Positions 1 through 64,000 of a DNA stretch of 64,000 nt are shown here, one piece after another. Positions within the stretch are counted from its first letter, which is position 1; each line of letters begins with the position of its first letter. The translations under genes and the position numbers were made by a program. The notes below the pieces were generated by a model, which saw nothing but the letters and a program-made list of their open reading frames with translations, was not told the origin of the DNA and searched no databases. This DNA comes from Cupriavidus sp. YR651. GTDB lineage: Bacteria > Pseudomonadota > Gammaproteobacteria > Burkholderiales > Burkholderiaceae. Location: positions 1 to 64,000 of the forward strand of contig NZ_FMYZ01000018.1 in the NCBI RefSeq assembly GCF_900101625.1. The letters are read 5' to 3'.

Positions 1-459
1 GGCACTGAATCGACACCGAAAGGAACGCCAGGCGCGACCTACGTATATGGACGCGACCAGGGCAGCCCACTGACCGTTTCCACACGGCCTCGGCCAGAAG
101 CGGACGGTCGACAGTTCCGTCAAGATGGCCGAAAATTGCTCTATTCCTATCAGCGGGGTCGGGCAGATATCTTGAGTGTTAAGTCAGATCTCATACGAGA
201 GAAGGTTCACGCAGCCGCTTATGCGGAAGCATATTCTGTCGGCCTCATGGCACTGGAAAATTCTCCGAACGACCAAGAAATAGCCGCCGCGTTGCACTAT
301 TTGACCGCAGAGCTACGTTGGGTCTGCATGGATCTGGCGTCGCGGAAGATTGACTACGGTCGCGAGTATTGCGTGCTTGAAAGTCTGCTGAGAGAAGCAA
401 GCAAACTTACCGGCCAAGACTTGTATGGGCAAAAATTAGTCTCGCCGCCCAGTCAGTAG
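1..459 (+). CDS. Hypothetical protein, 3' part (start lies upstream of window)
   Basis: The reading frame that ends at 459 is open back to the first base of the window, so the visible 152 codons are probably the C-terminal part of a longer gene. A TTG at 136 would give a 107-residue protein, but nothing resembling a ribosome site favours it. The first 45 residues are rich in G, T, P and R and look disordered. The rest is predicted mostly helical (for example IAAALHYLTAELRWVCMD) and contains two cysteines. No signal sequence or known motif is visible. I do not recognise the family. Confidence 0.5.
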   Translation, partial: GTESTPKGTPGATYVYGRDQGSPLTVSTRPRPEADGRQFRQDGRKLLYSYQRGRADILSVKSDLIREKVHAAAYAEAYSVGLMALENSPNDQEIAAALHYLTAELRWVCMDLASRKIDYGREYCVLESLLREASKLTGQDLYGQKLVSPPSQ

Positions 460-1076
460 TTGTAAGGCTTCAAAAAATGCGGCGCGAGTGTCCGCTTCGA
501 TGCAAGCCGACAGACGGCTAAGGGTCGTTCTGCGACGGTCGCGGATTCACAGCGGCCTCGGCCTGAGCGATTTCTATCCTAAGCTGGTAGCTACCAGCTA
601 TCATTGAAGACGGGAGACGCCCTGCTGCGAGGTCTCGCGCGTCACCCTGGGCTGGCTCCACCGCGTCCGGCCAGCGCCACCGCCCGACGGCAATCCCGTC
701 AAATAAGCTCCGCTCCCACACAAACCGCACGCCCGTGCCAACATTTGAAAACAGCTGGCGGTACGACATTTGCTTCCAGCCTAGACATTAAGTGTTGGCC
801 GTTTTTTCTAATGTCGTATTTGGTATTGCGGCAACGCTAACGACCAGGCACTACGATCCTGCGTATTCACGATCCCAGCGAAAGCACTTTCACGACCGGA
901 CAAATCGACGCGTCATTACCGCCGATGACTTGTCGGAAGACAGTGTGGAGGCATTGGCCAGATACATTGTGGTAACGCTGGTGCCCGGGAAGCCCGCCAA
1001 CCGCAGTTCGGATACCGCCATACGGCAATTGCCCTGCGAATAGTGACGCGGGAAGACAGCGCGATCGTGCCTGACG
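460..1076. other. Intergenic stretch without a convincing gene
   Basis: Several short frames cross this stretch on both strands, but none has a ribosome site together with plausible composition. The frame at 792-1043 has a short hydrophobic start followed by a stretch containing ALARYIVVTLVPGKPA, which could be the tail of a decayed gene. I cannot assign it. Confidence 0.4.
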
Positions 1077-2075
1077 TCATAGATTGACGCGGGCGGGTCG
1101 TTTGGCAAAACAGCCGGTCCCGATCGTGCGTAGCGCATCGCCGTCGCGTACGACGAAGAGTGCGTCGAGGCACCGCCGCTGAGCATAATCTCGCCCCGCC
1201 TGCGCACCGAGGACCAGCAAGGCTGTCGCATAGGCGTCCGCGTCCGCGCATGTCGGCGCAATTACCGTCACCGACGCAACGGAACTGCACAGTGGCGCCC
1301 CGGTTCTGGGATCCATTGTGTGCGAGACGCGCGCACCGTCGATGTCAGCCCAGTGGCGGTAGTCGCCGGACGTCGCGATAGCGGCGTTGCTCAGTTCGAT
1401 CACGCCCATTGCGGCGTGCCGCTCGTAGTCCGGCGTCTCAAGCGCGATCGCCCACGGCGACCCATCCGGTTTGCTTCCGCACGCGCGCATTTCGCCGTCG
1501 ATGCCGACAAGCCATGAGCCGATCCCGTGCTCACTCAACACGCGCGCGAGTTCGTCGACGCCGAATCCCTTTGCAATGCCGCACAGATCCAGCGCAACGG
1601 GTTCCCGCCTGCGCACCCGGCACCGTTGCACGTCCACGTCTATCAGTTCGCTCACAGACGGGCATGGGCTCGCCTGCAACGTGTCCACCGCGCCTGGACG
1701 ATGTGCACGCTGCTCGCCCGATGGCCCAAATCCCCACATACCCACAAGGTCGCCGACGCCGATGTTGAAGGCGTTGTGCGTATCGCTGCCAATCTCCAGC
1801 GCGCGTGCGAGTGTAGCCGCGAGATTCTTGGGCACCGGCACCCAGCAGTCCAGTTCAGCACGATTCAGCCGCGACAGGTCGGAGCTTTCCTTCCAGTTCG
1901 ACATCTGCTCGTCAACCGCGCCAACCGCCGCAGCGAGCCGCGCGGCCAGTTCTTTTTCATCCGTCTTCGGCGACGCATGGAAGGCCGCCGTGTAGCGGGT
2001 TCCCATGGTCGCCCCGCTCACGCGCCAAAGCTTGAGTTGCGTGGCTGGCAACGCCTCAATAGACATCTTCGACAT
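1077..2075 (-). CDS. apbE: FAD:protein FMN transferase (ApbE/Ftp family)
   Basis: ApbE enzymes transfer FMN from FAD to a Ser/Thr of a target protein, using Mg2+. Family hallmarks are in order: GATMGTRY at residues 21-28, a D-x-C-G-IAKGFGVD segment in the middle, GIDGEMRACG, SHTMDPRTGAP, and a CADADAYATALLVLG segment near the C-terminus. Length (332 residues) is normal for the family. No signal peptide or lipobox is visible, so this copy may act in the cytoplasm or its N-terminus may be misjudged. The start overlaps the end of the upstream flavoprotein gene by 20 bp, so the two are almost certainly co-transcribed. A likely acceptor, the DUF2271 protein, lies in the same run of genes. Confidence 0.93.
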   Translation of the reverse strand: MSKMSIEALPATQLKLWRVSGATMGTRYTAAFHASPKTDEKELAARLAAAVGAVDEQMSNWKESSDLSRLNRAELDCWVPVPKNLAATLARALEIGSDTHNAFNIGVGDLVGMWGFGPSGEQRAHRPGAVDTLQASPCPSVSELIDVDVQRCRVRRREPVALDLCGIAKGFGVDELARVLSEHGIGSWLVGIDGEMRACGSKPDGSPWAIALETPDYERHAAMGVIELSNAAIATSGDYRHWADIDGARVSHTMDPRTGAPLCSSVASVTVIAPTCADADAYATALLVLGAQAGRDYAQRRCLDALFVVRDGDALRTIGTGCFAKRPARVNL

Positions 2076-4263
2076 AGAGACCCTGCGCTCTCAGTTGTGC
2101 GACGGACAAGCCGGTATCCGTCAGAATACGTTCCCACGCCTGCGCGACACCCTCCGCCATCCTGCGGCCGCCGCACACCATGATTTGCGCGCCGTCCGTA
2201 ACCAGGGTGCGCAGGCTCTGTGTATCGGCGAGAAGGCGCTCCTGCACATAGCTCCGGCTTCCGGAACGTGAGAAGGCAGTCGTGAGTGCCTGCAGCCGCC
2301 GGTCGGCTACCAGGTGCCTGAGTTCGTCGCGGTACAGGAAGCCATCTTCAGCATTGCGCGCACCGAAATATAGGTGCATCGGACGACGTGCCGCGTTGTG
2401 CCGGATAAAACCGATCAGTGGACCAATCCCGGTGCCCGCCCCGATCAGGACCACGGGAGCACTCCCCGTGCCCGGTCGAAAGCGCGCGTTCGGCCGCATG
2501 AACGCCTCAATCGTTTCGCCAGGCTGCAGGCCTGTGAGATAGCGGGAGCAAACGCCGTTCGGATGACGCCGCACACAAATCTCGACCAGGCCGTCCGCCG
2601 CCGCGCTCGCGAGCGAATAGTACCGGGGCGAGGTGGCGCCCGGCGGCACGACGCCGAGCAGATCCCCGGTCTCGAACCGAGGCAGCCGCGGCCGCAGCGC
2701 GGTGGTCCAGGATCTCGCGCCCTCGGCAGACATGAAGCGCAGCACCGAAGTCATGTCCTCTGGATCCGCACCATAGTCGTCACGTGAAACGAGCTTGAGC
2801 GGTATCGTGGGTCGCAGCAATGGCGTGTAGCGGAAGTCGAGCGAAACACCGAGCCGTTCGGCGAGCCCCGCGCACCACTGCCGGAATTCGGGTTCAGACT
2901 GCCGGTCAACCGTGCCCAGATCGGTCAGTGCTTCTAGTCCTTTGGCGGTCAGTGCGTCATGAACCGTTCGCGCATAGCCGCAAAAATGAGGAAACTGGCG
3001 GTCGCCGAAGCCCAAGACCCCGAACACCACCCCGCCAGGGACCGTCAGGCGCTCGAGCTTCGGCAGGAATCGTATAGCGCTCTCCGGTGCACAGCCGTCA
3101 CCGGAGGTCGCAGTCAGGACCAGCAGATACCGCAGGCTGCGGCCGGCCGCAAGATCGTTCATCGGCGCAACATGCACGCGAAGGCCAGCCCGGGTCAGCG
3201 CTGCATGCAGCGCCGAAGCAAAGCCCCACGTGCTATTGCCCTCGGAGCCCACCAGCAATACAGTATCCGCGTCGCGTGCCGGCACGTTGCCGGCGAGCTT
3301 CGGCATGGCGCGTCGACGACGCAGCCACAGCAGCAGGCCGGATGCGGCCAGCAACGGCACCGACGCCGACGATGCGCCGAGGATCAGCCCAAGCCACCAC
3401 AGTCCTTCGCCCGTGTGCAGCATGCGGACAACCCCGTGCACACGTTGCCACGCGTCGGCCGGCTGAAAGGCAAGCCATCTGCCCGACGATGGATCGACAT
3501 AACCGGCGCCATCCGTCGTATTCACTTCGATGCTGCTGCTAGGGTCGGCCGCCTTGGCAAACGTCAGCTGACGCAGCCTGGAGACATCTATTGCCAGTGC
3601 GGGCATCTGCCGCAGTGGCATCGGGGGCGTGGTGATTGCCGGAACGCTGAGGGCGGGCTCCTGCGCGCCGCCTTCCGGGATCACGCCGAAAGTCGCCAAC
3701 GACATGACGACCCCGGTCATCGCTGACAGTGTGAGGCCGGCAAGCGCAGCGCGTGCAGTTTCGTTATGCAGCCGCTGCACCCCGTCACCCCGGATCGGGG
3801 CCAACATGTGCTTCCACCCGCCCATCCGGCGTGCGAGCAATACAAGTCCGGACAACGTGGCGAACAGCATGATGGCAGCAGTTGCACCGATTGCGATCCG
3901 CCCAGCATCACCGAGAAAGAACTTACGGTGCAGGTTCTTCAGCCAACGCTCGATAGGCGAGGGGCGATAGTCGCCGACAGCCTTGCCGGTAGCGGGATCA
4001 ATGATGGATGAACGCTGTTCACCGCCTGCCTGGTAGTACGCGATGATCGCCCCTGACGGCCTGCGTACGAGTGATTCGACGTCGGGCACCGAGGTGCTCA
4101 CGCGGCTGGCGAGCGTTGCGACGCTCAGCGGAGCCAGGCCTGGGCGGAAAGCACTCGCGTGCTCAAGTGCCGGATTCACTGATAACGCCGCGCCTGTCAA
4201 GGCGGCGATCGTCATCAGCAATGCGGCGATGAGACCGGGGATTGAATGGAGCTTGCGTAACAT
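2056..4263 (-). CDS. PepSY-type membrane flavoprotein reductase (PepSY TM + flavodoxin + FAD/NAD reductase)
   Basis: This 735-residue protein likely moves electrons from NAD(P)H across the inner membrane. The N-terminal half has PepSY-associated membrane helices at about residues 5-29, 120-145, 170-195 and 295-320. Next comes a flavodoxin-like domain beginning near LLVGSEGNSTWG. The C-terminal half is a ferredoxin-reductase module with RYYSLASA (FAD binding), VLIGAGTGIGPLIGF (nucleotide binding), YFGARN and the C-terminal YVEDVY. This resembles sulfite reductase alpha and NADPH-P450 reductase diflavin modules joined to a PepSY anchor. It sits between DUF2271 and apbE, consistent with a role in supplying electrons to a periplasmic flavinylated protein (inference). 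Confidence 0.88.
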   Translation of the reverse strand: MLRKLHSIPGLIAALLMTIAALTGAALSVNPALEHASAFRPGLAPLSVATLASRVSTSVPDVESLVRRPSGAIIAYYQAGGEQRSSIIDPATGKAVGDYRPSPIERWLKNLHRKFFLGDAGRIAIGATAAIMLFATLSGLVLLARRMGGWKHMLAPIRGDGVQRLHNETARAALAGLTLSAMTGVVMSLATFGVIPEGGAQEPALSVPAITTPPMPLRQMPALAIDVSRLRQLTFAKAADPSSSIEVNTTDGAGYVDPSSGRWLAFQPADAWQRVHGVVRMLHTGEGLWWLGLILGASSASVPLLAASGLLLWLRRRRAMPKLAGNVPARDADTVLLVGSEGNSTWGFASALHAALTRAGLRVHVAPMNDLAAGRSLRYLLVLTATSGDGCAPESAIRFLPKLERLTVPGGVVFGVLGFGDRQFPHFCGYARTVHDALTAKGLEALTDLGTVDRQSEPEFRQWCAGLAERLGVSLDFRYTPLLRPTIPLKLVSRDDYGADPEDMTSVLRFMSAEGARSWTTALRPRLPRFETGDLLGVVPPGATSPRYYSLASAAADGLVEICVRRHPNGVCSRYLTGLQPGETIEAFMRPNARFRPGTGSAPVVLIGAGTGIGPLIGFIRHNAARRPMHLYFGARNAEDGFLYRDELRHLVADRRLQALTTAFSRSGSRSYVQERLLADTQSLRTLVTDGAQIMVCGGRRMAEGVAQAWERILTDTGLSVAQLRAQGLYVEDVY

Positions 4264-4288
4264 CGGGCACCTCCTCGCCTGCCCATGA

Positions 4289-4756
4289 TTACAGTGAATA
4301 GCGGAACGACTTCACATAGCCACTCCCCTTGACCGTCTTGTTCGCGCCCGAGCTGGTCAACGGCATGACGACCTCGGACGGGTACTCCTTCATGTCCTCG
4401 ACCGCAGTGTCGATGTGGACCTCATATCCGGCGTCGAGCAGCGTGTCAGACAGATCCAACGTCGCACGCAGCGTCTTGCCTGCGCCGACGCTGGCGCCCG
4501 TAATGCCGTCTACCTTTGCGGTGCCGCCCGTGGCGCGATACCAGTCGCGCAGATGCCGGTAGTACTTGGTTTTGCGCCCTGCCACCCACAGGGTGCCCTG
4601 GTACCGTCCGGCGCGATCGGTGACATACATGGCAACGTAAGCGCCATCTCCCCCATAGTTCGACAACTGCGTTTCGAACGAGACCTGACGCGCGGATGCC
4701 AGTGAAGGCGCGGCAAGCGCGCCAGCAAGCATGGCGATCGGGAATGCGTGTTTCAT
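4289..4756 (-). CDS. Secreted DUF2271 protein with candidate flavinylation motif
   Basis: The ATG at 4756 is chosen because AGGAGA precedes it by 6 bases and it gives a clean signal peptide (cleavage after SLASA, about residue 22). The mature part matches the DUF2271 family (YVAMYVTDRAGRYQGTLWVA). Residues 83-89 read DGITGAS, which fits the D-G-x-(S/T)-(G/S)-A-(S/T) acceptor motif used by ApbE, making Ser89 a candidate FMN attachment site. The gene lies 25 bp upstream of the PepSY reductase and is co-directional with apbE. Secretion is well supported; flavinylation is inferred from motif and context. Confidence 0.88.
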   Translation of the reverse strand: MKHAFPIAMLAGALAAPSLASARQVSFETQLSNYGGDGAYVAMYVTDRAGRYQGTLWVAGRKTKYYRHLRDWYRATGGTAKVDGITGASVGAGKTLRATLDLSDTLLDAGYEVHIDTAVEDMKEYPSEVVMPLTSSGANKTVKGSGYVKSFRYSL

Positions 4757-4868
4757 CTGGATTCTCCTGATTCGGGCAAAAGGGGGGCTTCGCACCCATC
4801 GCATTGGCCTGCCACTGCTTCAGTAGGGTCAACGCCGATGAGGTACGCGGTGCGTCGGCAATAAGGGG

Positions 4869-5279
4869 TTAGCGGATCTGGACCTGGGGCTTCGCGTCTG
4901 GCGTCAGCAAGCCTTCGGGGGGGGCAGCCGGTGGCTTGCCAGTATTCGCGTCCGGCAGCCGTCCGCGTGCCCCGCCGTGGTCGGCGTCTTCACGCTTCAT
5001 GCGGACGACGTCAAGTGTGACGGGATCAAGTTTTGCCTTGAAACGCCGGCCATCGGCATCATGCCCCTTGACCTCGTAGCAACCGTCGTCGATCCTGAGC
5101 CTGTCGATCTGCCAGCCTTTTTGCTGCGCCATCGTCCGGACAGCGTCACGCGGCTTCCAGGCGTTGACTGGCGCCTCGCAATCGTCGCTGTCGTGCGCCT
5201 GTGCGGGATGGATGCCGAAAGCGCCGGCAAGTGCAAACATCGTGAGCGCTAGGCTTCCGGCTCTTCGCAGGTGTTTCAT
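4869..5279 (-). CDS. Secreted PepSY-domain protein
   Basis: The ATG at 5279 follows a GGGAG site and starts a signal peptide ending near HPAQA. The mature protein of about 105 residues carries one PepSY domain: a helix (RDAVRTMAQQKGWQIDRLRI) followed by strands containing YEVKGHDADGRRFKAKLDP. The tail is Pro-rich. Small PepSY proteins commonly sit beside PepSY-TM reductases or two-component systems and may bind or modulate them. This one is first in the minus-strand run and is divergent from the response regulator, so the 142-bp gap 5280-5421 probably holds promoters for both directions. Confidence 0.85.
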   Translation of the reverse strand: MKHLRRAGSLALTMFALAGAFGIHPAQAHDSDDCEAPVNAWKPRDAVRTMAQQKGWQIDRLRIDDGCYEVKGHDADGRRFKAKLDPVTLDVVRMKREDADHGGARGRLPDANTGKPPAAPPEGLLTPDAKPQVQIR

Positions 5280-5421
5280 GACCAATATCTCCCGTTCGCA
5301 TCTTGGACTCCACAATGCACCTGAAACCTGAAGCCAAGCTTGCGGGCACAAGGAATTTTCTTCATGTTCGCGACAGGTTCACATGGCAAAGTCACGCAAG
5401 ACACCCATCAGGAGGATCTTA

Positions 5422-6081
5422 ATGAGAGTCCTTCTCATCGAAGATGAGCCTCGGCTCGGGGAGGCCGTTCGCGACCAGATCGAGAAAGACGGTCATCCGA
5501 CCGACTTCGTGACCACCCTTGCTGAGGCCCGCCGACACCTTGCGGCGGCTAACTATGACCTGATCCTGCTCGATCTGCTGCTTCCCGACGGTAGGGGGCT
5601 CGACTTCCTGCGAGAGCTTCGCGCGGGTGGCTCGACCGTGCCCGTCATCATCCTGACAGCGCTCGATCAGGTATCGAACCGTATCGCCGGCCTGAACGCC
5701 GGCGCGGATGACTATCTCGTCAAGCCATTCGACCTGTCAGAGCTTTCCGCACGGGTGAGCGCGGTGTCACGCCGGTATTCTGGCAATCCGAATCCCCTCG
5801 TCAACCTCGGCGAACTGCGTATCGATACGGCGGCGCGCAGCGTGATGCGCGGTTCCGCGCGCATCGATCTGACGGCCAGTGAATGGGCGCTTCTCGAAGC
5901 GCTGATTCAGCATCCGGGGATGATCGTATCAAGGAGTCGACTAGAGGATCGCCTTTATTCCTTCAACGAGGAAATTGGCAGTAACACCATCGAGGTACAT
6001 ATGAGCCGGCTGCGCAAGAAGCTTGGTGTCGATGTCATCGAGACCTTGCGCGGGCTCGGCTATCGGTTGAAGCTGGACTGA
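5422..6081 (+). CDS. OmpR/PhoB-family response regulator (QseB/PmrA-like)
   Basis: The ATG at 5422 has AGGAGGAT just upstream; a longer frame from 5383 is unlikely. The receiver domain begins MRVLLIEDEP with acidic pocket residues E7, D8 and phosphoacceptor D51 (LLDLLLPDG), and switch residues in VIILTALD and the conserved Lys in YLVKPFD. A winged-helix DNA-binding domain follows (GSNTIEVHMSRLRKKL). The partner kinase starts 2 bp after the stop. The divergent PepSY/DUF2271/reductase/apbE run is the obvious candidate target. A tandem CCTGAA repeat at 5320-5332 in the shared promoter gap might be part of its operator, but this is weak. Confidence 0.93.
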   Translation: MRVLLIEDEPRLGEAVRDQIEKDGHPTDFVTTLAEARRHLAAANYDLILLDLLLPDGRGLDFLRELRAGGSTVPVIILTALDQVSNRIAGLNAGADDYLVKPFDLSELSARVSAVSRRYSGNPNPLVNLGELRIDTAARSVMRGSARIDLTASEWALLEALIQHPGMIVSRSRLEDRLYSFNEEIGSNTIEVHMSRLRKKLGVDVIETLRGLGYRLKLD

Positions 6082-6083
6082 CC

Positions 6084-7454
6084 ATGCTGCGCAGCCTGCA
6101 AGGCCGACTCGCGGTAGCCCTGGTTGCAGGGCTCGCTGTGCTGTCGCTCGCGGCCGCGGCCGCTTCATTTTACGTGCTGCGCCACGAAGTCGACCGGATG
6201 TCGGATAGTGCGTTGCAGGAAACGGCGCAGCGCCTGTTGCCGCTCGCCATCATGGATATCGTCAGGCGCGATTCGGATGGCGATGACGATAGCAGTCGCC
6301 GTATCGCAGCCGTTCGCCCACACGACGAATTGCTGACCTACGCGGTTCGCGATGATAGGGGCAGGCTGCTGCTGCGATCGCACGATGCCGATATGGCCGT
6401 CTTTCCGCCGGATCTGAAAGCGGGCTTCACTTCTACGGCGTCACACCGGATTTACGCCGAGCCTAGCTTGCAGGGAACGATCTCCCTGATGATCGCCGAG
6501 CCGCTCGCCACGCGCCGGCATGCAGTGATGGAAGCCGCGCTCGCGGTCGCCAGGGCCCTCATCCTGTTTCTGCCGGTGGGCCTGTTTGGCGTCTGGATAA
6601 TTGTCCGCACCGGGCTACGGCCAATTCGACGCTTCTGCGGCAGCATCGCTGCACGCGGCCAGAACGACCTGACACCGCTCGAAAAAAAGGAGCTGCCGAT
6701 GGAGGTCACTCCGATCGCCGACGCGGTCAATGACCTGATGGCTCGCCTTGACCGTGCCCTGGCTGCGGAGCGCGGTTTCACTGCCAATAGCGCGCACGAG
6801 TTGCGCACACCGATTGCCGCAGCACTCGCGCAGACACAGTGCCTCATGGCCGAAATGCCTTCCGCCGCCATGCGGGAACGCGTGCAGAATGTCGAAAGTG
6901 CCCTGCACACCCTGTCGCGGGTCAGCGAAAGGCTCATGCAACTCGCGAAGGCCGAAAATGGACGCGTGCTCGGAGACACGCCGCAGGACCTGCGCCCGGT
7001 ACTGGAGCTTGTCGTCGAGGATTTTCGGCGCGTTGCATCTGCAAAGCCGATCCGGCTTGACCTGCCCGACCGACCCGTGCCGTCGTGGATCGATCCGGAT
7101 GCATTCGCCATAGTCGTGCGCAATCTGGTTGAAAATGCGCTCAAGCACGGTGCGCACGAGCAACCGGTGAGGATTGCGCTGTCAAGTACCGGCACGCTCA
7201 GTGTGAGCAATCACGGACCGGTGCTGCCGGACGATGAACTCGAGCGCCTGACGAAGCCGTTCGAGCGTGGTGCAACCGCAGCCAAAGGCAGCGGGCTTGG
7301 CCTGGCGATCGTCGAAGCAATTGTCCGCGGGGCAGGTTCGGTCCTTACGCTGCGCTCGCCGGCGCCGGACTGGCAGGACGGACTGCAGGTGACCATCGAT
7401 GGTTTGCCGCTGGCGTCCGCGAAGCCGAAGCGCGAGAAAGCCGGTCCAGCGTAA
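6084..7454 (+). CDS. Membrane sensor histidine kinase
   Basis: This 456-residue kinase has two membrane helices (about residues 8-30 and 155-180) bracketing a periplasmic region of roughly 120 residues, a short HAMP-like linker, an H-box (ANSAHELRTPIAA), an N-box (NLVENALKHG) and a G-box (GSGLGLAIVEAIV). The layout matches QseC/PmrB-type kinases with a small periplasmic sensor. It begins 2 bp after the response regulator stop, so the pair is translationally linked. The signal is unknown; the neighbouring flavin/PepSY genes suggest redox or metal stress (inference). Confidence 0.92.
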   Translation: MLRSLQGRLAVALVAGLAVLSLAAAAASFYVLRHEVDRMSDSALQETAQRLLPLAIMDIVRRDSDGDDDSSRRIAAVRPHDELLTYAVRDDRGRLLLRSHDADMAVFPPDLKAGFTSTASHRIYAEPSLQGTISLMIAEPLATRRHAVMEAALAVARALILFLPVGLFGVWIIVRTGLRPIRRFCGSIAARGQNDLTPLEKKELPMEVTPIADAVNDLMARLDRALAAERGFTANSAHELRTPIAAALAQTQCLMAEMPSAAMRERVQNVESALHTLSRVSERLMQLAKAENGRVLGDTPQDLRPVLELVVEDFRRVASAKPIRLDLPDRPVPSWIDPDAFAIVVRNLVENALKHGAHEQPVRIALSSTGTLSVSNHGPVLPDDELERLTKPFERGATAAKGSGLGLAIVEAIVRGAGSVLTLRSPAPDWQDGLQVTIDGLPLASAKPKREKAGPA

Positions 7455-7588
7455 TCAGTTGGGACGGACGTGGCGCGGGACAACCCGGAATCGACTGACC
7501 GGTACCTGGATCGATCCCGCACGCTGGAAGCTACGCAACGGATGACATCCGCAAGCGCAGATGGCGAACAATTCATATGTCGGTCACA

Positions 7589-8160
7589 TCATGCATCGAC
7601 CGGATCGACGTGTGTCATGACGTTGAGAACGTCTTTGCGGCTCATCACACGCCGCCTCGCCTCAAGCGCGATCTCATGCCCCTCCTTGACTCTCGCTGCT
7701 GCATTGATGTCAAGATGGACGTCCACCAGGACCATGTCGCCCATCTTTCAGGTACGCACATCGTGCGCACCAAGCACGCCTGGCGTGCTCCAGCATGGTC
7801 TTGCGAATCGCTATTACCGTCTCCGCGTCGATCGCGCGATCCATCAAGTCACGCAGGGCGTCGCGGGAAAACTGCCAACCCATCCTTGTCACCATCAGGC
7901 CGACAACCAGTGCTGCGATCGGATCCAGCAGGTGGTAACCCCTCGCATTGCCCAGGATCCCTAGTGCCACCACCAGCGAAGACGCCGCATCCGACCGCAC
8001 GTGCCAGGCATTTGCAACCAGCATGCTCGACCTAACCCGTTCGGCGATCGCGAGCATGTAGCGGAACAACAATTCCTTGATCGCCGGCGCCCCCAGGGTA
8101 ACCCAGAGCCCGATCATCCGTACCGGTTGGATCGATTCCGGATGCTCGAGCTTTAGCACG
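7589..8160 (-). pseudogene. Cation diffusion facilitator (CDF) transporter, decayed
   Basis: The minus strand from 8160 down carries transmembrane and C-terminal parts of a CDF metal transporter: LEHPESIQPV, LLFRYMLAIAERVRSSM, AWHVRSDAASSLVVALGILG (with the H-x3-D metal site) and a further helix pair. After TMLEH the frame shifts by one base, continuing as PGVLGAHDVRT in another frame. An in-frame TGA follows, then KMGDMVLVDVHLDI and the cytoplasmic domain down to HVDPVDA and a stop at 7589. The gene thus has a frameshift, a nonsense codon and no N-terminus. Part of the missing N-terminus is found inverted immediately upstream (8161-8232). Confidence 0.85.
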
Positions 8161-8232
8161 GCGTTCCATTCCCTTTCGGATTTGGTTTCGGACTTCGTTG
8201 TCCTTTATGCCGGCCACCATAGCAAGAAGGGT
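8161..8232 (+). pseudogene. Inverted N-terminal fragment of the same CDF transporter
   Basis: The plus strand encodes HSLSDLVSDFVVLYAGHHSK, the signature around transmembrane helix 2 of CDF proteins, where His/Asp residues bind metal. The rest of the CDF gene is on the minus strand and begins immediately next to this fragment. The match is too specific to be an antisense coincidence. A short inversion with breakpoint near 8160 is the simplest explanation. Sequence after KKG no longer resembles a CDF, so the other breakpoint is near 8232. Confidence 0.75.
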
Positions 8233-8376
8233 CCCAGCGAAACCAATGTTAGTGCCAACACGGCACCTCAACCAACCCAGGCCTACAGCGGCACCATGGG
8301 AAACAGCCGGTCATCGCTAGTCCGCGGTGCCAGAGAAATCGCAGCCGCTGTGGGGCACTTCAACCGATGCGGTGGA

Positions 8377-9564
8377 CTAGGTGCCGGCGCGCACCTTGAC
8401 ACGCTGGCCATCGCGAAGGCTGCTTTGCGGGTATCGAACCACCTGTACGCTGTCGGCCAAGGAAGAAAGCAGTTCGACCTCATCCGAATTCCGGTGACTA
8501 ATTCCGACCTCCGTCCTGCGTACCCGGCCGCCCTCAAGCCGAAACACACACCATTGGTCATTCCCGCAGCGGAATAGCGAACTGGCGGGCAATTTTCTTG
8601 CATGATCGGTCTGCCACAGGACAACGCTTGCGATGACGCGAAATCCGTCACCCAACCCGGAGGGGGGATCAATAACGTCTATAATCACCCGGGTTCGCTT
8701 TTCTTCTATGCCCAGGGCGGATACTTTGGTGAACGCATGGGGCTCCACGAGCCGAACCTCGCCTTGTACCACTTGCTCGCCGCCCCAGCCTTCCAGCCTC
8801 ACGGGCATCTGCGGCCGCACCTTGACGGCTTCCGTTGACAGTAGCTCGACCACGATCTCCAGGTCATGTGGATTGCCGATCGTCAGCAGGGGCTCGCCCG
8901 CAGCGACAACCCGCTCGCTGCGCTCCGGAATGGATAATACGGCTCCGGCAAACGGTGCATGAACCGGCACGACCGGCCAGCGCCCACGTTTGTGCTCCTT
9001 GATGGCCAGCAGGCCGGCCTCCGCCACGCGGACCTCCTGCAAGGTGGTGCTGGCGCGGGCGCGCGCCGCGGCGAGATCATTGCCGGCAGTAGTGGTGGCG
9101 TTGGCGGCCTGCTCCCCTGCTTGAGGAGACAGGAAGCGCTCCCGCACTAGCCTTTCGACACGCTGAAGTTCGCGCTGCGCCTGGGCGTGGTCTTCGGCGG
9201 CATGCCGGACGCGTTCCTGCGCCTCACGGTATGCCGCACGCGCCGCAGCCACCCTTGCCTCGGCTTCCTCGCGCTCCTGGGCCGTCAGTGGCAGTGGCGC
9301 AAGTTCCGCCACCACTTCGCCTTCATGCACCCAGTCGCCCTCCCGCATGCTGAGCCGCATCAGTCTTCCGGCGACAGGCGCGGCAACAACGTAGCGCTCC
9401 TTGCTGCGGGTCTCGCCCTCCTCGGTTGTGATGACTGCCATCGCGCCGACGGACGGCAGTACGATCTCGACATCCACTGGCTCCGGCATCAGAAGATAGC
9501 CAAGGCCTGCCGTAACCACGACAGCGGTCACAATCACGAACGACTTGCCTCTTGACCACCGCAT
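8377..9564 (-). CDS. HlyD-type periplasmic adaptor (membrane fusion protein) of ABC exporter
   Basis: One N-terminal membrane helix (VIVTAVVVTAGLGYLLM) anchors a 395-residue adaptor. A first lipoyl half-motif (AAPVAGRLMRLSMREGDWV) and a second (VHAPFAGAVLSI) flank a long Ala/Glu/Arg-rich coiled coil (about residues 95-185). A beta-barrel and membrane-proximal domain follow. Such adaptors join an inner-membrane exporter to an outer-membrane channel. The start lies 4 bp after the permease stop, so it is the third gene of an ATPase-permease-adaptor operon. No outer-membrane partner is adjacent. A decayed relative of its C-terminus lies at 41171-41420. Confidence 0.9.
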   Translation of the reverse strand: MRWSRGKSFVIVTAVVVTAGLGYLLMPEPVDVEIVLPSVGAMAVITTEEGETRSKERYVVAAPVAGRLMRLSMREGDWVHEGEVVAELAPLPLTAQEREEAEARVAAARAAYREAQERVRHAAEDHAQAQRELQRVERLVRERFLSPQAGEQAANATTTAGNDLAAARARASTTLQEVRVAEAGLLAIKEHKRGRWPVVPVHAPFAGAVLSIPERSERVVAAGEPLLTIGNPHDLEIVVELLSTEAVKVRPQMPVRLEGWGGEQVVQGEVRLVEPHAFTKVSALGIEEKRTRVIIDVIDPPSGLGDGFRVIASVVLWQTDHARKLPASSLFRCGNDQWCVFRLEGGRVRRTEVGISHRNSDEVELLSSLADSVQVVRYPQSSLRDGQRVKVRAGT

Positions 9565-9568
9565 CGCC

Positions 9569-11935
9569 CTACTCTCTGGTTTTCAGCACTGCGATCAGGT
9601 CCAGCCGTCGCAGCCGCTGCTGGACAAGCAGTCCGGCCATGGCCGCGGCGCCGATAGCTGGCAGCAATGCCTGCACCAAGGTCTGCCTGCTCAGGCTGAG
9701 CGGGATGCGAAAGGCTTCGCGGTCGAACATGGGGACGAGCAAGGCGCACAAGCCATAGCCCACGGCGATGCCGACCGGCAAGGACAAGGCCGTCAGAAGG
9801 AATTGCTCGCCGAGCAGAATCCCCGCAACCTCCTGCCGGGAAAAACCGAGTACCCGCAGACTGGCCAGTTCATTCCCGCGCTCGGACAGCGCAATGCGAA
9901 AGTTGTTGTAAACGACTCCAACCACGATGACCGTGGCGAAGGCCGCCAGCACCAGACTGGAAACGACGAACGTCCGATCGAGCGTTTGTCGGATGCTGGA
10001 GATCACTGAGGAGCGTATGATCACGGAACTCACTACGGGCAGGACCTTGAACCTTTGGTAAAGGGATTGTGCCTTGTTGGCGTCGGCGCGGAGGTACGCC
10101 CCACTGATTGTGGGCGCCTCGCCCAGCAAGCGGGGCAACACGTTGTAGTCCACGTAGGCAGCGGTACCTAGAAGGTCGTCGACGACATCCGCGACCCGCA
10201 TGACCAGACTAATACGGCGGCCCTCAAGCACTTCAACCTCAACAAGCTCGCCCACAGATAAGCCCAGCTCTGCCGCCAGTCTTGCCGAGAGCACAAGCCC
10301 GTCCGGCGCAACCGGATGACGTCCGGAGGTGTAGCCCGCAATCTCACGCAGCTCGCCCGTCGCTTCTAGACCTGTGATTTCAGTGCGTTTGGAGCGATTA
10401 GTCCTGCGCAACCATACCGGCACGTTTCGAAATGGCTCGACTCGCAGGACGCCCGGCATTTGGGCCAGGTCATGGACGACCCGCAGGGGGCGCGGCTCGT
10501 TGAAGATCAACGTCACATCTTCATGCTGAACGTGGCCGAACTGGAGATTGAGAATCGTATTGACACCATCGAGCCCGAACCGTCCGACGATGGCTAAACC
10601 CACGGCCAGCGCGATGGCGGCGATGGACATCAAAGCCTTGCCCGGCCTGCGAACCAGATTCCGCAAAATCAGGCGTAGGGGAATCGGCAGCGCCGCCAGG
10701 AGGCCTGCACGGTCGAGAATGCTCGCCCGGAAGCCGAGGGGTAACTCGGGACGCATCGCTTCAACCGGTGACAAGCAGCCTACGCGCAGGGCGGCTGATG
10801 CACTGCCCACGGAGGCCGCACACACACTCGCAATGGCGGCGCCGACCACGATCCCGGGGGAGACTTCTGCGTTTAGCATGGGGAAATGGAAATACTGGCG
10901 GTATAGGCCGACCAGTAATTTCTCCAGATACAAGCCACCGGAAACGCCGAGCAGCACCCCAAGCAATACCGTCGCCAGGCCAAGAAACACATATTGAATA
11001 GCCACGGTCCCGGTGCTATAGCCAAACGCCTTCAGCAAACCGATCTCAGCCCGATGCAAGGTGACAAGGCGACTCAGCAACGTATACAACAGGAACGCCG
11101 CCACCGCCAGGAATAGGGCTGGGACATAGTTGGCGATCACGCGGATCTCGTCGAGTTCATCGCTAAGGAATCGATTCGACTGTTGCAGCGTCCGTTCATA
11201 CGCCCCGAGGCAGCCGTAACGGAGAAGCATCCGGTCCAGCCTTGTGACTACCTCCTTGGGGCGGGCCTCGGCATCAAGCAGGATGGCCAGATCATTGAAG
11301 CCCCCCTCCATATCGAAGGCGGATTCCATGGCGGCGTGCCCCATCCACATGACGCCGAATCGGCGGCTGTCCGGAAACACCATGCCCTGCCCTACCTCAT
11401 AGACGTACTCTGGTGACACTCCGAGGCCAGTGATCGTCAACCGGCGGGCATGACCATTGAGTATGGCTGTTACGTGCCCCCCGACATCCAGTGCATTAGC
11501 ATTTGCGAAGGCAACACTAAGGACGACTTCGTCGTCGCGAGAGGGGTCGGGAAGTCGGCCTCGTGAAACCCATAGCGCATTAATGCCGGCCTTGCCAGCG
11601 GCTGGCAGGGAAATTAGGCGCAGCGTGGCCGGCTCGCGCGTGCCCGGTACATCCGCATTGACGTCATGGACGATGCGCATGACGATTTCCCGCACGCCCG
11701 GGATGGCCCGAATGGGTCTTTCGAGGGAAACCGGCGCACGTTTCACATTGGCAAACACGTCGGCAAAGCGCTGCATCTCGTAGTAGCGGTCCTTGGCGGA
11801 TGCAAGAGAGCGCCATGCCCCATTCATCGCGACCAGCACGGCTATGCCGCATGCGACGACCAGCGCCGCGGCAGCAACCTGGGCGCGAAGCCGCCACAAC
11901 TCACGCAATAGCATGGTGAAGCGCGCTGCTACCAT
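9569..11935 (-). CDS. FtsX-family ABC transporter permease
   Basis: This 788-residue permease has an N-terminal membrane helix, a large periplasmic domain, a three-helix FtsX domain near residues 265-395, a second helix (about 435-460) with another periplasmic domain, and a second FtsX domain at the C-terminus ([20 protein letters not shown] is typical). The duplicated 4+4 layout resembles LolC/E-like and antimicrobial-peptide exporters rather than the single-unit MacB. Its start overlaps the ATPase stop by 7 bp. Probable function is extrusion of a substrate from membrane or periplasm; the substrate is unknown. Confidence 0.9.
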
Positions 11936-12645
11936 CGCAGCTCCGATGGAATTGCCCGGGTCGCATGCTGCTCAATCTCCGTGATACGACCACTGCTGAT
12001 ATGCAGCACGCGGTCAGCCATTGCAGCTATGGCTGTGTTATGGGTGATCACGGCAGTGATTGCCCCCTGCTCCGTATTTACGCGCTGAAGAACCTCAAGT
12101 ACAAGCCTCCCAGTGCTGTAGTCCAGCGCTCCAGTCGGCTCGTCGCATAGAAGAATGTCTGGCTGTTTGACGACGGCACGGGCAATGGCGATGCGCTGCT
12201 GTTCTCCGCCGGAGAGTTGCGCTGGAAAGTGGTCCTTGCGCGCCGATAGCCCTACCAACTCAAGGGCATCGAGCGGATTCATGGGATGCTCGGCGATATC
12301 GGCCACCAGTGCGACGTTTTCCATGGCCGTCAAGCTCGGAATCAAATTGTAGAACTGAAATACAAAGCCGACGTGTTCGCGGCGATAAAGGGTAAGGCCT
12401 GCGTCATCGGCGTGTGCCAGGTCATGGTCCCGGTATTCGACGGTTCCGGACGTCGGGCGGTCCAGCCCGCCAAGAATATGCAGCAACGTCGATTTTCCGC
12501 TTCCGGATGCGCCCAACAGGACGACAAACTCCCGGTCATAAAGGTCGAGGTCCACACCGTTCAGCGCGTGGACGACTACCTCGCCCGTTTGGTACGTCTT
12601 GTTGACGTCGCGCACGCGAAAGAGCGGACTGCGATCATTGCGCAT
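11929..12645 (-). CDS. ABC transporter ATP-binding protein (MacB/LolD class)
   Basis: Walker A is GASGSGKST (about residues 45-53), the Q-loop is in [18 protein letters not shown], the signature is LSGGEQQR and Walker B is [12 protein letters not shown], all intact. The FxxxNLxPxLTAxENV pattern is typical of LolD/MacB ATPases that pair with FtsX-type permeases. I chose the ATG at 12645; the frame also allows a TTG start at 12675, without a better ribosome site. This is the first gene of the exporter operon. A broken usp gene ends about 50 bp upstream. Confidence 0.92.
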
Positions 12646-12696
12646 AACAGAGCGGGCCTCATTACTGGAGGTCAAACCGTATGGGATTCCCAGGCA

Positions 12697-12986
12697 TTAG
12701 CTACTGGCAGCACCGGTCTTCACCAGAATGACTGGACATGGAGCATTGGAACAGCCGCTGCGCTCAGGATCTCAGTGGCGGAGCGCATCGTCCGGCCACT
12801 CTCGTCCGAGTGGCATGCTGCAAGGTCAGCGGTGCCGATGTAGGACTTCACCTCTCCCGACACGTCTGGCATGCAGTGAGCGAGGTGTACGAGCAATGGC
12901 CCCTCCAGCGATTTTCCGGCCGCCACACATTGGGCCGCCGCATCGCCGTACGCTGACCCATCGGCCGCAAGTACAATGGATTTCAT
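12697..12986 (-). pseudogene. Universal stress protein, internally deleted
   Basis: From the ATG at 12986 the frame reads MKSIVLAADGSAYGDAAAQC and then GEVKSYIGTADLAA, a Usp N-terminal half of the single-domain type. After EILSAAAVP the frame runs into an early stop. In another frame the sequence continues APCPVILVKTGAASS and a stop at 12697, which is the normal Usp C-terminus. Roughly 50 codons are missing, including the ATP-binding G-x2-G-x9-G-S loop, so the product cannot be functional. Confidence 0.8.
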
Positions 12987-13634
12987 CACATACTCCTTGG
13001 ATCCCGAGGACAGCAACGATCGCATGTTGCGCCGCACAGCATTGCGAAACGCGACGGATCGCAGGTTTCCGCGGGCCTACCTCACGGCCATGCTCGTAAG
13101 GTAGGTGATGAATCATCCACGGACTTGGGCTGGATCAAAGATATAAGCTGCGTGGTTGTAGATCAGCCGAGCTTTACCCAGTCGGACGGTCAAGAAACCC
13201 TACGCTTGATAGCCATCCAATCGCCACCTGAGGGGGCGTCTGAGGGACGAGCCACGGTTCTGCGCCAGCCTCCGGCGATCCCACGAAGGGAGTTGACGCT
13301 GAATGCAAACCGTTGGCAGTTTGAGTCAGCCGGTCAGATCGCTGATGATCGACGTGACCGTAAAATCACCCTTCGACCCACGACAGCGCCAAGGGCGGTT
13401 CCCATCCTGAAATGGTTGATGATCCTCAACCATTGGAACGCTGACGCTGTCGGGGCGGGGACATTCAGGACTCGCTTGCCCTTGATCCAGCGCAAAGCAG
13501 TCACGGCCCTTCATTACTATTCACTATCCAAGTGCCCACTTTCGGGCGAACCGTGTACCCGATAGATTTGGCCTCTGGCACGGCGTGCAATAGCGCGTTG
13601 TACCGCTGGTCTCCCCAACAGCATCGCCCGCAGC
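12987..13634. other. Intergenic stretch without a convincing gene
   Basis: A 146-codon frame at 13125-13565 is open, but its composition (R, P and T rich, no domain pattern) suggests chance. A weak FNR-like site (TTGGG-N4-ATCAA) ends near 13136, upstream of the broken usp, with two mismatches in the left half. I see nothing else definite. Confidence 0.35.
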
Positions 13635-14216
13635 ATGTCCAAGCGCATCGTGATCATCCAGGGGCATCCAGACCCGTCGGGCCATCACTTGCTGCATGCG
13701 TTGGCCAACGCCTACGCTCTAGGTGCGACCACGGCGGGACACGACGTACGGCGCATCGAGGTGGCGAAGCTCGACTTCCCGCTGCTTCGCAAGCAGGCTG
13801 AGTTCGAGACTGGCGCCTTGCCTCCTGCTTTGGAGCAGCCAAGGGAGGACATGCGCTGGGCGGACCATTGGGTCTTCCTTTTTCCGCTATGGCACGGAAC
13901 CATGCCGGCACTGTTAAAAGGGTTTCTCGAACACATCTTTCGGCCCGGCTTTGCCATGGATTACAAGAAGAAGGGATTTCCAAAACGACTGCTCGTCGGC
14001 CGCTCGGCACGCATCGTGGTGACCATGGGAATGCCCGCGCTGCTATATCGCTGGTACTTTGGCGCATACGGAGTCCGCGGCTTCGAGCGCAGTATGCTGA
14101 GTTTCGCCGGGATCAAGCCGATCCGCGAAAACCTCTATGGGCTAACCTTTGCAAACGAGAGCAGACGTGCCCATTGGATGGAGAAGATGCGTGCATATGG
14201 CGCGAGCGGGACCTGA
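13635..14216 (+). CDS. NAD(P)H-dependent flavin oxidoreductase (quinone reductase/KefF-like)
   Basis: The 193-residue protein has a flavodoxin-like fold of the NQO1/MdaB/KefF group. The N-terminus KRIVIIQGHPDPSGHHLLHA binds the FMN/FAD phosphate. WADHWVFLFPLWHGTMPALLKGF is the diagnostic segment of the family, and a GFPKRLLVGRSARIVVTMG strand follows. It probably performs two-electron reduction of quinones or similar electrophiles in the cytoplasm. The ribosome site is weak. A solute-binding-protein remnant begins about 90 bp downstream. Confidence 0.88.
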   Translation: MSKRIVIIQGHPDPSGHHLLHALANAYALGATTAGHDVRRIEVAKLDFPLLRKQAEFETGALPPALEQPREDMRWADHWVFLFPLWHGTMPALLKGFLEHIFRPGFAMDYKKKGFPKRLLVGRSARIVVTMGMPALLYRWYFGAYGVRGFERSMLSFAGIKPIRENLYGLTFANESRRAHWMEKMRAYGASGT

Positions 14217-14306
14217 CCGGAGCGTGGCGGACACATGCGTTGGATGTCCACTTCCTGGACGGTTGCCCCTCGTTGTGGTGGCTCCCTGCCACCGGCCGAG
14301 GGCTTG

Positions 14307-14460
14307 GCGCCGCCCACGTCGTGGCAGGATCTGGCCGATCCCAAGCACACGAACAAGGTGGTGCTCCAGTCGATTCCGTCGTCGACATTCGGGTTGCATG
14401 GCTTCCTGATGCTCAACCGCATCAAGGGGGGCAACGAGTCGAACGTAGAGCCGGGTTTAG
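14307..14460 (+). pseudogene. Remnant of extracellular solute-binding protein (PotD/AfuA-like)
   Basis: About 50 codons read PPTSWQDLADPKHTNKVVLQ, then SSTFGLHGFLMLNRIKGG and a matching N-V-E-P tail. This is the pattern of periplasmic binding proteins for iron or polyamine ABC importers (P-T-S-W-x-D-L-x-D-P-x-x-x-x-K-V, then a YGLH-like segment). There is no signal peptide, and neither end of the domain is present, so it is an internal fragment left by deletion. Confidence 0.65.
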
Positions 14461-14835
14461 TGTGGTCGAATACGAGCGCGGTACGCATCTCGGCGTGACT
14501 AGCAACTTATCGAATCAGGTTGCAGATTCAACTGGTCGATGCAGCAGATTGATGGAATGGTTCGGCCGGAGAAGTCCTTCGGCGCCTCAGGTGTTCCATG
14601 CCGGTCAAGATCCGTCGGGTCATCCCTCAAACATTTTGAGCCCTTACGCATGAAGGCAAACCGATAACGCTTTCGACAATGATTTTCGTTACGCCTCATT
14701 GAAGCGATTCGCCACTCGAAAGTCGTCTCGGTAAAACACTCCAGTTATCCCATAGACCCCTTACGGAACGGGAATCCGCTCATTCGATGTTCTTCCGAAG
14801 TTCGCGTGCCGCGCACTCAAGCGATGTGCGGTGGT

Positions 14836-15140
14836 GAGTAGGCCAGAGGGATTTCGCCTCTAGCCTCTCGCAGAACCGTACGTGAGACTCTCGCCTCATA
14901 CGGCTCCCATTATCCAACCTTCGTCCCAACGACACGCCAGTGTACGAACAATCGGGGGTAGACAGCCGCCATTTTGCGTAGCCGTTCAACACTACACCTT
15001 TTGTGCCGCGACAGTGTCTTGTACTTCCGTCGGGCCCATCGCTCGAGCTTCCGATCCACATATTGGAAGATCCCATGCATGGCCGTTCGAGGCCTTCTCC
15101 CATCTTTGATACAGCATCACAAGCTTTCGCTTGTGTTCGT
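14836..15140 (-). mobile_element. 3' remnant of a group II intron (maturase C-terminus plus domains V/VI)
   Basis: On the minus strand one frame encodes IFQYVDRKLERWARRKYKTL and then an R-L-F-V-H-W stretch ending GTKVG-stop. This is the X/endonuclease-proximal end of group II intron reverse transcriptases. Directly after the stop comes GAGCCGTATGAGG...CACGTACGGTTC, the catalytic domain V hairpin, and then a domain VI-like stem ending near CCTACTCACC. The reverse-transcriptase catalytic part (YADD) and the intron 5' half are absent, so the element is dead. Confidence 0.8.
14873..14906 (-). ncRNA. Group II intron domain V
   Basis: The 34-base segment folds as the conserved intron hairpin. The 5' strand contains the AGC catalytic triad within GAGCCGTATGAG, and the 3' strand ends CTCACGTACGGTTC. 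Position just downstream of the maturase stop is as expected. Confidence 0.75.
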
Positions 15141-15438
15141 GACACACCACAGAACTAGATTTTCATCCGCGAGCGCGAGAAAATTGCTCTACGATGATTA
15201 TCGTAAAGACGTGTTAACCGAAGTGGCCAGATGCTCGCGTGGCGAGAAGATATGAGTTCGGGTTGGATTCCATGTGAATATCGCACCTGATGTTTCCCTG
15301 GTGATTCGGCCTAAGGCAAGAAATTCTATGATGAGAAAGTTTATAATTCGCATTCTCGGCGCGCAATAACGTCCGAGCTCGAATCCGGCGTGGAATGACA
15401 CGCCATCTCCATGAACGAATACTTCAAAAAGTGTACAT

Positions 15439-16002
15439 ATGGGTGCCAATAATTTCCGGACTGCAGTTTTCGTAGCGATGATCTTGGCATCCTCGATTTG
15501 TACGGGCCAAGCATATCCTCATTATGAAACATTAGCAGAATTGGAGGGCTCCGCCGCAACTGGTCCTAAGCTAACTGCGAAGGTGTTGTCCGATGTTGCT
15601 CAATTCTGCTCATCATTCGATCGCACTCTCGAAATATTTGCCAGAAATTCTGTATTAATGTGGAATAATCGCCACGCCGAATATATTAAAACTTCGAACC
15701 ACTATTGGAGGCGTCTAGAGAGCTCGGCAAAAAATGCTACTGATCCGGAGGAGCGTGAAGCTTTAGAATTATTCTTACATGATGACTATTTACGCGCAGT
15801 AAAATCCGCTTACTATATTACAGTCCAACCAATTCGAGAGGCAGTTAGTAAATACGGTGCTTCTATGGCTTTATCAAAGTGCAGGCAATATTTTGAGGAT
15901 GTCGACCGAGGAATGTATGATATTAAGAACCGCGATCTCGAGTTGGCGTCATTTCTAGATTATGGCATACCTAGACCTCCACAAAGTCCTAAGGATAGAT
16001 GA
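15439..16002 (+). CDS. AT-rich secreted hypothetical protein
   Basis: This 187-residue protein has a signal peptide ending near CTGQA (about residue 25), so the mature product is exported. The rest is mainly helical, with cysteines in QFCSSFDRTLEIF and LSKCRQYFEDVD that could form one disulfide. Codon use is strikingly AT-rich (tta, aat, ata) against the GC-rich surroundings, indicating recent transfer. No strong ribosome site precedes the ATG. It sits between a dead group II intron and an unassigned stretch. I do not recognise the family. Confidence 0.65.
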   Translation: MGANNFRTAVFVAMILASSICTGQAYPHYETLAELEGSAATGPKLTAKVLSDVAQFCSSFDRTLEIFARNSVLMWNNRHAEYIKTSNHYWRRLESSAKNATDPEEREALELFLHDDYLRAVKSAYYITVQPIREAVSKYGASMALSKCRQYFEDVDRGMYDIKNRDLELASFLDYGIPRPPQSPKDR

Positions 16003-16469
16003 GGATATCTAGGGATGGCCTGGATGCTGCCGATATTGTCTTTCAACTGCGGCAGCGTCTCGTGTGGTGAGTATTTCGAATGCGCGTACGATGTTCTGTA
16101 TTGTCTGACGCGAGTTTACGAAACCGATATTCTGTCCCAAAATCCAGGGAATGCCCCGGCGATCTAGCAGCAGCTGCGCTCACCTTCAAGACGGCGGTTT
16201 CCGGTCTGCGCGGTCATTTTCCATTAGCTTGAAGCGAATCGCCATTTGACTGTTTTGGGCGAGCTTGGCTCTTTTCCACTAGCCTCCCTGCCTCCGGCAG
16301 GCAGATTCGTGCGTCACGGCTTGATACCAATTAAATTGAACGATAAAGAGCGATTCGCGCTGTCACAATGTGCTGTCGGATTATTAATTGTTTTCTTGTC
16401 TCCCATTAAGGCCAGCCACACGGTCGTCTCGGCGGTCTTTCGCCCGCCGTCCGCCACGAGGAGTCAGTC
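16003..16469. other. Intergenic stretch, possible insertion-element debris
   Basis: No gene is convincing. Positions 16229-16246 repeat 16 of 18 bases of 14699-14716 in the same orientation, and TTTTCCATTAG/TTTTCCACTAG occurs twice nearby. This could be the worn end of an insertion sequence. A GAGGAG ribosome site for the next gene is at 16458-16463. Confidence 0.35.
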
Positions 16470-17309
16470 GTGCGGATATTTTCGCGCTTTGCCAGATTTG
16501 TGCTCGATTCGCTTGTCATCTTGATCGCCGGGTGCAGTGGCATCTCCGCGCAGCGGACGACCCATGTGGAGCGTCTCTATATTCTTGACTGCGACGAAGG
16601 TGTCGCCAGTGATGCCTCGCGTTGGTCGCCGGGGGTAAATGTCGGCATCCCTGTGGAGTTCGTGGACCAGTGCTACCTGATCAAGCACACCCAGGGTTGG
16701 ATTCTGTGGGACACGGGCGTAGACGACGCCGTCGCCATCCTGCCAGACGGAGCCGTTCCGACAGATCCGAAAGCCATGCACTGGCGTCGGCCGAAAACGT
16801 TGGCGAGCCAGTTGGGGCAGATTGGTGTCAAGCCGTCGGACATCAAATTTATTGCAATCTCCCACACCCACCCGGACCACATCGGCAATGTCGAGATGTT
16901 CCCGCAGGCAATGCTGCTGGTGCAGAAGGCCGAGTACGAATGGCCCGGCGCCTACAACGCGCCGCGCTTCAATCCCGGGCATCCGGTCACCAGGATCGAA
17001 GGGGACAAGGACGTGTTCGGTGACGGCAGCATCATGATCCTCTCGACACCAGGCCACACGCCTGGTCATCAGTCGCTGCTGGTCGAGTTACCGAAGACCG
17101 GGGCTATCGTCCTGTCGGGCGATGCCGTCCACTTCAAAAGCAACTGGGACAATCGACGGGTTCCTTCCATCAACTACAGCAAGGATACGACGCTGGGCTC
17201 GATGGAGCGCATCGCCGGTGTGCTAGCAGGAAAACATGCACAGCTCTGGATCAATCACGACAAGGCGCAGCGTGACACCCTGAAGATGGCGCCAGAGTAT
17301 TACGAATAG
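16470..17309 (+). CDS. Metallo-beta-lactamase-fold lipoprotein, N-acyl homoserine lactonase-like
   Basis: The GTG at 16470 is supported by GAGGAG six bases upstream. The N-terminus has a hydrophobic stretch ending LIAGC, a plausible lipobox with Cys22 as lipidation site. The core carries the dinuclear zinc motif SHTHPDHIG, then PGHTPGHQS, LSGDAVH and a final INHD. This order and the YILDCDEG start resemble the AiiA/AttM quorum-quenching lactonase family, although close relatives hydrolyse other esters or lactones. A periplasmic location would be unusual for a lactonase and deserves attention. Confidence 0.85.
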   Translation: MRIFSRFARFVLDSLVILIAGCSGISAQRTTHVERLYILDCDEGVASDASRWSPGVNVGIPVEFVDQCYLIKHTQGWILWDTGVDDAVAILPDGAVPTDPKAMHWRRPKTLASQLGQIGVKPSDIKFIAISHTHPDHIGNVEMFPQAMLLVQKAEYEWPGAYNAPRFNPGHPVTRIEGDKDVFGDGSIMILSTPGHTPGHQSLLVELPKTGAIVLSGDAVHFKSNWDNRRVPSINYSKDTTLGSMERIAGVLAGKHAQLWINHDKAQRDTLKMAPEYYE

Positions 17310-17587
17310 GCAACTGTCGCGCCAATCGCGTCGGCGAACAATAATGCCATCTATGTGCGGTTGCCGTTGAGCTGGGTGGCACAACACGAGGGTGCGGGTG
17401 ACACGATCGCAGAGCATGCGCGGTGGCGGCTTGGCTTGCGCTGCGAAACTACGGCTGACTCTTGAGGGGGTAGGACCAATTGACACCCGCTTTGCGCTAC
17501 ATCAATGGACAGCTGGGCATGCGACCTAGACTTCAACATAGGTGGAGATATGTTGCATGCCTCGTCCGCCAAGGCAGGAGGATTGTC

Positions 17588-18154
17588 ATGACCGTGATAC
17601 TGCAACCAGGGACGGACAGAGGCCTCCAGGTTTCGGTTAGGCATCATCGATCACTTGCCATGCGCGTTATCTGGGTGATGCGTAAAGCTGCCGCTGCGTT
17701 GGCTCTTGGTGCTGCTTCGCTTCCCAATGCGCAAACTCTTGTGACTCATCCAAAGCCGCCCGAAATCCACCAATCCGCTGGCGTCCGCTACGCCTCGGGC
17801 GGGATCGGGCGCGATGCCGTACGACAAATGCTGGCTATCGCGGGCCAATTCAATGTGCGGCTCAGCTTCCAAGAACCTTCGGGAGGCAGGCCCGTCTCCG
17901 CCGTCACGCTGATCCTGGCCAACGAGAAAGGCGATCGCCTGCTACGGGTGGTCTCGGACGGCCCTCTGGTTTACCTCAAGCTGCCTCATGGCCGCTATTA
18001 CATGACGGTCATCTATCAAGACACCGAGCACGAGCAGTGGATTACGGCTGAAGCCAAGCCCCTGGATCTCACATTCCTTTTTAACCCGATCCACGAGGAA
18101 CAAGACCGGCTGCAAGCAGACGCACCCACGCCCCAGTACCCCAGCCCGACATAA
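17588..18154 (+). CDS. Secreted carboxypeptidase-regulatory-like small protein (paralogue 1)
   Basis: The ATG at 17588 has a strong AGGAGG at 17576-17581; an internal ATG at 17660 gives a more compact signal peptide (AAAALALGAASLPNAQ). The mature part reads GVRYASGGIGRDAVRQM, then FNVRLSF, VTLILANEKGDRLL, VSDGPLVYLKLPHGRYYMTV and PLDLTFLFN. It looks like a small beta-sandwich similar to carboxypeptidase-regulatory-like domains. The same motifs recur at 43946-44437 (intact) and in two decayed copies near 55.3 and 56.1 kb. Function is unknown. Confidence 0.75.
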   Translation: MTVILQPGTDRGLQVSVRHHRSLAMRVIWVMRKAAAALALGAASLPNAQTLVTHPKPPEIHQSAGVRYASGGIGRDAVRQMLAIAGQFNVRLSFQEPSGGRPVSAVTLILANEKGDRLLRVVSDGPLVYLKLPHGRYYMTVIYQDTEHEQWITAEAKPLDLTFLFNPIHEEQDRLQADAPTPQYPSPT

Positions 18155-18318
18155 GGAACGCCCCACAGAAAAGGGCAGCGGCTGCGAGCTCGGCCATCCA
18201 AACGAACGCAAAACTGACACGTCTCATTGTGGAGCAATGGCCGGCCAGCCTATTCCATCTAGCCAAAATACCGGGAACTTTCGAATTCTATGGTCGTTTG
18301 CCACGAGTGGAGATTGCA

Positions 18319-18693
18319 ATGGTGGGTGCAAAAATGAACATGGCTTCGCCGGCCCGTTCCACGCCGAGCGGCTTGATTGCCCTGCTGTTTCACCTGAGTC
18401 ACGCAGCATCACAGGGCCAGCTCGATCCCGTTCTCGTGCGTGACCTTGGCAAGCGCCTCTACCCTGAGATTGGCTCTTTTAAGACGGATGGTGCTACGAG
18501 CCAGGTCGAGTTGAATGGGCTGGCTGAGGCAATGGACAAGTTCGAGGATACATTGCTGGCGGCGCGGAGCCACATGCTGCTATCGGCAATCCGGAGTGGA
18601 GTTGGGACCGAAAGTCGGCATCCTGAAACGGTTCGAGAGCCCGGCCACCATGAAGATGCCCCTCTACTCTCGGCCGGAGATTTGCTCTTGTGA
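18319..18693 (+). CDS. Hypothetical protein
   Basis: The ATG at 18319 has GGAG at 18309-18312. The 124-residue product is soluble, with a helical middle (SGLIALLFHLSHAASQGQLD, then LNGLAEAMDKFEDTLLAARS) and a polar C-terminal tail. It lacks signal peptide, membrane helix or known motif. It may be an adaptor-like small protein, but there is no basis to assign a role. It lies between the secreted paralogue and a DoxX gene, all on the plus strand. Confidence 0.45.
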   Translation: MVGAKMNMASPARSTPSGLIALLFHLSHAASQGQLDPVLVRDLGKRLYPEIGSFKTDGATSQVELNGLAEAMDKFEDTLLAARSHMLLSAIRSGVGTESRHPETVREPGHHEDAPLLSAGDLLL

Positions 18694-18866
18694 TCAAGCA
18701 AGGATCTTTCGCTCTCTAGCGGCGTAATCACTGCATGATGGAAAGAGGCTTCCGTGATTCTTCGGTGAGTGGCCCCTGGCCGCAACAGCATTGAAGACGC
18801 CGATCCGTTCAATCACTTGACTGAGGTGCAACGTCTGCTGGCGCTGTTCAATTACGGAGAAGTATC

Positions 18867-19289
18867 ATGGCCACGACCACTATTTCGCTCGCACCCACGA
18901 TCGTGTCACGCACGTACGCCGTCGGCCGCGCCCTTCTTGGCTCTCTTTTTCTATTTTCCGGTCTTCTGAAGATTGGTAGCTTCGCGGCCTATTCCTCATG
19001 GATTGCCAGTGCCGATCTACCCAGCCCGGACTTGCTGCTAGTGCTAACCATCGTGGTTGAAATTGGTGGTGGACTGACCTTGATATCCGGCTGGGGCGCG
19101 AGGACTGGCGCGCTGATTCTTGCACTATTCCTAGTACCCACGACCATCACCTTCCACGGTTTCTGGCGCGCCGATCCTGCAGATTTCCTCAATCAGCTCA
19201 ATCACATTTTGAAAAATGTCTCAATCCTTGGCGGCATGCTAATTGTAGTCGCCATTGAGTCGTCACGCATGCAGGCAAGGACCTCATAG
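18867..19289 (+). CDS. DoxX-family membrane protein
   Basis: This 140-residue protein has four predicted membrane helices: VGRALLGSLFLFSGLLKIG, LLLVLTIVVEIGGGLTLISG, TGALILALFLVPTTITFHGF and the last near SILGGMLIVVAIES. The first and second helices carry the conserved DoxX G-R-x-L-x-x-x-F-x-x-x-G-x-x-K and E-x-x-G-G patterns. Members are linked to quinone or sulfur redox chemistry and oxidative stress. GGAGA about 7 bases upstream supports the start. Confidence 0.88.
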   Translation: MATTTISLAPTIVSRTYAVGRALLGSLFLFSGLLKIGSFAAYSSWIASADLPSPDLLLVLTIVVEIGGGLTLISGWGARTGALILALFLVPTTITFHGFWRADPADFLNQLNHILKNVSILGGMLIVVAIESSRMQARTS

Positions 19290-20189
19290 AGGAGTGGAAG
19301 CGCTCATTAATTGCATCGGATCGATCCAAAAAAATTCGCAAACGGTTTACCAAGCTCGGTAGGAGTCGGAATCTTCATTGCTGAGTAAAACGGGTTGGAA
19401 GGGATAAGGCCATGGCCCATTATCAGAGCCAACACCATGAGTTTGTTAAATATCGACAGGTCATTTATGAAATATGCCTCAGTACCATTAAGCCGAGCGA
19501 AGCTTCTTCGAACTCAGGAGAAGCGCCCGCCCGAACAACCCGGCGAGGCCCGCAAGACGACCCAGCCGGGTCAGACTGACCCGCAGAGCAAACAAGTTGC
19601 GGATCTGAGCGATGCCGCCAGTACCGACGCGCGCGAAAGGGCCCCGGAGGCGCTATGAAGATGCACCGTTGTCGCTGAGTGGCTCTGCATTTGCGATGCG
19701 CCTTGTGCAGGACAACCCTGCAGGTCTTCATTTGCACTTTCATGGCCTTCAGATGTGCCTTAAGCACTTCGCGGCGAACTTCGCCCAGCGCAACAGACAA
19801 ACGACATGCATTGCCCATGATCGCCCGCTCGGCGCCGGAGACAGGATCGTCTTGAGCCGAGGTACCAGACCTATTTTGTCCTTAGGTACTTGTCGGCCGA
19901 TGGGCACATGTGTTCCATCCGAACACGCGATACAGCGGGCAGAAGCCGATCGTGTCGGTCAGCAGCAGCACCAAGCCTCCACCCCATTACTCGACGACGC
20001 TACCCGCAGCCTGCACCACCATCAAAAGGCCAACTATCATGCGTAGCGTCGATCGCCATTGCCCTCGTTCCGTTCCATGATGTGTCCCGTGTCTAGTGCA
20101 CACGATTAGCGATAGGTGGCCTGCCACCTTGCCGCCTGCCTTAGATCAAAGAAACGAAGACCCGCGTCGCATTGACTTGACGCAAAGAG
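19290..20189. other. Long stretch without a convincing gene
   Basis: Frames of 70-145 codons exist on both strands (19395-19658, 19612-20046, minus 19465-19818), but none has a ribosome site plus domain-like composition. The stretch may be decayed sequence. It ends in a perfect FNR site at 20190-20203. Confidence 0.35.
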
Positions 20190-20203
20190 TTGATACAAAT
20201 CAA
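20190..20203. promoter_or_regulatory. FNR box (perfect consensus)
   Basis: TTGATACAAATCAA matches TTGAT-N4-ATCAA exactly. Its centre is 44 bp upstream of the deacetylase ATG. That is too close for classical class II activation with a normal leader, so it may act as a repressor site, or the true gene start may be further downstream. Confidence 0.6.
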
Positions 20204-20240
20204 CAGCCAGAATGAATGAGAGCACCTCGAAGAGGCTTTC

Positions 20241-21065
20241 ATGCAACGATCTTCAACCGGATTAAGGCTCATTCTGGCTTCCGTCGCCATTGCACTTGGG
20301 CTGATCATCATGCTATTGGCAACAGCCAGCCAGGCCGATGAACAGCCATGCCACCCGGCCGTCCCGGTGCTTGTCTACCATCGATTCGCGACGACTGCTG
20401 ACGATACTATGACCGTTCGTGTGGACAGTTTCGAGGCACACCTACGCACGATCGAACAAGCGGGCTTTCGAATTGTTCCGCTGGCCGATGTCCTAGCGTG
20501 GCATCGCGGTGGACAGAATGTGTTGCCCGAGCGCTCCGTGTCTATCTCGATCGACGATGGACACCGATCCGTGTACGAGGTCCTTCGCCCTTTGTTGCGC
20601 GCCAGGCAATCGCCGATTCCCATCACGCTTTTCATTTATCCTTCAGCCATTTCGAATGCATCATACGCGCTGACGTGGGACCAATTGAGAATCATGAGGC
20701 AGGATGGATTCTTCACAATCGAGTCCCATACGTACTGGCATCCAAACTTTCACACGGAACGCGCACAACACGATGCTCCCGATTACCGGGCGTTCGTTCG
20801 GGACCAGTTAGAGCGTGCGAGAGCCCGTATCCAATCGGAAACTGGCTCTCCCGCCACGCTTCTTGCGTGGCCGTTCGGCATCCACGATGCCGAGTTAGAG
20901 GTGTGGGCAGTTCAAGCCGGACACGCCGCGGCCTTCACGATCGATGCGCGCCCCGTTACACGGGCGGAGTACGTGATGGCGCTACCGCGCTACCTGATTA
21001 CGGATCGATGCGGCGAAGAATGCATCCGGGAGATTCTGCGTCGTGCGGAGCGGCAAGATGACTAG
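20241..21065 (+). CDS. Polysaccharide deacetylase (NodB domain), secreted
   Basis: An N-terminal hydrophobic segment (residues 8-30, ending SQADEQ) acts as signal peptide or anchor. The NodB core shows VLVYHRF, SISIDDGH with metal/catalytic Asp105-Asp106, ESHTYWHP with zinc ligands His163 and His167, and LLAWPFGIHD as the motif 3 equivalent. It probably removes acetyl groups from N-acetylated polysaccharide or peptidoglycan in the periplasm. A perfect FNR site lies just upstream. The next gene, an exo-muramidase-like fusion, suggests a shared role in cell-wall or envelope glycan turnover. Confidence 0.9.
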   Translation: MQRSSTGLRLILASVAIALGLIIMLLATASQADEQPCHPAVPVLVYHRFATTADDTMTVRVDSFEAHLRTIEQAGFRIVPLADVLAWHRGGQNVLPERSVSISIDDGHRSVYEVLRPLLRARQSPIPITLFIYPSAISNASYALTWDQLRIMRQDGFFTIESHTYWHPNFHTERAQHDAPDYRAFVRDQLERARARIQSETGSPATLLAWPFGIHDAELEVWAVQAGHAAAFTIDARPVTRAEYVMALPRYLITDRCGEECIREILRRAERQDD

Positions 21066-21344
21066 ATGGCCTCGTCCATACCCGGTTCCGCACCCGCGCT
21101 TGGATCGTCGTGTTCAATGAGGATCCGTTTGCATGGCAATCGAAGCGCTTGGTGCGGCGTCGACTACATTGACCCGATGCATCATCGATGGAATTTCATG
21201 TGGGGACGTTCGGGATACGGCCGGCCAACGGAACATCTCGCCGAATTTCTCGTCGGGTCGCATGCAGGGATCAAACGGCGTACATACCCTCCCCGGCATA
21301 CGTCTTCGCCCGTGGCATAACTGCGCGTTTGACCGACGCAAATC

Positions 21345-23681
21345 ATGACGAATCGCCTGGCCGCTGCAGCTCTTCTGTTCGCCGCCTGCCTTGGAGTCGG
21401 CATTGCAGCACCGCTGCCGCAGCAAGTGGCGCGCACACTCGACGCCGTTATTGACGCAGAAATCGCGGATTCCCATATAACAGGCGCTGTAGTGCTGATC
21501 GGTGACGCCGACGGCGTGCTGTATCGCCAGGCGGCTGGAGACCGGGTATCCGGTCCGCGGGCGGAGCCAATGACCGTTGATACGGAATTCGACCTGGCAT
21601 CGCTGACAAAAGCAGTGGCTACCACAACCGCCGTGCTCCAGTTGGCAGAGCGTGGCAAACTTTCCCTGGATCAGGCGGCCAGTAACTACTGGCCAGCGTT
21701 CGGGCAGCATGGCAAGCAACGTATCACACTGCGCCAATTGCTCACCCACACTTCGGGGCTCCCAGCAGGCGTCTCATCCAGCCGTGCGCTACGCAACAGG
21801 GCATCAGTGCTGCAGGACATCGTTACGATGGCGCCGCACCCGGATGCAGGGCAACGGGTTGTCTATAGCGATATCAATTTCGTCGTCCTTGGCGAGATTG
21901 TCCAGCGTATTACCGGTATGGCGCTGGATGCCTGGTGCGACGCGAATATCTTTGTGCCGCTGGGTATGCATCACAGCAGCTTCCACCCGGCCGCTTCCGA
22001 CACTGCACCGACGACCCAGCGCGACGGGTGGCCGGTCAGAGGACGTGTGCACGATCCGATTTCCGCAGCACTTGGCGGCGTGTCCGGAAATGCCGGGTTG
22101 TTTTCGAATGCAGACGATCTCGCCCGCTACGCCCGGATGCTGTTGAATGATGGGGTGACGTTTGACGGCGGGGCACGCATTCTCGCGCATGAGAGCCTGA
22201 GCCTCTTGTTCACCCCGTCCACACTGGATGCCGTCGGCCCCTTGCGCTCCATAGGCTGGAGCATCGAACCGCCTTTCATTGCGAACCGATACAGGACAAT
22301 ACGCGCTGGCGCCATTGCGCATCTCGGCTACACCGGGACAGGCCTCTGGGTCGACCTCGTGACACGGCGCTTCGCCGTGATCCTGACGAGCCGGCTCTAC
22401 CCCGGACGGGAGGGAGACGCGTCGACGCTTCGGGCGAACATCCTGGGCGCGCTGGCGAGTGCGTCGGCGCCAATGACCGCTAGCGAAATCGCAGCAGCGG
22501 CGCCAACCATGGCCGCTGCGATCGAATGGGGCTCTCGACTACCTCTATCCCGTGGCCCTGTTGAAACCGGCATTGATGTGCTTGAAGCGTTGCAGTTCGC
22601 GCCCATCGCCGGCCGTCGCGTTGCACTGATTACAAACCGTAGCGGCTTCGACAGAGCAGGCCAGCGCACAATCGATGTTATGGCCAGTGCACCTGGCGTC
22701 AAGCTTGTGCGGATTTTTGCGCCGGAACACGGCCTGGACACCGATTTGGACACACGTTTCGGCGATACGCAAGACAGCCGCACCCGCCTGCCGGTACGTA
22801 GCCTCTACACCGGTGAATGGGGCATCCCGCAGGGCGACCTCGCTGACGTCGATGCGCTGGTGTTCGATATCCAGGATGCCGGCGTACGTTTTTTCACGTA
22901 CGTGGCGATCCTCGGGCAGGCATTGGAGTCGGCTGCATTCGCACACATCCCAATTTTCGTGCTCGACCGCCCCAATCCATTGGGTGGTCGCAACATCGGC
23001 GGTCCCGTCTCCGATTCTGGCCCAGCGGCGCTGACGGCATATCACCCGTTGGCACTCACCCATGGCATGACCGTTGGCGAGCTTGCACGAATGTTCAACA
23101 CCGAACGCCGTCTCGGCGCTGACCTTACCGTCGTGCGTATGCGCCAATACGAAAGGGGCATGTCGTTGTCCGCTACTGGCCTCGGATGGGTACCACCTTC
23201 GCCTAATCTGCGCGATACGGAGGCGTTAGCCTGGTATCCCGACCTCGGCCTGGTGGAGGGCGCAGCCGTCAGCGTGGGACGTGGAACGCCTACCCCTTTT
23301 GCGCTCATTGGTGCCCCGTGGATACGACCCGAGCTACTTGCGACGCGGTTGGCGCGGGAATATCCCGTCGTGACCTACACACCCGTCCGATTTGTGCCCA
23401 CCGAAGGGCCTTACGCAGGGTTGCTGTGCTCGGGGATTCGACTGACAAGCGCTGGCGACAATGTCGTCCGAAAGCCAGGGCAACTCGGTCTCGCACTAGC
23501 CATGGTGCTACAGGGCATCGACCCTGCCCGGTTCCGTCTGGGGACGCTTCGTGTGTCAATCGGCTCCGATATCATCTGGCAAATGCTCAAGAACAAACGT
23601 CCGCTGTCTGAAGTCTTCGCCGTGGTGGACGAACAGGTGGCGGCCTTTGAGCATCGAAGGTCCGCCTATCTGATCTATTGA
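21345..23681 (+). CDS. Serine hydrolase (beta-lactamase fold) fused to DUF1343/NamZ-like muramidase
   Basis: A signal peptide (residues 1-22) precedes two domains. Residues about 30-385 are a class C beta-lactamase/PBP4*-type hydrolase with S86-L-T-K89 as catalytic SxxK, a YSD motif in VVYSDINFVVLGE and HLGYTG as the third box. From about residue 395 to the end is DUF1343 (GIDVLEAL...VALITNRSGFDR, FAPEHGL, VFDIQDAGVRFFTY, DRPNPLGG, SPNL), the fold of the exo-beta-N-acetylmuramidase NamZ. Fusion of the two suggests coupled peptidoglycan fragment processing in the periplasm. The ribosome site before the ATG is poor, so the start is less certain than the body. Confidence 0.9.
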   Translation: MTNRLAAAALLFAACLGVGIAAPLPQQVARTLDAVIDAEIADSHITGAVVLIGDADGVLYRQAAGDRVSGPRAEPMTVDTEFDLASLTKAVATTTAVLQLAERGKLSLDQAASNYWPAFGQHGKQRITLRQLLTHTSGLPAGVSSSRALRNRASVLQDIVTMAPHPDAGQRVVYSDINFVVLGEIVQRITGMALDAWCDANIFVPLGMHHSSFHPAASDTAPTTQRDGWPVRGRVHDPISAALGGVSGNAGLFSNADDLARYARMLLNDGVTFDGGARILAHESLSLLFTPSTLDAVGPLRSIGWSIEPPFIANRYRTIRAGAIAHLGYTGTGLWVDLVTRRFAVILTSRLYPGREGDASTLRANILGALASASAPMTASEIAAAAPTMAAAIEWGSRLPLSRGPVETGIDVLEALQFAPIAGRRVALITNRSGFDRAGQRTIDVMASAPGVKLVRIFAPEHGLDTDLDTRFGDTQDSRTRLPVRSLYTGEWGIPQGDLADVDALVFDIQDAGVRFFTYVAILGQALESAAFAHIPIFVLDRPNPLGGRNIGGPVSDSGPAALTAYHPLALTHGMTVGELARMFNTERRLGADLTVVRMRQYERGMSLSATGLGWVPPSPNLRDTEALAWYPDLGLVEGAAVSVGRGTPTPFALIGAPWIRPELLATRLAREYPVVTYTPVRFVPTEGPYAGLLCSGIRLTSAGDNVVRKPGQLGLALAMVLQGIDPARFRLGTLRVSIGSDIIWQMLKNKRPLSEVFAVVDEQVAAFEHRRSAYLIY

Positions 23682-23935
23682 TCTGTGGTTCGGACTCTAC
23701 TTGGAATGCCTTGTCGCCCTCCTGCATTATTCCTGCGACACATTCCTGCATGCCCGTTCAACGCCTATTCTGTCCGGTCTTGACTGCATCGCAGCATTGA
23801 AAGGCGACGATTACGGCGGCTCCTCCTGCCGCGGCTTGTGCCATGTCAAAGGCAAGATCCTGAGTTCTCCTAGATTTTAAGGTAGACGGACATCGCGCAC
23901 TTCGCGGTGGCGCCTTCACCAACCAGGAGCAGAGG

Positions 23936-24580
23936 ATGAAAACAGACATCGAACTCAAAAAGCTAATCAACGACGAGCTGGAGTGGGACCCAAGGGTCGT
24001 CGCTCCCGGCATTGGCGTGGAAGTCCACCAGGGTGTGGTTACGTTGTCGGGACACGTCAGCACCTACTCCGAAAAGCTTGCCGTAGAAAAAGCGGCCGAA
24101 CGGGTCAGCGGCGTCAAGGGCGTCGTGGTCAAGTTGGAAGTCCGGCAGGACGGCAGCCATGGCGACGAAGCCGTGGCGCTGGCCGCTCGCAATGCACTGC
24201 AATGGTACGTCCACGTCCCTGCAGACGATCTCCAAGTGGAAATCGAAAAGGGATGGATTACTTTGCGTGGCAATGTGCAATGGGGATTTCAGCGGCGAGC
24301 GGCCGAAAGCGCGGTCAGCCATATCCGCGGGGTTGTAGGCGTCCTCAACCTCATTCGGGTTATACCGAAAATCGTCCCGGAGGCGATCGAAGGCAAGATC
24401 GAATCCGCGTTGCGTCGCCGGGCTGAACGCGGAGCGCACCACATTTCGATCAAGGCAGACGCTGGCGTTGTAACGCTGGAAGGTACTGTCGATTCGCTGG
24501 CAGAGCGCCGTGCCGCGGCGGGGGCCGCCTGGTCTGCGCCTGGTGTTAGCGAAGTCATCAATAACCTTCGGATTCGGTAG
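23936..24580 (+). CDS. Three-BON-domain protein (paralogue 1)
   Basis: Three BON domains of about 65-70 residues follow one another, each with the V-x-V-x-x-G-x-V-T/I-L-x-G core: GVEVHQGVVTLSGHV, QVEIEKGWITLRGNV and SIKADAGVVTLEGTV. No signal peptide is present, so the protein is probably cytoplasmic. BON domains bind phospholipid or other ligands and occur in osmotic and envelope stress proteins. GGAGCAGAGG precedes the ATG. A close relative with the same layout is at 51391-52044. A Usp gene starts 4 bp downstream. Confidence 0.88.
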   Translation: MKTDIELKKLINDELEWDPRVVAPGIGVEVHQGVVTLSGHVSTYSEKLAVEKAAERVSGVKGVVVKLEVRQDGSHGDEAVALAARNALQWYVHVPADDLQVEIEKGWITLRGNVQWGFQRRAAESAVSHIRGVVGVLNLIRVIPKIVPEAIEGKIESALRRRAERGAHHISIKADAGVVTLEGTVDSLAERRAAAGAAWSAPGVSEVINNLRIR

Positions 24581-24584
24581 AGGC

Positions 24585-25478
24585 ATGCGAGAGACCGCAA
24601 CCACGATCGACGATCGCATGCGTGCCTGCGCGTATCTTTTCTGGTTCGAGTCATATCTCGGGGCGCCGGTGTTTCCCTTGTCTGATGGCCTCGTGCCCCT
24701 GGATGCCGCTTTGCGCCAGAGGTACATCGCGCATCAGTCTCGTTGCCAAGCGCGGTGGCTCGCCCGCGCCCGACGTCTGGGCGGTAGCGCCGACGCCTTC
24801 CGGAGCGCGTGCGTCGCTGTGCGGGCCTCCCTGTTCGGTTGTCACGACATCCTTATGCATATTCGTGGGCTGGCAAGCGCCATCTCGGAACCGGCCCTTC
24901 AACCCATCACCACACGCCTGGATATGGACATCGGCCCCTCCTTCCCAAAGACTCTAGACAAAAAGCCTTCAATGCCCCGCAAAATCCTTGTTGCAGTCGA
25001 CAACAGCCGCTGTGCTTCACGCGCCTTAGACGAAGCCGTGCGGGAAGCTGCATTGCGCCACGCACATCTAGAAATCCTACATGTTGTCAATTACAGCTTC
25101 CTGAAGAATCAGGAGAATCCCTTCGAACTCGCCGCGATACGCCGCCAACATGTGACGGAAGCCAACGCGCTGCTGCAAGAAGCTGCAGGGCGGGCGCAAG
25201 CCGCTCAAATCGAGCACTCCGAGCAATTGGTTGACAACATGGCGACCCTCGGTGACGTGGCCGATCGCATTGTTCAATATGCGCGTGACTCGCGCCCGGA
25301 TCTGGTCGTCGCAGGCACACATGGCCACACTGGCCTATCACGCGCGGTATTGGGAAGCGTTGCCGAAAAACTGGTACGCCACTGCCCTGCACCGGTACTC
25401 GTCATCCGCGAGGACATGGCCGAGAGTGGTGACGCGGGTATCCCCGATCTCCCACAGACTGAGGTTGTGAGCAAATAG
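24585..25478 (+). CDS. Universal stress protein with unusual N-terminal extension
   Basis: The frame from the ATG at 24585 gives 297 residues. The last 168 form a normal Usp domain beginning MPRKILVAVDNSRCASRALD at 24972 and containing AGTHGHTGLSRAVLGSV, the ATP-binding G-x2-G-x9-G-S loop. The first 129 residues are a Cys/Arg-rich helical segment (for example LFWFESYLGAPVFPLSDGLV) that I do not recognise. No ribosome site precedes the inner ATG at 24972, which favours the long form, but a two-gene reading remains possible. The gene follows the BON gene by 4 bp, so they are one operon. Confidence 0.75.
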   Translation: MRETATTIDDRMRACAYLFWFESYLGAPVFPLSDGLVPLDAALRQRYIAHQSRCQARWLARARRLGGSADAFRSACVAVRASLFGCHDILMHIRGLASAISEPALQPITTRLDMDIGPSFPKTLDKKPSMPRKILVAVDNSRCASRALDEAVREAALRHAHLEILHVVNYSFLKNQENPFELAAIRRQHVTEANALLQEAAGRAQAAQIEHSEQLVDNMATLGDVADRIVQYARDSRPDLVVAGTHGHTGLSRAVLGSVAEKLVRHCPAPVLVIREDMAESGDAGIPDLPQTEVVSK

Positions 25479-25537
25479 GGAATGCAAGAAGATAAGCGCA
25501 TAAAGGTCAATGGCCCGGTCATGGTCTGCACCCGCAA

Positions 25538-25545
25538 TAAAGATT
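25538..25545 (+). repeat. Target-site duplication, left copy
   Basis: TAAAGATT directly precedes the left inverted repeat and is repeated exactly at 26655-26662. Eight bases is the duplication length known for ISL3-family elements. Confidence 0.92.
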
Positions 25546-26654
25546 GGTTCTTCGGAGAATTCCGGGGACTGAATTGCCACATTCCGTATCCTAATGGCCG
25601 TTAAGACGGCTGTTGAGGAACGGAATGCTGGATCGGAAGACGCTGCAGGCGTTGGGCTGCTGGGATCGCTACAAGCTCGATCGGGTGGTATGGCCTGAGG
25701 GGAGAGCCGTACGCTGGCGCTTTACCTGAAGCCAGTCAGCAAGGTCATGTACTGCGAGGAATGCGGATCGAAGTGCCGACAGGTCCATGAGACGGTGGTG
25801 CGGCGCGTGCGCGATCTTCCGCTGTTCGAGTACCGGGTGGTGCTCCATGTCCCCCGCAGGCGCGTATGGTGCGATCAATGCGGCGGGCCGCGACTCGAGC
25901 GGCTCGAATGGCTGGGACGTTACCAGCGTGTCACAGCCCGGCTGGCGCAGGCCTGTGGGCAGTTGCTGCGTCACTGCACGGTGCAGGCCGTGGCGGCTTT
26001 CTTTGATCTGGGCTGGCATACCGTCAAGTCGATCGACAAGGCGCGGCAGAGCGCATCGAGGCCGTTGCCATCGACATGACGACCGCCTATGAACTGGAGA
26101 TCCGCGAGCATTGCCCGCAGGCTGAGGTGGTCTTTGACCTCTTCCACGTCGTGGCTAAGTACGGGCGCGAGGTGATCGACCGGGTCCGAGTAGACCAGGC
26201 CAACCGCCTGCGGGACGACCGTCCGGCCAGGCGGATACTCAAGTCCACGCGCTGGCTGCTACTGCGCAACAAGGAGAACCTGAGCGACGCTCAGGCCGTG
26301 CATCTGAACGAGGTGCTGCAGGCCAATCAGCCGTTGCTGACGGTCTACGTCCTGAGAGACGAGCTCAAGCGGCTGTGGTTCTATCGCCGCCCCGGATGGG
26401 CGCAGAAGGCGTGGGAGCATTGGTGTGAACAGGCAAGCCAGAGCCGGATTCCTGCTCTCGAGTTGTTCGCCCAGCGCCTGAAAGCCTATTGGCACGGCAT
26501 CATCGCCCGCTGCCGGCATCCGCTGAACACGAGTGTTGTTGAGGGCATCAACAACACCATCAAGGTCATCAAGCGCCGGGCCTACGGCTATCGTGACGAG
26601 GAGTACTTCTTCCTGAAGATCAAGGCGGCCTTCCCCGGAATTCCTCGTTGAACC
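25546..26654 (+). mobile_element. ISL3-family insertion sequence, internally deleted
   Basis: The element is 1109 bp, shorter than full ISL3 elements. The terminal inverted repeats at 25546-25568 and 26632-26654 match in 19 of 23 positions and both start GGTTC. Exact 8-bp direct repeats flank it. The transposase inside has a frameshift near 25700 and an internal deletion near 26045. Intact ends with a dead transposase suggest either movement in trans or decay after insertion. Confidence 0.93.
25625..26651 (+). pseudogene. ISL3-family transposase, frameshifted and deleted
   Basis: The N-terminus begins at ATG 25625 (MLDRKTLQALGCWDRYKLDR) but shifts frame near 25700. It resumes as LYLKPVSKVMYCEECGSKCR with a zinc-finger CxxC pair and a helix-turn-helix (VAAFFDLGWHTVKSIDKA). 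It breaks off at about 26045, losing the segment with the first catalytic Asp. The catalytic C-terminal part resumes in another frame at AERIEAVAIDMTTAYE and continues through VFDLFHVVAKYG, PLNTSVVEGINNTIKVIKRR and GYRDEEYFFLKI. Catalysis is not possible with this gene. Confidence 0.9.
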
Positions 26655-26662
26655 TAAAGATT
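26655..26662 (+). repeat. Target-site duplication, right copy
   Basis: TAAAGATT, identical to 25538-25545, immediately follows the right inverted repeat. Confidence 0.92.
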
Positions 26663-26853
26663 GCCGTACCTGTCCGACCGTTGTCGATCGATACGAATGC
26701 TCCACACAAAGGGCACAGGCGTCCTCCAAGACGACAGGAAAGAGATAGCGGCGACCTCGCTGCGGTACATTGTGCGTTAGTTTGGTCGGACTCTGCCGAG
26801 ACGGGGCCGGCAGCACAGTACGATCGTGTGCGGCCCCGGGGATTCAATCGATT

Positions 26854-27336
26854 TCATGACGGCACAGCGCGAGCGATACGTTGGGAATCGTCATCACTTC
26901 GAACTAACAGCACGGGCACCATACATCGCGCAAGCACTTCCTGGCTGACGCTGCCCATGATGAGTCGCTGCGTGCCGCGCCGACCGCGCGTTCCCATTAC
27001 GATCAAGTCGGCATTTGCTCTGCGTGCCTCTCCAAGCAAAGTGTCTGCCACGCTTCCTGCCTTGGCCGGCCGAGGTACGAGCATTGTGCCGTGGGAAACG
27101 CCCTGGCTTCCGAGAAATGCGCTGGCATCAGCCAGCACGCGCTGGCCGTAGGCGACCGCCCTACGCAGGAATTCGTCGCGATCAATAGACGCTTCATCGA
27201 GCAAGGCGTCGCTGTCATCAACAACGTAGACGAGGAGTACATGCGCATGGCAGGCGGTCGCAAGCACTGCCGCCTCGAGCAGTGCCCGATGTGCGCAACG
27301 ACTGCCATCTACTGCGGCCAGGATAGTTTCGATCAT
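26854..27336 (-). CDS. Universal stress protein (UspA family)
   Basis: This is a single Usp domain of 160 residues beginning METILAAVDGS-like (MIETILAAVDGSRCAHRALL), with VYVVDDSDALLD and MGTRGRRGTQRLIMGSVS as the nucleotide-binding loop. GGAGATGAG before the ATG supports the start. An FNR-like site lies at 27472-27485, 136 bp upstream, shared with divergent ppsA. It belongs with the four full-length single-domain copies at 42908, 44479, 45173 and 61677, which share the MYxxIL start and D-D-S/N motifs. Confidence 0.93.
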   Translation of the reverse strand: MIETILAAVDGSRCAHRALLEAAVLATACHAHVLLVYVVDDSDALLDEASIDRDEFLRRAVAYGQRVLADASAFLGSQGVSHGTMLVPRPAKAGSVADTLLGEARRANADLIVMGTRGRRGTQRLIMGSVSQEVLARCMVPVLLVRSDDDSQRIARAVPS

Positions 27337-27849
27337 GGCTCATCTCCAGCATTAGCGGATATACCCGTCTGGCTAAAGGCTAGCCCGTGGCTACGCGCCT
27401 GATTTGACCCATCGCAAGCCGGCGAAAATCTGCGTCGGGGTACGCACGATCGCACCGCTGGTGCCCGCGCATTGATCGTGGTCAACCGCCATCGCGGTCT
27501 GCCCGTTGCCGCAGCCGCCGTTTGGCCATTCTCCAGAGAAGATAACTACAAGGGTCTCGTTCACCTGCTGTGTGCAGACAGCCCATGTGGAGTGCCCAAC
27601 ATTGCGCCCGCCTTATCTCGCCGTGTCTCGGGCCGATGCCGCGCTTAGTGTGAAGGGCTGCCACTGGGGCCCCGCCCCGCTGCGGATTGCGTTCGATCAA
27701 GACGCAGCGCCGTTTCACGCCTAGTGTGAATCAGTCAGCCGTTAGCAAGCGCTGTTCTACGCTCTGATAATTTCCTAGGCACTACGCATTGCAGCGGAAT
27801 CGTGGTTTTGCTTAAGTGTCGGTACAACTCCACCAGGAAGGAGCAGCAC
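27337..27849. other. Divergent promoter region between usp and ppsA
   Basis: No gene is convincing here. The stretch holds the FNR-like box at 27472-27485, a much weaker site near 27687-27700 (right half ATCAA), and the AAGGAG ribosome site of ppsA. Confidence 0.5.
27472..27485. promoter_or_regulatory. FNR-like box (one mismatch)
   Basis: TTGATCGTGGTCAA differs from TTGAT-N4-ATCAA only by G for A in the right half, the same change as at 43456. It lies between divergent usp (start 27336) and ppsA (start 27850). Confidence 0.55.
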
Positions 27850-30255
27850 ATGTCGACCGAACATACACAGATCATCTGGTTCGACGAACTAAGGCGGGCC
27901 GACGTTCCTCGCGTCGGTGGAAAAAATGCATCACTGGGGGAGATGGTGGCCAATCTGGCGTCCGCAGGCGTCAAGATTCCACCGGGGTTCGCGCTCACCG
28001 CGGAAGCATATTGGCGATTTATCGAAGCAAATGGCCTACAGGAGACCTTCTCCAGAACGCTTAGCGAACTTGCTGACGGCAAAGTTACCCTCTCCGAGGC
28101 CGGAACTGCCATTCGTCAGGTTATCCTCCGCGGCGAATGGCCGAGGGAGACAGCTGATGCGATCAGTCTGGCCTACGCAGAGCTGAACCGCCGGACAGGA
28201 CAATTCGACATCGACGTTGCAGTCCGATCAAGTGCGACTGCAGAAGACTTGCCGGATGCAAGTTTTGCCGGCCAACAGGAGACCTTTCTTAATATTCGCG
28301 GAGATCGTTCGCTCCTTGACGCTTGCCGTCGTTGCTACGCCTCGCTTTTCACCGACCGCGCGATCAGCTATAGGCAGGCGAAGGGTTTCGACCATATGAA
28401 GGTCGCGTTGTCCGTTGGGGTCCAACGCATGGTCCGATCCGACCTGAGCGGCGCCGGTGTGATGTTCTCGATTGACACTGAAACCGGCTTTGACAAGGTG
28501 GCCCTAGTTAGCGCTGCCTGGGGCCTCGGCGAAAGCGTTGTGCAGGGGACGGTCGAACCGGACGAATACGAAGTCTTTAAGCCACTTCTGTCCGATTCGT
28601 CTCTCAAGCCAATCATCGGGAAGAAGCTCGGCAACAAGAGCCGCAAGATGATCTACACGAACGATCGCAATGCTCCGACCAAATATGTCCCGACGTCGAA
28701 GGTGGAACGAACATCCTTCGTGCTGGGCGATGAGGAGATTCTTTCCTTGGCGCGCTGGGCCCGCACGATTGAAGAGCATTATGGCCAACCCATGGACATC
28801 GAGTGGGCGAAGGACGGCGAGAGCGGGGAGATGTTCATCGTTCAGGCCCGACCGGAGACCGTTCAGTCGCGGCGCGAGGCGATTGCGGTGAAAACCTATC
28901 GCATAAAAAAGTCCGGCCGCAAGTTGGCATCGGGCGTGAGTATCGGCGATGCCGTCGCGGCGGGTGTAGTTTGCATCATCGAAGACCCGGGGGAGATGGG
29001 ACGCTTCGTCGACGGTGCCATCCTGGTGACCCAGTCGACTGACCCCGACTGGGTTCCCCTCATGCGGCGTGCAGCTGCCATTGTCACCAACCACGGCGGT
29101 CGGACCTCTCACGCAGCCATTGTGAGCCGCGAGCTCGGCCTTCCGGCAATCGTCGGTACGGGAAATGCGACTCATCTTCTGCACGATGAGCAAGAGATTA
29201 CTGTGTCATGCGCGGAAGGTCGCGAGGGTTTTGTCTACGAAGGCACCGCCGACTATGAAGTCGAGGATATCGACTTTGCCAGTATCCCGGCAACGCACAC
29301 AAAAGTCATGCTGAACCTGGCGAACCCCGCAGCAGCGTTCCGCTGGTGGCGGATCCCTGCCGATGGCGTCGGGCTGGCGCGGATGGAGTTCGTGATCAGC
29401 AATCACATCAAGATCCATCCGATGGCACTGATCCACTACGACACGCTCAAGGATAAAAAAGCGAGGCAAATGATTGCCGGCCTGACTGATGGGTACGAGA
29501 ACAAGACGGAATATTTTGTCGACCGTCTCGCGCGCGGACTCGGGCGGATCGCTGCCGTTCAGTATCCACATCCGGTAGTCGTCCGCATGAGCGACTTCAA
29601 GACCAACGAGTACGCGCATCTGATCGGCGGCAAGGAATTCGAGCCCCGAGAGGAGAATCCGATGCTTGGCTTCCGAGGAGCGTCGCGATACTACTCTCCC
29701 CGATATCGAAACGGCTTCACGCTGGAATGCCAGGCGATTATCCGCTTGCGCAAGGAGATGGGGTTTACCAATGTAATCGTCATGATTCCGTTCTGCCGCT
29801 CCGCAAAGGAGGCGGACCGCGTTCTTGAGGTCATGGCGGAGAGTGGCCTTGTGCGCGGGGACGCCGGCCTGAACGTGTATGTCATGTGCGAGATTCCGTC
29901 AAACGTGATCCTGGCGTCAGAATTTGCCAAACGCTTCGATGGCTTCTCGATCGGCAGTAACGACCTGACTCAACTCACGCTTGGCGTGGACCGTGATTCG
30001 GCAGAACTTGCGGAATTGTTCGACGAGCAGGACGACGCCGTCAAATGGATGATTCGAAGCGTTATCGCAGAGGCACACAAAGCCGGAGCCGAAGTTGGCT
30101 TATGCGGCCAGGCGCCGAGCGACCACCCGGAGTTCGCTGGATTCCTCGTCGAGAGCGGCATTGATTCGATGTCTGTGAGTCCCGACAGCTTTATCGCGGT
30201 CAAGCGCCATGTTGCTGCTGCCGAGAAAGCGAAGACAAGAGCCTCGTGCGTATGA
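27850..30255 (+). CDS. ppsA: Phosphoenolpyruvate synthase
   Basis: PpsA converts pyruvate, ATP and water to PEP, AMP and phosphate, allowing gluconeogenesis. The 801 residues start at the ATG preceded by AAGGAG. The N-terminal ATP-grasp-like domain has GGKNASLGEM and DVAVRSSATAEDLPDASFAG. The swivel domain has GGRTSHAAIVSRELG with phosphohistidine His421. The C-terminal barrel has IGSNDLTQLTLGVDRDS and ends with GLCGQAPSD, where Cys752 is the proton donor. It stands alone, downstream of an FNR-like box. In an anaerobic survival context it may recycle pyruvate or act with other carbon-rerouting enzymes here (inference). Confidence 0.96.
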   Translation: MSTEHTQIIWFDELRRADVPRVGGKNASLGEMVANLASAGVKIPPGFALTAEAYWRFIEANGLQETFSRTLSELADGKVTLSEAGTAIRQVILRGEWPRETADAISLAYAELNRRTGQFDIDVAVRSSATAEDLPDASFAGQQETFLNIRGDRSLLDACRRCYASLFTDRAISYRQAKGFDHMKVALSVGVQRMVRSDLSGAGVMFSIDTETGFDKVALVSAAWGLGESVVQGTVEPDEYEVFKPLLSDSSLKPIIGKKLGNKSRKMIYTNDRNAPTKYVPTSKVERTSFVLGDEEILSLARWARTIEEHYGQPMDIEWAKDGESGEMFIVQARPETVQSRREAIAVKTYRIKKSGRKLASGVSIGDAVAAGVVCIIEDPGEMGRFVDGAILVTQSTDPDWVPLMRRAAAIVTNHGGRTSHAAIVSRELGLPAIVGTGNATHLLHDEQEITVSCAEGREGFVYEGTADYEVEDIDFASIPATHTKVMLNLANPAAAFRWWRIPADGVGLARMEFVISNHIKIHPMALIHYDTLKDKKARQMIAGLTDGYENKTEYFVDRLARGLGRIAAVQYPHPVVVRMSDFKTNEYAHLIGGKEFEPREENPMLGFRGASRYYSPRYRNGFTLECQAIIRLRKEMGFTNVIVMIPFCRSAKEADRVLEVMAESGLVRGDAGLNVYVMCEIPSNVILASEFAKRFDGFSIGSNDLTQLTLGVDRDSAELAELFDEQDDAVKWMIRSVIAEAHKAGAEVGLCGQAPSDHPEFAGFLVESGIDSMSVSPDSFIAVKRHVAAAEKAKTRASCV

Positions 30256-30423
30256 GCGCCTAAAGCAAGCGAGCGAAGACATCCACGTACCCGTCGCGAC
30301 TGCCCCGGGACGGAACGCAGAAGCCCACCTAGGATCGGAATGAGCACAACAAGAATCGGCGTCAGGGTAACGGAGCTCGCCCCGTCCACTGCCGTCGGCA
30401 CAAAGCCATGTGACCAGTAAATA

Positions 30424-31536
30424 TCACGTGCACGTCGAGTTCTCCACCAGGATTTTCGATAGCGGTACCTTTACTGCGATGGTCACGCCGTCGCCGGACT
30501 TGCTATAGATAGATAGAGTACCGCCCAGTTGCAGGATACGTTCGCGCATGCCAAGCAGACCAAAGGAATCAGGTCTCCGCTTCGCATCCTCGGGAAGGCC
30601 GACACCGTCGTCATGAATGCGTAGGTACATGTACCGTTCATCGACTAGCAGCCTCACACTTACCTCACTCGCCTTGGCATGGCGCGCTACATTTGTCAGC
30701 GCTTCCTGCGTCACACGATAGAGGGAAATAGCGGCCAAATCAGTCAGGTGCAATGCATCAGTATTGACGGCGCACTTCACTGGAATCCCGTAACGTTGCT
30801 CGAACCCTTCGGCCATCCATTCGAGCGCAGCCCCCAACCCAAGGTCGTCAAGGATTGGCGGGCGAAGGTCTGCGGCAATGCGCCGCAATGACGCGACTAT
30901 CGCGTCGATTTGCCCGCCTAACTCGTTGATGGAGGTGAGACGTTCGCGAATTGCCTCTGGAACATGTTGAATAAGTTCCATTTCGTGGACTGCGAGCGTC
31001 AATTTCAAAGACGTGAGGGATTGGCCCAAATCATCGTGCAATTCCTGGGCGATGCGCTTCTGCTCATTCTCCCGCGCTTGCTGCACGTGTGCAGACGCCG
31101 CGGCGGCCCGTTCAAGTTCCTCTAACCTGCGCCGCTGGCTTAAGTCCCTTGTGATCTTCGCGAATCCAAGCAGGGTACCGGCTTCGTCATGAACAGCAGT
31201 GATGACAACGTTTGCCCAAAACCGGCTTCCGTCTTTACGCACGCGCCACCCTTCGTCTTCCACACGATCGTTCAACGCAGCGTCTTCAAGTAGGTGATCG
31301 GGCTTTCCAATTGCGACGTCCTCTGGCGTATAAAAAATCGAGAAGTGACGCCCAATTATCTCCTCCGGAGCGTATCCTTTGCTTCGCTGCGCTCCGGGAT
31401 TCCAACTCGCCACATTTCCCGAGGTGTCCAGCATGAAGATGGCGTAATCCTGCACTGCATCGATTAACAGTCTGTAGCGGTGGTCGAGTTCGATTTCGCT
31501 CAAATTCACGGAGAGACTAGAGCTTCTTTGCGCCAT
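30424..31536 (-). CDS. Cytoplasmic PAS histidine kinase (NarL-partner type)
   Basis: A PAS domain (residues about 20-140, RYRLLIDAVQDYAIFMLDTS, then a RKDGSRFWANV and a GFAKITRDLSQRR end) is followed by a HisKA_3 dimerisation helix with the phosphoacceptor in QKRIAQELHDDLGQSLTSLK and a HATPase with NVARHAKAS and SFGLLGMRERILQLGG. No membrane helix is present, so it senses an internal cue. The PAS domain resembles those that bind ligand or flavin, but no heme/flavin-specific residue can be claimed by eye. No response regulator is adjacent; the NarL-type regulator at 56376 is a possible partner (inference). Confidence 0.9.
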   Translation of the reverse strand: MAQRSSSLSVNLSEIELDHRYRLLIDAVQDYAIFMLDTSGNVASWNPGAQRSKGYAPEEIIGRHFSIFYTPEDVAIGKPDHLLEDAALNDRVEDEGWRVRKDGSRFWANVVITAVHDEAGTLLGFAKITRDLSQRRRLEELERAAAASAHVQQARENEQKRIAQELHDDLGQSLTSLKLTLAVHEMELIQHVPEAIRERLTSINELGGQIDAIVASLRRIAADLRPPILDDLGLGAALEWMAEGFEQRYGIPVKCAVNTDALHLTDLAAISLYRVTQEALTNVARHAKASEVSVRLLVDERYMYLRIHDDGVGLPEDAKRRPDSFGLLGMRERILQLGGTLSIYSKSGDGVTIAVKVPLSKILVENSTCT

Positions 31537-32388
31537 GGCGGCCTCGAAGGCATCCGAACAGGACTCGAGTATGGGGAGCGAACAGGCAAGAATGATTTGT
31601 CCATCAGCCTGAAGCTTGGTTTTGTTCTACCGAAAAGATGTTAGAAGAATACACTTGCCAATCCAATTCCCCCAGTGGGACAGAAGGATGACTCCTACGA
31701 TCACCATCGCGCTGTCAGCACACCTTCTTTCAACGTCAGTGCGCTGAAAGCCCCGTCCTTACGCTCAACTGCGGCGCGGATGGGCCGTCGGACAATAGGA
31801 GAAAGCCTTTTTCTTGAACGCGCCACAATTTGGCGCCCGCACCTTCGCCACAAGCAGGCCTGTCACCCACTCCAATCGACTGGCCGCTGGCGTAGACAGG
31901 GCCTGCGGTGGCAGGTCTGCGGTCAGAAACGCGCCCTGATCCCGCGAGCGTAGCTACCACTATTCGCGAGCACCGCTCACGGACAATGCTTAACGAAACA
32001 TCGCACCATTCAATGGCAAGCCGCAGAGCTCATGTAGTTCGGCCACACACGGTGTCAATGGGCACGCCAAGCAGCTTGCCGGCGCATCGAGAGCGAGGGG
32101 GTACCCGTTCTGCCGGCTACATGACTGCCGTTATGACGGCCTTCTTCACCGACGCCAAATCAAAGACTATATCGGTCAGAATGGGTTCAGGCGCATCTTA
32201 AAAGAGAAGCCGATCTCGGGCGGCACAGTAGTGATGGGCTTGGCATCGCCGACTAGCACAACTGTGCTCAGCACGCGGCCGTTTGGGATCTCCTGAGTAA
32301 TCCTCATATCGATGTGCGCAGCGGGCGGCGACAACATCTCAGGCGCTAGCACGGGCCCGGGCAAGCATGCCAATGAAATGGCCCAGCC
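31537..32388. other. Long stretch without a convincing gene
   Basis: Minus-strand frames at 31736-31960 and 32176-32373 have protein-like stretches (for example RVLSTVVLVGDAKPITTVPP), but they lack ribosome sites and family motifs. The latter would start with TTG 15 bp after the DUF4015 stop. These may be tails of decayed genes; I cannot name them. Confidence 0.35.
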
Positions 32389-33648
32389 TTAACGCGGCAA
32401 AGTGTCCGGATCGTAGCGGTTCCTGGGGTTCCATAGCATCCAACCATTCGTGCCGGCTGCGTCGGCGGCATCGACTTGCTGGCGAATCTCGTCGGCATCG
32501 AAGTCGCGATGGTCAAATGCATAGTCGCGGAACGCCTGCAGCCACGGTCGAAAGCGCACCCCAGACAAGCCGGTACGGCGCTTGGCTTCGGCCAGAGAGC
32601 GCGCCACGATCTCGCCCGGGTGTTCGGTAGGCCGCCGGCAGCCGGGGAGACCCCAGGTGAAGCCCGATGGGTACAGCATCGGTGAGATGTAGTCCACGGA
32701 GACGTCAAACGTCTCGATCTGCTGCCCGATGGCGGTGTCATCAAGATTCCAGCAAACGTAGCCGAAGATATCCGCTGCCAGAAACACGTTGTAGGGGCGC
32801 AGCCGGTGTCGGGCTGCCGCTAGGAACCCGGTGATGGCCGCAACCCGGTTCGCGCGAGTATTGGGCTGGCTGAACACTAGGCCGCCGGTATCGGGAAAAC
32901 GAAGATAGTCAAATTGGATCTCATCAAAGCCTAGGCGCGCGGCTTCTTCGGCGAGGTCGAGGTTATGCGCCCAAGCCTCCTTGATGGTGGGATCGATCCA
33001 GCGAAGCTCCTCACGGTCTTGCCAGATATTACCCGTCGCGTCTCGCACTGCCCATTCCGGGTGAGACAGTGCCAGCGGATCGTCCTTGAACACCACGATG
33101 CGGGCGATGAGGTACAAACCTCGGGCGTGTAACGTCCCCAGAAGCGACGCAAGGTCGCCCACGCGCGGCACAGGCCCCGGCGCATGGGCCTCGGCACCGC
33201 TCACTGAGCGTGCCTTGCTCGGATGGGGTGTCTGTCCCCGGTCGCCCTTTATGTCGATTACCAACGCATTGATCGAGGTCCTCCCCTGCAACGTGAGCGC
33301 ACCTTCGCGCAGCGTCCTGTCCGCAAGGCCATAGACGGACAGGTACACCGCCTTGGGCCGCAATTGCGCTAATGATACTTTGTGCATCTCTCCCGCTTCC
33401 AGCACCGACTGCGCACGGGCATAGCCAGGTGCGCGGACGCCAATGGAGATGCCAGTAAGATCAGGCAGCGAAATACGGGCACCCCCATCCATCGCGGTGA
33501 GTTGAACGACCTCCCCGGCGGTGACAGTGGCGCCGGGAACGGGACGGCCACTGGCCGCGTCCGTTACCATTACCGTTACGACCGAGCCAGCGTTGGTACC
33601 ACTCAAAGTCGCCAGATACAGCAGGAACGCTAGCAGGAGCTGGGGCAT
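32389..33648 (-). CDS. DUF4015 putative glycoside hydrolase, secreted
   Basis: The ATG at 33648 is favoured because it starts a signal peptide (PQLLLAFLLYLATLSGTNAG); the frame extends further upstream but with uncharacteristic sequence. Residues about 25-90 form a small carboxypeptidase-regulatory-like sandwich (VTVMVTDAASGRPVPGATVT). The catalytic part is a DUF4015 barrel: KAVYLSVYGLADRTLREGAL, ALVIDIKGDRG, the diagnostic GFDEIQFDYLRFPD, VDYISPMLYPSGF and GTNGWMLWNPRNRY. Asp and Glu in these segments are likely catalytic. The substrate is unknown, probably an extracellular polysaccharide. The 296 bp upstream (33649-33944) hold no clear gene. Confidence 0.88.
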   Translation of the reverse strand: MPQLLLAFLLYLATLSGTNAGSVVTVMVTDAASGRPVPGATVTAGEVVQLTAMDGGARISLPDLTGISIGVRAPGYARAQSVLEAGEMHKVSLAQLRPKAVYLSVYGLADRTLREGALTLQGRTSINALVIDIKGDRGQTPHPSKARSVSGAEAHAPGPVPRVGDLASLLGTLHARGLYLIARIVVFKDDPLALSHPEWAVRDATGNIWQDREELRWIDPTIKEAWAHNLDLAEEAARLGFDEIQFDYLRFPDTGGLVFSQPNTRANRVAAITGFLAAARHRLRPYNVFLAADIFGYVCWNLDDTAIGQQIETFDVSVDYISPMLYPSGFTWGLPGCRRPTEHPGEIVARSLAEAKRRTGLSGVRFRPWLQAFRDYAFDHRDFDADEIRQQVDAADAAGTNGWMLWNPRNRYDPDTLPR

Positions 33649-33944
33649 AGTTAATGCCCTGCTTCCTGTATAAGCCCCGTCATGCAGGCCCTGCCGCAGT
33701 GCCCGGTGATTCAGGTATCGAAGCAGAGCCTCGCCGTTGGTGCCGGTGGAGCGGCTCCGGATCGATGATGAAAGCAGTAGCATTATTTTCTTCCTCGGCA
33801 ATCGCCTCGAGCATGCGCAACTGCAACTGATTCCAGGTCATGGCATAGCCCGCGTTGGAGGGGCCCGCCCCTTGGGGCTTCAATGGTCACCCCACATTTC
33901 CTGATTGACACTCAACGTCGGACACGATGCGGTCGAAGTGACAG

Positions 33945-35069
33945 TTATGAGACTGATACACCTAATACGTGTCCAATGCCGAACGTGAATGCCGCTGCCG
34001 CCAGGCCAATGATGACCTGACGAATTGCGGAAAAGCCTGCGCTTTTACCGTTGAAGAGCGATGTGAAAACGCCAATCGCCGCCAGAGCCAGGACGCTCAA
34101 CACAATACACTGCACGATGGCCGTAAGCCCTGACGTCCACAGGTACGGCATGGCAGGGAAAATGGCTCCAGTCGCAAACAGAAAAAAGGATACAGCGGCG
34201 GCAGACCACGGATTGCCACCGAGCTCTGCTGGATCGAGCCCAAGCTCCTCTCGCGTCAACGCGTCCAGTGCCTTGTCCCTGTCACGCATAAGTTGCGATG
34301 CGACGCGCTTCGCCTCATCTCCATCCAGACCTTTAGCACGATAGATGAGAGCTAGCTCGTGTTCTTCCGCGTCAGGACTATGTTCAAGCTCGTCGGCTTC
34401 CCTTGCGATTTGCGTTTGTGCAAGTTCGCGCGCGTTCATCACTGACAGCCATTCTCCTAGTGCCATCGAACAGGCTCCGGAAATCAGCCCCGCCAATGCG
34501 GTTAGCAGAATTGCCTTGTTGCCCGTTCCGGCACCGGCGACACCCATAATCAGACAAAAATTCGATACCAGTCCGTCATTGGCACCGAGCACGGCCGCGC
34601 GAAGATCGTTTCCGGATGACACGCCTCTATGCCAAGACTCGCTTTCGGCAATCTCGGTGCCCCTGGTTGCTTCTGGCTTCCCAGCATTCGCCAAGGACTG
34701 TATTACACCGGCATGGTGGTGTTCGTCTTTGGACATTTCTGCGGTATCCGGGTTGCCGGCGTACTTGTTCCTGTCTGCAAACTCCACAGCTGCAAGCGTA
34801 GGTAGCACGAATCTAGTACCGAAGACACGAACTAGACTCCTCATCAAAAGGGTTTTGATGCTCTGCCTATCTGATACACGCTGTTCGTTTGCCCTCAGTT
34901 TGTCGGCCCAGACCTTTGCATGGGCTCGTTCCGATGCGGCCAACTCCCAGAACACCTGCTTACGGCTGACGTCATTTTCTATGTGGGCAAGCGTCTCATA
35001 GAGCGCTGCGCTATGACGCTCGTCAGCCAGATGCGCACGATACCTCTTGATTTCCTGTCTGGATGCCAT
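33945..35069 (-). CDS. MbfA-like ferritin-domain/VIT1 (CCC1) iron transporter
   Basis: The N-terminal 150 residues are a ferritin-like four-helix domain with iron-ligand motifs LADERHSAALYE, ASERAHAKVW, AAVEFADR and DEHHHAG. The C-terminal part is a VIT1/CCC1 membrane domain: LRAAVLGANDGLVSNFCLIM is the diagnostic first helix, with ALGEWLSVMNARE and three further helix groups. The combination matches the membrane-bound ferritin MbfA, which exports iron and protects against peroxide. At 374 residues it is slightly longer than typical. The ATG at 35069 is chosen for the conserved start. Confidence 0.9.
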   Translation of the reverse strand: MASRQEIKRYRAHLADERHSAALYETLAHIENDVSRKQVFWELAASERAHAKVWADKLRANEQRVSDRQSIKTLLMRSLVRVFGTRFVLPTLAAVEFADRNKYAGNPDTAEMSKDEHHHAGVIQSLANAGKPEATRGTEIAESESWHRGVSSGNDLRAAVLGANDGLVSNFCLIMGVAGAGTGNKAILLTALAGLISGACSMALGEWLSVMNARELAQTQIAREADELEHSPDAEEHELALIYRAKGLDGDEAKRVASQLMRDRDKALDALTREELGLDPAELGGNPWSAAAVSFFLFATGAIFPAMPYLWTSGLTAIVQCIVLSVLALAAIGVFTSLFNGKSAGFSAIRQVIIGLAAAAFTFGIGHVLGVSVS

Positions 35070-35119
35070 GATGTTAGTTCGTTCCGTTAACGTCCCCGTG
35101 CCGCGCCCGGGAGACCAAG

Positions 35120-36385
35120 TCACTCGTCGAAGTCCCACATGCGGTGCAGGTCGAGCTTGAGCCGGCTGTCCGCCTCCAGTACGTCCACCGCCGCGAGGCG
35201 CTCGGCCAGCAACGCATCAGCCAGGCCGCGACGCACGGGGATGAGTTCGACCAGGCCTGTCTCGCCCGCGCGGTACGCGCGCGTGGCACGATCCGCCGTG
35301 GTCTGCTGCAAGGCCGCGGCATCCGCCTGCGCTTGCGCAGCGGCCCGCCTTCCCTCCAAATTGCGGTACAGCACGTCGAATTCCGCACCCAGGCGGCGTT
35401 CTATACCAAGCCTGCGGCGGGCCGCCGCGTCGGCATCGGCGGCCGCCGCCGCCGCCGCGGAGCGGCGATGCGCCGACCCAAGGGGCATCGCCACGCTGAC
35501 GCCCAGAATGCGTTCCGCGCCTCCGCGCTCGACCGTCACGAACATGCCGACGGTAGGGTCCGGCCGGCGCTCCAGATCGACGCGCTTTGCCTGGTGCTGC
35601 GATTGCACCTCCTCGGCCATCGCCAGCTTGTACTCGTGGCTGTCCTGAACGTACTGGGCGCGCAGTTGCTCCAGCGGCCCCTGAGGTAGAGGGGGCAACG
35701 GCGGCAGCCAGGCTTCGGCCGCGAGCCCGGGCCGGCCTAGCCCCGGAAACCGGGCCTGCAATTCAGCCAGTGCGGCCTGCTCCGTGCCCGTGGCCATGGC
35801 CAGTGCGGCCTGCAAGCGCGCGTGATCGGACGCGGCCAGCTCGCCGTCCAGGCGCGAGGCGTCGCCCACCTGAACCCGACGCGCGGTCAGGGCTGACAGT
35901 TCCGCCGCCGCGCGGGCATTGTTCTGTGCGGCCACTCGGGCCTGGCCCGCTCGCACGGTGGCAAACCAGAGGGCCAGGATCTGGCGCGATACCTCATGGC
36001 GCGCGTCCTTCACCGTCAACTGGCCCACCTCGGCGGCGGCATCGGCCAAGCGCCCGTCTGCACCGGCCTTGCCCCAAAGCCTTAGCGGTCGCTCCACGGT
36101 GATTTGGCCTTCGGCATAGCGATCGGAGGGATCTCGGACCTGGCGGCCCTGGCCGGTCGCGCGTATCACGGTTTCCGCCGTGCCCGCGCGGATGCCGTCG
36201 GCACGCGCCAGCGTGGCGTCGCGCCGGGACTCGGCGGTCATCACGTCAGGCGAGCGGGAAACCGCCTCTCGAACCTCGGCTTCGCCCGGCAGGTAGCCCG
36301 CAGCGCTCTGGGACTGTGCCATCGCGCTCGAGACACCCATTCCGCAAGCCATGGCCAGCGTGCATCGAAACATATCGAATCTCAT
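35120..36385 (-). CDS. Outer-membrane efflux protein (CzcC/TolC family)
   Basis: This 421-residue protein starts with a signal peptide ending near SSAMAQ. Two long helical repeats follow, rich in Ala/Arg/Gln, typical of the TolC periplasmic tunnel (about residues 130-200 and 300-400). It shows the OEP features EGQITVERPLRLWGKAGADG and GETGLVELIPVRRGLADALL. The start overlaps the RND gene stop by 4 bp (ATGA), so it is the third gene of a czcBAC-type operon. It should provide the outer-membrane channel for the complex. Confidence 0.92.
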   Translation of the reverse strand: MRFDMFRCTLAMACGMGVSSAMAQSQSAAGYLPGEAEVREAVSRSPDVMTAESRRDATLARADGIRAGTAETVIRATGQGRQVRDPSDRYAEGQITVERPLRLWGKAGADGRLADAAAEVGQLTVKDARHEVSRQILALWFATVRAGQARVAAQNNARAAAELSALTARRVQVGDASRLDGELAASDHARLQAALAMATGTEQAALAELQARFPGLGRPGLAAEAWLPPLPPLPQGPLEQLRAQYVQDSHEYKLAMAEEVQSQHQAKRVDLERRPDPTVGMFVTVERGGAERILGVSVAMPLGSAHRRSAAAAAAADADAAARRRLGIERRLGAEFDVLYRNLEGRRAAAQAQADAAALQQTTADRATRAYRAGETGLVELIPVRRGLADALLAERLAAVDVLEADSRLKLDLHRMWDFDE

Positions 36386-39300
36386 TGTGATTCTCCTTGC
36401 CCTGCGGCTGCACGGGGCCGTGCCATTCCGAAGCGTTCAAACAAGAGTGGCAGCAACAGCAACGTGAGCGCAGTCGAAGAGAGCAGGCCACCGGAGACGA
36501 CTATCGCCAGCGGACGCTGGATCTCCGACCCCGGGCCGGAGGCCAGCAGCAACGGAATCATCCCGAATGCCGTGATGCAGGCTGTCATGAGGACAGGCCG
36601 CAGCCGGTCGTGCACACCAGTACGCACCGTCTCGGCCATACCGAGGCCAGACTCCAGCAGCGCGTTGAAGTGCGAGACGAGTACCACGCCATTGAGCACG
36701 GCGATGCCGAGCAGGGCGATGAAGCCGACCGAGGCCGGCACCGACAGGTAATCCCCCGACAATCGCAACGCGGCGATACCACCCACCATCGCAAACGGGA
36801 TGTTGGCAATCACCAGCGTCGCCTGGCGCACCGAGCGAAAGGTCAGCATCAGCAGCAGGAAAATCGCCCCCAGCGCCAGGGGAACCACCATCGCCAGGCG
36901 CGCCGCCGCGCGTTGCTGGTTTTCGAACTGGCCGCCCCAGACGATGCGCAGCCCCTTGGGCAGTGTGCCGAGGCTGGCCACCGCCGCCTGCGCTTCCTTG
37001 ACGAAGCCCGCCACATCGCGGCCTTCGACGTTGACCTGGACCACCGCGAAACGGGCGCCGTCTTCGTGATTGATCCGCACCGGCCCGTCCACTCGCTCGA
37101 TGCGCGCCAGCGATGTCAGTGGCCAGGCCTTGCCGTCCGGTGCGGTCATCAGCAGGCCGGCAAAGGACTCCGGCGCCTGCCGCAAGGCCGCGCCACCGCG
37201 CAGGATAAGCGGCGTGCGGACAGTGCCTTCTGGTACCACACCGATGCGGTCGCCTTCCACAAGGGCGCGCAACTGCGCCTGCAGGGCATCGCCGGAGAAG
37301 CCCGCTTGGCCGGCCGCCGCGCGGTCGAGCGAGACCTTCAAGTACTGGACCCCGCTGTTGCTTGGCGCGATCACCTCGACCGCACCGTAGATCTCCCGAA
37401 TCCTTGCCGCGATGGCCTGCGCTGCCTCTTCGCTGGCGGCAAGGTCATTGCTGAAGATCTTGAGGGCGACGTCGCCACGCGTGCCGGTCAACATCTCCGA
37501 GACGCGCATCTCGATTGGTTGCGTAAAGCTGTAGATCACTCCCGGGAAGCGCTCCATCACGCGCCGGATCGCGGCGGCGATGTCTTCCTTGCCGCCGCGC
37601 CACTGTTTCTTTGGTTTGAGCACCAGGAACGTATCCGTTTCATTCAGGCCCATCGGGTCCAGGCCTAGATCGTCCGAACCGGCCCGCGCTACGATCGAGC
37701 GGATCTCCGGCACCTCCTTCAGCAGCGCTTGCTGCACGCGCAGGTCCAGGTCGATCGACGTTGCCAGCGAAACCGATGGTGCCTTCTGCAACTGCACGAT
37801 CAGATCGCCCTCGTCCATGGTCGGCATGAAGGTCTTGCCCACCGATGCATACAGCACCACGGCGATCGCCAGCGCTACGCCCGCGCCGCCGAACACAATG
37901 CGGCGATGCGCCACGCTCCAGTTCTGTAACCGGACAAGCCCGTGCGTCACCTTGCGCATCAGCCAGGGCGGCTCCACCGCATGCACGAGCAGTAGCAGCG
38001 AGGCCAGCGCCGGCACCACTGTGAAGGCGATTACCACGGAAGACGCCAGCGCCAGCACGATGGTCAGCGCCACCGGCGAGAACAGCTTGCCCTCCAGGCC
38101 CTGAAGCGACAACAACGGCAGGAACACAATAGCAATGATGGAGACACCGGCAATCATCGGTCCGGCCACGGTCGTCACTGCGTGGCGGATCACCGCGCCC
38201 CGTAGCGCCGGATCGGTCTGGTGTGTCTTGGCTCGGGCAAGTGCGGTTTCGATGTTCTCGACCACCACCACGGCTGCATCCACCAGCATGCCCAGCGCAA
38301 TCGCGAGGCCGCCCAGGCTCATCAGGTTGGCGGTCAGGCCGACATAGCGCATCAGTAGGAAAGTCGTCAGCATCGACAGTGGCAGCGTGACCGCAACCAC
38401 CAACGCGGCTCGCACGCCGCCCAGGAATATATACAGCGTCGCCACCACCAGCAGGCTGGCTTCGATCAGCGCGTGCACCACGGTGTTGGTGGCGCGCGTC
38501 ACAAGTTCACCGCGGTTGTAGAAGACATGAGTCGATATGCCCTGTGGCAATTGCGGCCCCAGCGTGGCGAGCCGCGCCTGCACCGCCTCCACCAGCTTGC
38601 GCGCGTCAGTGCCGCGCAGACCGAGCACCAGCCCCTCGACCGCCTCGCTCTGCCCGTCCTTGCTGACCGCGCCGTTGCGGGTGGCCTCGCCCAGTCGCAC
38701 GGTGGCAACGTCGCCGATCGTAATGGCGGCGGCGTATGGTGCGCCCTGCCCCGGCACGACGACAATCGCGCCCAGGTCGTCGAGCCCGCGTATGCCACCT
38801 TCCACGCGCACGACCCAGTGCTCGTCGCCGCGATCAAGCCGCCCGGCGCCGTCGTTGCGATTGTTGGTATCCAGGGCCTGACGCAGCTGATCCAGCGTCA
38901 CTCCGCGAGCCCGCAGGCGGGCCGGGTCGGGAATCACTTCGTAGCTGCGCAACTCGCCGCCCAGGACGTTGACGTCGGCAACGCCGGGCACGGTACGCAG
39001 CGCGGGCCGGATGATCCAGTCGAGCACGCGCCGCCGCTCGGCCAGCGAGTAGCGATCGCCCTCGACGGTGAACATGAACATTTCGCCCAGCGGCGTCGTG
39101 ATCGGCGCCAGGCCGCCCACGGCGGTCGATGGTAGGTCGCGCGCGAGACCCGCTAGGCGCTCGGATACCTGCTGGCGTGCCCAGTAGGCATCGACGCCTT
39201 CCTCGAAATCCACGGTCACGTCGCTGATGCCGTACTTGGATACCGAACGCACGATGGTCTTGTGTGGGATACCGAGCAATTCCTGCTCGATGGGTGTCGA

Positions 39301-39498
39301 AACACGCTGCTCAACTTCCTCCGGGGTCATGCCCGGCACCTTGAGCACCACTTTGACCTGGGTAGGGGAAATATCTGGAAATGCGTCAATGGGCAGGTTC
39401 AGGTAAGCCCATATGCCTGCAGCCGCCACCGCGCACGCGGCAATCAGCACCAGCGCCCGCTGGCGCAAGGAAAATTCGATCACGTGGGACAGCATCAT
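36382..39498 (-). CDS. Heavy-metal efflux RND pump (CzcA/CusA family)
   Basis: The 1038-residue pump has the twelve-helix RND layout with two large periplasmic loops. It begins VIEFSLRQRALVLIAACAVA and contains PIDAFPDISPTQVKV, the HME hallmark. In helix 4 the proton-relay segment reads ALGMLVDAAVVVVENIE (near residue 410): the central Asp and the Glu are present, but the first Asp of CzcA (in I-D-F-G) is replaced by Ala. That pattern is closer to CusA-like pumps than to CzcA zinc/cobalt/cadmium pumps. Substrate is therefore uncertain. The gene overlaps both neighbours by 4 bp (ATGA). Confidence 0.93.
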   Translation of the reverse strand: MMLSHVIEFSLRQRALVLIAACAVAAAGIWAYLNLPIDAFPDISPTQVKVVLKVPGMTPEEVEQRVSTPIEQELLGIPHKTIVRSVSKYGISDVTVDFEEGVDAYWARQQVSERLAGLARDLPSTAVGGLAPITTPLGEMFMFTVEGDRYSLAERRRVLDWIIRPALRTVPGVADVNVLGGELRSYEVIPDPARLRARGVTLDQLRQALDTNNRNDGAGRLDRGDEHWVVRVEGGIRGLDDLGAIVVVPGQGAPYAAAITIGDVATVRLGEATRNGAVSKDGQSEAVEGLVLGLRGTDARKLVEAVQARLATLGPQLPQGISTHVFYNRGELVTRATNTVVHALIEASLLVVATLYIFLGGVRAALVVAVTLPLSMLTTFLLMRYVGLTANLMSLGGLAIALGMLVDAAVVVVENIETALARAKTHQTDPALRGAVIRHAVTTVAGPMIAGVSIIAIVFLPLLSLQGLEGKLFSPVALTIVLALASSVVIAFTVVPALASLLLLVHAVEPPWLMRKVTHGLVRLQNWSVAHRRIVFGGAGVALAIAVVLYASVGKTFMPTMDEGDLIVQLQKAPSVSLATSIDLDLRVQQALLKEVPEIRSIVARAGSDDLGLDPMGLNETDTFLVLKPKKQWRGGKEDIAAAIRRVMERFPGVIYSFTQPIEMRVSEMLTGTRGDVALKIFSNDLAASEEAAQAIAARIREIYGAVEVIAPSNSGVQYLKVSLDRAAAGQAGFSGDALQAQLRALVEGDRIGVVPEGTVRTPLILRGGAALRQAPESFAGLLMTAPDGKAWPLTSLARIERVDGPVRINHEDGARFAVVQVNVEGRDVAGFVKEAQAAVASLGTLPKGLRIVWGGQFENQQRAAARLAMVVPLALGAIFLLLMLTFRSVRQATLVIANIPFAMVGGIAALRLSGDYLSVPASVGFIALLGIAVLNGVVLVSHFNALLESGLGMAETVRTGVHDRLRPVLMTACITAFGMIPLLLASGPGSEIQRPLAIVVSGGLLSSTALTLLLLPLLFERFGMARPRAAAGQGESQ

Positions 39499-40571
39499 TG
39501 CTCTCCCGCCAGCATGCCCTTGAGCGCGCCAATGCCGGCTACCGCCACGCGCGTGCCAGCCGGCAGATTGCCGCGCACGACAGCGCTTGCCTCGTCCGTG
39601 CTGTCCACAGTAACGGTCTGGAAACGAAAACCCTTGTCGGTTGCCACGAATAATCCGGGCGTGCCCTGCACGTAGGCCAGCGCGGCAGCTGGAACGCGTA
39701 CGCGGAATGCCCCCGCGCCGTTAGATCGGCGCAGTGTCAACGTGACGCCGACGCTCTCGCCGGCGCGCAGGTCGCCGCGCTTCACAAGCGATGCGCGCAC
39801 ACGGACACCGGCGGTGCCGTCGCCGGAGGGCGCGACGCCGATGACCGTTCCCGATGCTCCGCGCTGTGGCACGTTCACGCGCTCGCCGGGAGACGGCACC
39901 GGCACGTCCCGACCGACCAGCAGGTCCAGTTCCAGCGCGACGGGATTGACGATCCTAAACAGCAGCGATGCACTGTCGACACGCATGCCCGGAACCGCAC
40001 TGACCTCCGACACGATGCCGCCACGGCTGGCAATCATCTGCGCTTCACCACCGGGGCCGGCGAAGGTGATGCCTGCCGAGGCCAGTTCCGCGCGGCGTGC
40101 GCGGGCCATGGCGGTGGCCTCTGCCGCACGGGCCTGCGTCGCCTGCCAGCGGCTGGCGGCGATGATGCCATCGTCGTAGAGCGATTTGTCGCGTGCCAGC
40201 GATTGCTGCGCGAGGTGCGATTGCGAGTTGGCTTCGGTGAGCGCACGGCTGGCTTCATAGAGCTGCGGGCTGGCGAAGGTTGCCAGTGCTTGGCCGGGGC
40301 GCACCGTCTGCCCGACCGAGACCAGCACGCGCTGGACCATGCCCGCATACGGTGCCGCTACGACATATTGTGCGTCGGGTGTGAAGACAACGCGCGCGTG
40401 CGTGCCCACCTCCAGGTCCGTGGAGGCGGCAATGGGGCTGACGCGCACACCCAGTGCGCGTGCCTGCTCGGCTGACAGCGACAGCGCAGCCAGCTCGGTA
40501 GCGGACAGTTCAAAAGGAAGGGCGGCCGATGCGAGCCATGCACCGGCCATCAGGAATCGTTTAAGAGACAT
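39495..40571 (-). CDS. RND periplasmic adaptor (CzcB-like membrane fusion protein)
   Basis: Starting at the ATG at 40571 gives a signal peptide (LMAGAWLASAALPFELSA) and a 358-residue adaptor. The paired lipoyl motifs are VVAAPYAGMVQRVLVSVGQTV and a second half around ASRGGIVSEVSAVPGMRV. Between them lies a short hairpin (SHLAQQSLARDKSLYDDGII). The beta-barrel and membrane-proximal domains follow. There is no His-rich N-terminal extension as in some CzcB proteins. The stop overlaps the RND start. It links the inner-membrane pump to the outer-membrane protein. Confidence 0.9.
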   Translation of the reverse strand: MSLKRFLMAGAWLASAALPFELSATELAALSLSAEQARALGVRVSPIAASTDLEVGTHARVVFTPDAQYVVAAPYAGMVQRVLVSVGQTVRPGQALATFASPQLYEASRALTEANSQSHLAQQSLARDKSLYDDGIIAASRWQATQARAAEATAMARARRAELASAGITFAGPGGEAQMIASRGGIVSEVSAVPGMRVDSASLLFRIVNPVALELDLLVGRDVPVPSPGERVNVPQRGASGTVIGVAPSGDGTAGVRVRASLVKRGDLRAGESVGVTLTLRRSNGAGAFRVRVPAAALAYVQGTPGLFVATDKGFRFQTVTVDSTDEASAVVRGNLPAGTRVAVAGIGALKGMLAGEQ

Positions 40572-40655
40572 GGCTGTTCCAATCCACAAGAAGGGACGCC
40601 GCACGTCCATATCGGACGCGCGCGGGGACACCGGCGGTCATGGCCGGTTGCGGGA

Positions 40656-41126
40656 TCAGAAGAACAGCGGAGGCGCTTGTGAGGGGGGCGGCCGGTTGAT
40701 GCGGTCGCGCCATTGGATCGGCCGGGGCGGCAAGCGGTACGCGCGGCGCGATGCCGACGCACAACAGGCCATGGCCGCGAGCAACATGAGGGTCAGCGCA
40801 GAGACGCCAACGGCCGCCACCGCCAAAAGAAGCGAGGACAGATTAAGGGGTTCGATCGCGGGTTCGACGCCGACCGCGAACGGCTCAGAGCTCGTCAAGC
40901 CTACGCCATGATGGCCCGCATCTTGATGCCCGTGGGACAAGGATTCGTGGTCGACAAATCCGAAATCAGAATGAGAATTAACCACGCCTGAGAGGGCGGT
41001 GTGCACGTGCAGGCCGGTTTGTTTCGGTGTACCGAAATGGCCGTGCAGGAGCGGGATCAGCAGCTGCGCCAACACGATAATGAGCAGCATTACCCGTAGC
41101 GAATTGCTTGGGGTTGCACGTGACAT
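40656..41126 (-). CDS. CzcI-like histidine-rich membrane protein
   Basis: This small protein of about 156 residues has one N-terminal hydrophobic helix (VMLLIIVLAQLLIPLLHGHF), a His-rich middle (SHGHQDAGHHG and several other His) and a second helix (LSSLLLAVAAVGVSALTLML) before a basic Pro-rich tail. Such proteins precede czcCBA operons and act as metal-responsive periplasmic regulators or sensors. The ATG at 41126 has no strong ribosome site; a GTG at 41168 extends it by 14 residues. It lies 84 bp upstream of the adaptor gene on the same strand. Confidence 0.75.
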   Translation of the reverse strand: MSRATPSNSLRVMLLIIVLAQLLIPLLHGHFGTPKQTGLHVHTALSGVVNSHSDFGFVDHESLSHGHQDAGHHGVGLTSSEPFAVGVEPAIEPLNLSSLLLAVAAVGVSALTLMLLAAMACCASASRRAYRLPPRPIQWRDRINRPPPSQAPPLFF

Positions 41127-41170
41127 GTGGCGATTGTAATGGCTTTCTTTCGTATTGGGAGCTTGCACGA

Positions 41171-41420
41171 CTATTGAGCCTTCCGTTCGATCACACTCTG
41201 ACTGTCCGCCAAGCTGTTCGACGGATTGCGGATCAGCTGCGGGCCTTCTGGCAGCGGGTCGAGCAATTCGGCCTCCGCCGCATTCCTGTGGCCGACTCGA
41301 ACTTCACCGCGGATTGCGCGACCATTCACTACGGCGAACACGCACCAGGATTCCCTGTTGCACCGGAAAATCGAACTGACCGGGATCTTGAGCACATTGT
41401 CCGCTCGCTACAAGACTGAT
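41171..41420 (-). pseudogene. C-terminal remnant of an HlyD-type adaptor
   Basis: The minus frame reads LKIPVSSIFRCNRESWCVFA, then VRVGHRNAAEAELLD and a final L-x-D-x-Q-x-V pattern. This closely parallels the end of the adaptor at 8377-9564 (LPASSLFRCGNDQWCVF, VGISHRNSDEVELLSSL). Upstream, the frame is interrupted by a TAG just before R-A-D-N-V-L-K, and the rest of the adaptor is missing. The remnant sits between the His-rich gene and a usp gene. Confidence 0.7.
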
Positions 41421-41445
41421 CTCCCACCGATTCTCCTTTTGGGCA

Positions 41446-42285
41446 TCAATGAGACATGAGCACCGGCACGGTCATCGACCTGAGCAGCGTACGGGTGACG
41501 CCACCCAGCACCAGTTCCCGCGTCCGGCTGTGGCCATAGGCTCCCATGACAATCAGGTCGGCATTGCGGTTGGCGGCTTCAGAAAGGAGCATCTCGCCGG
41601 TCTCGTTGCCGTTTCCCGCAGGGCATGTACGCAGGTGCGCTGTCACGCCGTGGCTACCCAACCAGTCAGCGGCATATTGCGGCGGCGAGCCGGACGGCTC
41701 GCTCAACGCGTCCGGTTGCGGGCAGGAGACGACGTCGATATTGTTTGCGCGCTGCAGCAGCGGTAACGCATCCCGGATGGCCCGGGCGGACTCACTGGTA
41801 CCGTTCCACGCCACCATGACATTCTTTCCGACGCTTGGGAACCAGCCCGCATAAGGCACCACGAGCACTGGCCTCCCGCACTGCAACACTACGGATTCAA
41901 TGAACTGCCGCTCCGCGTATGCAGCGTCATCGGTCGGATCATGCTGTCCGAGTATGACTAGGTCTGATCGGTGGGCCTCAGTCAGAACGGTTGCAGCAGT
42001 AGCCCAACTCGGCGCCCTGAATTCTGTGTTGATGGCCAATTTGTCGGTGGCCCCCACAAATTCGAGGCGTGCCCGCTCGCCTACCTGGTGCTGCCACTCA
42101 GTGTAAGAGGCGAGATACCGGTCGCCGTCCACCAGATAGCGCATGGCGGTCGGGTCCGGCTTGCCTACCACGAGCAAACCGATCAGCTTAGCGTTGAACT
42201 CCAGCGCGAGGTGGACGGCAAGGTGCAGCCGCTGGTACACACGGCGGCTGGCATCGAGGTGAACAAGGACGGTAGCGTAATGCAT
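41446..42285 (-). CDS. Tandem universal stress protein (two Usp domains)
   Basis: This 279-residue protein has two Usp folds. The first (HYATVLVHLDASRRVYQRLH) ends in VLVVPYAGWFP and lacks the canonical nucleotide loop. The second starts NVMVAWNGTSESARAIRDAL and has MGAYGHSRTRELVLGGV, a variant G-x2-G-x9-G loop with G in place of S. This is the UspE/YxiE-like tandem type rather than the short ATP-binding type seen elsewhere here. GGAGATACTG precedes the ATG at 42285. No FNR site was found in the 306 bp upstream, which hold no gene. Confidence 0.9.
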   Translation of the reverse strand: MHYATVLVHLDASRRVYQRLHLAVHLALEFNAKLIGLLVVGKPDPTAMRYLVDGDRYLASYTEWQHQVGERARLEFVGATDKLAINTEFRAPSWATAATVLTEAHRSDLVILGQHDPTDDAAYAERQFIESVVLQCGRPVLVVPYAGWFPSVGKNVMVAWNGTSESARAIRDALPLLQRANNIDVVSCPQPDALSEPSGSPPQYAADWLGSHGVTAHLRTCPAGNGNETGEMLLSEAANRNADLIVMGAYGHSRTRELVLGGVTRTLLRSMTVPVLMSH

Positions 42286-42591
42286 CAGTATCTCCGTTAA
42301 GCAGTATCGGCGACGCACGCTATGAGATTGAATGCTGGTGCCTGCCATGCGTGGGAGGTGCTGCGGCCCGCGCCGGGCAATCCTGATGCCAGGGCAATTA
42401 GCACCGATGCGGTCGTGCGCAGCTTGGGCGGGTCAGTAGGTCTGGCACGGAGGTACACCTTTCCCAGATCGGAACCAGAATGCGGGCTGGCAGCACTGCA
42501 AGCGCCTAATCATTGCGCCATCCCCCTGCGCTGAAGGCAGTGGTACACATTGGTGGCTTGGCGACCCAAGGCCGCCTGTGCCGGTCATACC

Positions 42592-42870
42592 TCACACCGC
42601 GAAGCGAAAATGTCCGCTGTGCAGGACGATATGATATGCCCCCGTCATTTCGAATAAGGCCCCAGCTACCCGTTCAATATCCTGGCGATTGCTCAAGAAT
42701 GCGGGAAGCAGATCTTCATTCCGATAGGACCGTGCACCGAAATGATCTTCAAGGGCCTCAGCAGTGATTTCATAGGTCGCTGGTGAGCCATTAACGGTCG
42801 CCCTGCACCACAGGCTTGGACTGGCGGGACAATAGTCCGGCGCGTCATTGGAAAAGTCGATCTGATTCAT
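42592..42870 (-). CDS. DUF1488 family protein
   Basis: This 92-residue cytoplasmic protein matches the DUF1488 pattern: NQIDFSNDAPDY at the start, LWCRATVNGSPATYEITAEA, LEDHFGARS and a helical C-terminus. The family is small, widespread in Proteobacteria and of unknown function. It lies 37 bp downstream of the Usp gene at 42908, on the same strand, and is probably in its operon. Confidence 0.82.
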   Translation of the reverse strand: MNQIDFSNDAPDYCPASPSLWCRATVNGSPATYEITAEALEDHFGARSYRNEDLLPAFLSNRQDIERVAGALFEMTGAYHIVLHSGHFRFAV

Positions 42871-42907
42871 GGCAATCTGGCATCAAGCCCTCCCGTCTGT
42901 CGCCGGC

Positions 42908-43360
42908 CTATGTTTCTTCAGCACGGACCAGCAGAACCGGGGCGACGGCCTGCGCGATCACGCCCCGCGCGACGCTACCCATGACAAGCCGCCTTACACC
43001 TCGGCGGCCATGCGTTCCCATCACGATTAGGTCGGCTCCCCAGCCATTTGCTTCGGCCGCGATGGTGGCGGCAATGTCGCCGTCCACCATGGGCCTACCC
43101 AGCAGCCGGGTCGCATGGCGAATGTGCCACGCCTCCAGCCTGCTGGCCGCACCAGAAAGTACGCGCTCGCCTGCGGTCGTGAGGTCTTCGACCAGCCTCA
43201 TCGGATCGAGGCCAGTAACGTCCAAGAACGGACTGCGGTCGTCGACCACATGGACCAATTCCACCTCCGCATCGGCTGCCCGCGCGATAACCATGGCCTG
43301 TTCAAGGGCCAGTTCAGATGATGCACCGCCGTCCATGGCGACAAGGATGCGCTGGTACAT
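42908..43360 (-). CDS. Universal stress protein (UspA family)
   Basis: A 150-residue single Usp domain: MYQRILVAMDGGASSELALE, VELVHVVDDRSPFLD and MGTHGRRGVRRLVMGSVARG as the ATP loop, ending VAPVLLVRAEE. GGAGAACTACGC precedes the ATG. An FNR-like box at 43447-43460 is centred 93 bp upstream. A TACGCT hexamer at 43420-43425 on the minus strand would place a transcript start near 43413, about 40.5 bp from the box centre, the class II activation geometry. Confidence 0.94.
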   Translation of the reverse strand: MYQRILVAMDGGASSELALEQAMVIARAADAEVELVHVVDDRSPFLDVTGLDPMRLVEDLTTAGERVLSGAASRLEAWHIRHATRLLGRPMVDGDIAATIAAEANGWGADLIVMGTHGRRGVRRLVMGSVARGVIAQAVAPVLLVRAEET

Positions 43361-43945
43361 GCGTAGTTCTCCGGCTGACAGAGCCGTCAGGGCGGCTCAA
43401 GTGTGGACTGGTTGGGTCCAGCGTAGGTCAACCGGCCGCTCTGCGGTTGATACGTGTCAAGGGTGCTTCGGTGCTGTCGCTAGGGTCGCTACGATCCGGC
43501 GAGCCGTAGCTAATTGACACCAGGAGGCTGCTGCCATGATCCGAGCCACAATTTTCAACTACTCTCGCACTAGCACCGACGCCAAGTCGCCGAAGCTGTT
43601 GCCGCGCTCAGGATGAGCCACTGGCTGAGGGCGCTGCCTGCGCGCGTCTCCGCGATTTTCGTGATGGCGGCGCGCGGTGACTTTCTGGCGGAGGCCGAGA
43701 TTGTTGGCCTCAGCGCATGCCGTGCGTCCGGCCTGGTTGTGCCCCAACGAGACCTGTGGGAAAGTTCCGCTTGCGCCGTCGGGGGCGTGACTGTCTCTTT
43801 CCTCTCTTTTCTCTCTTTTCCATCTTTGTCGGCTACACGACCCTCGCGGTGTCGCATAACGGGCGTTATACAACGCCGTGCACCCGCCATGACTTGACCG
43901 TCGAGCTGGCGCTATCCCTTTATTCCTTCTGTGCTCAGTCGCAAC
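43361..43945. other. Stretch without a convincing gene; contains usp promoter
   Basis: It holds the FNR-like box at 43447-43460 serving the minus-strand usp. The frames in 43559-44004 are low-complexity or shadow-like (runs of ctcttt near 43795-43825 on the plus strand). I see no gene. Confidence 0.45.
43447..43460. promoter_or_regulatory. FNR-like box (one mismatch)
   Basis: TTGATACGTGTCAA matches TTGAT-N4-ATCAA except G for A in the right half. Spacing to a minus-strand -10 candidate (TACGCT, 43425-43420) fits class II activation of the usp gene at 42908-43360. Confidence 0.6.
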
Positions 43946-44437
43946 TCAGCGACGCTGGCATTCGGCGGCTTGGCATAGCAGCCAGTCGTCCTCAAGCGTA
44001 TTGACAGGGAGCTGAAACGTATAGTCGAGCGGCCGTTCGCCGACGACAATGTCGCGCATCTGATCCCGCCCCTGGTAGCCCACGGCGAGGCTATAAGCGC
44101 CCGGCTGGAGAAGAATGTAGAAAAGTGGTCCGGTTGCGATCGCGCTCAACAGGCGGCGGCCATCCGGGGCCGCCACGACAACCGTGGCACCCCCAAGCGG
44201 CGCACCGCTGCCGGCATTAAACATCGACAACCGGACGTTGAAGCGCGCAGCGATATCCAGCATGCGAAGCCTGCCAGCTTCGTCGTTTCCACCCGATACA
44301 TAGGGGGTGCCATGCTGCTCGATGACTTGCACGGGGACATCTGCCTCCGATGGGGCGGCGCGCGTGGCGCACCCCACCACCGTCAGCGCCGCCGCTAGCG
44401 TGGACAGTCCAACACAGACGCTTCTCGCGAGTTGCAT
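43946..44437 (-). CDS. Lipoprotein of the carboxypeptidase-regulatory-like family (paralogue 2)
   Basis: The ATG at 44437 has AGGAGTGACGAAA upstream. The signal sequence ends VVGC, so Cys23 is a likely lipidation site. The mature part repeats the motifs of the protein at 17588-18154: GTPYVSGGNDEAGRLRML, FNVRLSMFNAGSG, ATVVVAAPDGRRLL, ATGPLFYILLQPGAYSLAVG and PLDYTFQLP. This is one small beta-sandwich domain. It lies 41 bp downstream of the usp gene at 44479 on the same strand and likely shares its FNR-controlled promoter. Function unknown. Confidence 0.82.
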   Translation of the reverse strand: MQLARSVCVGLSTLAAALTVVGCATRAAPSEADVPVQVIEQHGTPYVSGGNDEAGRLRMLDIAARFNVRLSMFNAGSGAPLGGATVVVAAPDGRRLLSAIATGPLFYILLQPGAYSLAVGYQGRDQMRDIVVGERPLDYTFQLPVNTLEDDWLLCQAAECQRR

Positions 44438-44478
44438 TTTCGTCACTCCTGATGATTGATTGCGATGTGATTTGACCC

Positions 44479-44946
44479 TCAGGAAGGGTCGGCCGCGCAT
44501 GATGGATCGCGAACCAACAGTACAGGCCGAACGGTCTTGCTGACGACACGCTCCGAAACCGACCCCAGCACCATGTGCCGCACAGCGCGGTGGCCGTGCG
44601 TACCCATCACGATGACATCCGCGCTCCAGTGGTCCGCTTCCGCTACGATCGCCTCGGCAATCCGCGCTGGCATGCCGGGCGCCTCGACCAGACGGCTACT
44701 CCAGCGCACGCCGGCGGCGCTCAAGCATGCCCCGGCGCCGGCCAGCACTCGCTTGCCGTACGCAATGACGTCGGCCATCAGCCGGGGCCGGTCACTAAGA
44801 GGGATTTCAAACAAAAGGCCGCTGTCGTCCGCGACGAACATCGCGCAGACCTCGGCGTTGGTAGCCTGCGCCATGGACACCGCCTGTTGCAGAGCCTGCC
44901 AGGATGAGGGACTGCCGTCGATGCCCAGAAGAATGCGTCGGTACAT
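44479..44946 (-). CDS. Universal stress protein (UspA family)
   Basis: A 155-residue single Usp domain: MYRRILLGIDGSPSSWQALQ, CAMFVADDSGLLFEIPL and MGTHGHRAVRHMVLGSVSER, ending VRPVLLVRDPS. The ATG has CGAGG upstream. A perfect FNR box at 45005-45018 and a minus-strand TAACTT hexamer at 44983-44978 give a predicted start near 44971, 40.5 bp from the box centre. This is the best class II FNR promoter in the window. The lipoprotein gene downstream is probably in the same transcript. Confidence 0.94.
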   Translation of the reverse strand: MYRRILLGIDGSPSSWQALQQAVSMAQATNAEVCAMFVADDSGLLFEIPLSDRPRLMADVIAYGKRVLAGAGACLSAAGVRWSSRLVEAPGMPARIAEAIVAEADHWSADVIVMGTHGHRAVRHMVLGSVSERVVSKTVRPVLLVRDPSCAADPS

Positions 44947-45004
44947 GGCAACCTCGGGGTGGATATGGTCATCTCCAAGTTAGGAGTTGCCGGAGGCCCG
45001 CAGG

Positions 45005-45018
45005 TTGATGCCTATCAA
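45005..45018. promoter_or_regulatory. FNR box (perfect consensus) between divergent usp genes
   Basis: TTGATGCCTATCAA matches the consensus exactly. On the minus side a -10-like TAACTT is at the ideal distance for the usp at 44479-44946. On the plus side the distance to usp 45173 is larger (a TCTAGG hexamer near 45093 would place the box near -93), which is still a permitted class I spacing. Confidence 0.8.
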
Positions 45019-45172
45019 TCAACGCCTAAGTCTTCCAGGCCGGCCGATGGTCCTCCGCTCTGACCTGCATCAACCTTCCCTCCCTGTGCCGGTCTAGGCT
45101 TGAAGCCATGACTACACGCCCGCTTATGTCTCTTCACACCCGTTCACGGCGTTCACGAAAGGGGGCAATACT

Positions 45173-45637
45173 ATGTATCAAACCATCCTCGTCGCCGTCG
45201 ACGGCAGCGACTGCGGCGATCTCGCACTGGCCGAGGCCATTAGACTCGCCGCCGTGTGCAAGGCTAAGCTGGAAATCGTCCACGTCGTTGACAACAGCTA
45301 CCTCAAGTACGACATGGGCTACGGCAACCTGGGCGACCTGCGCTCCGACCTGATCAAGGCCGGACGCAAGCTGCTCGCTCAGGCCCAAGCCCAGGCCCGT
45401 GCTGCTCGGGTCGCTTGCCATACAGAGTTGGTGGATGAAATCCTTGCGCTTGGCGACATCGCCATGGCGATCAACGACGCCGTTCAGCGCGTCCATGCCG
45501 ACCTGGTCGTTGTGGGCACCCACGGCCGGCGCGGGGTGCGGCGCTTGGTGATGGGCAGCGTAGCCCAAGGGCTGTTATGCGAGTCGAAGGTGCCGGTGCT
45601 GCTGGTGCGGGCACCCGGGGCAACGGCCTCACGGTAA
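45173..45637 (+). CDS. Universal stress protein (UspA family)
   Basis: A 154-residue single Usp domain: MYQTILVAVDGSDCGDLALA, IVHVVDNSYLKYDMG and VGTHGRRGVRRLVMGSVAQG, ending VPVLLVRAPG. GGGGGC lies 6 bases before the ATG. It is followed after 3 bp by the Mg2+ ATPase gene, so the two are probably co-transcribed from a promoter in the 45005-45172 region, with the perfect FNR box. Confidence 0.94.
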   Translation: MYQTILVAVDGSDCGDLALAEAIRLAAVCKAKLEIVHVVDNSYLKYDMGYGNLGDLRSDLIKAGRKLLAQAQAQARAARVACHTELVDEILALGDIAMAINDAVQRVHADLVVVGTHGRRGVRRLVMGSVAQGLLCESKVPVLLVRAPGATASR

Positions 45638-45640
45638 GGC

Positions 45641-48358
45641 ATGGCATCCGTCGCCGGTCGGGACAAAGCTCAAGGGCCGCACTTTCCCGCTAGGGAGACG
45701 CCGCCGGAACCTGGGTGCGGTACCGCGCTCACACCGGCCCGGCATACGGGGGTTCCCGCACTCCACGCGGCGTCCCTGCCGGCTGAACTGGAGTGGGTCG
45801 CCGCACATGAAACCGGCGAAGTCCTGGCCAAGCTTGCCGCGAGCGAGGCCGGTTTGACAGAGCGCGAGGCGGCCATACGACTGGGCGCATGCGGCCCCAA
45901 CACGATTGCCGCCAACGACGCGCCGCACTGGCTCGCAAGCCTCGCCCGGCGACTCGCCAGCCCCGTCAACGCGATGCTGATGGTGCTGTCAGCGATCTCT
46001 ATCCTCGTGCATGATAATAGTGCGGCTGTCCTGATAGGCGGGATGATCGTATTGAGCGTCTCGCTTGCAACCTGGCAGGAAACGCGTAGCGACCGCGCCG
46101 TAGCGGCACTACGCAGCATGGTGCACACCACCATCGCCGTGCGGCGCCGGGCGGCCACGGGCAGCACACCGGCGGCACAGGAGCGCCCGATCACTGAGCT
46201 GGTTCCTGGCGATATCATCCATCTGGCAGCCGGTGACCTGATACCCGCAGATGTCCGGCTGTTGACCTCCAAAGATCTGTTCGTGAACCAGGCGGCGCTG
46301 ACCGGCGAATCCATGCCAGTCGAAAAATTTCCCGAGCGCTGCACCGCCGCGGCGCAAGCGGGCGACCTCGGCAATATTGCCCTAATGGGAACTGCCGTGG
46401 TCAGCGGGACGGCGATGGCGGTGGTCGTGCTGACCGGGGAGCGTGCGATCTTCGGACATATCGCGAAATCGATCGCCAGCCATGCGCAGCCGACCGATTT
46501 CGAAACCGGCCTGAGCCGCATCGCGCGCCTGATGCTGGCGCTCATCGCCGTGCTGGCACCATTGGTGTTCCTGATCAACTGGCTGACCAAGGGCGACTGG
46601 TTTGAAGCCGTCCTGTTCGCCATGGCAGTCGGCGTGGGCCTTGCCCCGGAAATGCTGCCAATGCTGGTCACTGTCAATCTCGCCAAGGGCGCACTGGCGA
46701 TGTCCCGGCGCAAGGTCATCATTAAGCGACTGGCCGCGATCCAGAACCTTGGCGCCATGGACACGCTCTGCACGGACAAGACCGGGACTCTGACCCAGGA
46801 CCTAGTCATTCTGAAACAGCACGTCGACCTAGCCGGTCATGACAGCGAGCGGGTACTGGAGTTTGCCTATCTCAACAGCTACTTTCAGTCCAGCCTGCAT
46901 AACCTGCTTGATGTGGCTGTGCTGCAGCACGAGACATTGAGCGAGCGGCTGGGCATTGCGCAGGCTTACAAGCTAATCGACGAGATTCCGTATGATTTCA
47001 CGCGGCGGCGCATGTCGGTCGTAGTGCAGGCGCCGCACGCCCGGCTGTTGATCTGCAAGGGCGCGGTGGAGGAGGTCTTCTCGGTCTCCACTGCGGCTGA
47101 ATTGGACGGCCGGCGCGTGCCGCTGGACGCCGAACACTACCGTGACCTGACGGCCATCAGTGACCACCTCAATGACGATGGCTTCCGCGTCATCGCGATC
47201 GCATTCCGCGAACTCCCGGAGGCGCCGGCGACGCATCCATACGGCCTGGCCGACGAGAAAGGCCTGACCCCGCTCGGCTACATCGCCTTCCTCGATCCCC
47301 CCAAGGAAAGCGCTGCGCCGGCGCTGTCTGCCCTGGCCAACAGCGGCATCGAAGTCAAGATCTTGACTGGCGACAGTCCCCGCATTGCCAGCAAGATCTG
47401 CCAGATGGTCGGGCTTGCGCACAGCACTCCGGTTCTCGGCAGCGACCTCGACAAGCTCGATGGTCAAGGTGTGGCCGAAGCAACTCTGCGCAACCAGGTC
47501 TTCGCCAAACTCACGCCCGCGCACAAGGCAACCATCGTGAGCGCGCTGCGCGGGCAAGGCCGAGTCGTCGGCGTGCTGGGCGATGGCATCAACGACGGGC
47601 CGGCACTGCGCGCCGCCGACGTCGGCATCTCCGTGGACAGCGCCGCCGACATCGCCCGCGAATCGGCCGACGTGATCCTGCTCGAAAAGAACCTGCTGGT
47701 GCTGCACGACGGCGTCATGGAGGGGCGGCGGGTATTCGCCAACCTGCTCAAATATCTGCGCATGAGTGCCAGCTCCAACTTCGGCAATATCTTCAGCGTA
47801 TTGGGCGCGAGCGCCTGGTTGCCATTCCTGCCAATGGCACCGCTGCAACTCCTAACCAACAACCTGCTCTACGATTTCTCGCAGACGGCACTGCCAACTG
47901 ATAACGTCGACGACGAATCCTTGCGCCAGCCCCGACGCTGGGAGATTGGCAAGATGGGCGGATATATTCTGGCCATGGGGCCAGTCAGCTCAATTTTTGA
48001 CTACCTGACTTTCGCGGCTCTGTTCTGGCTGTTTGGGGCCAATACCCCCGCGCTGACGACGCTGTTCCAGACCGGCTGGTTTATCGAGTCTTTGTTCTCG
48101 CAGACGCTCATTGTCCATGTCATCCGGACACGCCGCCTGCCTTTCCTGGAAAGCCGGCCGAGCCAGGCACTGCTGGCAACCTCCTTAGCGTTGTGTCTGG
48201 TCGGCGCGTGGCTTCCCTACTCACCACTGGCGCAGTCGCTGGGCATGCAGCCGCTACCGGCGAGCTTCTGGCCTTTGCTTGCCGTCATCCTGCTTGGCTA
48301 CGCCTTCGCAGCATTCGCCGCCCGGCGCCTGTTAGCCAGATGGATACCGGTGGACTGA
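45641..48358 (+). CDS. mgtA: Mg2+-transporting P-type ATPase (MgtA/MgtB family)
   Basis: The 905-residue protein is a P3B ATPase that imports Mg2+ at the cost of ATP. Motifs in order: TGES in ALTGESMPVEKF, the phosphorylation site CTDKTGTLTQD with Asp379, ILTGDSPRIASK, and the hinge LGDGINDGPALRAADVGISV. The membrane motif FGNIFSVLGASAWLPFLPM and the LLYDFSQTALPTDNVDDE segment are specific to MgtA-type pumps. The start follows TAAGG and lies 3 bp after usp. The N-terminal 50 residues are poorly conserved. Its tie to an FNR-driven Usp operon is unusual, because mgtA is normally PhoPQ-controlled. Confidence 0.95.
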   Translation: MASVAGRDKAQGPHFPARETPPEPGCGTALTPARHTGVPALHAASLPAELEWVAAHETGEVLAKLAASEAGLTEREAAIRLGACGPNTIAANDAPHWLASLARRLASPVNAMLMVLSAISILVHDNSAAVLIGGMIVLSVSLATWQETRSDRAVAALRSMVHTTIAVRRRAATGSTPAAQERPITELVPGDIIHLAAGDLIPADVRLLTSKDLFVNQAALTGESMPVEKFPERCTAAAQAGDLGNIALMGTAVVSGTAMAVVVLTGERAIFGHIAKSIASHAQPTDFETGLSRIARLMLALIAVLAPLVFLINWLTKGDWFEAVLFAMAVGVGLAPEMLPMLVTVNLAKGALAMSRRKVIIKRLAAIQNLGAMDTLCTDKTGTLTQDLVILKQHVDLAGHDSERVLEFAYLNSYFQSSLHNLLDVAVLQHETLSERLGIAQAYKLIDEIPYDFTRRRMSVVVQAPHARLLICKGAVEEVFSVSTAAELDGRRVPLDAEHYRDLTAISDHLNDDGFRVIAIAFRELPEAPATHPYGLADEKGLTPLGYIAFLDPPKESAAPALSALANSGIEVKILTGDSPRIASKICQMVGLAHSTPVLGSDLDKLDGQGVAEATLRNQVFAKLTPAHKATIVSALRGQGRVVGVLGDGINDGPALRAADVGISVDSAADIARESADVILLEKNLLVLHDGVMEGRRVFANLLKYLRMSASSNFGNIFSVLGASAWLPFLPMAPLQLLTNNLLYDFSQTALPTDNVDDESLRQPRRWEIGKMGGYILAMGPVSSIFDYLTFAALFWLFGANTPALTTLFQTGWFIESLFSQTLIVHVIRTRRLPFLESRPSQALLATSLALCLVGAWLPYSPLAQSLGMQPLPASFWPLLAVILLGYAFAAFAARRLLARWIPVD

Positions 48359-48374
48359 AGCGCGCGGCGCTGCT

Positions 48375-49937
48375 CTATTCGATCACGAAGGGGACGTGCA
48401 CCAGCGCATAGCTGAACGCATATTCCAGCTCGCCGGAAGCCTGCGCATGTAACGTAAAAAGGGGCTCACCGGCCGCAACGGCATCGCCAACCCGGACATG
48501 CATTGCGAGCCCGGCCACTTGCCGGCGCGGCGCGCCGGCAAGCTTCGCCGCGCGCGCAATGTGGCGGTTGTCGATGGCCGTCACGATGCCGCCGCGTGTT
48601 GCCACCAAGTCTCGGCGGAATACCGCCTGCCCGGGCATGCGCAGCCCGCCTTGCGCTTCACAGATCGCTTGGAAGCGACTCCACGCAGCACCGGTGTCGA
48701 GCAGGCGTTCCGCTAGCAGCCGTCCCTGCCCTGCCGGGACGGCGCCGCAAAAATCCAGCAGTTCCCCGGCCAGCAACAGTGAACGATCCCGCAGGTCGGG
48801 CGGCGCAGTCGGGAGGCATTGCAAAACGGCCAGGACATCGAGCGCTTCCAAAGCAGGTCCCACCCCCTTTCCGACAGGCTGCGAGCCGTCAGTACGCAGT
48901 ACCCGGATCTTCAGGCCGAAGGCGTCGGCGACCTTTCCCATGGCGAGCTGCAAGCGCTCGAGTTCACTGTCCGCGCGGATTTTCACCGTCTCGCCCACCG
49001 GCACATCGATCAGTACGTGGGTCGAGCCTGCCGCAATTTTCTTCGACAGGATCGATGCAACCAGCTGCGCATCGCTGTCGATGTCCAGGGCTCGCTCTAC
49101 GCGAATCAGCACATCATCCGCGGGGCTAAGGCTCAGCCCCCCGCCCCAGACCAATGCTGCACCAACCTGTTCCACCACGCGCCGCAGTTCTGCTGCGTCC
49201 AGGGTGACGCGCGTCAGGGTCTCCATGGTATCGGCGGTACCAGCTGGCGAAGTAATCGCGCGTGACGACGTCTTGGGCACTATCAGGCCAGCAGCCGCGG
49301 CGATGGCCACCACGACCGGAGTGGTGCGATTGCCCGGCAACCCGCCAACGCAATGCTTATCGGCGACCACATCGCGGCCCCAAGCTAGCCGCTGCCCGGA
49401 CCGGACCATGGCCCGGGTGAGGTCGATGGTCTCGCGCAGGCTCGTGCGGCCGTCAGCGCATGCTGTGAGAAAAGCGGCAATATGTACGTCAGCGTACCGC
49501 CCTGCGCCAATGTCGGCGACGATGGCGTCCAGCTGGTTGCTGTCGAGGTGACACCCATAGATTTTCGCACGAAGTGCCCGCACTGACTCGAGCGCGGGCG
49601 CGTGGGTCACGCGTACGATGTCCCCAGCGCGCGCCGCCAGCGAACGCGCGGCGCTCACCGAAAGGCTGGCTTCCCCCATGCTAAGCAGGGGCGCACCCAC
49701 CAAGGTGAGCGTTGCAATCAGAGACCGGTCGCCAATCTGCACGCGCACGCGAGCCTGGGCCGAAAAACCTTCCGAACGGCATACCGGGCAATCGGGATGC
49801 ATGTAGATGACATGCTCCTGCCAGGTATCAATCTCAAGCGGTCTGAAGACCAGTGCCCCGATTTCGCGTTGCGCTATGGCACCCACGGCATCCGTACTGC
49901 GCCCTGGAAGTTCCGGATCTGGTATTGGTTCGTTCAC
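48375..49937 (-). CDS. Thymidine/AMP phosphorylase family protein
   Basis: This nucleoside or nucleotide phosphorylase belongs to the long archaeal-type branch. The GTG at 49937 is chosen because upstream sequence overlaps the regulator gene in another frame. About 520 residues include an N-terminal swivel domain, then [20 protein letters not shown], the phosphate site [56 protein letters not shown] and a C-terminal domain ending [13 protein letters not shown]. The [13 protein letters not shown] signature is that of AMP phosphorylases, which release ribose-1,5-bisphosphate. It is 26 bp downstream of fnr on the same strand and likely in one operon. Confidence 0.88.
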
Positions 49938-49963
49938 GTCGCGTGGTCCCGGCGAGGGCGCGA

Positions 49964-50752
49964 CTATCGCGCATCGAGGGCATCCAGGTTTAGCAGTTCG
50001 ATGGACTTGCCTTGCACGGTCAGTAGTCCTTCTTGCTGGAACCTGGACAAGGAACGGCTCACGGTTTCCAGGGTCACGCCAAGGAAACTGCCGATGTCCT
50101 CGCGGGTCATACGCAGGACAAAGGCCGTGGACGAATAGCCGCGCGCGCGGTAGCGAGCCGAGATGTTCAGCAGGAACGCGGCTACACGCTGCTCGGCGGA
50201 CATGTTTCCCAACAGCATCATCTGCTGCGATTCCCTGACGATCTCGGCGCCGAACATCTTGAGCAGCTGGCGCTGCAGCGGCTTGATCTCTCGGCAAAGC
50301 GCTTCAAGCAGGTGGAACGGGAGCACGCAGACCACGCTGTCTTCCAGCGCAATGGCGTCACAACTATGGACTTCCTGAGAGACCCCGTCCATGCCGAGGG
50401 AGTCTCCCGCCATATAGAAGCCGGAGACGATTTCCCTGCCACGGGCCGTGGTTCCCACGGTCTTGAAAGAACCGCTGCGAACGGCGTAGAGACTGCGGAA
50501 CGGGTCGCCCGCCCGGTACAGCCGTTCGCCCAGCCTGACCCTTCGCCAGCCTTGCACGACCGAGTCAAGTCGCACCATGTCGCTATCCTCCAGGCTAGCC
50601 GCCACGCAGATGTTGCGCATCAGGCAAGTCGCGCATCGGGCGCGCTCTGAAAACGCGTCCGGCGCGGACCTTGGATCCTGGCGCTTTTCGAAGGTAATGG
50701 TCTTCGCGATCGAGCCACGCTCGACGTCATCCGCTACATGCGAGTCAAACAT
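49964..50752 (-). CDS. fnr: FNR-type oxygen-sensing transcription regulator
   Basis: A 262-residue Crp/Fnr protein. Cysteines C40, C43 and C49 ([11 protein letters not shown]) plus C142 (DSVVCVLPF) reproduce the spacing of the four [4Fe-4S] ligands of Escherichia coli FNR (20, 23, 29, 122). A cyclic-nucleotide-binding-like beta-roll (residues about 60-160) and a helix-turn-helix follow. The recognition helix [10 protein letters not shown] keeps the Glu, Ser and Arg that read TTGAT. The protein is therefore expected to be active without oxygen, at sites such as those found in this window. No clear FNR site lies in its own promoter (50753-51390). The downstream phosphorylase is co-directional. 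Confidence 0.94.
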
Positions 50753-51390
50753 GTTTGTCTCCGGCTTTGCTGGCCTGTACCAAGTCCCGACCTTCCTGCG
50801 CCTCGTCGACCGACTGTCCGTGTCTCCGCGTACGCGGCCTTGTGTTTGATGAAAGTATTGGTTGTCGTCGGCTTCCGCGCCTAGAAGGCGGCGCTGAAAT
50901 GACTGTCAGGAATGCTGCAAGACTTGTAAGGTTTTCCTGACAGGCGGCGCTGTCTGCCGCCTGTCCCGTGACACAAGTGACGCGACCACTTCATTGCGCG
51001 CACCCAGTACGGTTTCGGGTAGCATCCCGTCGCATCTTTGATGCAAAGCAAACCTCAGCCGCCGCCGCTTGCCAAAGTAGAAAGCATCCGGTGCGCGCCG
51101 CGAAGCCAGCCAGGAGTTCATGTGAGCAACGCCAAGCGCTGTGCCCCGTTCCCGATCGAACCGCTCGGCGAGGTACTGCGGAGCATGCTGCGCAACTGGT
51201 GGATTGCGTCGAATACCTCGCTGATACGAAACGAGCAGGAACGTGAACGCTCGGGTAGCGTGCAGACACCGTTGTACACATAGGGTGCCGCTGAAGCGGT
51301 ACGGTCGGCGCCACGTGTCTCAGCTGCTATCGGCCGAGTCAAAATCCCGACCATGACGCGGCGGGGCCAGGCGAACAGGAGGCAACTGAC
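50753..51390. other. Divergent intergenic region between fnr and BON gene
   Basis: No gene is convincing; a plus frame around 51121-51283 (SNAKRCAPFPIEPLGEVLRS) is protein-like but unassigned. The region holds the long perfect palindrome at 50939-50965. Confidence 0.4.
50939..50965. repeat. Perfect 10-bp inverted repeat with 7-base spacer
   Basis: GACAGGCGGC and GCCGCCTGTC flank a 7-base spacer. There is no T-run on either side, so it is not a typical terminator. It may be a protein-binding site or a stable RNA hairpin upstream of fnr or the BON gene. Confidence 0.6.
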
Positions 51391-52044
51391 ATGAAAGGCG
51401 ATATTCAACTCAAGGAGCACGTGGTGGAGGAACTAGCCTGGGACCCCTCCGTCGACTCGGCCGAGCTTGGCGTGCAGGTCAAGGATGGCGTAGTGACGCT
51501 GACTGGCCATTTGAGCAGCCATGCCGCCAAGTATGCTGCTGAGGAGGCTGTCAGGCGTGTGCCGGGCGTGAAGGGCCTGGCTGTTGAGATCAACGTGCGC
51601 CTACCTAACGACGCGCAGCGCACGGACGCCGATATTGCTCGCGCCGCGAGCAATATCCTGGCGTGGACCTCGGTGCTGCCCGCGGACCGGATTCAGGTGA
51701 TGGTCGAGAACGGCAGTGTCACGCTGACCGGCTCCGTTGACTGGCATTACCAGCGCCTAGCGGCCGAGCGGGTGGTGGCTGGCCTGTACGGCGTGGTCAG
51801 TGTCGCGAACGCGATCGTGGTGCAGCCCGCGATCATCCCTGCCGACATCAAGGAACTGATCGCCAGGGCGATCGAGCGCCAAGCGGCGGACGACGCAAGC
51901 CATGTGGCTGTCGATGTCAAGGACGGCGTAGTCACTCTCAGCGGAAGCGTGCGCACCTGGGCCGAGCGCGACGCCGCGTTTGAAGCCGCCTGGGCCGCGC
52001 CGGGGGTAAGGAACGTCTCGAACATTATCCAGGTGAATCTCTGA
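51391..52044 (+). CDS. Three-BON-domain protein (paralogue 2)
   Basis: The same layout as 23936-24580: GVQVKDGVVTLTGHLSSHAA, IQVMVENGSVTLTGSVDWHY and VAVDVKDGVVTLSGSVRTWA mark the three BON domains in 217 residues. There is no signal peptide. The shared starts (M-K-x-D-I-x-L-K, then ELAWDPSV/ELEWDPRV) show recent common origin of the two genes. GGAGGCAAC lies before the ATG. The acyl-CoA ligase gene follows after 40 bp, so they may be co-transcribed. Confidence 0.9.
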   Translation: MKGDIQLKEHVVEELAWDPSVDSAELGVQVKDGVVTLTGHLSSHAAKYAAEEAVRRVPGVKGLAVEINVRLPNDAQRTDADIARAASNILAWTSVLPADRIQVMVENGSVTLTGSVDWHYQRLAAERVVAGLYGVVSVANAIVVQPAIIPADIKELIARAIERQAADDASHVAVDVKDGVVTLSGSVRTWAERDAAFEAAWAAPGVRNVSNIIQVNL

Positions 52045-52084
52045 CCTTCACGTGCGATGGCGGAATTTGCAACGAGAAACAGCC

Positions 52085-54787
52085 ATGACAGTTCGTAACC
52101 TCGATGCATTGTTCCGCCCCCGCTCGGTTGCGCTGATCGGCGCGACGCTACGCCCGCATAGCGTCGGTGCAACTGTACTAGCGAACCTGTCCGCTGGCGC
52201 CTTCACCGGCGGGCTATACCTAGTCAATCCCAAGTACGCGACGCTGGCGGATCAGCCTTGCTACCCTAGCATCGGTGCCTTGCCGGCACCGCCGGAGCTA
52301 GCGGTGTTGTGCACGCCAGCGGCAACCGTCCCGGCGCTTATCGCCGAGCTTGGTGCCGCCGGCACGCGCGCGGCCATCGTGCTAACCTCCGGCTTCGAAG
52401 GGCCGGAAGACAGCGCCGAAGGCGCCCTGCGGCAGGCTATGCTGGACGCAGCGCGTCCTTACTTGCTGCGGATTCTGGGACCGAACTGCGTTGGGATGAT
52501 CGCAACCGGGATCGGGCTCAATGCCAGCTTCGCTCCTGGCACGGCGCGCCAGGGTACGCTGGCATTCGCCACGCAGTCCGGCGCACTGGCTACCGCTGTA
52601 CTGGATTGGTCGCGCTCGCGGCAGCTCGGCTTTTCCCATTTCATCTCGCTAGGCAACAGTGCCGATGTCGATGCGGCCGACGTACTGGACTACCTTGCCA
52701 GCGACTCCGGAACTCATGCCATCCTGCTCTATGTGGAGGCGATCCGCCACGGCGCCAAATTCATGTCCGCAGCACGCGCCGCTGCGCGCAACAAGCCGGT
52801 ACTGATCGTCAAGGGCGGGCGATCGGTGCAAGCGGCGCGCGCTGCCGCGTCGCACACCGGTGCCATGGCAGGTGCGGACGACGTCTACGACGCCGCAATC
52901 AGGCGTGCCGGCATGCTGCGTGTGGACAGCACCGAAGCCCTGTTTGACGCGGTCGAAATGCTGGGCCGCATGCGAGGTCTGCGTGGGGACCGCCTCGCCA
53001 TCCTGACCAATGGCGGTGGTGCAGGCGTGATGGCGACGGACGCGCTGGCCGACGCCGGCTGGACCCTGGCCCGGCTGTCAGACCAGACCCTCTCGCGCCT
53101 TGACGCCGTGCTGCCCGCCACCTGGCCGCGGGCGAATCCGGTCGACATCATCGGCGACGCCCCCGTCGACCGATACCTGCGGGCTCATAGCCTCCTGTGC
53201 GAGGCGCCCGAGACCGACGCCGTGCTGATGATCCATGCGCCGACTGCCATCGTCCCCGCTGCCGAGATCGCGGCCGCACTCGTCAGCGCGCCGTCTGGCG
53301 GCAAGCCGCTGCTTACTGCATGGCTCGGGGCCGATGCCGTGCAGCAGGCACGCCGCTTGTGTCAGCATGCCGGCGTGCCGACGTTCGATACGCCGGAGCA
53401 GGCAGTGCGCGGATTCCTGCAAGCATGTGAATACCGCAGGAACCAGCAGTTGCTAATGCGCACGCCGCACGCCGACGACCATCACGCGCCGGTCCACAAG
53501 GACCTAGTGCGCATCATCATCGACGATGCTTTGCGCGCTAGCAAGAAGTTGCTGACCGAGCCGGAAGCCAAAGCCGTGCTGGCCGCCTATGGCGTGCCTG
53601 TGGTCGAAACCCGCACCGTTGCCAGTATCGAAGAGGCCGTCGGACATGCAGCAAGGCTGGGATATCCGGTCGCGCTCAAGATCCTGTCCGGGGACATCAC
53701 GCACAAGTCCGCGGTGGGCGGGGTTGCGCTGGACCTAGCCGATGCCGCTGCGGTGCGCAGCGCCGGCAGCGCCATGCTCGAACGGGTCTGGCAGCAGACT
53801 CCGGAGGCACGGGTGGAGGGTTTTACCGTCCAGCCAATGGTACGGCACGGCGACGGCTGCGAATTGATCGTCGGCGCCGCTGCCGACCCCGTGTTCGGCC
53901 CGGTCCTGTTGTTCGGCCATGGCGGCATCAATACCGAGCGAATCGGCGACCACGCGGTCGCGCTGCCGCCGCTTGACACTCTGCTCGCGCAGGATCTGGT
54001 ATCGCGCACCCGGATCGGGCGCCTGCTGGACGGCTGGCATGGACAGCCCGGTGTCGACAGCGACGGCCTGCTTCGAGTCTTGGTACAAGTATCACGCCTG
54101 GTCTGCGATTTTGCCGAGATTGCAGAACTCGACATCAATCCGCTACTGGCAAGTGCAGCCGGTGTCGTCGCGCTCGATGCCCGCATCGCCATCAAGGCCA
54201 CGGTGCCGGGTACGCGCCCTCGGCTGGCCATTCAGCCCTATCCCGAGGCGCTGGAGGAATGCGTGGAACGCAATGGAGGCACTGTGGTGCTGCGGCCAGT
54301 GCGCCCCGCTGATGAAGCGGCGTACCAAGCGTATTTCCGCCAGCTGACGCCTGAAGATATCCATGCGCGCTATTTCTGCACGTTTCGCGAGCCGGAACAC
54401 AGCCAACTGGCCCGGCTCACCCAGATCGACTACGCTCGCGAGATGGCGTTCATCGCGACCACGAGCGATGCTTGCGGCCGAACTTCCATCCTCGGAGAAG
54501 TGCGGGCGGTTGCCGATCCGGACAATGACCAGGCGGAGTTCGGCATCGCCGTGCGCTCGGACTGTAAGGGACAAGGACTGGGCAGGCTCCTACTCGAAAA
54601 GATGATTCGCTATGCGCGCGCAAAGGGCATCGGTGCGCTCGTGGGCTGCACCATGCCTCACAACCAGCCCATGCTAACGCTGGCGCGCGACTGCGGCTTC
54701 AGCACCAGCGTCGCGGCGGGCGGGAACGGCGTCTGTCTGCAACTTGCGCTGGGCGAAGACGCTACCGTTGTTCGCGCCGATTATTGA
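52085..54787 (+). CDS. ADP-forming acyl-CoA synthetase fused to GNAT acetyltransferase (Pat/ACD-like)
   Basis: The ATG at 52085 is chosen; the frame also opens 11 codons earlier. About 900 residues carry, in order, a CoA-binding domain (FRPRSVALIGATLRPHSVGA), a succinyl-CoA-ligase-like domain (AFATQSGALATAVLDWS), ASHTGAMAGADDVYDAAIRR with the candidate phospho-His, an ATP-grasp domain (GYPVALKILSGDITHKSAVG, LFGHGGI) and a C-terminal GNAT domain (DCKGQGLGRLLLEKMIRYA). The layout is that of the lysine acetyltransferase Pat, but Pat lost the catalytic His, whereas here SHTG is kept. It could make ATP from acetyl-CoA and also acetylate proteins (inference). Confidence 0.9.
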   Translation: MTVRNLDALFRPRSVALIGATLRPHSVGATVLANLSAGAFTGGLYLVNPKYATLADQPCYPSIGALPAPPELAVLCTPAATVPALIAELGAAGTRAAIVLTSGFEGPEDSAEGALRQAMLDAARPYLLRILGPNCVGMIATGIGLNASFAPGTARQGTLAFATQSGALATAVLDWSRSRQLGFSHFISLGNSADVDAADVLDYLASDSGTHAILLYVEAIRHGAKFMSAARAAARNKPVLIVKGGRSVQAARAAASHTGAMAGADDVYDAAIRRAGMLRVDSTEALFDAVEMLGRMRGLRGDRLAILTNGGGAGVMATDALADAGWTLARLSDQTLSRLDAVLPATWPRANPVDIIGDAPVDRYLRAHSLLCEAPETDAVLMIHAPTAIVPAAEIAAALVSAPSGGKPLLTAWLGADAVQQARRLCQHAGVPTFDTPEQAVRGFLQACEYRRNQQLLMRTPHADDHHAPVHKDLVRIIIDDALRASKKLLTEPEAKAVLAAYGVPVVETRTVASIEEAVGHAARLGYPVALKILSGDITHKSAVGGVALDLADAAAVRSAGSAMLERVWQQTPEARVEGFTVQPMVRHGDGCELIVGAAADPVFGPVLLFGHGGINTERIGDHAVALPPLDTLLAQDLVSRTRIGRLLDGWHGQPGVDSDGLLRVLVQVSRLVCDFAEIAELDINPLLASAAGVVALDARIAIKATVPGTRPRLAIQPYPEALEECVERNGGTVVLRPVRPADEAAYQAYFRQLTPEDIHARYFCTFREPEHSQLARLTQIDYAREMAFIATTSDACGRTSILGEVRAVADPDNDQAEFGIAVRSDCKGQGLGRLLLEKMIRYARAKGIGALVGCTMPHNQPMLTLARDCGFSTSVAAGGNGVCLQLALGEDATVVRADY

Positions 54788-54911
54788 CGCTACACAATGG
54801 GCGCGGCTTGCGTGTGGCCTACTCTGGTAGCAAGCGAGCAGGCTGCTCGCTGCCTGCAAGCTGCACTTGTGGCAGACGGCGACGGCAGCTCTTCCTCCTT
54901 TAGTCAACCAT

Positions 54912-55240
54912 ATGAAGCTGACCCTCCTCCGTACGCCTGGCTGCCAGGCCCCGGTGCTGGCGATTCTTCTCTGCGCCGCCACCATCGCCACCGGCCCGGC
55001 ACTGGCCCAGCCCGATCCACGCCGCCCGTGCCGCCGCCCCGCGAGACGGTCCACGGCGCGGACCTGCCCACCAATGTTGAGCGTGCTGACATCTGAGTAC
55101 GGCTACGCAATGCTTCGTCCGCGCAGGAGCGCCAGACCATCACGCAGCGCACCCGCGACCTGATTGCGACGCGCGCCGGCGAGCGCGGCGTCATCCTGCG
55201 CCGGGATTTACCTGACCATCGGCGCATGAGGATGGGCGAC
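54912..55240 (+). pseudogene. Secreted protein gene, frameshifted
   Basis: A signal peptide (TPGCQAPVLAILLCAATIAT, ending ALAQPDP) is encoded from ATG 54912. The plausible continuation (TPPVPPPRETVHGADLPTNV, then RADI) is in another frame and meets a TGA at about 55094. After it the same frame goes on with VRLRNASSAQERQTITQRTR and GERGVILRR. It looks like one secreted protein broken by a frameshift and a nonsense codon. I do not recognise the family. Confidence 0.5.
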
Positions 55241-55299
55241 CGCTTTGGCTGCCACCACGGGATGGATTGCAGCGCGCACGCAGTGGCAGCAACCGCGCC

Positions 55300-55654
55300 G
55301 GATGCCATGCCGGCACCGAGGAAGCAGATGGCGTGCGCTACCTGACAGGTGGTGTCGGGCAGGACGAGGCGGCTTATCTGCGCAAGGCCGGCGTCGGTTA
55401 CAGCTTGCGACTCATCTTTACCGGTAGCGGTTGGCAGCACCTTGCCGGGGTCGGCGCGCATCTTTACGACAGTCACGGCAATCAACGCTTTGCGGCCGTG
55501 TCCGATGGCCCATTACTGTTCATCCAGCTGCCGCCAGACCGCTATCGCTTCGTCGCAAGCGCGGACGGCAAGGAACGTGAGCAGATGCTGGTGGTGCCCG
55601 CCAGGGTGGGCTGTCCCGCACGATGCGCTGGACGCCCGCTTCATAGCCATTAAG
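55300..55654 (+). pseudogene. Decayed copy of the carboxypeptidase-regulatory-like family (paralogue 3)
   Basis: The frame reads DGVRYLTGGVGQDEAAYLRK, GYSLRLIFTGSG, LYDSHGNQRFAA, VSDGPLLFIQLPPDRYRF, matching the intact copies at 17588 and 43946. Near 55610 the frame shifts: the family's C-terminal PLD-x-x-F pattern appears as ALDARFIAIK in another frame. No proper start or signal peptide is attached in frame. The gene is non-functional. Confidence 0.75.
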
Positions 55655-55662
55655 GGTCAGAA

Positions 55663-55980
55663 ATGGCTGACGACGTACCCGCCAGGATGCCACGGAATGC
55701 TGACCGCTATCCACCTTCAATGATGCAGCTACCGCCGCCGACACGCCCGAAGGCGATCGAGATCGCCAACGCCTTGCTGGCTAGCTGCCACGATGAGGGC
55801 ATGTCCATCCGCGTTACTATCGCCTGCGCACGCCGGTGGGCGCGCGGGCGCCCTCAAACAGTCTGCGTGCCAGCCTGTCGCCAACAGCACTCTCCGTACC
55901 TAGCCGGCAGAACCGTCTACACGAAGTTCGTGCCCAGGCGCCGCCGCGATGGCATCTGCCAGTACAAGCACGCGCAGTAG
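55663..55980 (+). CDS. Small protein, possibly truncated or frameshifted
   Basis: The first 55 residues (NADRYPPSMMQLPPPTRPKA, then IEIANALLASCHDEGMSIR and ARRWA) resemble a small bacterial family with an R-x-KAIEIANALL-x5-EG-x2-I-x2-A-x2-AxxWA pattern, of unknown function. From about residue 57 on, the sequence becomes Arg/Cys/Pro-rich and unlike that family, suggesting a frameshift or read-through into unrelated sequence. The start ATG at 55663 has no strong ribosome site. The surroundings are full of decayed genes, so this may be a pseudogene too. Confidence 0.4.
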   Translation: MADDVPARMPRNADRYPPSMMQLPPPTRPKAIEIANALLASCHDEGMSIRVTIACARRWARGRPQTVCVPACRQQHSPYLAGRTVYTKFVPRRRRDGICQYKHAQ

Positions 55981-55984
55981 TAGC

Positions 55985-56300
55985 GATGTTCCACTGCCAT
56001 CCGGGCGCACGCGCGCCGAGCGGCTCGGAGCGGACCAGCGCCCGATAGTCTCCCGGCGGCACGCGCAGGCGTAGCAGCGGCCCTTAGCTCAGTAGCACGC
56101 TCCTTTGCCTGGCGTCGAGCAGTATGACTCTGCGCCCCAGAGGCAGCAGACGTCCGCTTCGCTCATAACGTGCGCATGGACGCTTAAGCGGCGACCATCC
56201 TGATCGTGCTAGCCGAACAGCCTTGGCCTGCCGTTGCGCCGCTCTAGCCTCGAGGCAGTCGCCAGCTATTGCTTCGACAAGACGCTGGCGTTCGATGCGC
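55985..56300 (-). pseudogene. Second decayed copy of the carboxypeptidase-regulatory-like family (paralogue 4)
   Basis: On the minus strand one frame reads AVRLARSG, then GRRVILLDARQRSVLLS, a TAA stop, and GPLLRLRVPPGDYRALVRSE. This matches the family pattern strand-ILAxxxGxRLL-xxx-DGPLL-x-L-x-LPPGxY of the intact paralogues. The in-frame TAA replaces the position just before GPLL. N-terminal motifs are barely recognisable. The copy faces the opposite way from paralogue 3, 330 bp away. Confidence 0.5.
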
Positions 56301-56375
56301 TGCACCTGACCCGGCCGGGTTGACTGCGACTGCGCTGCAGGAGCCTGAAGCCGGCGGCAAAGGTGCGGCCGGTCA

Positions 56376-57023
56376 CTACACGTCCGCGTCGTCGTCAAAC
56401 AAGTGATTGCGCATGGCATAGCGTAACAGCATGGCCTCATTGGGCATTTGCATTTTCTCCATCAGGCGCATTTTGTAAGTGCTCACAGTCTTGGCGCTGA
56501 CGCACAGTGCTGTTGCGATCACCGTGATGGGCTCTCCCAGTACCAGTCGCCGGTAGACTTCCAGTTCGCGGTCCGACAGCTTTAAATGCGGAAGGTTGTC
56601 GGTCTGATCCTTCAGTCCGCTGGCGAGCTTGGTGGCGATCAACTGGCTAACATAGGTGCCGCCCCGAGCTACCTGCCTGATGGCGGAGACCAGTTCCGTG
56701 GCCGCGCTTTCCTTGGTCAAGTAGCCCGCCGCGCCCGCCTGGAACGCACGAACGACGTACTGCTCTTCCGCATGCATGGTCAGGACCAGAATTTGCAAGG
56801 CCGGATGTTCCCCTCGTAGCAAACGGATCAGTTCCAGCCCGCTCCTGCCAGGCATGGAGAGGTCGAGCAGAAGCACCTGCGGCATGCACTCACGCACCAT
56901 TTGCGGCACCTGTGTGCCGTCTGAGGCCTCGCCGACCACGTCCAACTCTGAGGCCCGTTCCAGGATATGCCGCAGGCCGTCCCGTACGACGGCATGGTCA
57001 TCCGCGATCATCACCCTAGTCAT
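56376..57023 (-). CDS. NarL/FixJ-family response regulator
   Basis: 215 residues: receiver domain with DD at 8-9 (MIADDHAVVRDGLRHIL), phosphoacceptor Asp54 (LLLDLSMPGRSG), the conserved Thr in VLTMHAEE and Lys in YLTKESA. A LuxR-type helix-turn-helix follows with LSDRELEVYRRLVLGE and VSAKTVSTYKMRLMEKM. The ATG overlaps the kinase stop by 4 bp (57020-57023), so the pair is translationally coupled. It is the only NarL-type regulator in the window and could also serve the orphan PAS kinase at 30424 (inference). Confidence 0.94.
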   Translation of the reverse strand: MTRVMIADDHAVVRDGLRHILERASELDVVGEASDGTQVPQMVRECMPQVLLLDLSMPGRSGLELIRLLRGEHPALQILVLTMHAEEQYVVRAFQAGAAGYLTKESAATELVSAIRQVARGGTYVSQLIATKLASGLKDQTDNLPHLKLSDRELEVYRRLVLGEPITVIATALCVSAKTVSTYKMRLMEKMQMPNEAMLLRYAMRNHLFDDDADV

Positions 57024-58366
57024 GCCCGTTCTCCCTGTTCACGCGGAAAGCGCACGACCAGACGAAAGCCCTGGCCGGGCGAATTATGGATAGTGATGTC
57101 GCCGCCCAGCAGCCGTGCGCGCTCGCGAATCCCCAGCAGTCCCAGCGACTTGCGCTGGCCATCACGGGCTTGGCGATCCTCCGGGCCAGTACCGTTGTCA
57201 TGGATCTCGAGTCGCAACCGGGTCCCTTCCCTCACAATCGAGACCATTGCCAGGCTGGCGTTGGCGTGCCTGACCACATTGCTGAGCGCCTCCTGGACGA
57301 TGCGGAATGCGGCAACGGCGACCTTCTCCGGTACCTTGTCGTCCTCGGCATCGACCGTGACGGCTAGGCCGTATCGGTCCGAGAAATCATTGGCCAGCCA
57401 TTCAATCGCCGGTACCATGCCCAGTTCGTCGAGCAACGCCGGGCGCAGATCACTGGCAATCCGCCGGACCGACGCCACCGTGTCGTCCAGCACCCTATGC
57501 ATGGCCGCTATCTCCGACAAAAGGCTGCTTGTGTGCCGCCCCTCGAGTACGTCATCTCCCAGCATGGCGAGATCCATCTTCAGGGCGCTGAGGCGCTGAC
57601 CGAGGTCATCGTGCAGTTCACGGGCGATGCGGCGCTTCTCATCTTCGCGTGCGGCCAGAATGCCGTCGGAAAGCTGCTCCAACTCTTCACGAGATCGGTG
57701 CAGCGCCTGCTCAGCCCGCATTCTCTCGGTAGTGTCACGCAGCATCACCGTATAGAGCTTGCCACCGGGGTCCGCAGTCTGGGATATTGACGCTTCGATC
57801 GGGAACTCGCTGCCGTCGCGGCGCAGTGCATGCAAGATGCGCTGCTTGCCCATCTGCCGCTCCGACACGCCGGTGACGCCGAAGCGGCGCACGTGCTCCT
57901 CATGGACGGCACGGAGGCGCTGCGGGATGAAGTCGCTAAGCTTGTGCCCGATTGCGTCGGCAGCGGTCCAACCGAACAGCGTCTCCGCCATCGGGTTGAA
58001 CAACAGGACGCGCTGTTCGCTGTCCACCGTGATGATTGCCTCCATCGAGGACCGGATGATCCCAGCCAATCGCGCCTCACTCTCGGCGACCCGCTGGAGG
58101 TTGTCCGCGGCGATCCGCCTGAGCATGCGCATCCGAACCAAGTAGAGTCCAAGCAGCAGGCCGCCTCCGGCGCCGACAGCCGGCATAACCATTGGCGCCA
58201 GCGCCAATCCCCGGTAGCGCTCCAGAGCGGACTGCAGCAAGAATGCCACCGCAGCACAAAACAACACGCTCCCCAGGCCAACGGCGATGTCCGCAGTCCG
58301 CCGTGTAGGAAGTGGACTGGCTTGCCGGCTTGTGTGTGGATCGAGTGAAGATGACTTCACGAGCAT
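57020..58366 (-). CDS. Membrane PAS histidine kinase (NarL-partner type)
   Basis: Two close membrane helices (DIAVGLGSVLFCAAVAFLLQ and VMPAVGAGGGLLLGLYLV) are followed by a short coil, a PAS domain (MEAIITVDSEQRVLLFNPMA to KLYTVMLRDTTERM) and a HisKA_3/HATPase module. The phosphoacceptor His lies in RIARELHDDLGQRLSALKMD, and the nucleotide pocket in ALSNVVRHANASL and SLGLLGIRERARLLGG. There is almost no periplasmic loop, so the sensing is probably through PAS or the membrane. The PAS domain resembles those of redox or oxygen sensors, but no cofactor ligand can be named. Confidence 0.93.
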   Translation of the reverse strand: MLVKSSSLDPHTSRQASPLPTRRTADIAVGLGSVLFCAAVAFLLQSALERYRGLALAPMVMPAVGAGGGLLLGLYLVRMRMLRRIAADNLQRVAESEARLAGIIRSSMEAIITVDSEQRVLLFNPMAETLFGWTAADAIGHKLSDFIPQRLRAVHEEHVRRFGVTGVSERQMGKQRILHALRRDGSEFPIEASISQTADPGGKLYTVMLRDTTERMRAEQALHRSREELEQLSDGILAAREDEKRRIARELHDDLGQRLSALKMDLAMLGDDVLEGRHTSSLLSEIAAMHRVLDDTVASVRRIASDLRPALLDELGMVPAIEWLANDFSDRYGLAVTVDAEDDKVPEKVAVAAFRIVQEALSNVVRHANASLAMVSIVREGTRLRLEIHDNGTGPEDRQARDGQRKSLGLLGIRERARLLGGDITIHNSPGQGFRLVVRFPREQGERA

Positions 58367-59155
58367 CCTCTGCCTCTATCATTTTGTCCAATGGACTATA
58401 GAATTTGTGCGCGTAAAGGTAACCGCAACGGACATCGCATTGTGTTCGAAGCGGCACATGACCGGATTTTTGCACACTGGGGCGCGTCGCCATCTCGGAG
58501 GCGCGCGGTTCCGGCTGGATAGGCCCCTAGGTCACAGCTTGGATATTAGTGCAGCAAACGTCTCGAGTATGTCGGGAAACCAACGCCCGGTGAGCTCGTC
58601 GGCGTCTCCCTCGCCGACCAGCAGGACCGAGGCATTTGTTCGCGGGACGATAGTTCCGTGCCGGCCCGCTATCATCCCGCCGCTTGCTGCCTGGATGGCG
58701 GCTACTACTGTTTCGCCATCTCGTTGATGATCGACCCCGCCCATACCGGTGGTCGCAGGTCGCGCCAGGGACATGCCGCTTCCAATTGTGCGGCCAGCCG
58801 GAACAGCGTGTTCTCCCGCCCGAAGTTCTGCCTTAAGCGGTCGCTGCTGACCTGCTGCAGCACATCGAATCCGTTCTCGTGTAACAGCCCTCGCACTTGC
58901 CACTGCCGTCTCACCGGGTGCTTAAATCGTCGTAAAGCACGGCGTTCTCATATGCCGCGGTGGCCTATGAAAAGGCAACTCTTGTCATGCATCAACCTTC
59001 CTTAGACGACGGGCAATAGTCTTATAAAGAAGGACGCTTACGAGGATGTGCGCCGCATTGCTCCGGCGAAATTTTCGCGTCACTTCTATGCTTGATCCAA
59101 GCTCAATTGGCACTCATGGTCGTTGGGCCATTGATGCTCGAACGGAGGTAGTGAA
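58367..59155. other. Stretch with a possible two-frame gene remnant
   Basis: On the minus strand two overlapping frames look like halves of one protein: LLHENGFDVLQQVSSDRLRQ...SIINEMAKQ (58705-58914) and VVAAIQAASGG...VPRTNASVLLVGEGDADELT...ILETFAALISKL (ending 58532). A frameshift near 58705 would join them. I do not recognise the family. Nothing else is definite before the Met-rich gene. Confidence 0.35.
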
Positions 59156-59665
59156 ATGTACAGAAAATTCTTAGTGTCAATGTTTTCGGCACTTGCGCTT
59201 TCAATTACACCTGGCCATGCGCAGCAAAATAAGCCCGCCACGAAGAGCACTCAGTCACAGCAGCAGCCCAACGTCGCCGATTTCGACAAGCAGATGGCGC
59301 AAGCCCAGGAGAACATGCGGAAAATGCAGGAGCAAATGGACAAAATCCGCCAGACTCAGGATCCGCAGGAGCGGCAGAAGCTACTCCAGGACCACTGGAC
59401 AACCATGCAGACGACGATGGGCATGATGCATGGCATGTGGGGCGCAGGAATGATGGGATGTTGTGGCGGTGCGCCAGTCGCGGGATCTCACATGATGGGT
59501 GGCCACATGATGGGTTGGGGCCAGATGAGCGGCTACTACTCAAAACTTACGCCCGAGCAAATGAAGCAACGGCAATACATGATGGACCAGTATATGGGCA
59601 TGCAGCAGATGATGATGAACCACATGATGCTGCATCAGTCCATGATGACTCCACCGGTGCGCTAG
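59156..59665 (+). CDS. Secreted methionine-rich protein
   Basis: A strong GGAGG precedes the ATG, which opens a signal peptide (LVSMFSALALSITPGHAQ). The mature 150 residues have a Gln/Lys-rich coiled-coil-like segment (FDKQMAQAQENMRKMQEQMD). A tail follows with many Met, His and Gly, including MGMMHGMWGAGMMGCCGG and MGMQQMMMNHMMLHQSMM. Met/His clusters of this type bind Cu(I)/Ag(I) in the periplasm of metal-resistant bacteria. The CC pair could also bind metal. It stands alone with no metal-efflux partner next to it; the RND operon is about 18 kb away. Confidence 0.88.
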   Translation: MYRKFLVSMFSALALSITPGHAQQNKPATKSTQSQQQPNVADFDKQMAQAQENMRKMQEQMDKIRQTQDPQERQKLLQDHWTTMQTTMGMMHGMWGAGMMGCCGGAPVAGSHMMGGHMMGWGQMSGYYSKLTPEQMKQRQYMMDQYMGMQQMMMNHMMLHQSMMTPPVR

Positions 59666-59908
59666 TCAATAGCTTGGGGAATTCAGTCCACAATTTTGAG
59701 ACACCGGAATGGCGCCTCAGCGATGGCTGCATATTTGGCGGCGCCGTCGCTGATCCCCTGGAATGGCTCTAGGTGCGTACCACTTGCGGTCAGTCCAACG
59801 ATGACGCCGTCGAACTTCGCAGCAACCTATGCGGCCGTACAAGAATCTTCGCGGAAGTCGACAAGGATCGTTCTGAAGCCAATCAGTTGGGTTGCGGCCG
59901 TCGTCGCC

Positions 59909-61267
59909 TCAATCTAGCGAATAGGACTGTCGGTACTCCGGCATGGTGACCGGCCAGCGGAGATCACGCTCGATGCGCTGACGCAACGCGTCGCTGGCCT
60001 GTGGCTCGCCGTGCACGACGAATGTACGTCGGGGCGCCTGGTGAAAGCCACCCAGCCATGTCATGAGTTCCACCGCGTCCGCATGTGCGGACAGGTTCTC
60101 CACCTGTTCGACCGATGCTCGTACGACGATGTCCTTGCCATGCACGCGGATGTCGCGCCGGCCTGACGCCAGGGCGGCGCCACGTGTCCCCGCTGCCTGG
60201 AAGCCCGACAGCAGAATAGTGCTGCGCGCATCCGGTCCATACGCCGCGAGGTGATGCACAACACGGCCCCCAGTTGCCATTCCGCTGCCGGCCAGAATAA
60301 TCTTCGAGCTGTGATCCTGGTTCAGCCAGATCGACTGCTCCATACTCTGCACCGGCGTTGCTAGGTCGCAGGCTGCGGCACACTCGGCACTGTCAATGCG
60401 CAACTCCTCCGGATGCAGAGAGAAGATTGTGGTCGCGTCGATCGCCATGGGGCTGTTAAGGTAAATAGGTACGTCCGGGATCCGCTTCAACTCGCGCAAG
60501 CGGTGCAGGCAGTACAGCAGGCTTTGGGTGCGCCCCACCGCAAAGGCGGGGATGATTAGGCTACCACCACGACCAACAGTGCGGCTTACGATCTCGCCCA
60601 GCACGTCGAGGGGATCGGATTCCGGATGCCGCCTGTCGCCATACGTCGACTCCACCAGCAGGTAATCCGCCTGCCTGACCATCTCAGGCGCGCGCATAAC
60701 AAGATCCTGCTGGCGGCCAAGATCGCCCGAGAACACAATGCGCTTATCCTGGACGAACAGCGTAACAATGGCCGACCCAATGATATGCCCCGCCCGGCAA
60801 AACTCGGCCTCGACGCCCGGCACTACCGTGAAGCGCTTACCGTACTGGATCGGCTGCAGCCGCCGTAGGGCGCGCAGAGCATCGGCACCGTTGTAAAGCG
60901 GCAGTGCTGGCCGGTGGCGCGAGAAGCCCTTCTGGTTCGCATAGGCGGCGTCTTCTTCTGCAAGGTGGGCGCTATCCGGCAGCAGGATGCCGCACAGCTG
61001 CGCGGTACCCATGGTACAGAAGACGTTACCTTGAAACCCATTTCGCACCAGCAACGGCAGGTAGCCGCTGTGATCAATATGAGCATGGGTCAGCACCACT
61101 GCATCAATACTGGCTGGCTCAAGCGGAAGCGGATCCCAGTTTCGCAGCCGCAAGGTCTTGTACCCCTGAAACAGACCGCAATCGACCATGACACGGTGAC
61201 GGCCGGTATCAAGCACGTACTTCGAGCCCGTGACTGTGTCAGTCGCGCCGAGGAATTGCAGACGCAT
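59909..61267 (-). CDS. Metallo-beta-lactamase/beta-CASP family hydrolase (CPSF/RNase-like)
   Basis: 452 residues. The metallo-beta-lactamase motifs are LTHAHIDHSGYLP, AGHIIGSAIVTLF and FSGDLGRQQDLV. The beta-CASP part has YLLVESTYGDRRHP, GGSLIIPAFAVGRTQSLLYC, IYLNSPMAI, IILAGSGMATGGRVVHHL and LSAHADAVELMTWLGGF, with FVVHGE at the end. These enzymes are RNA-processing nucleases or related hydrolases. The ATG at 61267 has GGAAGGA upstream. A perfect FNR box (61428-61441) and a minus-strand TAGACT at 61406-61401 predict a class II FNR promoter with start near 61394. Confidence 0.93.
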   Translation of the reverse strand: MRLQFLGATDTVTGSKYVLDTGRHRVMVDCGLFQGYKTLRLRNWDPLPLEPASIDAVVLTHAHIDHSGYLPLLVRNGFQGNVFCTMGTAQLCGILLPDSAHLAEEDAAYANQKGFSRHRPALPLYNGADALRALRRLQPIQYGKRFTVVPGVEAEFCRAGHIIGSAIVTLFVQDKRIVFSGDLGRQQDLVMRAPEMVRQADYLLVESTYGDRRHPESDPLDVLGEIVSRTVGRGGSLIIPAFAVGRTQSLLYCLHRLRELKRIPDVPIYLNSPMAIDATTIFSLHPEELRIDSAECAAACDLATPVQSMEQSIWLNQDHSSKIILAGSGMATGGRVVHHLAAYGPDARSTILLSGFQAAGTRGAALASGRRDIRVHGKDIVVRASVEQVENLSAHADAVELMTWLGGFHQAPRRTFVVHGEPQASDALRQRIERDLRWPVTMPEYRQSYSLD

Positions 61268-61427
61268 ACTATGTTCCTTCCTTAAGGCCACTGTGAGGCG
61301 CTTTTCGTTCACCGTGCGATTCGCTAGCAGCTGACGCTCGCGGGATATTCGACCCCAATCTCCCCGGGCAAATCAATGTGCGGGGCTTGCCCACACCGGG
61401 AGTCTAGGTTGCGCCCAAGGTAAGCGA

Positions 61428-61441
61428 TTGATCAGGATCAA
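61428..61441. promoter_or_regulatory. FNR box (perfect consensus) between beta-CASP and usp genes
   Basis: TTGATCAGGATCAA matches the consensus exactly. It lies between divergent genes starting at 61267 (minus) and 61677 (plus). The minus-strand TAGACT is 40.5 bp spaced from the implied start, fitting class II activation. The plus-side -10 is unclear. Confidence 0.8.
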
Positions 61442-61676
61442 CGGAGATCAGCTCATCCGCCCTCCGTTTGCGGCGAAGAACGCATGTATCATCAATGCCA
61501 GAAAGAATTCTGACGGCCCGCGTTATCCCGCGATGACTCGATGCCGACAACAATTCTATCGACCGACAGTTGTCGGCTTGAGCCATGTCAAGCGCTTTCC
61601 GCCGCATACGTCTACGCTGATTCTAGCGAATCCCAATAAGAAGATTCATGACAATTCATTTCTCAGGAGACATCTT

Positions 61677-62132
61677 ATGTATCAGCGTATCCTGCTCGCA
61701 GTGGACGGTAGCCGCTCCTCCGACTTGGCGCTGAGCCAGGCCATCGCCATCGCCAAGACCACCGGTGCCGAAGTCAGGGTGCTGTACGTTGTGGACGACA
61801 GTGATGTTTACTTCGAGGCCAGTTATTTTGACCCGCGCGAACTGATCGGCAACCTCGTCGCTCATGGCCGCAAGGCGTTGGATGTCGCCATCGCCCGTCT
61901 CAGCGAGGCCGGTATCCGCAGCAAGGCGCAGTTGGATGAGAAGCCGGTGGCGCCGGGCAGAATCTCGTCGACCATCGTAGCCGAAGCCGACACGTGGAAT
62001 GCCGACCTGATCGTGATGGGAACGCACGGGCGGCGCGGTGTCAGGCGTCTGCTGATGGGTAGCGTGTCCGAAGGCGTCCTCACGAAGACCAACAAGCCGC
62101 TGCTGCTTGTCCGTAGCGAGGCCGAAGGCTGA
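61677..62132 (+). CDS. Universal stress protein (UspA family)
   Basis: A 151-residue single Usp domain from ATG 61677 with AGGAGA upstream: MYQRILLAVDGSRSSDLALS, VLYVVDDSDVYFEASYF and MGTHGRRGVRRLLMGSVSEG, ending KPLLLVRSEAEG. The longer frame from 61428 is just read-through of the promoter. The perfect FNR box is 236 bp upstream. It is followed by the alcohol dehydrogenase gene after 31 bp, which may be co-transcribed. Confidence 0.94.
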   Translation: MYQRILLAVDGSRSSDLALSQAIAIAKTTGAEVRVLYVVDDSDVYFEASYFDPRELIGNLVAHGRKALDVAIARLSEAGIRSKAQLDEKPVAPGRISSTIVAEADTWNADLIVMGTHGRRGVRRLLMGSVSEGVLTKTNKPLLLVRSEAEG

Positions 62133-62163
62133 CCCCGCCGCTAGCACCGACAACGATTGCGCC

Positions 62164-63165
62164 ATGTCGCAGACCATGCGGGCCATGCTATTCGAAGGCG
62201 CCGGGCTGCCTTTGCGCCTGCAGGACGTACCTGTGCCCGAGCCGGGGCCCGGCGAGGTCCGAATCGCTGTAGCCGCCTGCGGCGTTTGCCGCACCGACCT
62301 GCATATCGCCGACGGCGACCTTCGCTATCCCAAGCCTGCGCTCATCCCGGGACACGAGATCGTCGGCACAGTCGAATCGTGTGGCGCCGGCGTTACCACG
62401 CTCATGGAGGGAGACCGTGTGGGCGTTCCATGGCTCGGCCATACCTGCGGACAATGCAATTACTGCCTGCGCCACCATGAGAATCTCTGCGACACGCCGC
62501 AGTTCACCGGCTACACGCGTGACGGCGGCTACGCTGAGTACGTGGTGGCCGACAGCCGCTACTGCTTCAGGATTCCCGCTGGCTATGACAACGAGCACGC
62601 TGCCCCGCTGCTCTGTGCCGGCCTGATTGGCTACCGCACGCTGCGCATGGCGGGTGAAGCACGCCGTATCGGCATCTATGGCTTCGGAGCGGCGGCCCAC
62701 CTAGTGACACAGATCGCCGCGGCGCAGGGCCGGGAGGTTTACGCCTTCACCCGCGCGGGCGACAGCGCAGCCCAGCAGTTGGCACATCAGACTGGCGCAT
62801 GCTGGGCGGGTACCGGCGACCTCGAGGCGCCAGTACCGCTGGACGCGGCATTGATCTTCGCCCCCGTGGGTGCGCTGGTACCGCGTGCTCTGCGTGCCAT
62901 CGACAAAGGCGGCATCGTCGTCTGCGGCGGCATCTACATGAGCGACATCCCGGCCATGCCCTACCAGCTGTTATGGGAAGAGCGGCGGCTGTGTTCCGTG
63001 GCCAACCTGACTCGGGCCGATGGCGACGCGCTGATGGAGATCGCGGCCCATACGCCGCTGGAGACCCATACCACCGCCTATTCCCTTGAACAAGCCAACG
63101 TGGCACTGGCCAACCTACGCGAGGGCCGCCTCGCCGGGGCCGCCGTCCTCATCATCCATCCCTGA
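62164..63165 (+). CDS. Zinc-dependent alcohol dehydrogenase (AdhA/AdhP-like)
   Basis: A medium-chain dehydrogenase of 333 residues oxidising alcohols or reducing aldehydes with NAD(P). The catalytic zinc region is CGVCRTDLHIADGD (Cys39, Cys42, His47) and GHEIVG (His64-Glu65); the structural zinc site has four Cys (95, 98, 101, 109) in HTCGQCNYCLRHHENLC. The cofactor domain has GIYGFGAAAHLVTQIAAAQG, where the usual G-x-G-x-x-G reads G-F-G-x-x-A, a variant common in the AdhA/LPxTG-free subgroup. The start ATG has no strong ribosome site. Regeneration of NAD+ without oxygen is a plausible role in this FNR-linked block. Confidence 0.92.
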   Translation: MSQTMRAMLFEGAGLPLRLQDVPVPEPGPGEVRIAVAACGVCRTDLHIADGDLRYPKPALIPGHEIVGTVESCGAGVTTLMEGDRVGVPWLGHTCGQCNYCLRHHENLCDTPQFTGYTRDGGYAEYVVADSRYCFRIPAGYDNEHAAPLLCAGLIGYRTLRMAGEARRIGIYGFGAAAHLVTQIAAAQGREVYAFTRAGDSAAQQLAHQTGACWAGTGDLEAPVPLDAALIFAPVGALVPRALRAIDKGGIVVCGGIYMSDIPAMPYQLLWEERRLCSVANLTRADGDALMEIAAHTPLETHTTAYSLEQANVALANLREGRLAGAAVLIIHP

Positions 63166-63658
63166 GCCTCTCCACTCCTTCCACAAGCCGTTATCGACGC
63201 GATCCCGGACTTGCTCGGAAGCGGAGTAAGTCCCAAGGCCATCCCGATGATTGCCAATTCGGCGGAACCCTACTCGAAAATGCAGTTCGTGGAAACTCCG
63301 CTTGTTCTGTTACCGTTCCGCAGCCTCTCGCACCCGCCGAAGGGACTCCGTATTAAGCGCAAAGCCGGCATCGCTGAATGCTCGCCAGGTCGCCACCTCG
63401 AGGCCCACGTTATCCATGAATTCGTGCACAGGCTATCCCCCGTTAGCTCGCCCGGAAATCGCCGGACTTCGGAGCTATGCGGCTCTCGCGGGGTGCGATT
63501 GACGATCTACTGTTGCAATGTGAACTCATTTCGAAGTCGCGATCGGGCCAAGCGGCAGCCGACTTTTGATCAACCCCGACAGCCGCCAGCGGAGTGAATG
63601 CATCGGCAGTGTGTTGACCAGACGCGGCCGGCCTTAGTCCGCGACTGCCGGAGATAAA
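63166..63658. other. Intergenic stretch without a convincing gene
   Basis: A 128-codon plus frame at 63211-63597 is open, but it is low in domain-like composition and has no ribosome site. I see no RNA gene, and the stretch marks a change from the stress block to an unrelated gene. Confidence 0.4.
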
Positions 63659-64000
63659 TCAGTCGTCACCCAGTTCGGCCTCGATTTGAGCAATGGTCGG
63701 TAGCGACGGCGTGAGGGTCGGCGGGACGTCCCGCATGAGTTGGTACTCGGCGACGCCCATCGGCTTGGCCATGCCACGCAGCGCGTATTCCGCCACCAGC
63801 CTGTTGTTCTCCTTGCACAGCAGCAAGCCGATCGACGGCGCGTCGCCCTCCCCTTTCACTTGGGCATCAATGGCCGAGAGGTAAAAGTTGAGCTGGCCCG
63901 CATACTCGGGGCGAAACGGTGTGGTCTTTAATTCGACCACGACGTAGCAGCGCAGCTTCAGATGGTAGAACAGGAGGTCAATGAAGAACTCCTCGCCTCC
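63659..64000 (-). CDS. DUF1016 (YhcG-like) PDDEXK nuclease, C-terminal part
   Basis: The frame is open to the window end: 113 codons read GGEEFFIDLLFYHLKLRCYV directly before VELKTTPFRPEYAGQLNFYL and SIGLLLCKENNRLVAEYALR. This is the conserved C-terminal PD-(D/E)XK-like region of DUF1016/YhcG proteins, with the D-x10-15-E-x-K metal/catalytic pattern (the Asp in FFIDLL and the E-L-K). The protein's N-terminal half lies outside. Such genes often travel with restriction or mobile loci. It ends with PPTLTPSLPTIAQIEAELGD. Confidence 0.88.
   Translation of the reverse strand, partial: GGEEFFIDLLFYHLKLRCYVVVELKTTPFRPEYAGQLNFYLSAIDAQVKGEGDAPSIGLLLCKENNRLVAEYALRGMAKPMGVAEYQLMRDVPPTLTPSLPTIAQIEAELGDD

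Follow-up and report, generated by a model that had tools for sequence, protein, structure and literature searches.

The locus described here raises the question of how a protein carrying an export signal can receive FMN from an ApbE that has none. Flavinylation by ApbE is usually described as a periplasmic reaction that requires FAD outside the cytosol, and periplasmic proteins loaded with a cofactor are, by the textbook rule, cargo of the Tat system. The window, i.e. the whole stretch of 64,000 nucleotides from Cupriavidus sp. YR651 that was analysed, contains six neighbouring genes that form an electron-export module according to the ORF list and the Pfam matches. They comprise four minus-strand ORFs and a divergent plus-strand pair, placed as in a previous sequence-only reading of this DNA.

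Organization of the locus

The module itself lies within positions 1077-5279 on the minus strand and is composed of ApbE, a membrane reductase, a secreted DUF2271 protein and a secreted PepSY_2 protein; a divergent two-component system adjoins it. The gene apbE (1077-2075, minus strand) encodes a FAD:protein FMN transferase of 332 amino acids (PF02424, E=6.8e-75) without leader. Its closest solved structure by sequence is 5mgy (E=1.4e-57), and the residues D163, K169, D280 and T284 are kept in 71 of the 72 alignment rows. The reductase (2056-4263, minus strand) is a protein of 735 amino acids that unites the Pfam domains PepSY_TM (3e-39), Flavodoxin_1 (1e-12), FAD_binding_6 (9e-5) and NAD_binding_1 (3e-14), including the cytosolic NAD(P)H input domains PF00175, PF00258 and PF00970, and its C-terminal part resembles cytochrome P450 reductase/CysJ. 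The residues His6, His112, His166 and His283 are invariant (72/72 rows). The reductase shares with the FoxB-type PepSY_TM reductases (PDB 7ABW, PMC11334425) the PepSY_TM domain and the conservation of four histidines, the number that two hemes should need. Unlike the FoxB type (7ABW), it carries a C-terminally fused diflavin reductase, and 7ABW is absent among the best 60 of its 129 PDB matches. The DUF2271 protein (155 amino acids; PF10029, E=1.3e-38) is encoded at 4289-4756 (minus strand) and the small secreted PepSY_2 protein (136 amino acids; PF13670, E=9.8e-25) at 4869-5279 (minus strand).

The type of module found in the window is already known as a PepSY-like DUF2271 flavinylation system. 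The flavinylation of DUF2271 by ApbE and the PepSY/NAD clusters with DUF2271 were published in 2021 (Meheust et al., PMC8238504), and a NAD-binding domain was reported in 1077 PepSY genes of that survey. The window contains a PepSY_TM protein clustered with ApbE and with a flavinylation substrate, as in these systems, together with a NAD-binding domain and a DUF2271 protein whose DGITGAS agrees with the acceptor motif [S/T]GA[S/T]; VIT accompanies some of the published and some of the present loci. Each part of such a system was identified from the Pfam domains and the motif, and the earlier proposal of a complete module is supported. The differences from the published systems (PMC8238504) are the divergent two-component system, the PepSY_2 protein, the leaderless ApbE and the lack in the window of the secreted DUF4198 protein, a common partner that is not a defining one. 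The loci were sorted by eye into a window-type architecture and another (DUF4198) architecture; no DUF4198 partner is listed at the window-type loci, versus 70 of the 71 loci of the other architecture.

The predicted DUF2271 acceptor

The motif DGITGAS (codons at 4490-4510, minus strand) corresponds to the residues 83-89, as previously noted, when the protein is counted from the conserved ATG at 4756 and not from the longer frame at 4804. The consensus xGx[ST]GAS is present in 32/32 window-type loci and in 80/80 loci of a second collection (some genomes are shared), which argues that DGITGAS is not a chance match. The expected conservation of the motif in DUF2271 homologues next to apbE thus holds for the window type; it does not extend to the other architecture, where variants with GPT, SPT or SAT instead of GA[ST] occur, also beside leaderless ApbEs. 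In the predicted structure of DUF2271, DGITGAS is partly in a low-confidence loop, and a structure search with this model gave no match at E 0.001 or better. In another species, the flavinylation of a DUF2271 protein at this motif by its cognate ApbE has been demonstrated (PMC8238504), and Ser89 is the predicted flavinylation site in the window protein.

The leader of DUF2271 is MKHAFPIAMLAGALAAPSLASA, and the acceptor is thus secreted as expected of a flavinylation system. A hydrophobic score of at least 1.6 was obtained for 97 of the 111 DUF2271-hit ORFs. Export of the folded flavoprotein by Tat was considered and rejected for the window type, since 45 window-type DUF2271 rows contain no RR within their first 15 residues; nine of these rows begin after residue 5, which leaves 36 informative ones. 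Within the window's family, however, many rows of the other architecture start with MRR, and a Tat route is conceivable there.

A leaderless ApbE might also serve a cytosolic protein instead of DUF2271, a reading that we consider improbable. Its precedent is Klebsiella pneumoniae, where a cytosolic ApbE, likewise without signal peptide, has the soluble fumarate reductase as its known target (PMC12052999); the presumed target in the window has a signal peptide. Against this reading stand the acceptor motif carried by every window-type DUF2271 examined and the scan of the partner families, in which no conserved D-x(1,2)-[ST]GA[ST] was detected. The motif is absent from the PepSY_2, DUF4198, ferric-reductase-like, VIT and P-type ATPase matches scanned, and the 159 PepSY-hit ORFs gave three scattered matches. 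A second acceptor among the partner proteins was rejected on this basis.

An ApbE without export signal

The sequence-only reading had pointed to an ApbE without obvious export signal beside an acceptor with one, and had asked for the N-terminus of ApbE to be checked. The mismatch is real and is not a start-site error: ahead of the start at 2075, the frame stays open for only five codons (337 amino acids from stop to stop versus 332), and this ATG is 20 nt inside the reductase gene. A mis-annotated start was therefore rejected. Neither a signal peptide nor a lipidation site was found in the window ApbE. With a hydrophobicity score (not SignalP), no leader was detected in the cassette ApbEs of 29 and of 71 window-type loci, two overlapping sets; in five of the 71 rows (L219, a fragment at a contig end, L232, L238, L255 and L274) the N-termini were judged by eye and the leader is absent. 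The same kind of score found a leader in 31 of 36 control ApbEs and none in the other five. With an earlier hydrophobicity score, 8 of 89 ApbEs reach 1.6. Not every DUF2271 partner is leaderless: in the one tested pair, from A. ursilacus, the ApbE is described as signal-peptide-truncated (PMC8238504), and L092 is a further exception with its lipoprotein ApbE. The leaderless ApbE is a conserved trait of window-type cassettes. The new element is this conserved absence of an ApbE export signal although the target has one; no discussion of a leaderless or cytosolic ApbE was found in the available parts of PMC8238504.

In principle, the leaderless ApbE could have a different job while a second ApbE, itself exported, attaches FMN to DUF2271 once the latter has reached the periplasm. 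We regard this as unlikely, although some observations speak for it. The window genome encodes, close to an apparent nosZ, a nos-linked ApbE that is exported and could work in trans. All seven named cassettes from gammaproteobacteria are devoid of apbE; four of these genomes were searched and each encodes a lipoprotein-like ApbE, so periplasmic modification is possible in this substrate family. However, no exported ApbE was found in 42 of 74 genomes (six of the 42 are borderline) and in 18 of 46 genomes, and none can act in trans there. A conserved gene overlap also ties the leaderless ApbE to the cassette: 63 of 71 named loci have the ATG of apbE exactly 20 nt within the reductase gene.

It is still less probable that the leaderless ApbE itself leaves the cytosol by a non-classical route and acts in the periplasm. 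The location of its presumed target and the fact that ApbEs are mostly secreted (PMC12052999) would fit, but no Sec, lipoprotein or Tat-like leader was found when sought in the same two overlapping sets of cassette ApbEs, and FAD would have to be supplied to the periplasm. Given the leaderless cassette ApbEs and the genomes without exported ApbE, we favour flavinylation in the cytosol. We put at about even the odds of the broader proposal, namely a cytosolic ApbE lineage dedicated to a Sec-secreted substrate, with FMN attached before export and Sec carrying the cofactor-bearing preprotein. On the tree, this lineage groups next to lipoprotein ApbEs.

Distribution, mobility and neighbouring genes

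A block of about 6.4 kb is common to the window, where it extends approximately from 1102 to 7486, and to Pandoraea; in eight Cupriavidus and Pandoraea loci compared, the blocks measure 6.3-6.7 kb and are 88.8-92.9% identical. Relatives of DUF2271 are encoded on 97 plasmids, 71 of them predicted conjugative. The plasmid copies come from alpha-, beta- and gammaproteobacteria, and the conjugative ones from alpha- and gammaproteobacteria. Viral carriage was rejected, since a pattern scan of viral_contigs detected no relative and neither DUF2271 nor ApbE had a PHROG match.

VIT genes were found in 11/32 window-type loci and ferric-reductase-like genes also in 11/32, versus 0/71 loci of the other architecture (where the flanks are often shorter); VIT is near 19 of the 80 loci of the second collection. 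Among 15 'P1B' loci, several matches are weak or partial, and six combine a strong score with the ATPCP motif. A P-type ATPase was rejected as a member of the window's own cassette, because tblastn of window positions 1-20000 was negative. A CDF-family remnant, i.e. gene pieces, and genes in HlyD/FtsX position are located alongside the module in the window. The cassette is a candidate mobile metal reductase module under two-component control, which iron-transport genes adjoin in part of the loci.

A related module is known in Caulobacter (CC_3059-3063 / CCNA_03155-03159; PMC3751524, PMC12004947), with DUF2271, ApbE, a PepSY-family membrane protein and a flavoprotein reductase, and insertions there lower the fitness under EDTA. 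Unlike the window, it has the DUF4198 architecture, a separate flavoprotein and Fur regulation.

The two-component system and the control region

The divergent pair consists of an OmpR/PmrA-like response regulator (5422-6081, plus strand; 219 amino acids from the ATG at 5422) and a sensor histidine kinase (6084-7454, plus strand; 456 amino acids), both assigned by Pfam and similarity. The pair is present in 30/32 window-type loci and a PepSY_2 homologue in 29/32. Between the pair and the module, an operator composed of two pentamers (5-6-5, CTGAC-N6-CTGAA) was found in 21 of 30 relatives, versus at most 2 in 100 shuffles. By comparison with the relatives, which have paired 5-6-5 operators here, the control region of the window (5280-5421) contains a degenerate operator, of which only the arm TTCAT-N6-GACAG and CCTGAA half-sites are seen by eye. 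The proposed two-component control therefore gains from the conserved pair and the relatives' operator, but not from the window, where the operator is unrecognisable; control of the module by this system is plausible from the sequence comparison.

The window combines a small PepSY protein, a response regulator and a histidine kinase, as in the BqsPQRS / DbfQRS systems (PMC12714742, PMC4682146, PMC12666569), where the two-component system is beside a small periplasmic PepSY protein and BqsS senses Fe(II). The BqsR operator TTAAG-N6-TTAAG and that of the window's relatives both have two pentamers 6 bp apart but differ in the pentamer, and the window has half-sites only. No flavinylation module is mentioned in the available parts of these sources, and the likeness is one of layout.

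Proposed mechanism

The model that we prefer, and to which we give somewhat better than even chances, is a mobile redox cassette in which FMN is loaded on DUF2271 in the cytosol, the product is exported by Sec and electrons are passed to iron or another metal. With cytosolic FAD as its FMN donor, the leaderless ApbE would modify the DUF2271 precursor at Ser89, and the flavinylated precursor would leave through Sec to act in the periplasm. Judging from its domains and conserved residues, the PepSY protein would conduct electrons from NAD(P)H through the FAD and FMN domains to hemes on the four invariant histidines, and would then reduce the periplasmic FMN-DUF2271. The latter would hand them on to an acceptor that is probably a metal, ferric iron or a different one, as the neighbouring genes and the literature suggest. 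The divergent response regulator and kinase may switch the module on, with a possible accessory role for the small PepSY_2 protein.

The iron role is proposed by association. The module may alternatively serve copper or another metal, or envelope redox stress, instead of iron, a less likely but serious possibility, which bears on the last step only and is compatible with cytosolic loading. The CDF-family remnant and the genes in HlyD/FtsX position in the window are in its favour, as is the copper link of a PepSY_TM protein (PMC13038864); the VIT and ferric-reductase-like genes that adjoin some of the loci and the Fur control of the Caulobacter relative of the other architecture argue against it.

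If the model is true, ApbEs of this kind would escape the published survey of extracytosolic flavinylation (PMC8238504), in which signal peptides served as a filter. Periplasmic FAD would no longer be needed, a Sec cargo with its cofactor would depart from the Tat rule, and the covalently flavinylated protein would be a test of the limits of Sec cargo.

Composition of the module and published relatives

The run of ApbE, PepSY reductase and DUF2271 on the minus strand, with a divergent two-component system, proposed by the sequence-only reading was recovered in full. It comprises apbE (1077-2075), a 735-aa PepSY_TM-flavodoxin-FAD-NAD reductase (2056-4263), DUF2271 (4289-4756) and a small secreted PepSY_2 protein (4869-5279); the response regulator and the histidine kinase are encoded on the plus strand (5422-7454). 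The motif DGITGAS, assigned to DUF2271 residues 83-89, holds from the ATG at 4756, a start conserved in the alignment. The best plasmid match of the DUF2271 domain comes from C. pinatubonensis (95.5%). A structure model obtained from 45 sequences displays a beta-rich domain (mean pLDDT 76), and the values below 50 at the acceptor-motif residues 83-85 are compatible with a flexible, accessible acceptor site.

The module belongs to a known kind of system. Flavinylation of a DUF2271 protein by ApbE at [S/T]GA[S/T] was shown by Meheust et al. 2021 (PMC8238504), in whose survey 2833 of 3220 PepSY-like clusters contain DUF2271 and 1077 PepSY genes include an NAD-binding domain. The Caulobacter relative CC_3059-3063, with DUF4198, is reported as iron- and Fur-regulated (PMC3751524) and as important under EDTA (PMC12004947). 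No description of the mismatch between a leaderless ApbE and a secreted target was found in titles and the beginnings of abstracts of open-literature papers on ApbE and its location or export, and of all those naming DUF2271.

Two DUF2271 architectures

A second DUF2271 locus of the same genome, on a separate contig, has the order PepSY-DUF2271-DUF4198-ApbE-reductase (hereafter type A, the window's architecture being type B). It spans about 258730-263000 of contig C42 (locus L043), and its ApbE has no convincing leader. Within the genus, a high-scoring type A-like DUF2271 is present in 45 of 48 genomes (the window's genome counted) and a type B-like one (about 129-133 bits) in 7 of 48, the types being called by score and in part also by fetched gene context. 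Among 398 genomes drawn from the phylum, 65 have a DUF2271 above the cut-off.

The 111 loci examined are divided into 32 of type B, 71 of type A and eight set aside (two type B duplicates, one Bacteroidota plasmid, four ApbE-DUF2271 fusions and L140). Type B loci contain ApbE (29 of 32), PepSY (31), PepSY_2 (29), a response regulator (30) and a histidine kinase (30), with ferric-reductase-like and VIT neighbours at 11 loci each. The 71 type A loci contain ApbE in 53 cases, DUF4198 in 70, a response regulator in one and a histidine kinase in none; neither VIT nor ferric-reductase-like genes were found there, absences that weigh less because type A flanks are often shorter than the plasmid-derived type B flanks.

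In DUF2271s adjoining leaderless ApbEs (L078, L080, L081, L083, L086, L087 and others), GPT, elsewhere SPT or SAT, replaces GA[ST]; these sequences raise the possibility of a broader acceptor motif than the published one. In one plasmid record of Methylocella tundrae (L075), the annotated DUF2271 protein is ~860 aa long and was matched in two pieces; another isolate (L249) gives a one-piece match at residues 1-155.

Leader signals of the module ApbEs

Leaders were scored as an uncharged hydrophobic stretch of 12 residues within the 55 residues before the ApbE MGT core, placed by alignment. No such stretch was found in 28 of the 29 type B ApbEs, and the remaining one scores 0.54. A second draw from another collection gave 80 named loci, 71 of them with ApbE (N-termini judged by eye in five rows) and nine without (seven gammaproteobacteria and two short contigs); none of the 71 reaches 1.6 (maximum 0.3), some genomes being shared with the first set. 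Among 36 other ApbEs from the surveyed genomes, used as controls, 31 score at least 1.3, with lipoprotein or RR-type leaders, and five lie below. An earlier version of this score gave values of at least 1.6 for 97/111 DUF2271, 74/76 DUF4198 and 23/33 PepSY_2 proteins, 8/89 ApbEs and 0/34 response regulators. In 63 of the 71 named type B loci, an overlap of exactly 20 nt places the ApbE ATG within the reductase gene; the overlap is 29 nt in three others, and five have no ATG there.

The picture is less clear-cut for type A, where 11 of 53 ApbEs score at least 1.6. One (L092) is a plain lipoprotein, and the stretch of another (L146, 2.19) precedes its likely start. The remaining nine score 1.6-1.9 through a short hydrophobic patch that often coincides with a conserved RVLIP box; we have not taken this patch as a leader.

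A tree of 115 ApbEs was computed without the leader region by a quick method without bootstrap. The 29 type B ApbEs form one clade (SH-aLRT 100). The type A ApbEs adjoin it and include one long-branch control (table support for type A, 0); lipoprotein ApbEs branch just outside. With leader labels that we assigned, the tree contains five changes of leader state.

Mobility and flanking genes

The eight Cupriavidus and Pandoraea loci compared share a block of 6.3-6.7 kb at 88.8-92.9% identity, which in the window runs from about 1100 to 7434-7771. For L213, L214 and L216, the fetched flanks gave no further match above 150 nt against window positions 1-20000. The DUF2271 protein matches 97 plasmid records, 71 of them predicted conjugative, and 38 come from the single genus Pseudosulfitobacter. 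Of the 13 plasmid regions inspected, three are on betaproteobacterial plasmids, typed as non-mobilizable or mobilizable. The conjugative Raoultella plasmid pRAO166a (L071) has VIT in place of apbE and antibiotic resistance genes ~11 kb from DUF2271; Salmonella, Klebsiella and Enterobacter plasmids give DUF2271 matches at the same identity.

At 7595-8241, the window contains pieces of a cation diffusion facilitator (CDF) gene, two adjoining minus-strand segments whose reading frames differ, together with a short inverted fragment. Plasmid p1 of C. pinatubonensis carries, next to the cassette, an intact CDF gene and a P-type ATPase that includes a hemerythrin domain; this ATPase was not found in the window. 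An HlyD-like gene and two more minus-strand ORFs (8377-12675) are 91% similar in DNA to the HlyD, FtsX-like and ABC genes adjoining the cassette on p1.

Control region and possible electron acceptor

Between the response regulator and PepSY_2 genes, CTGAC-N6-CTGAA followed by the inverse TTCAG-N6-GTCAG (at most two and three mismatches) occurs in 21 of 30 loci. In 100 dinucleotide shuffles the mean was 0.56 and the maximum 2, values that understate chance because the pattern was derived from those same sequences. Nine loci do not match the pattern, namely the eight Cupriavidus copies, the window included, and Xanthobacter L064; read by eye, the window retains the arm TTCAT-N6-GACAG. The reported BqsR operator, TTAAG-N6-TTAAG (PMC4682146), has the same layout as CTGAC-N6-CTGAA of the relatives.

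BqsS is reported to sense Fe(II) (PMC12666569). In Vibrio, a small PepSY protein adjoining such a two-component system regulates it, and that system, unlike BqsS, gave no response to iron (PMC12714742). The hemerythrin domain of the C. pinatubonensis ATPase also occurs in some P1B-5 ATPases, and transport of Ni and Fe has been connected with one of them (PMC9388753). In the window itself the CDF gene is in pieces and no such ATPase was found. Iron as the acceptor of the module's electrons is thus a first guess and not a result.

ApbE enzymes available to DUF2271

A single ApbE match was found in 45 of the 74 genomes searched. This sole match is the module ApbE, lacking a clear leader, in 40 cases (38 type A, 2 type B); the five remaining genomes have either a lipoprotein encoded at another site or a leader-bearing ApbE-DUF2271 fusion. 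In two genomes (G007 and G022), the only ApbEs are the two module copies. No exported ApbE was found in 42 of the 74 genomes, six of which have a borderline type A ApbE (G007, G009, G022, G103, G205 and G233), nor in 4 of the 19 type B genomes with a cassette ApbE. In the 50 named genomes searched (completeness not given), matches were assigned to the cassette by position against the named loci; 46 have a cassette ApbE, which is the sole match in 18.

The window's genome does have an exported ApbE, linked to nos genes: encoded on contig C41 (L003), it has a twin-arginine-like leader and adjoins an apparent nosZ (frame read by eye). Judged on the window's strain by itself, this enzyme might therefore modify DUF2271 in trans. 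The cassette apbE is absent from all seven gammaproteobacterial named loci and from a Raoultella plasmid, and the best ApbE appears lipoprotein-like in the four gammaproteobacterial genomes searched. The DUF2271 proteins therefore represent one substrate family in two settings, with a cytosolic ApbE of their own or in hosts that have an exported ApbE.
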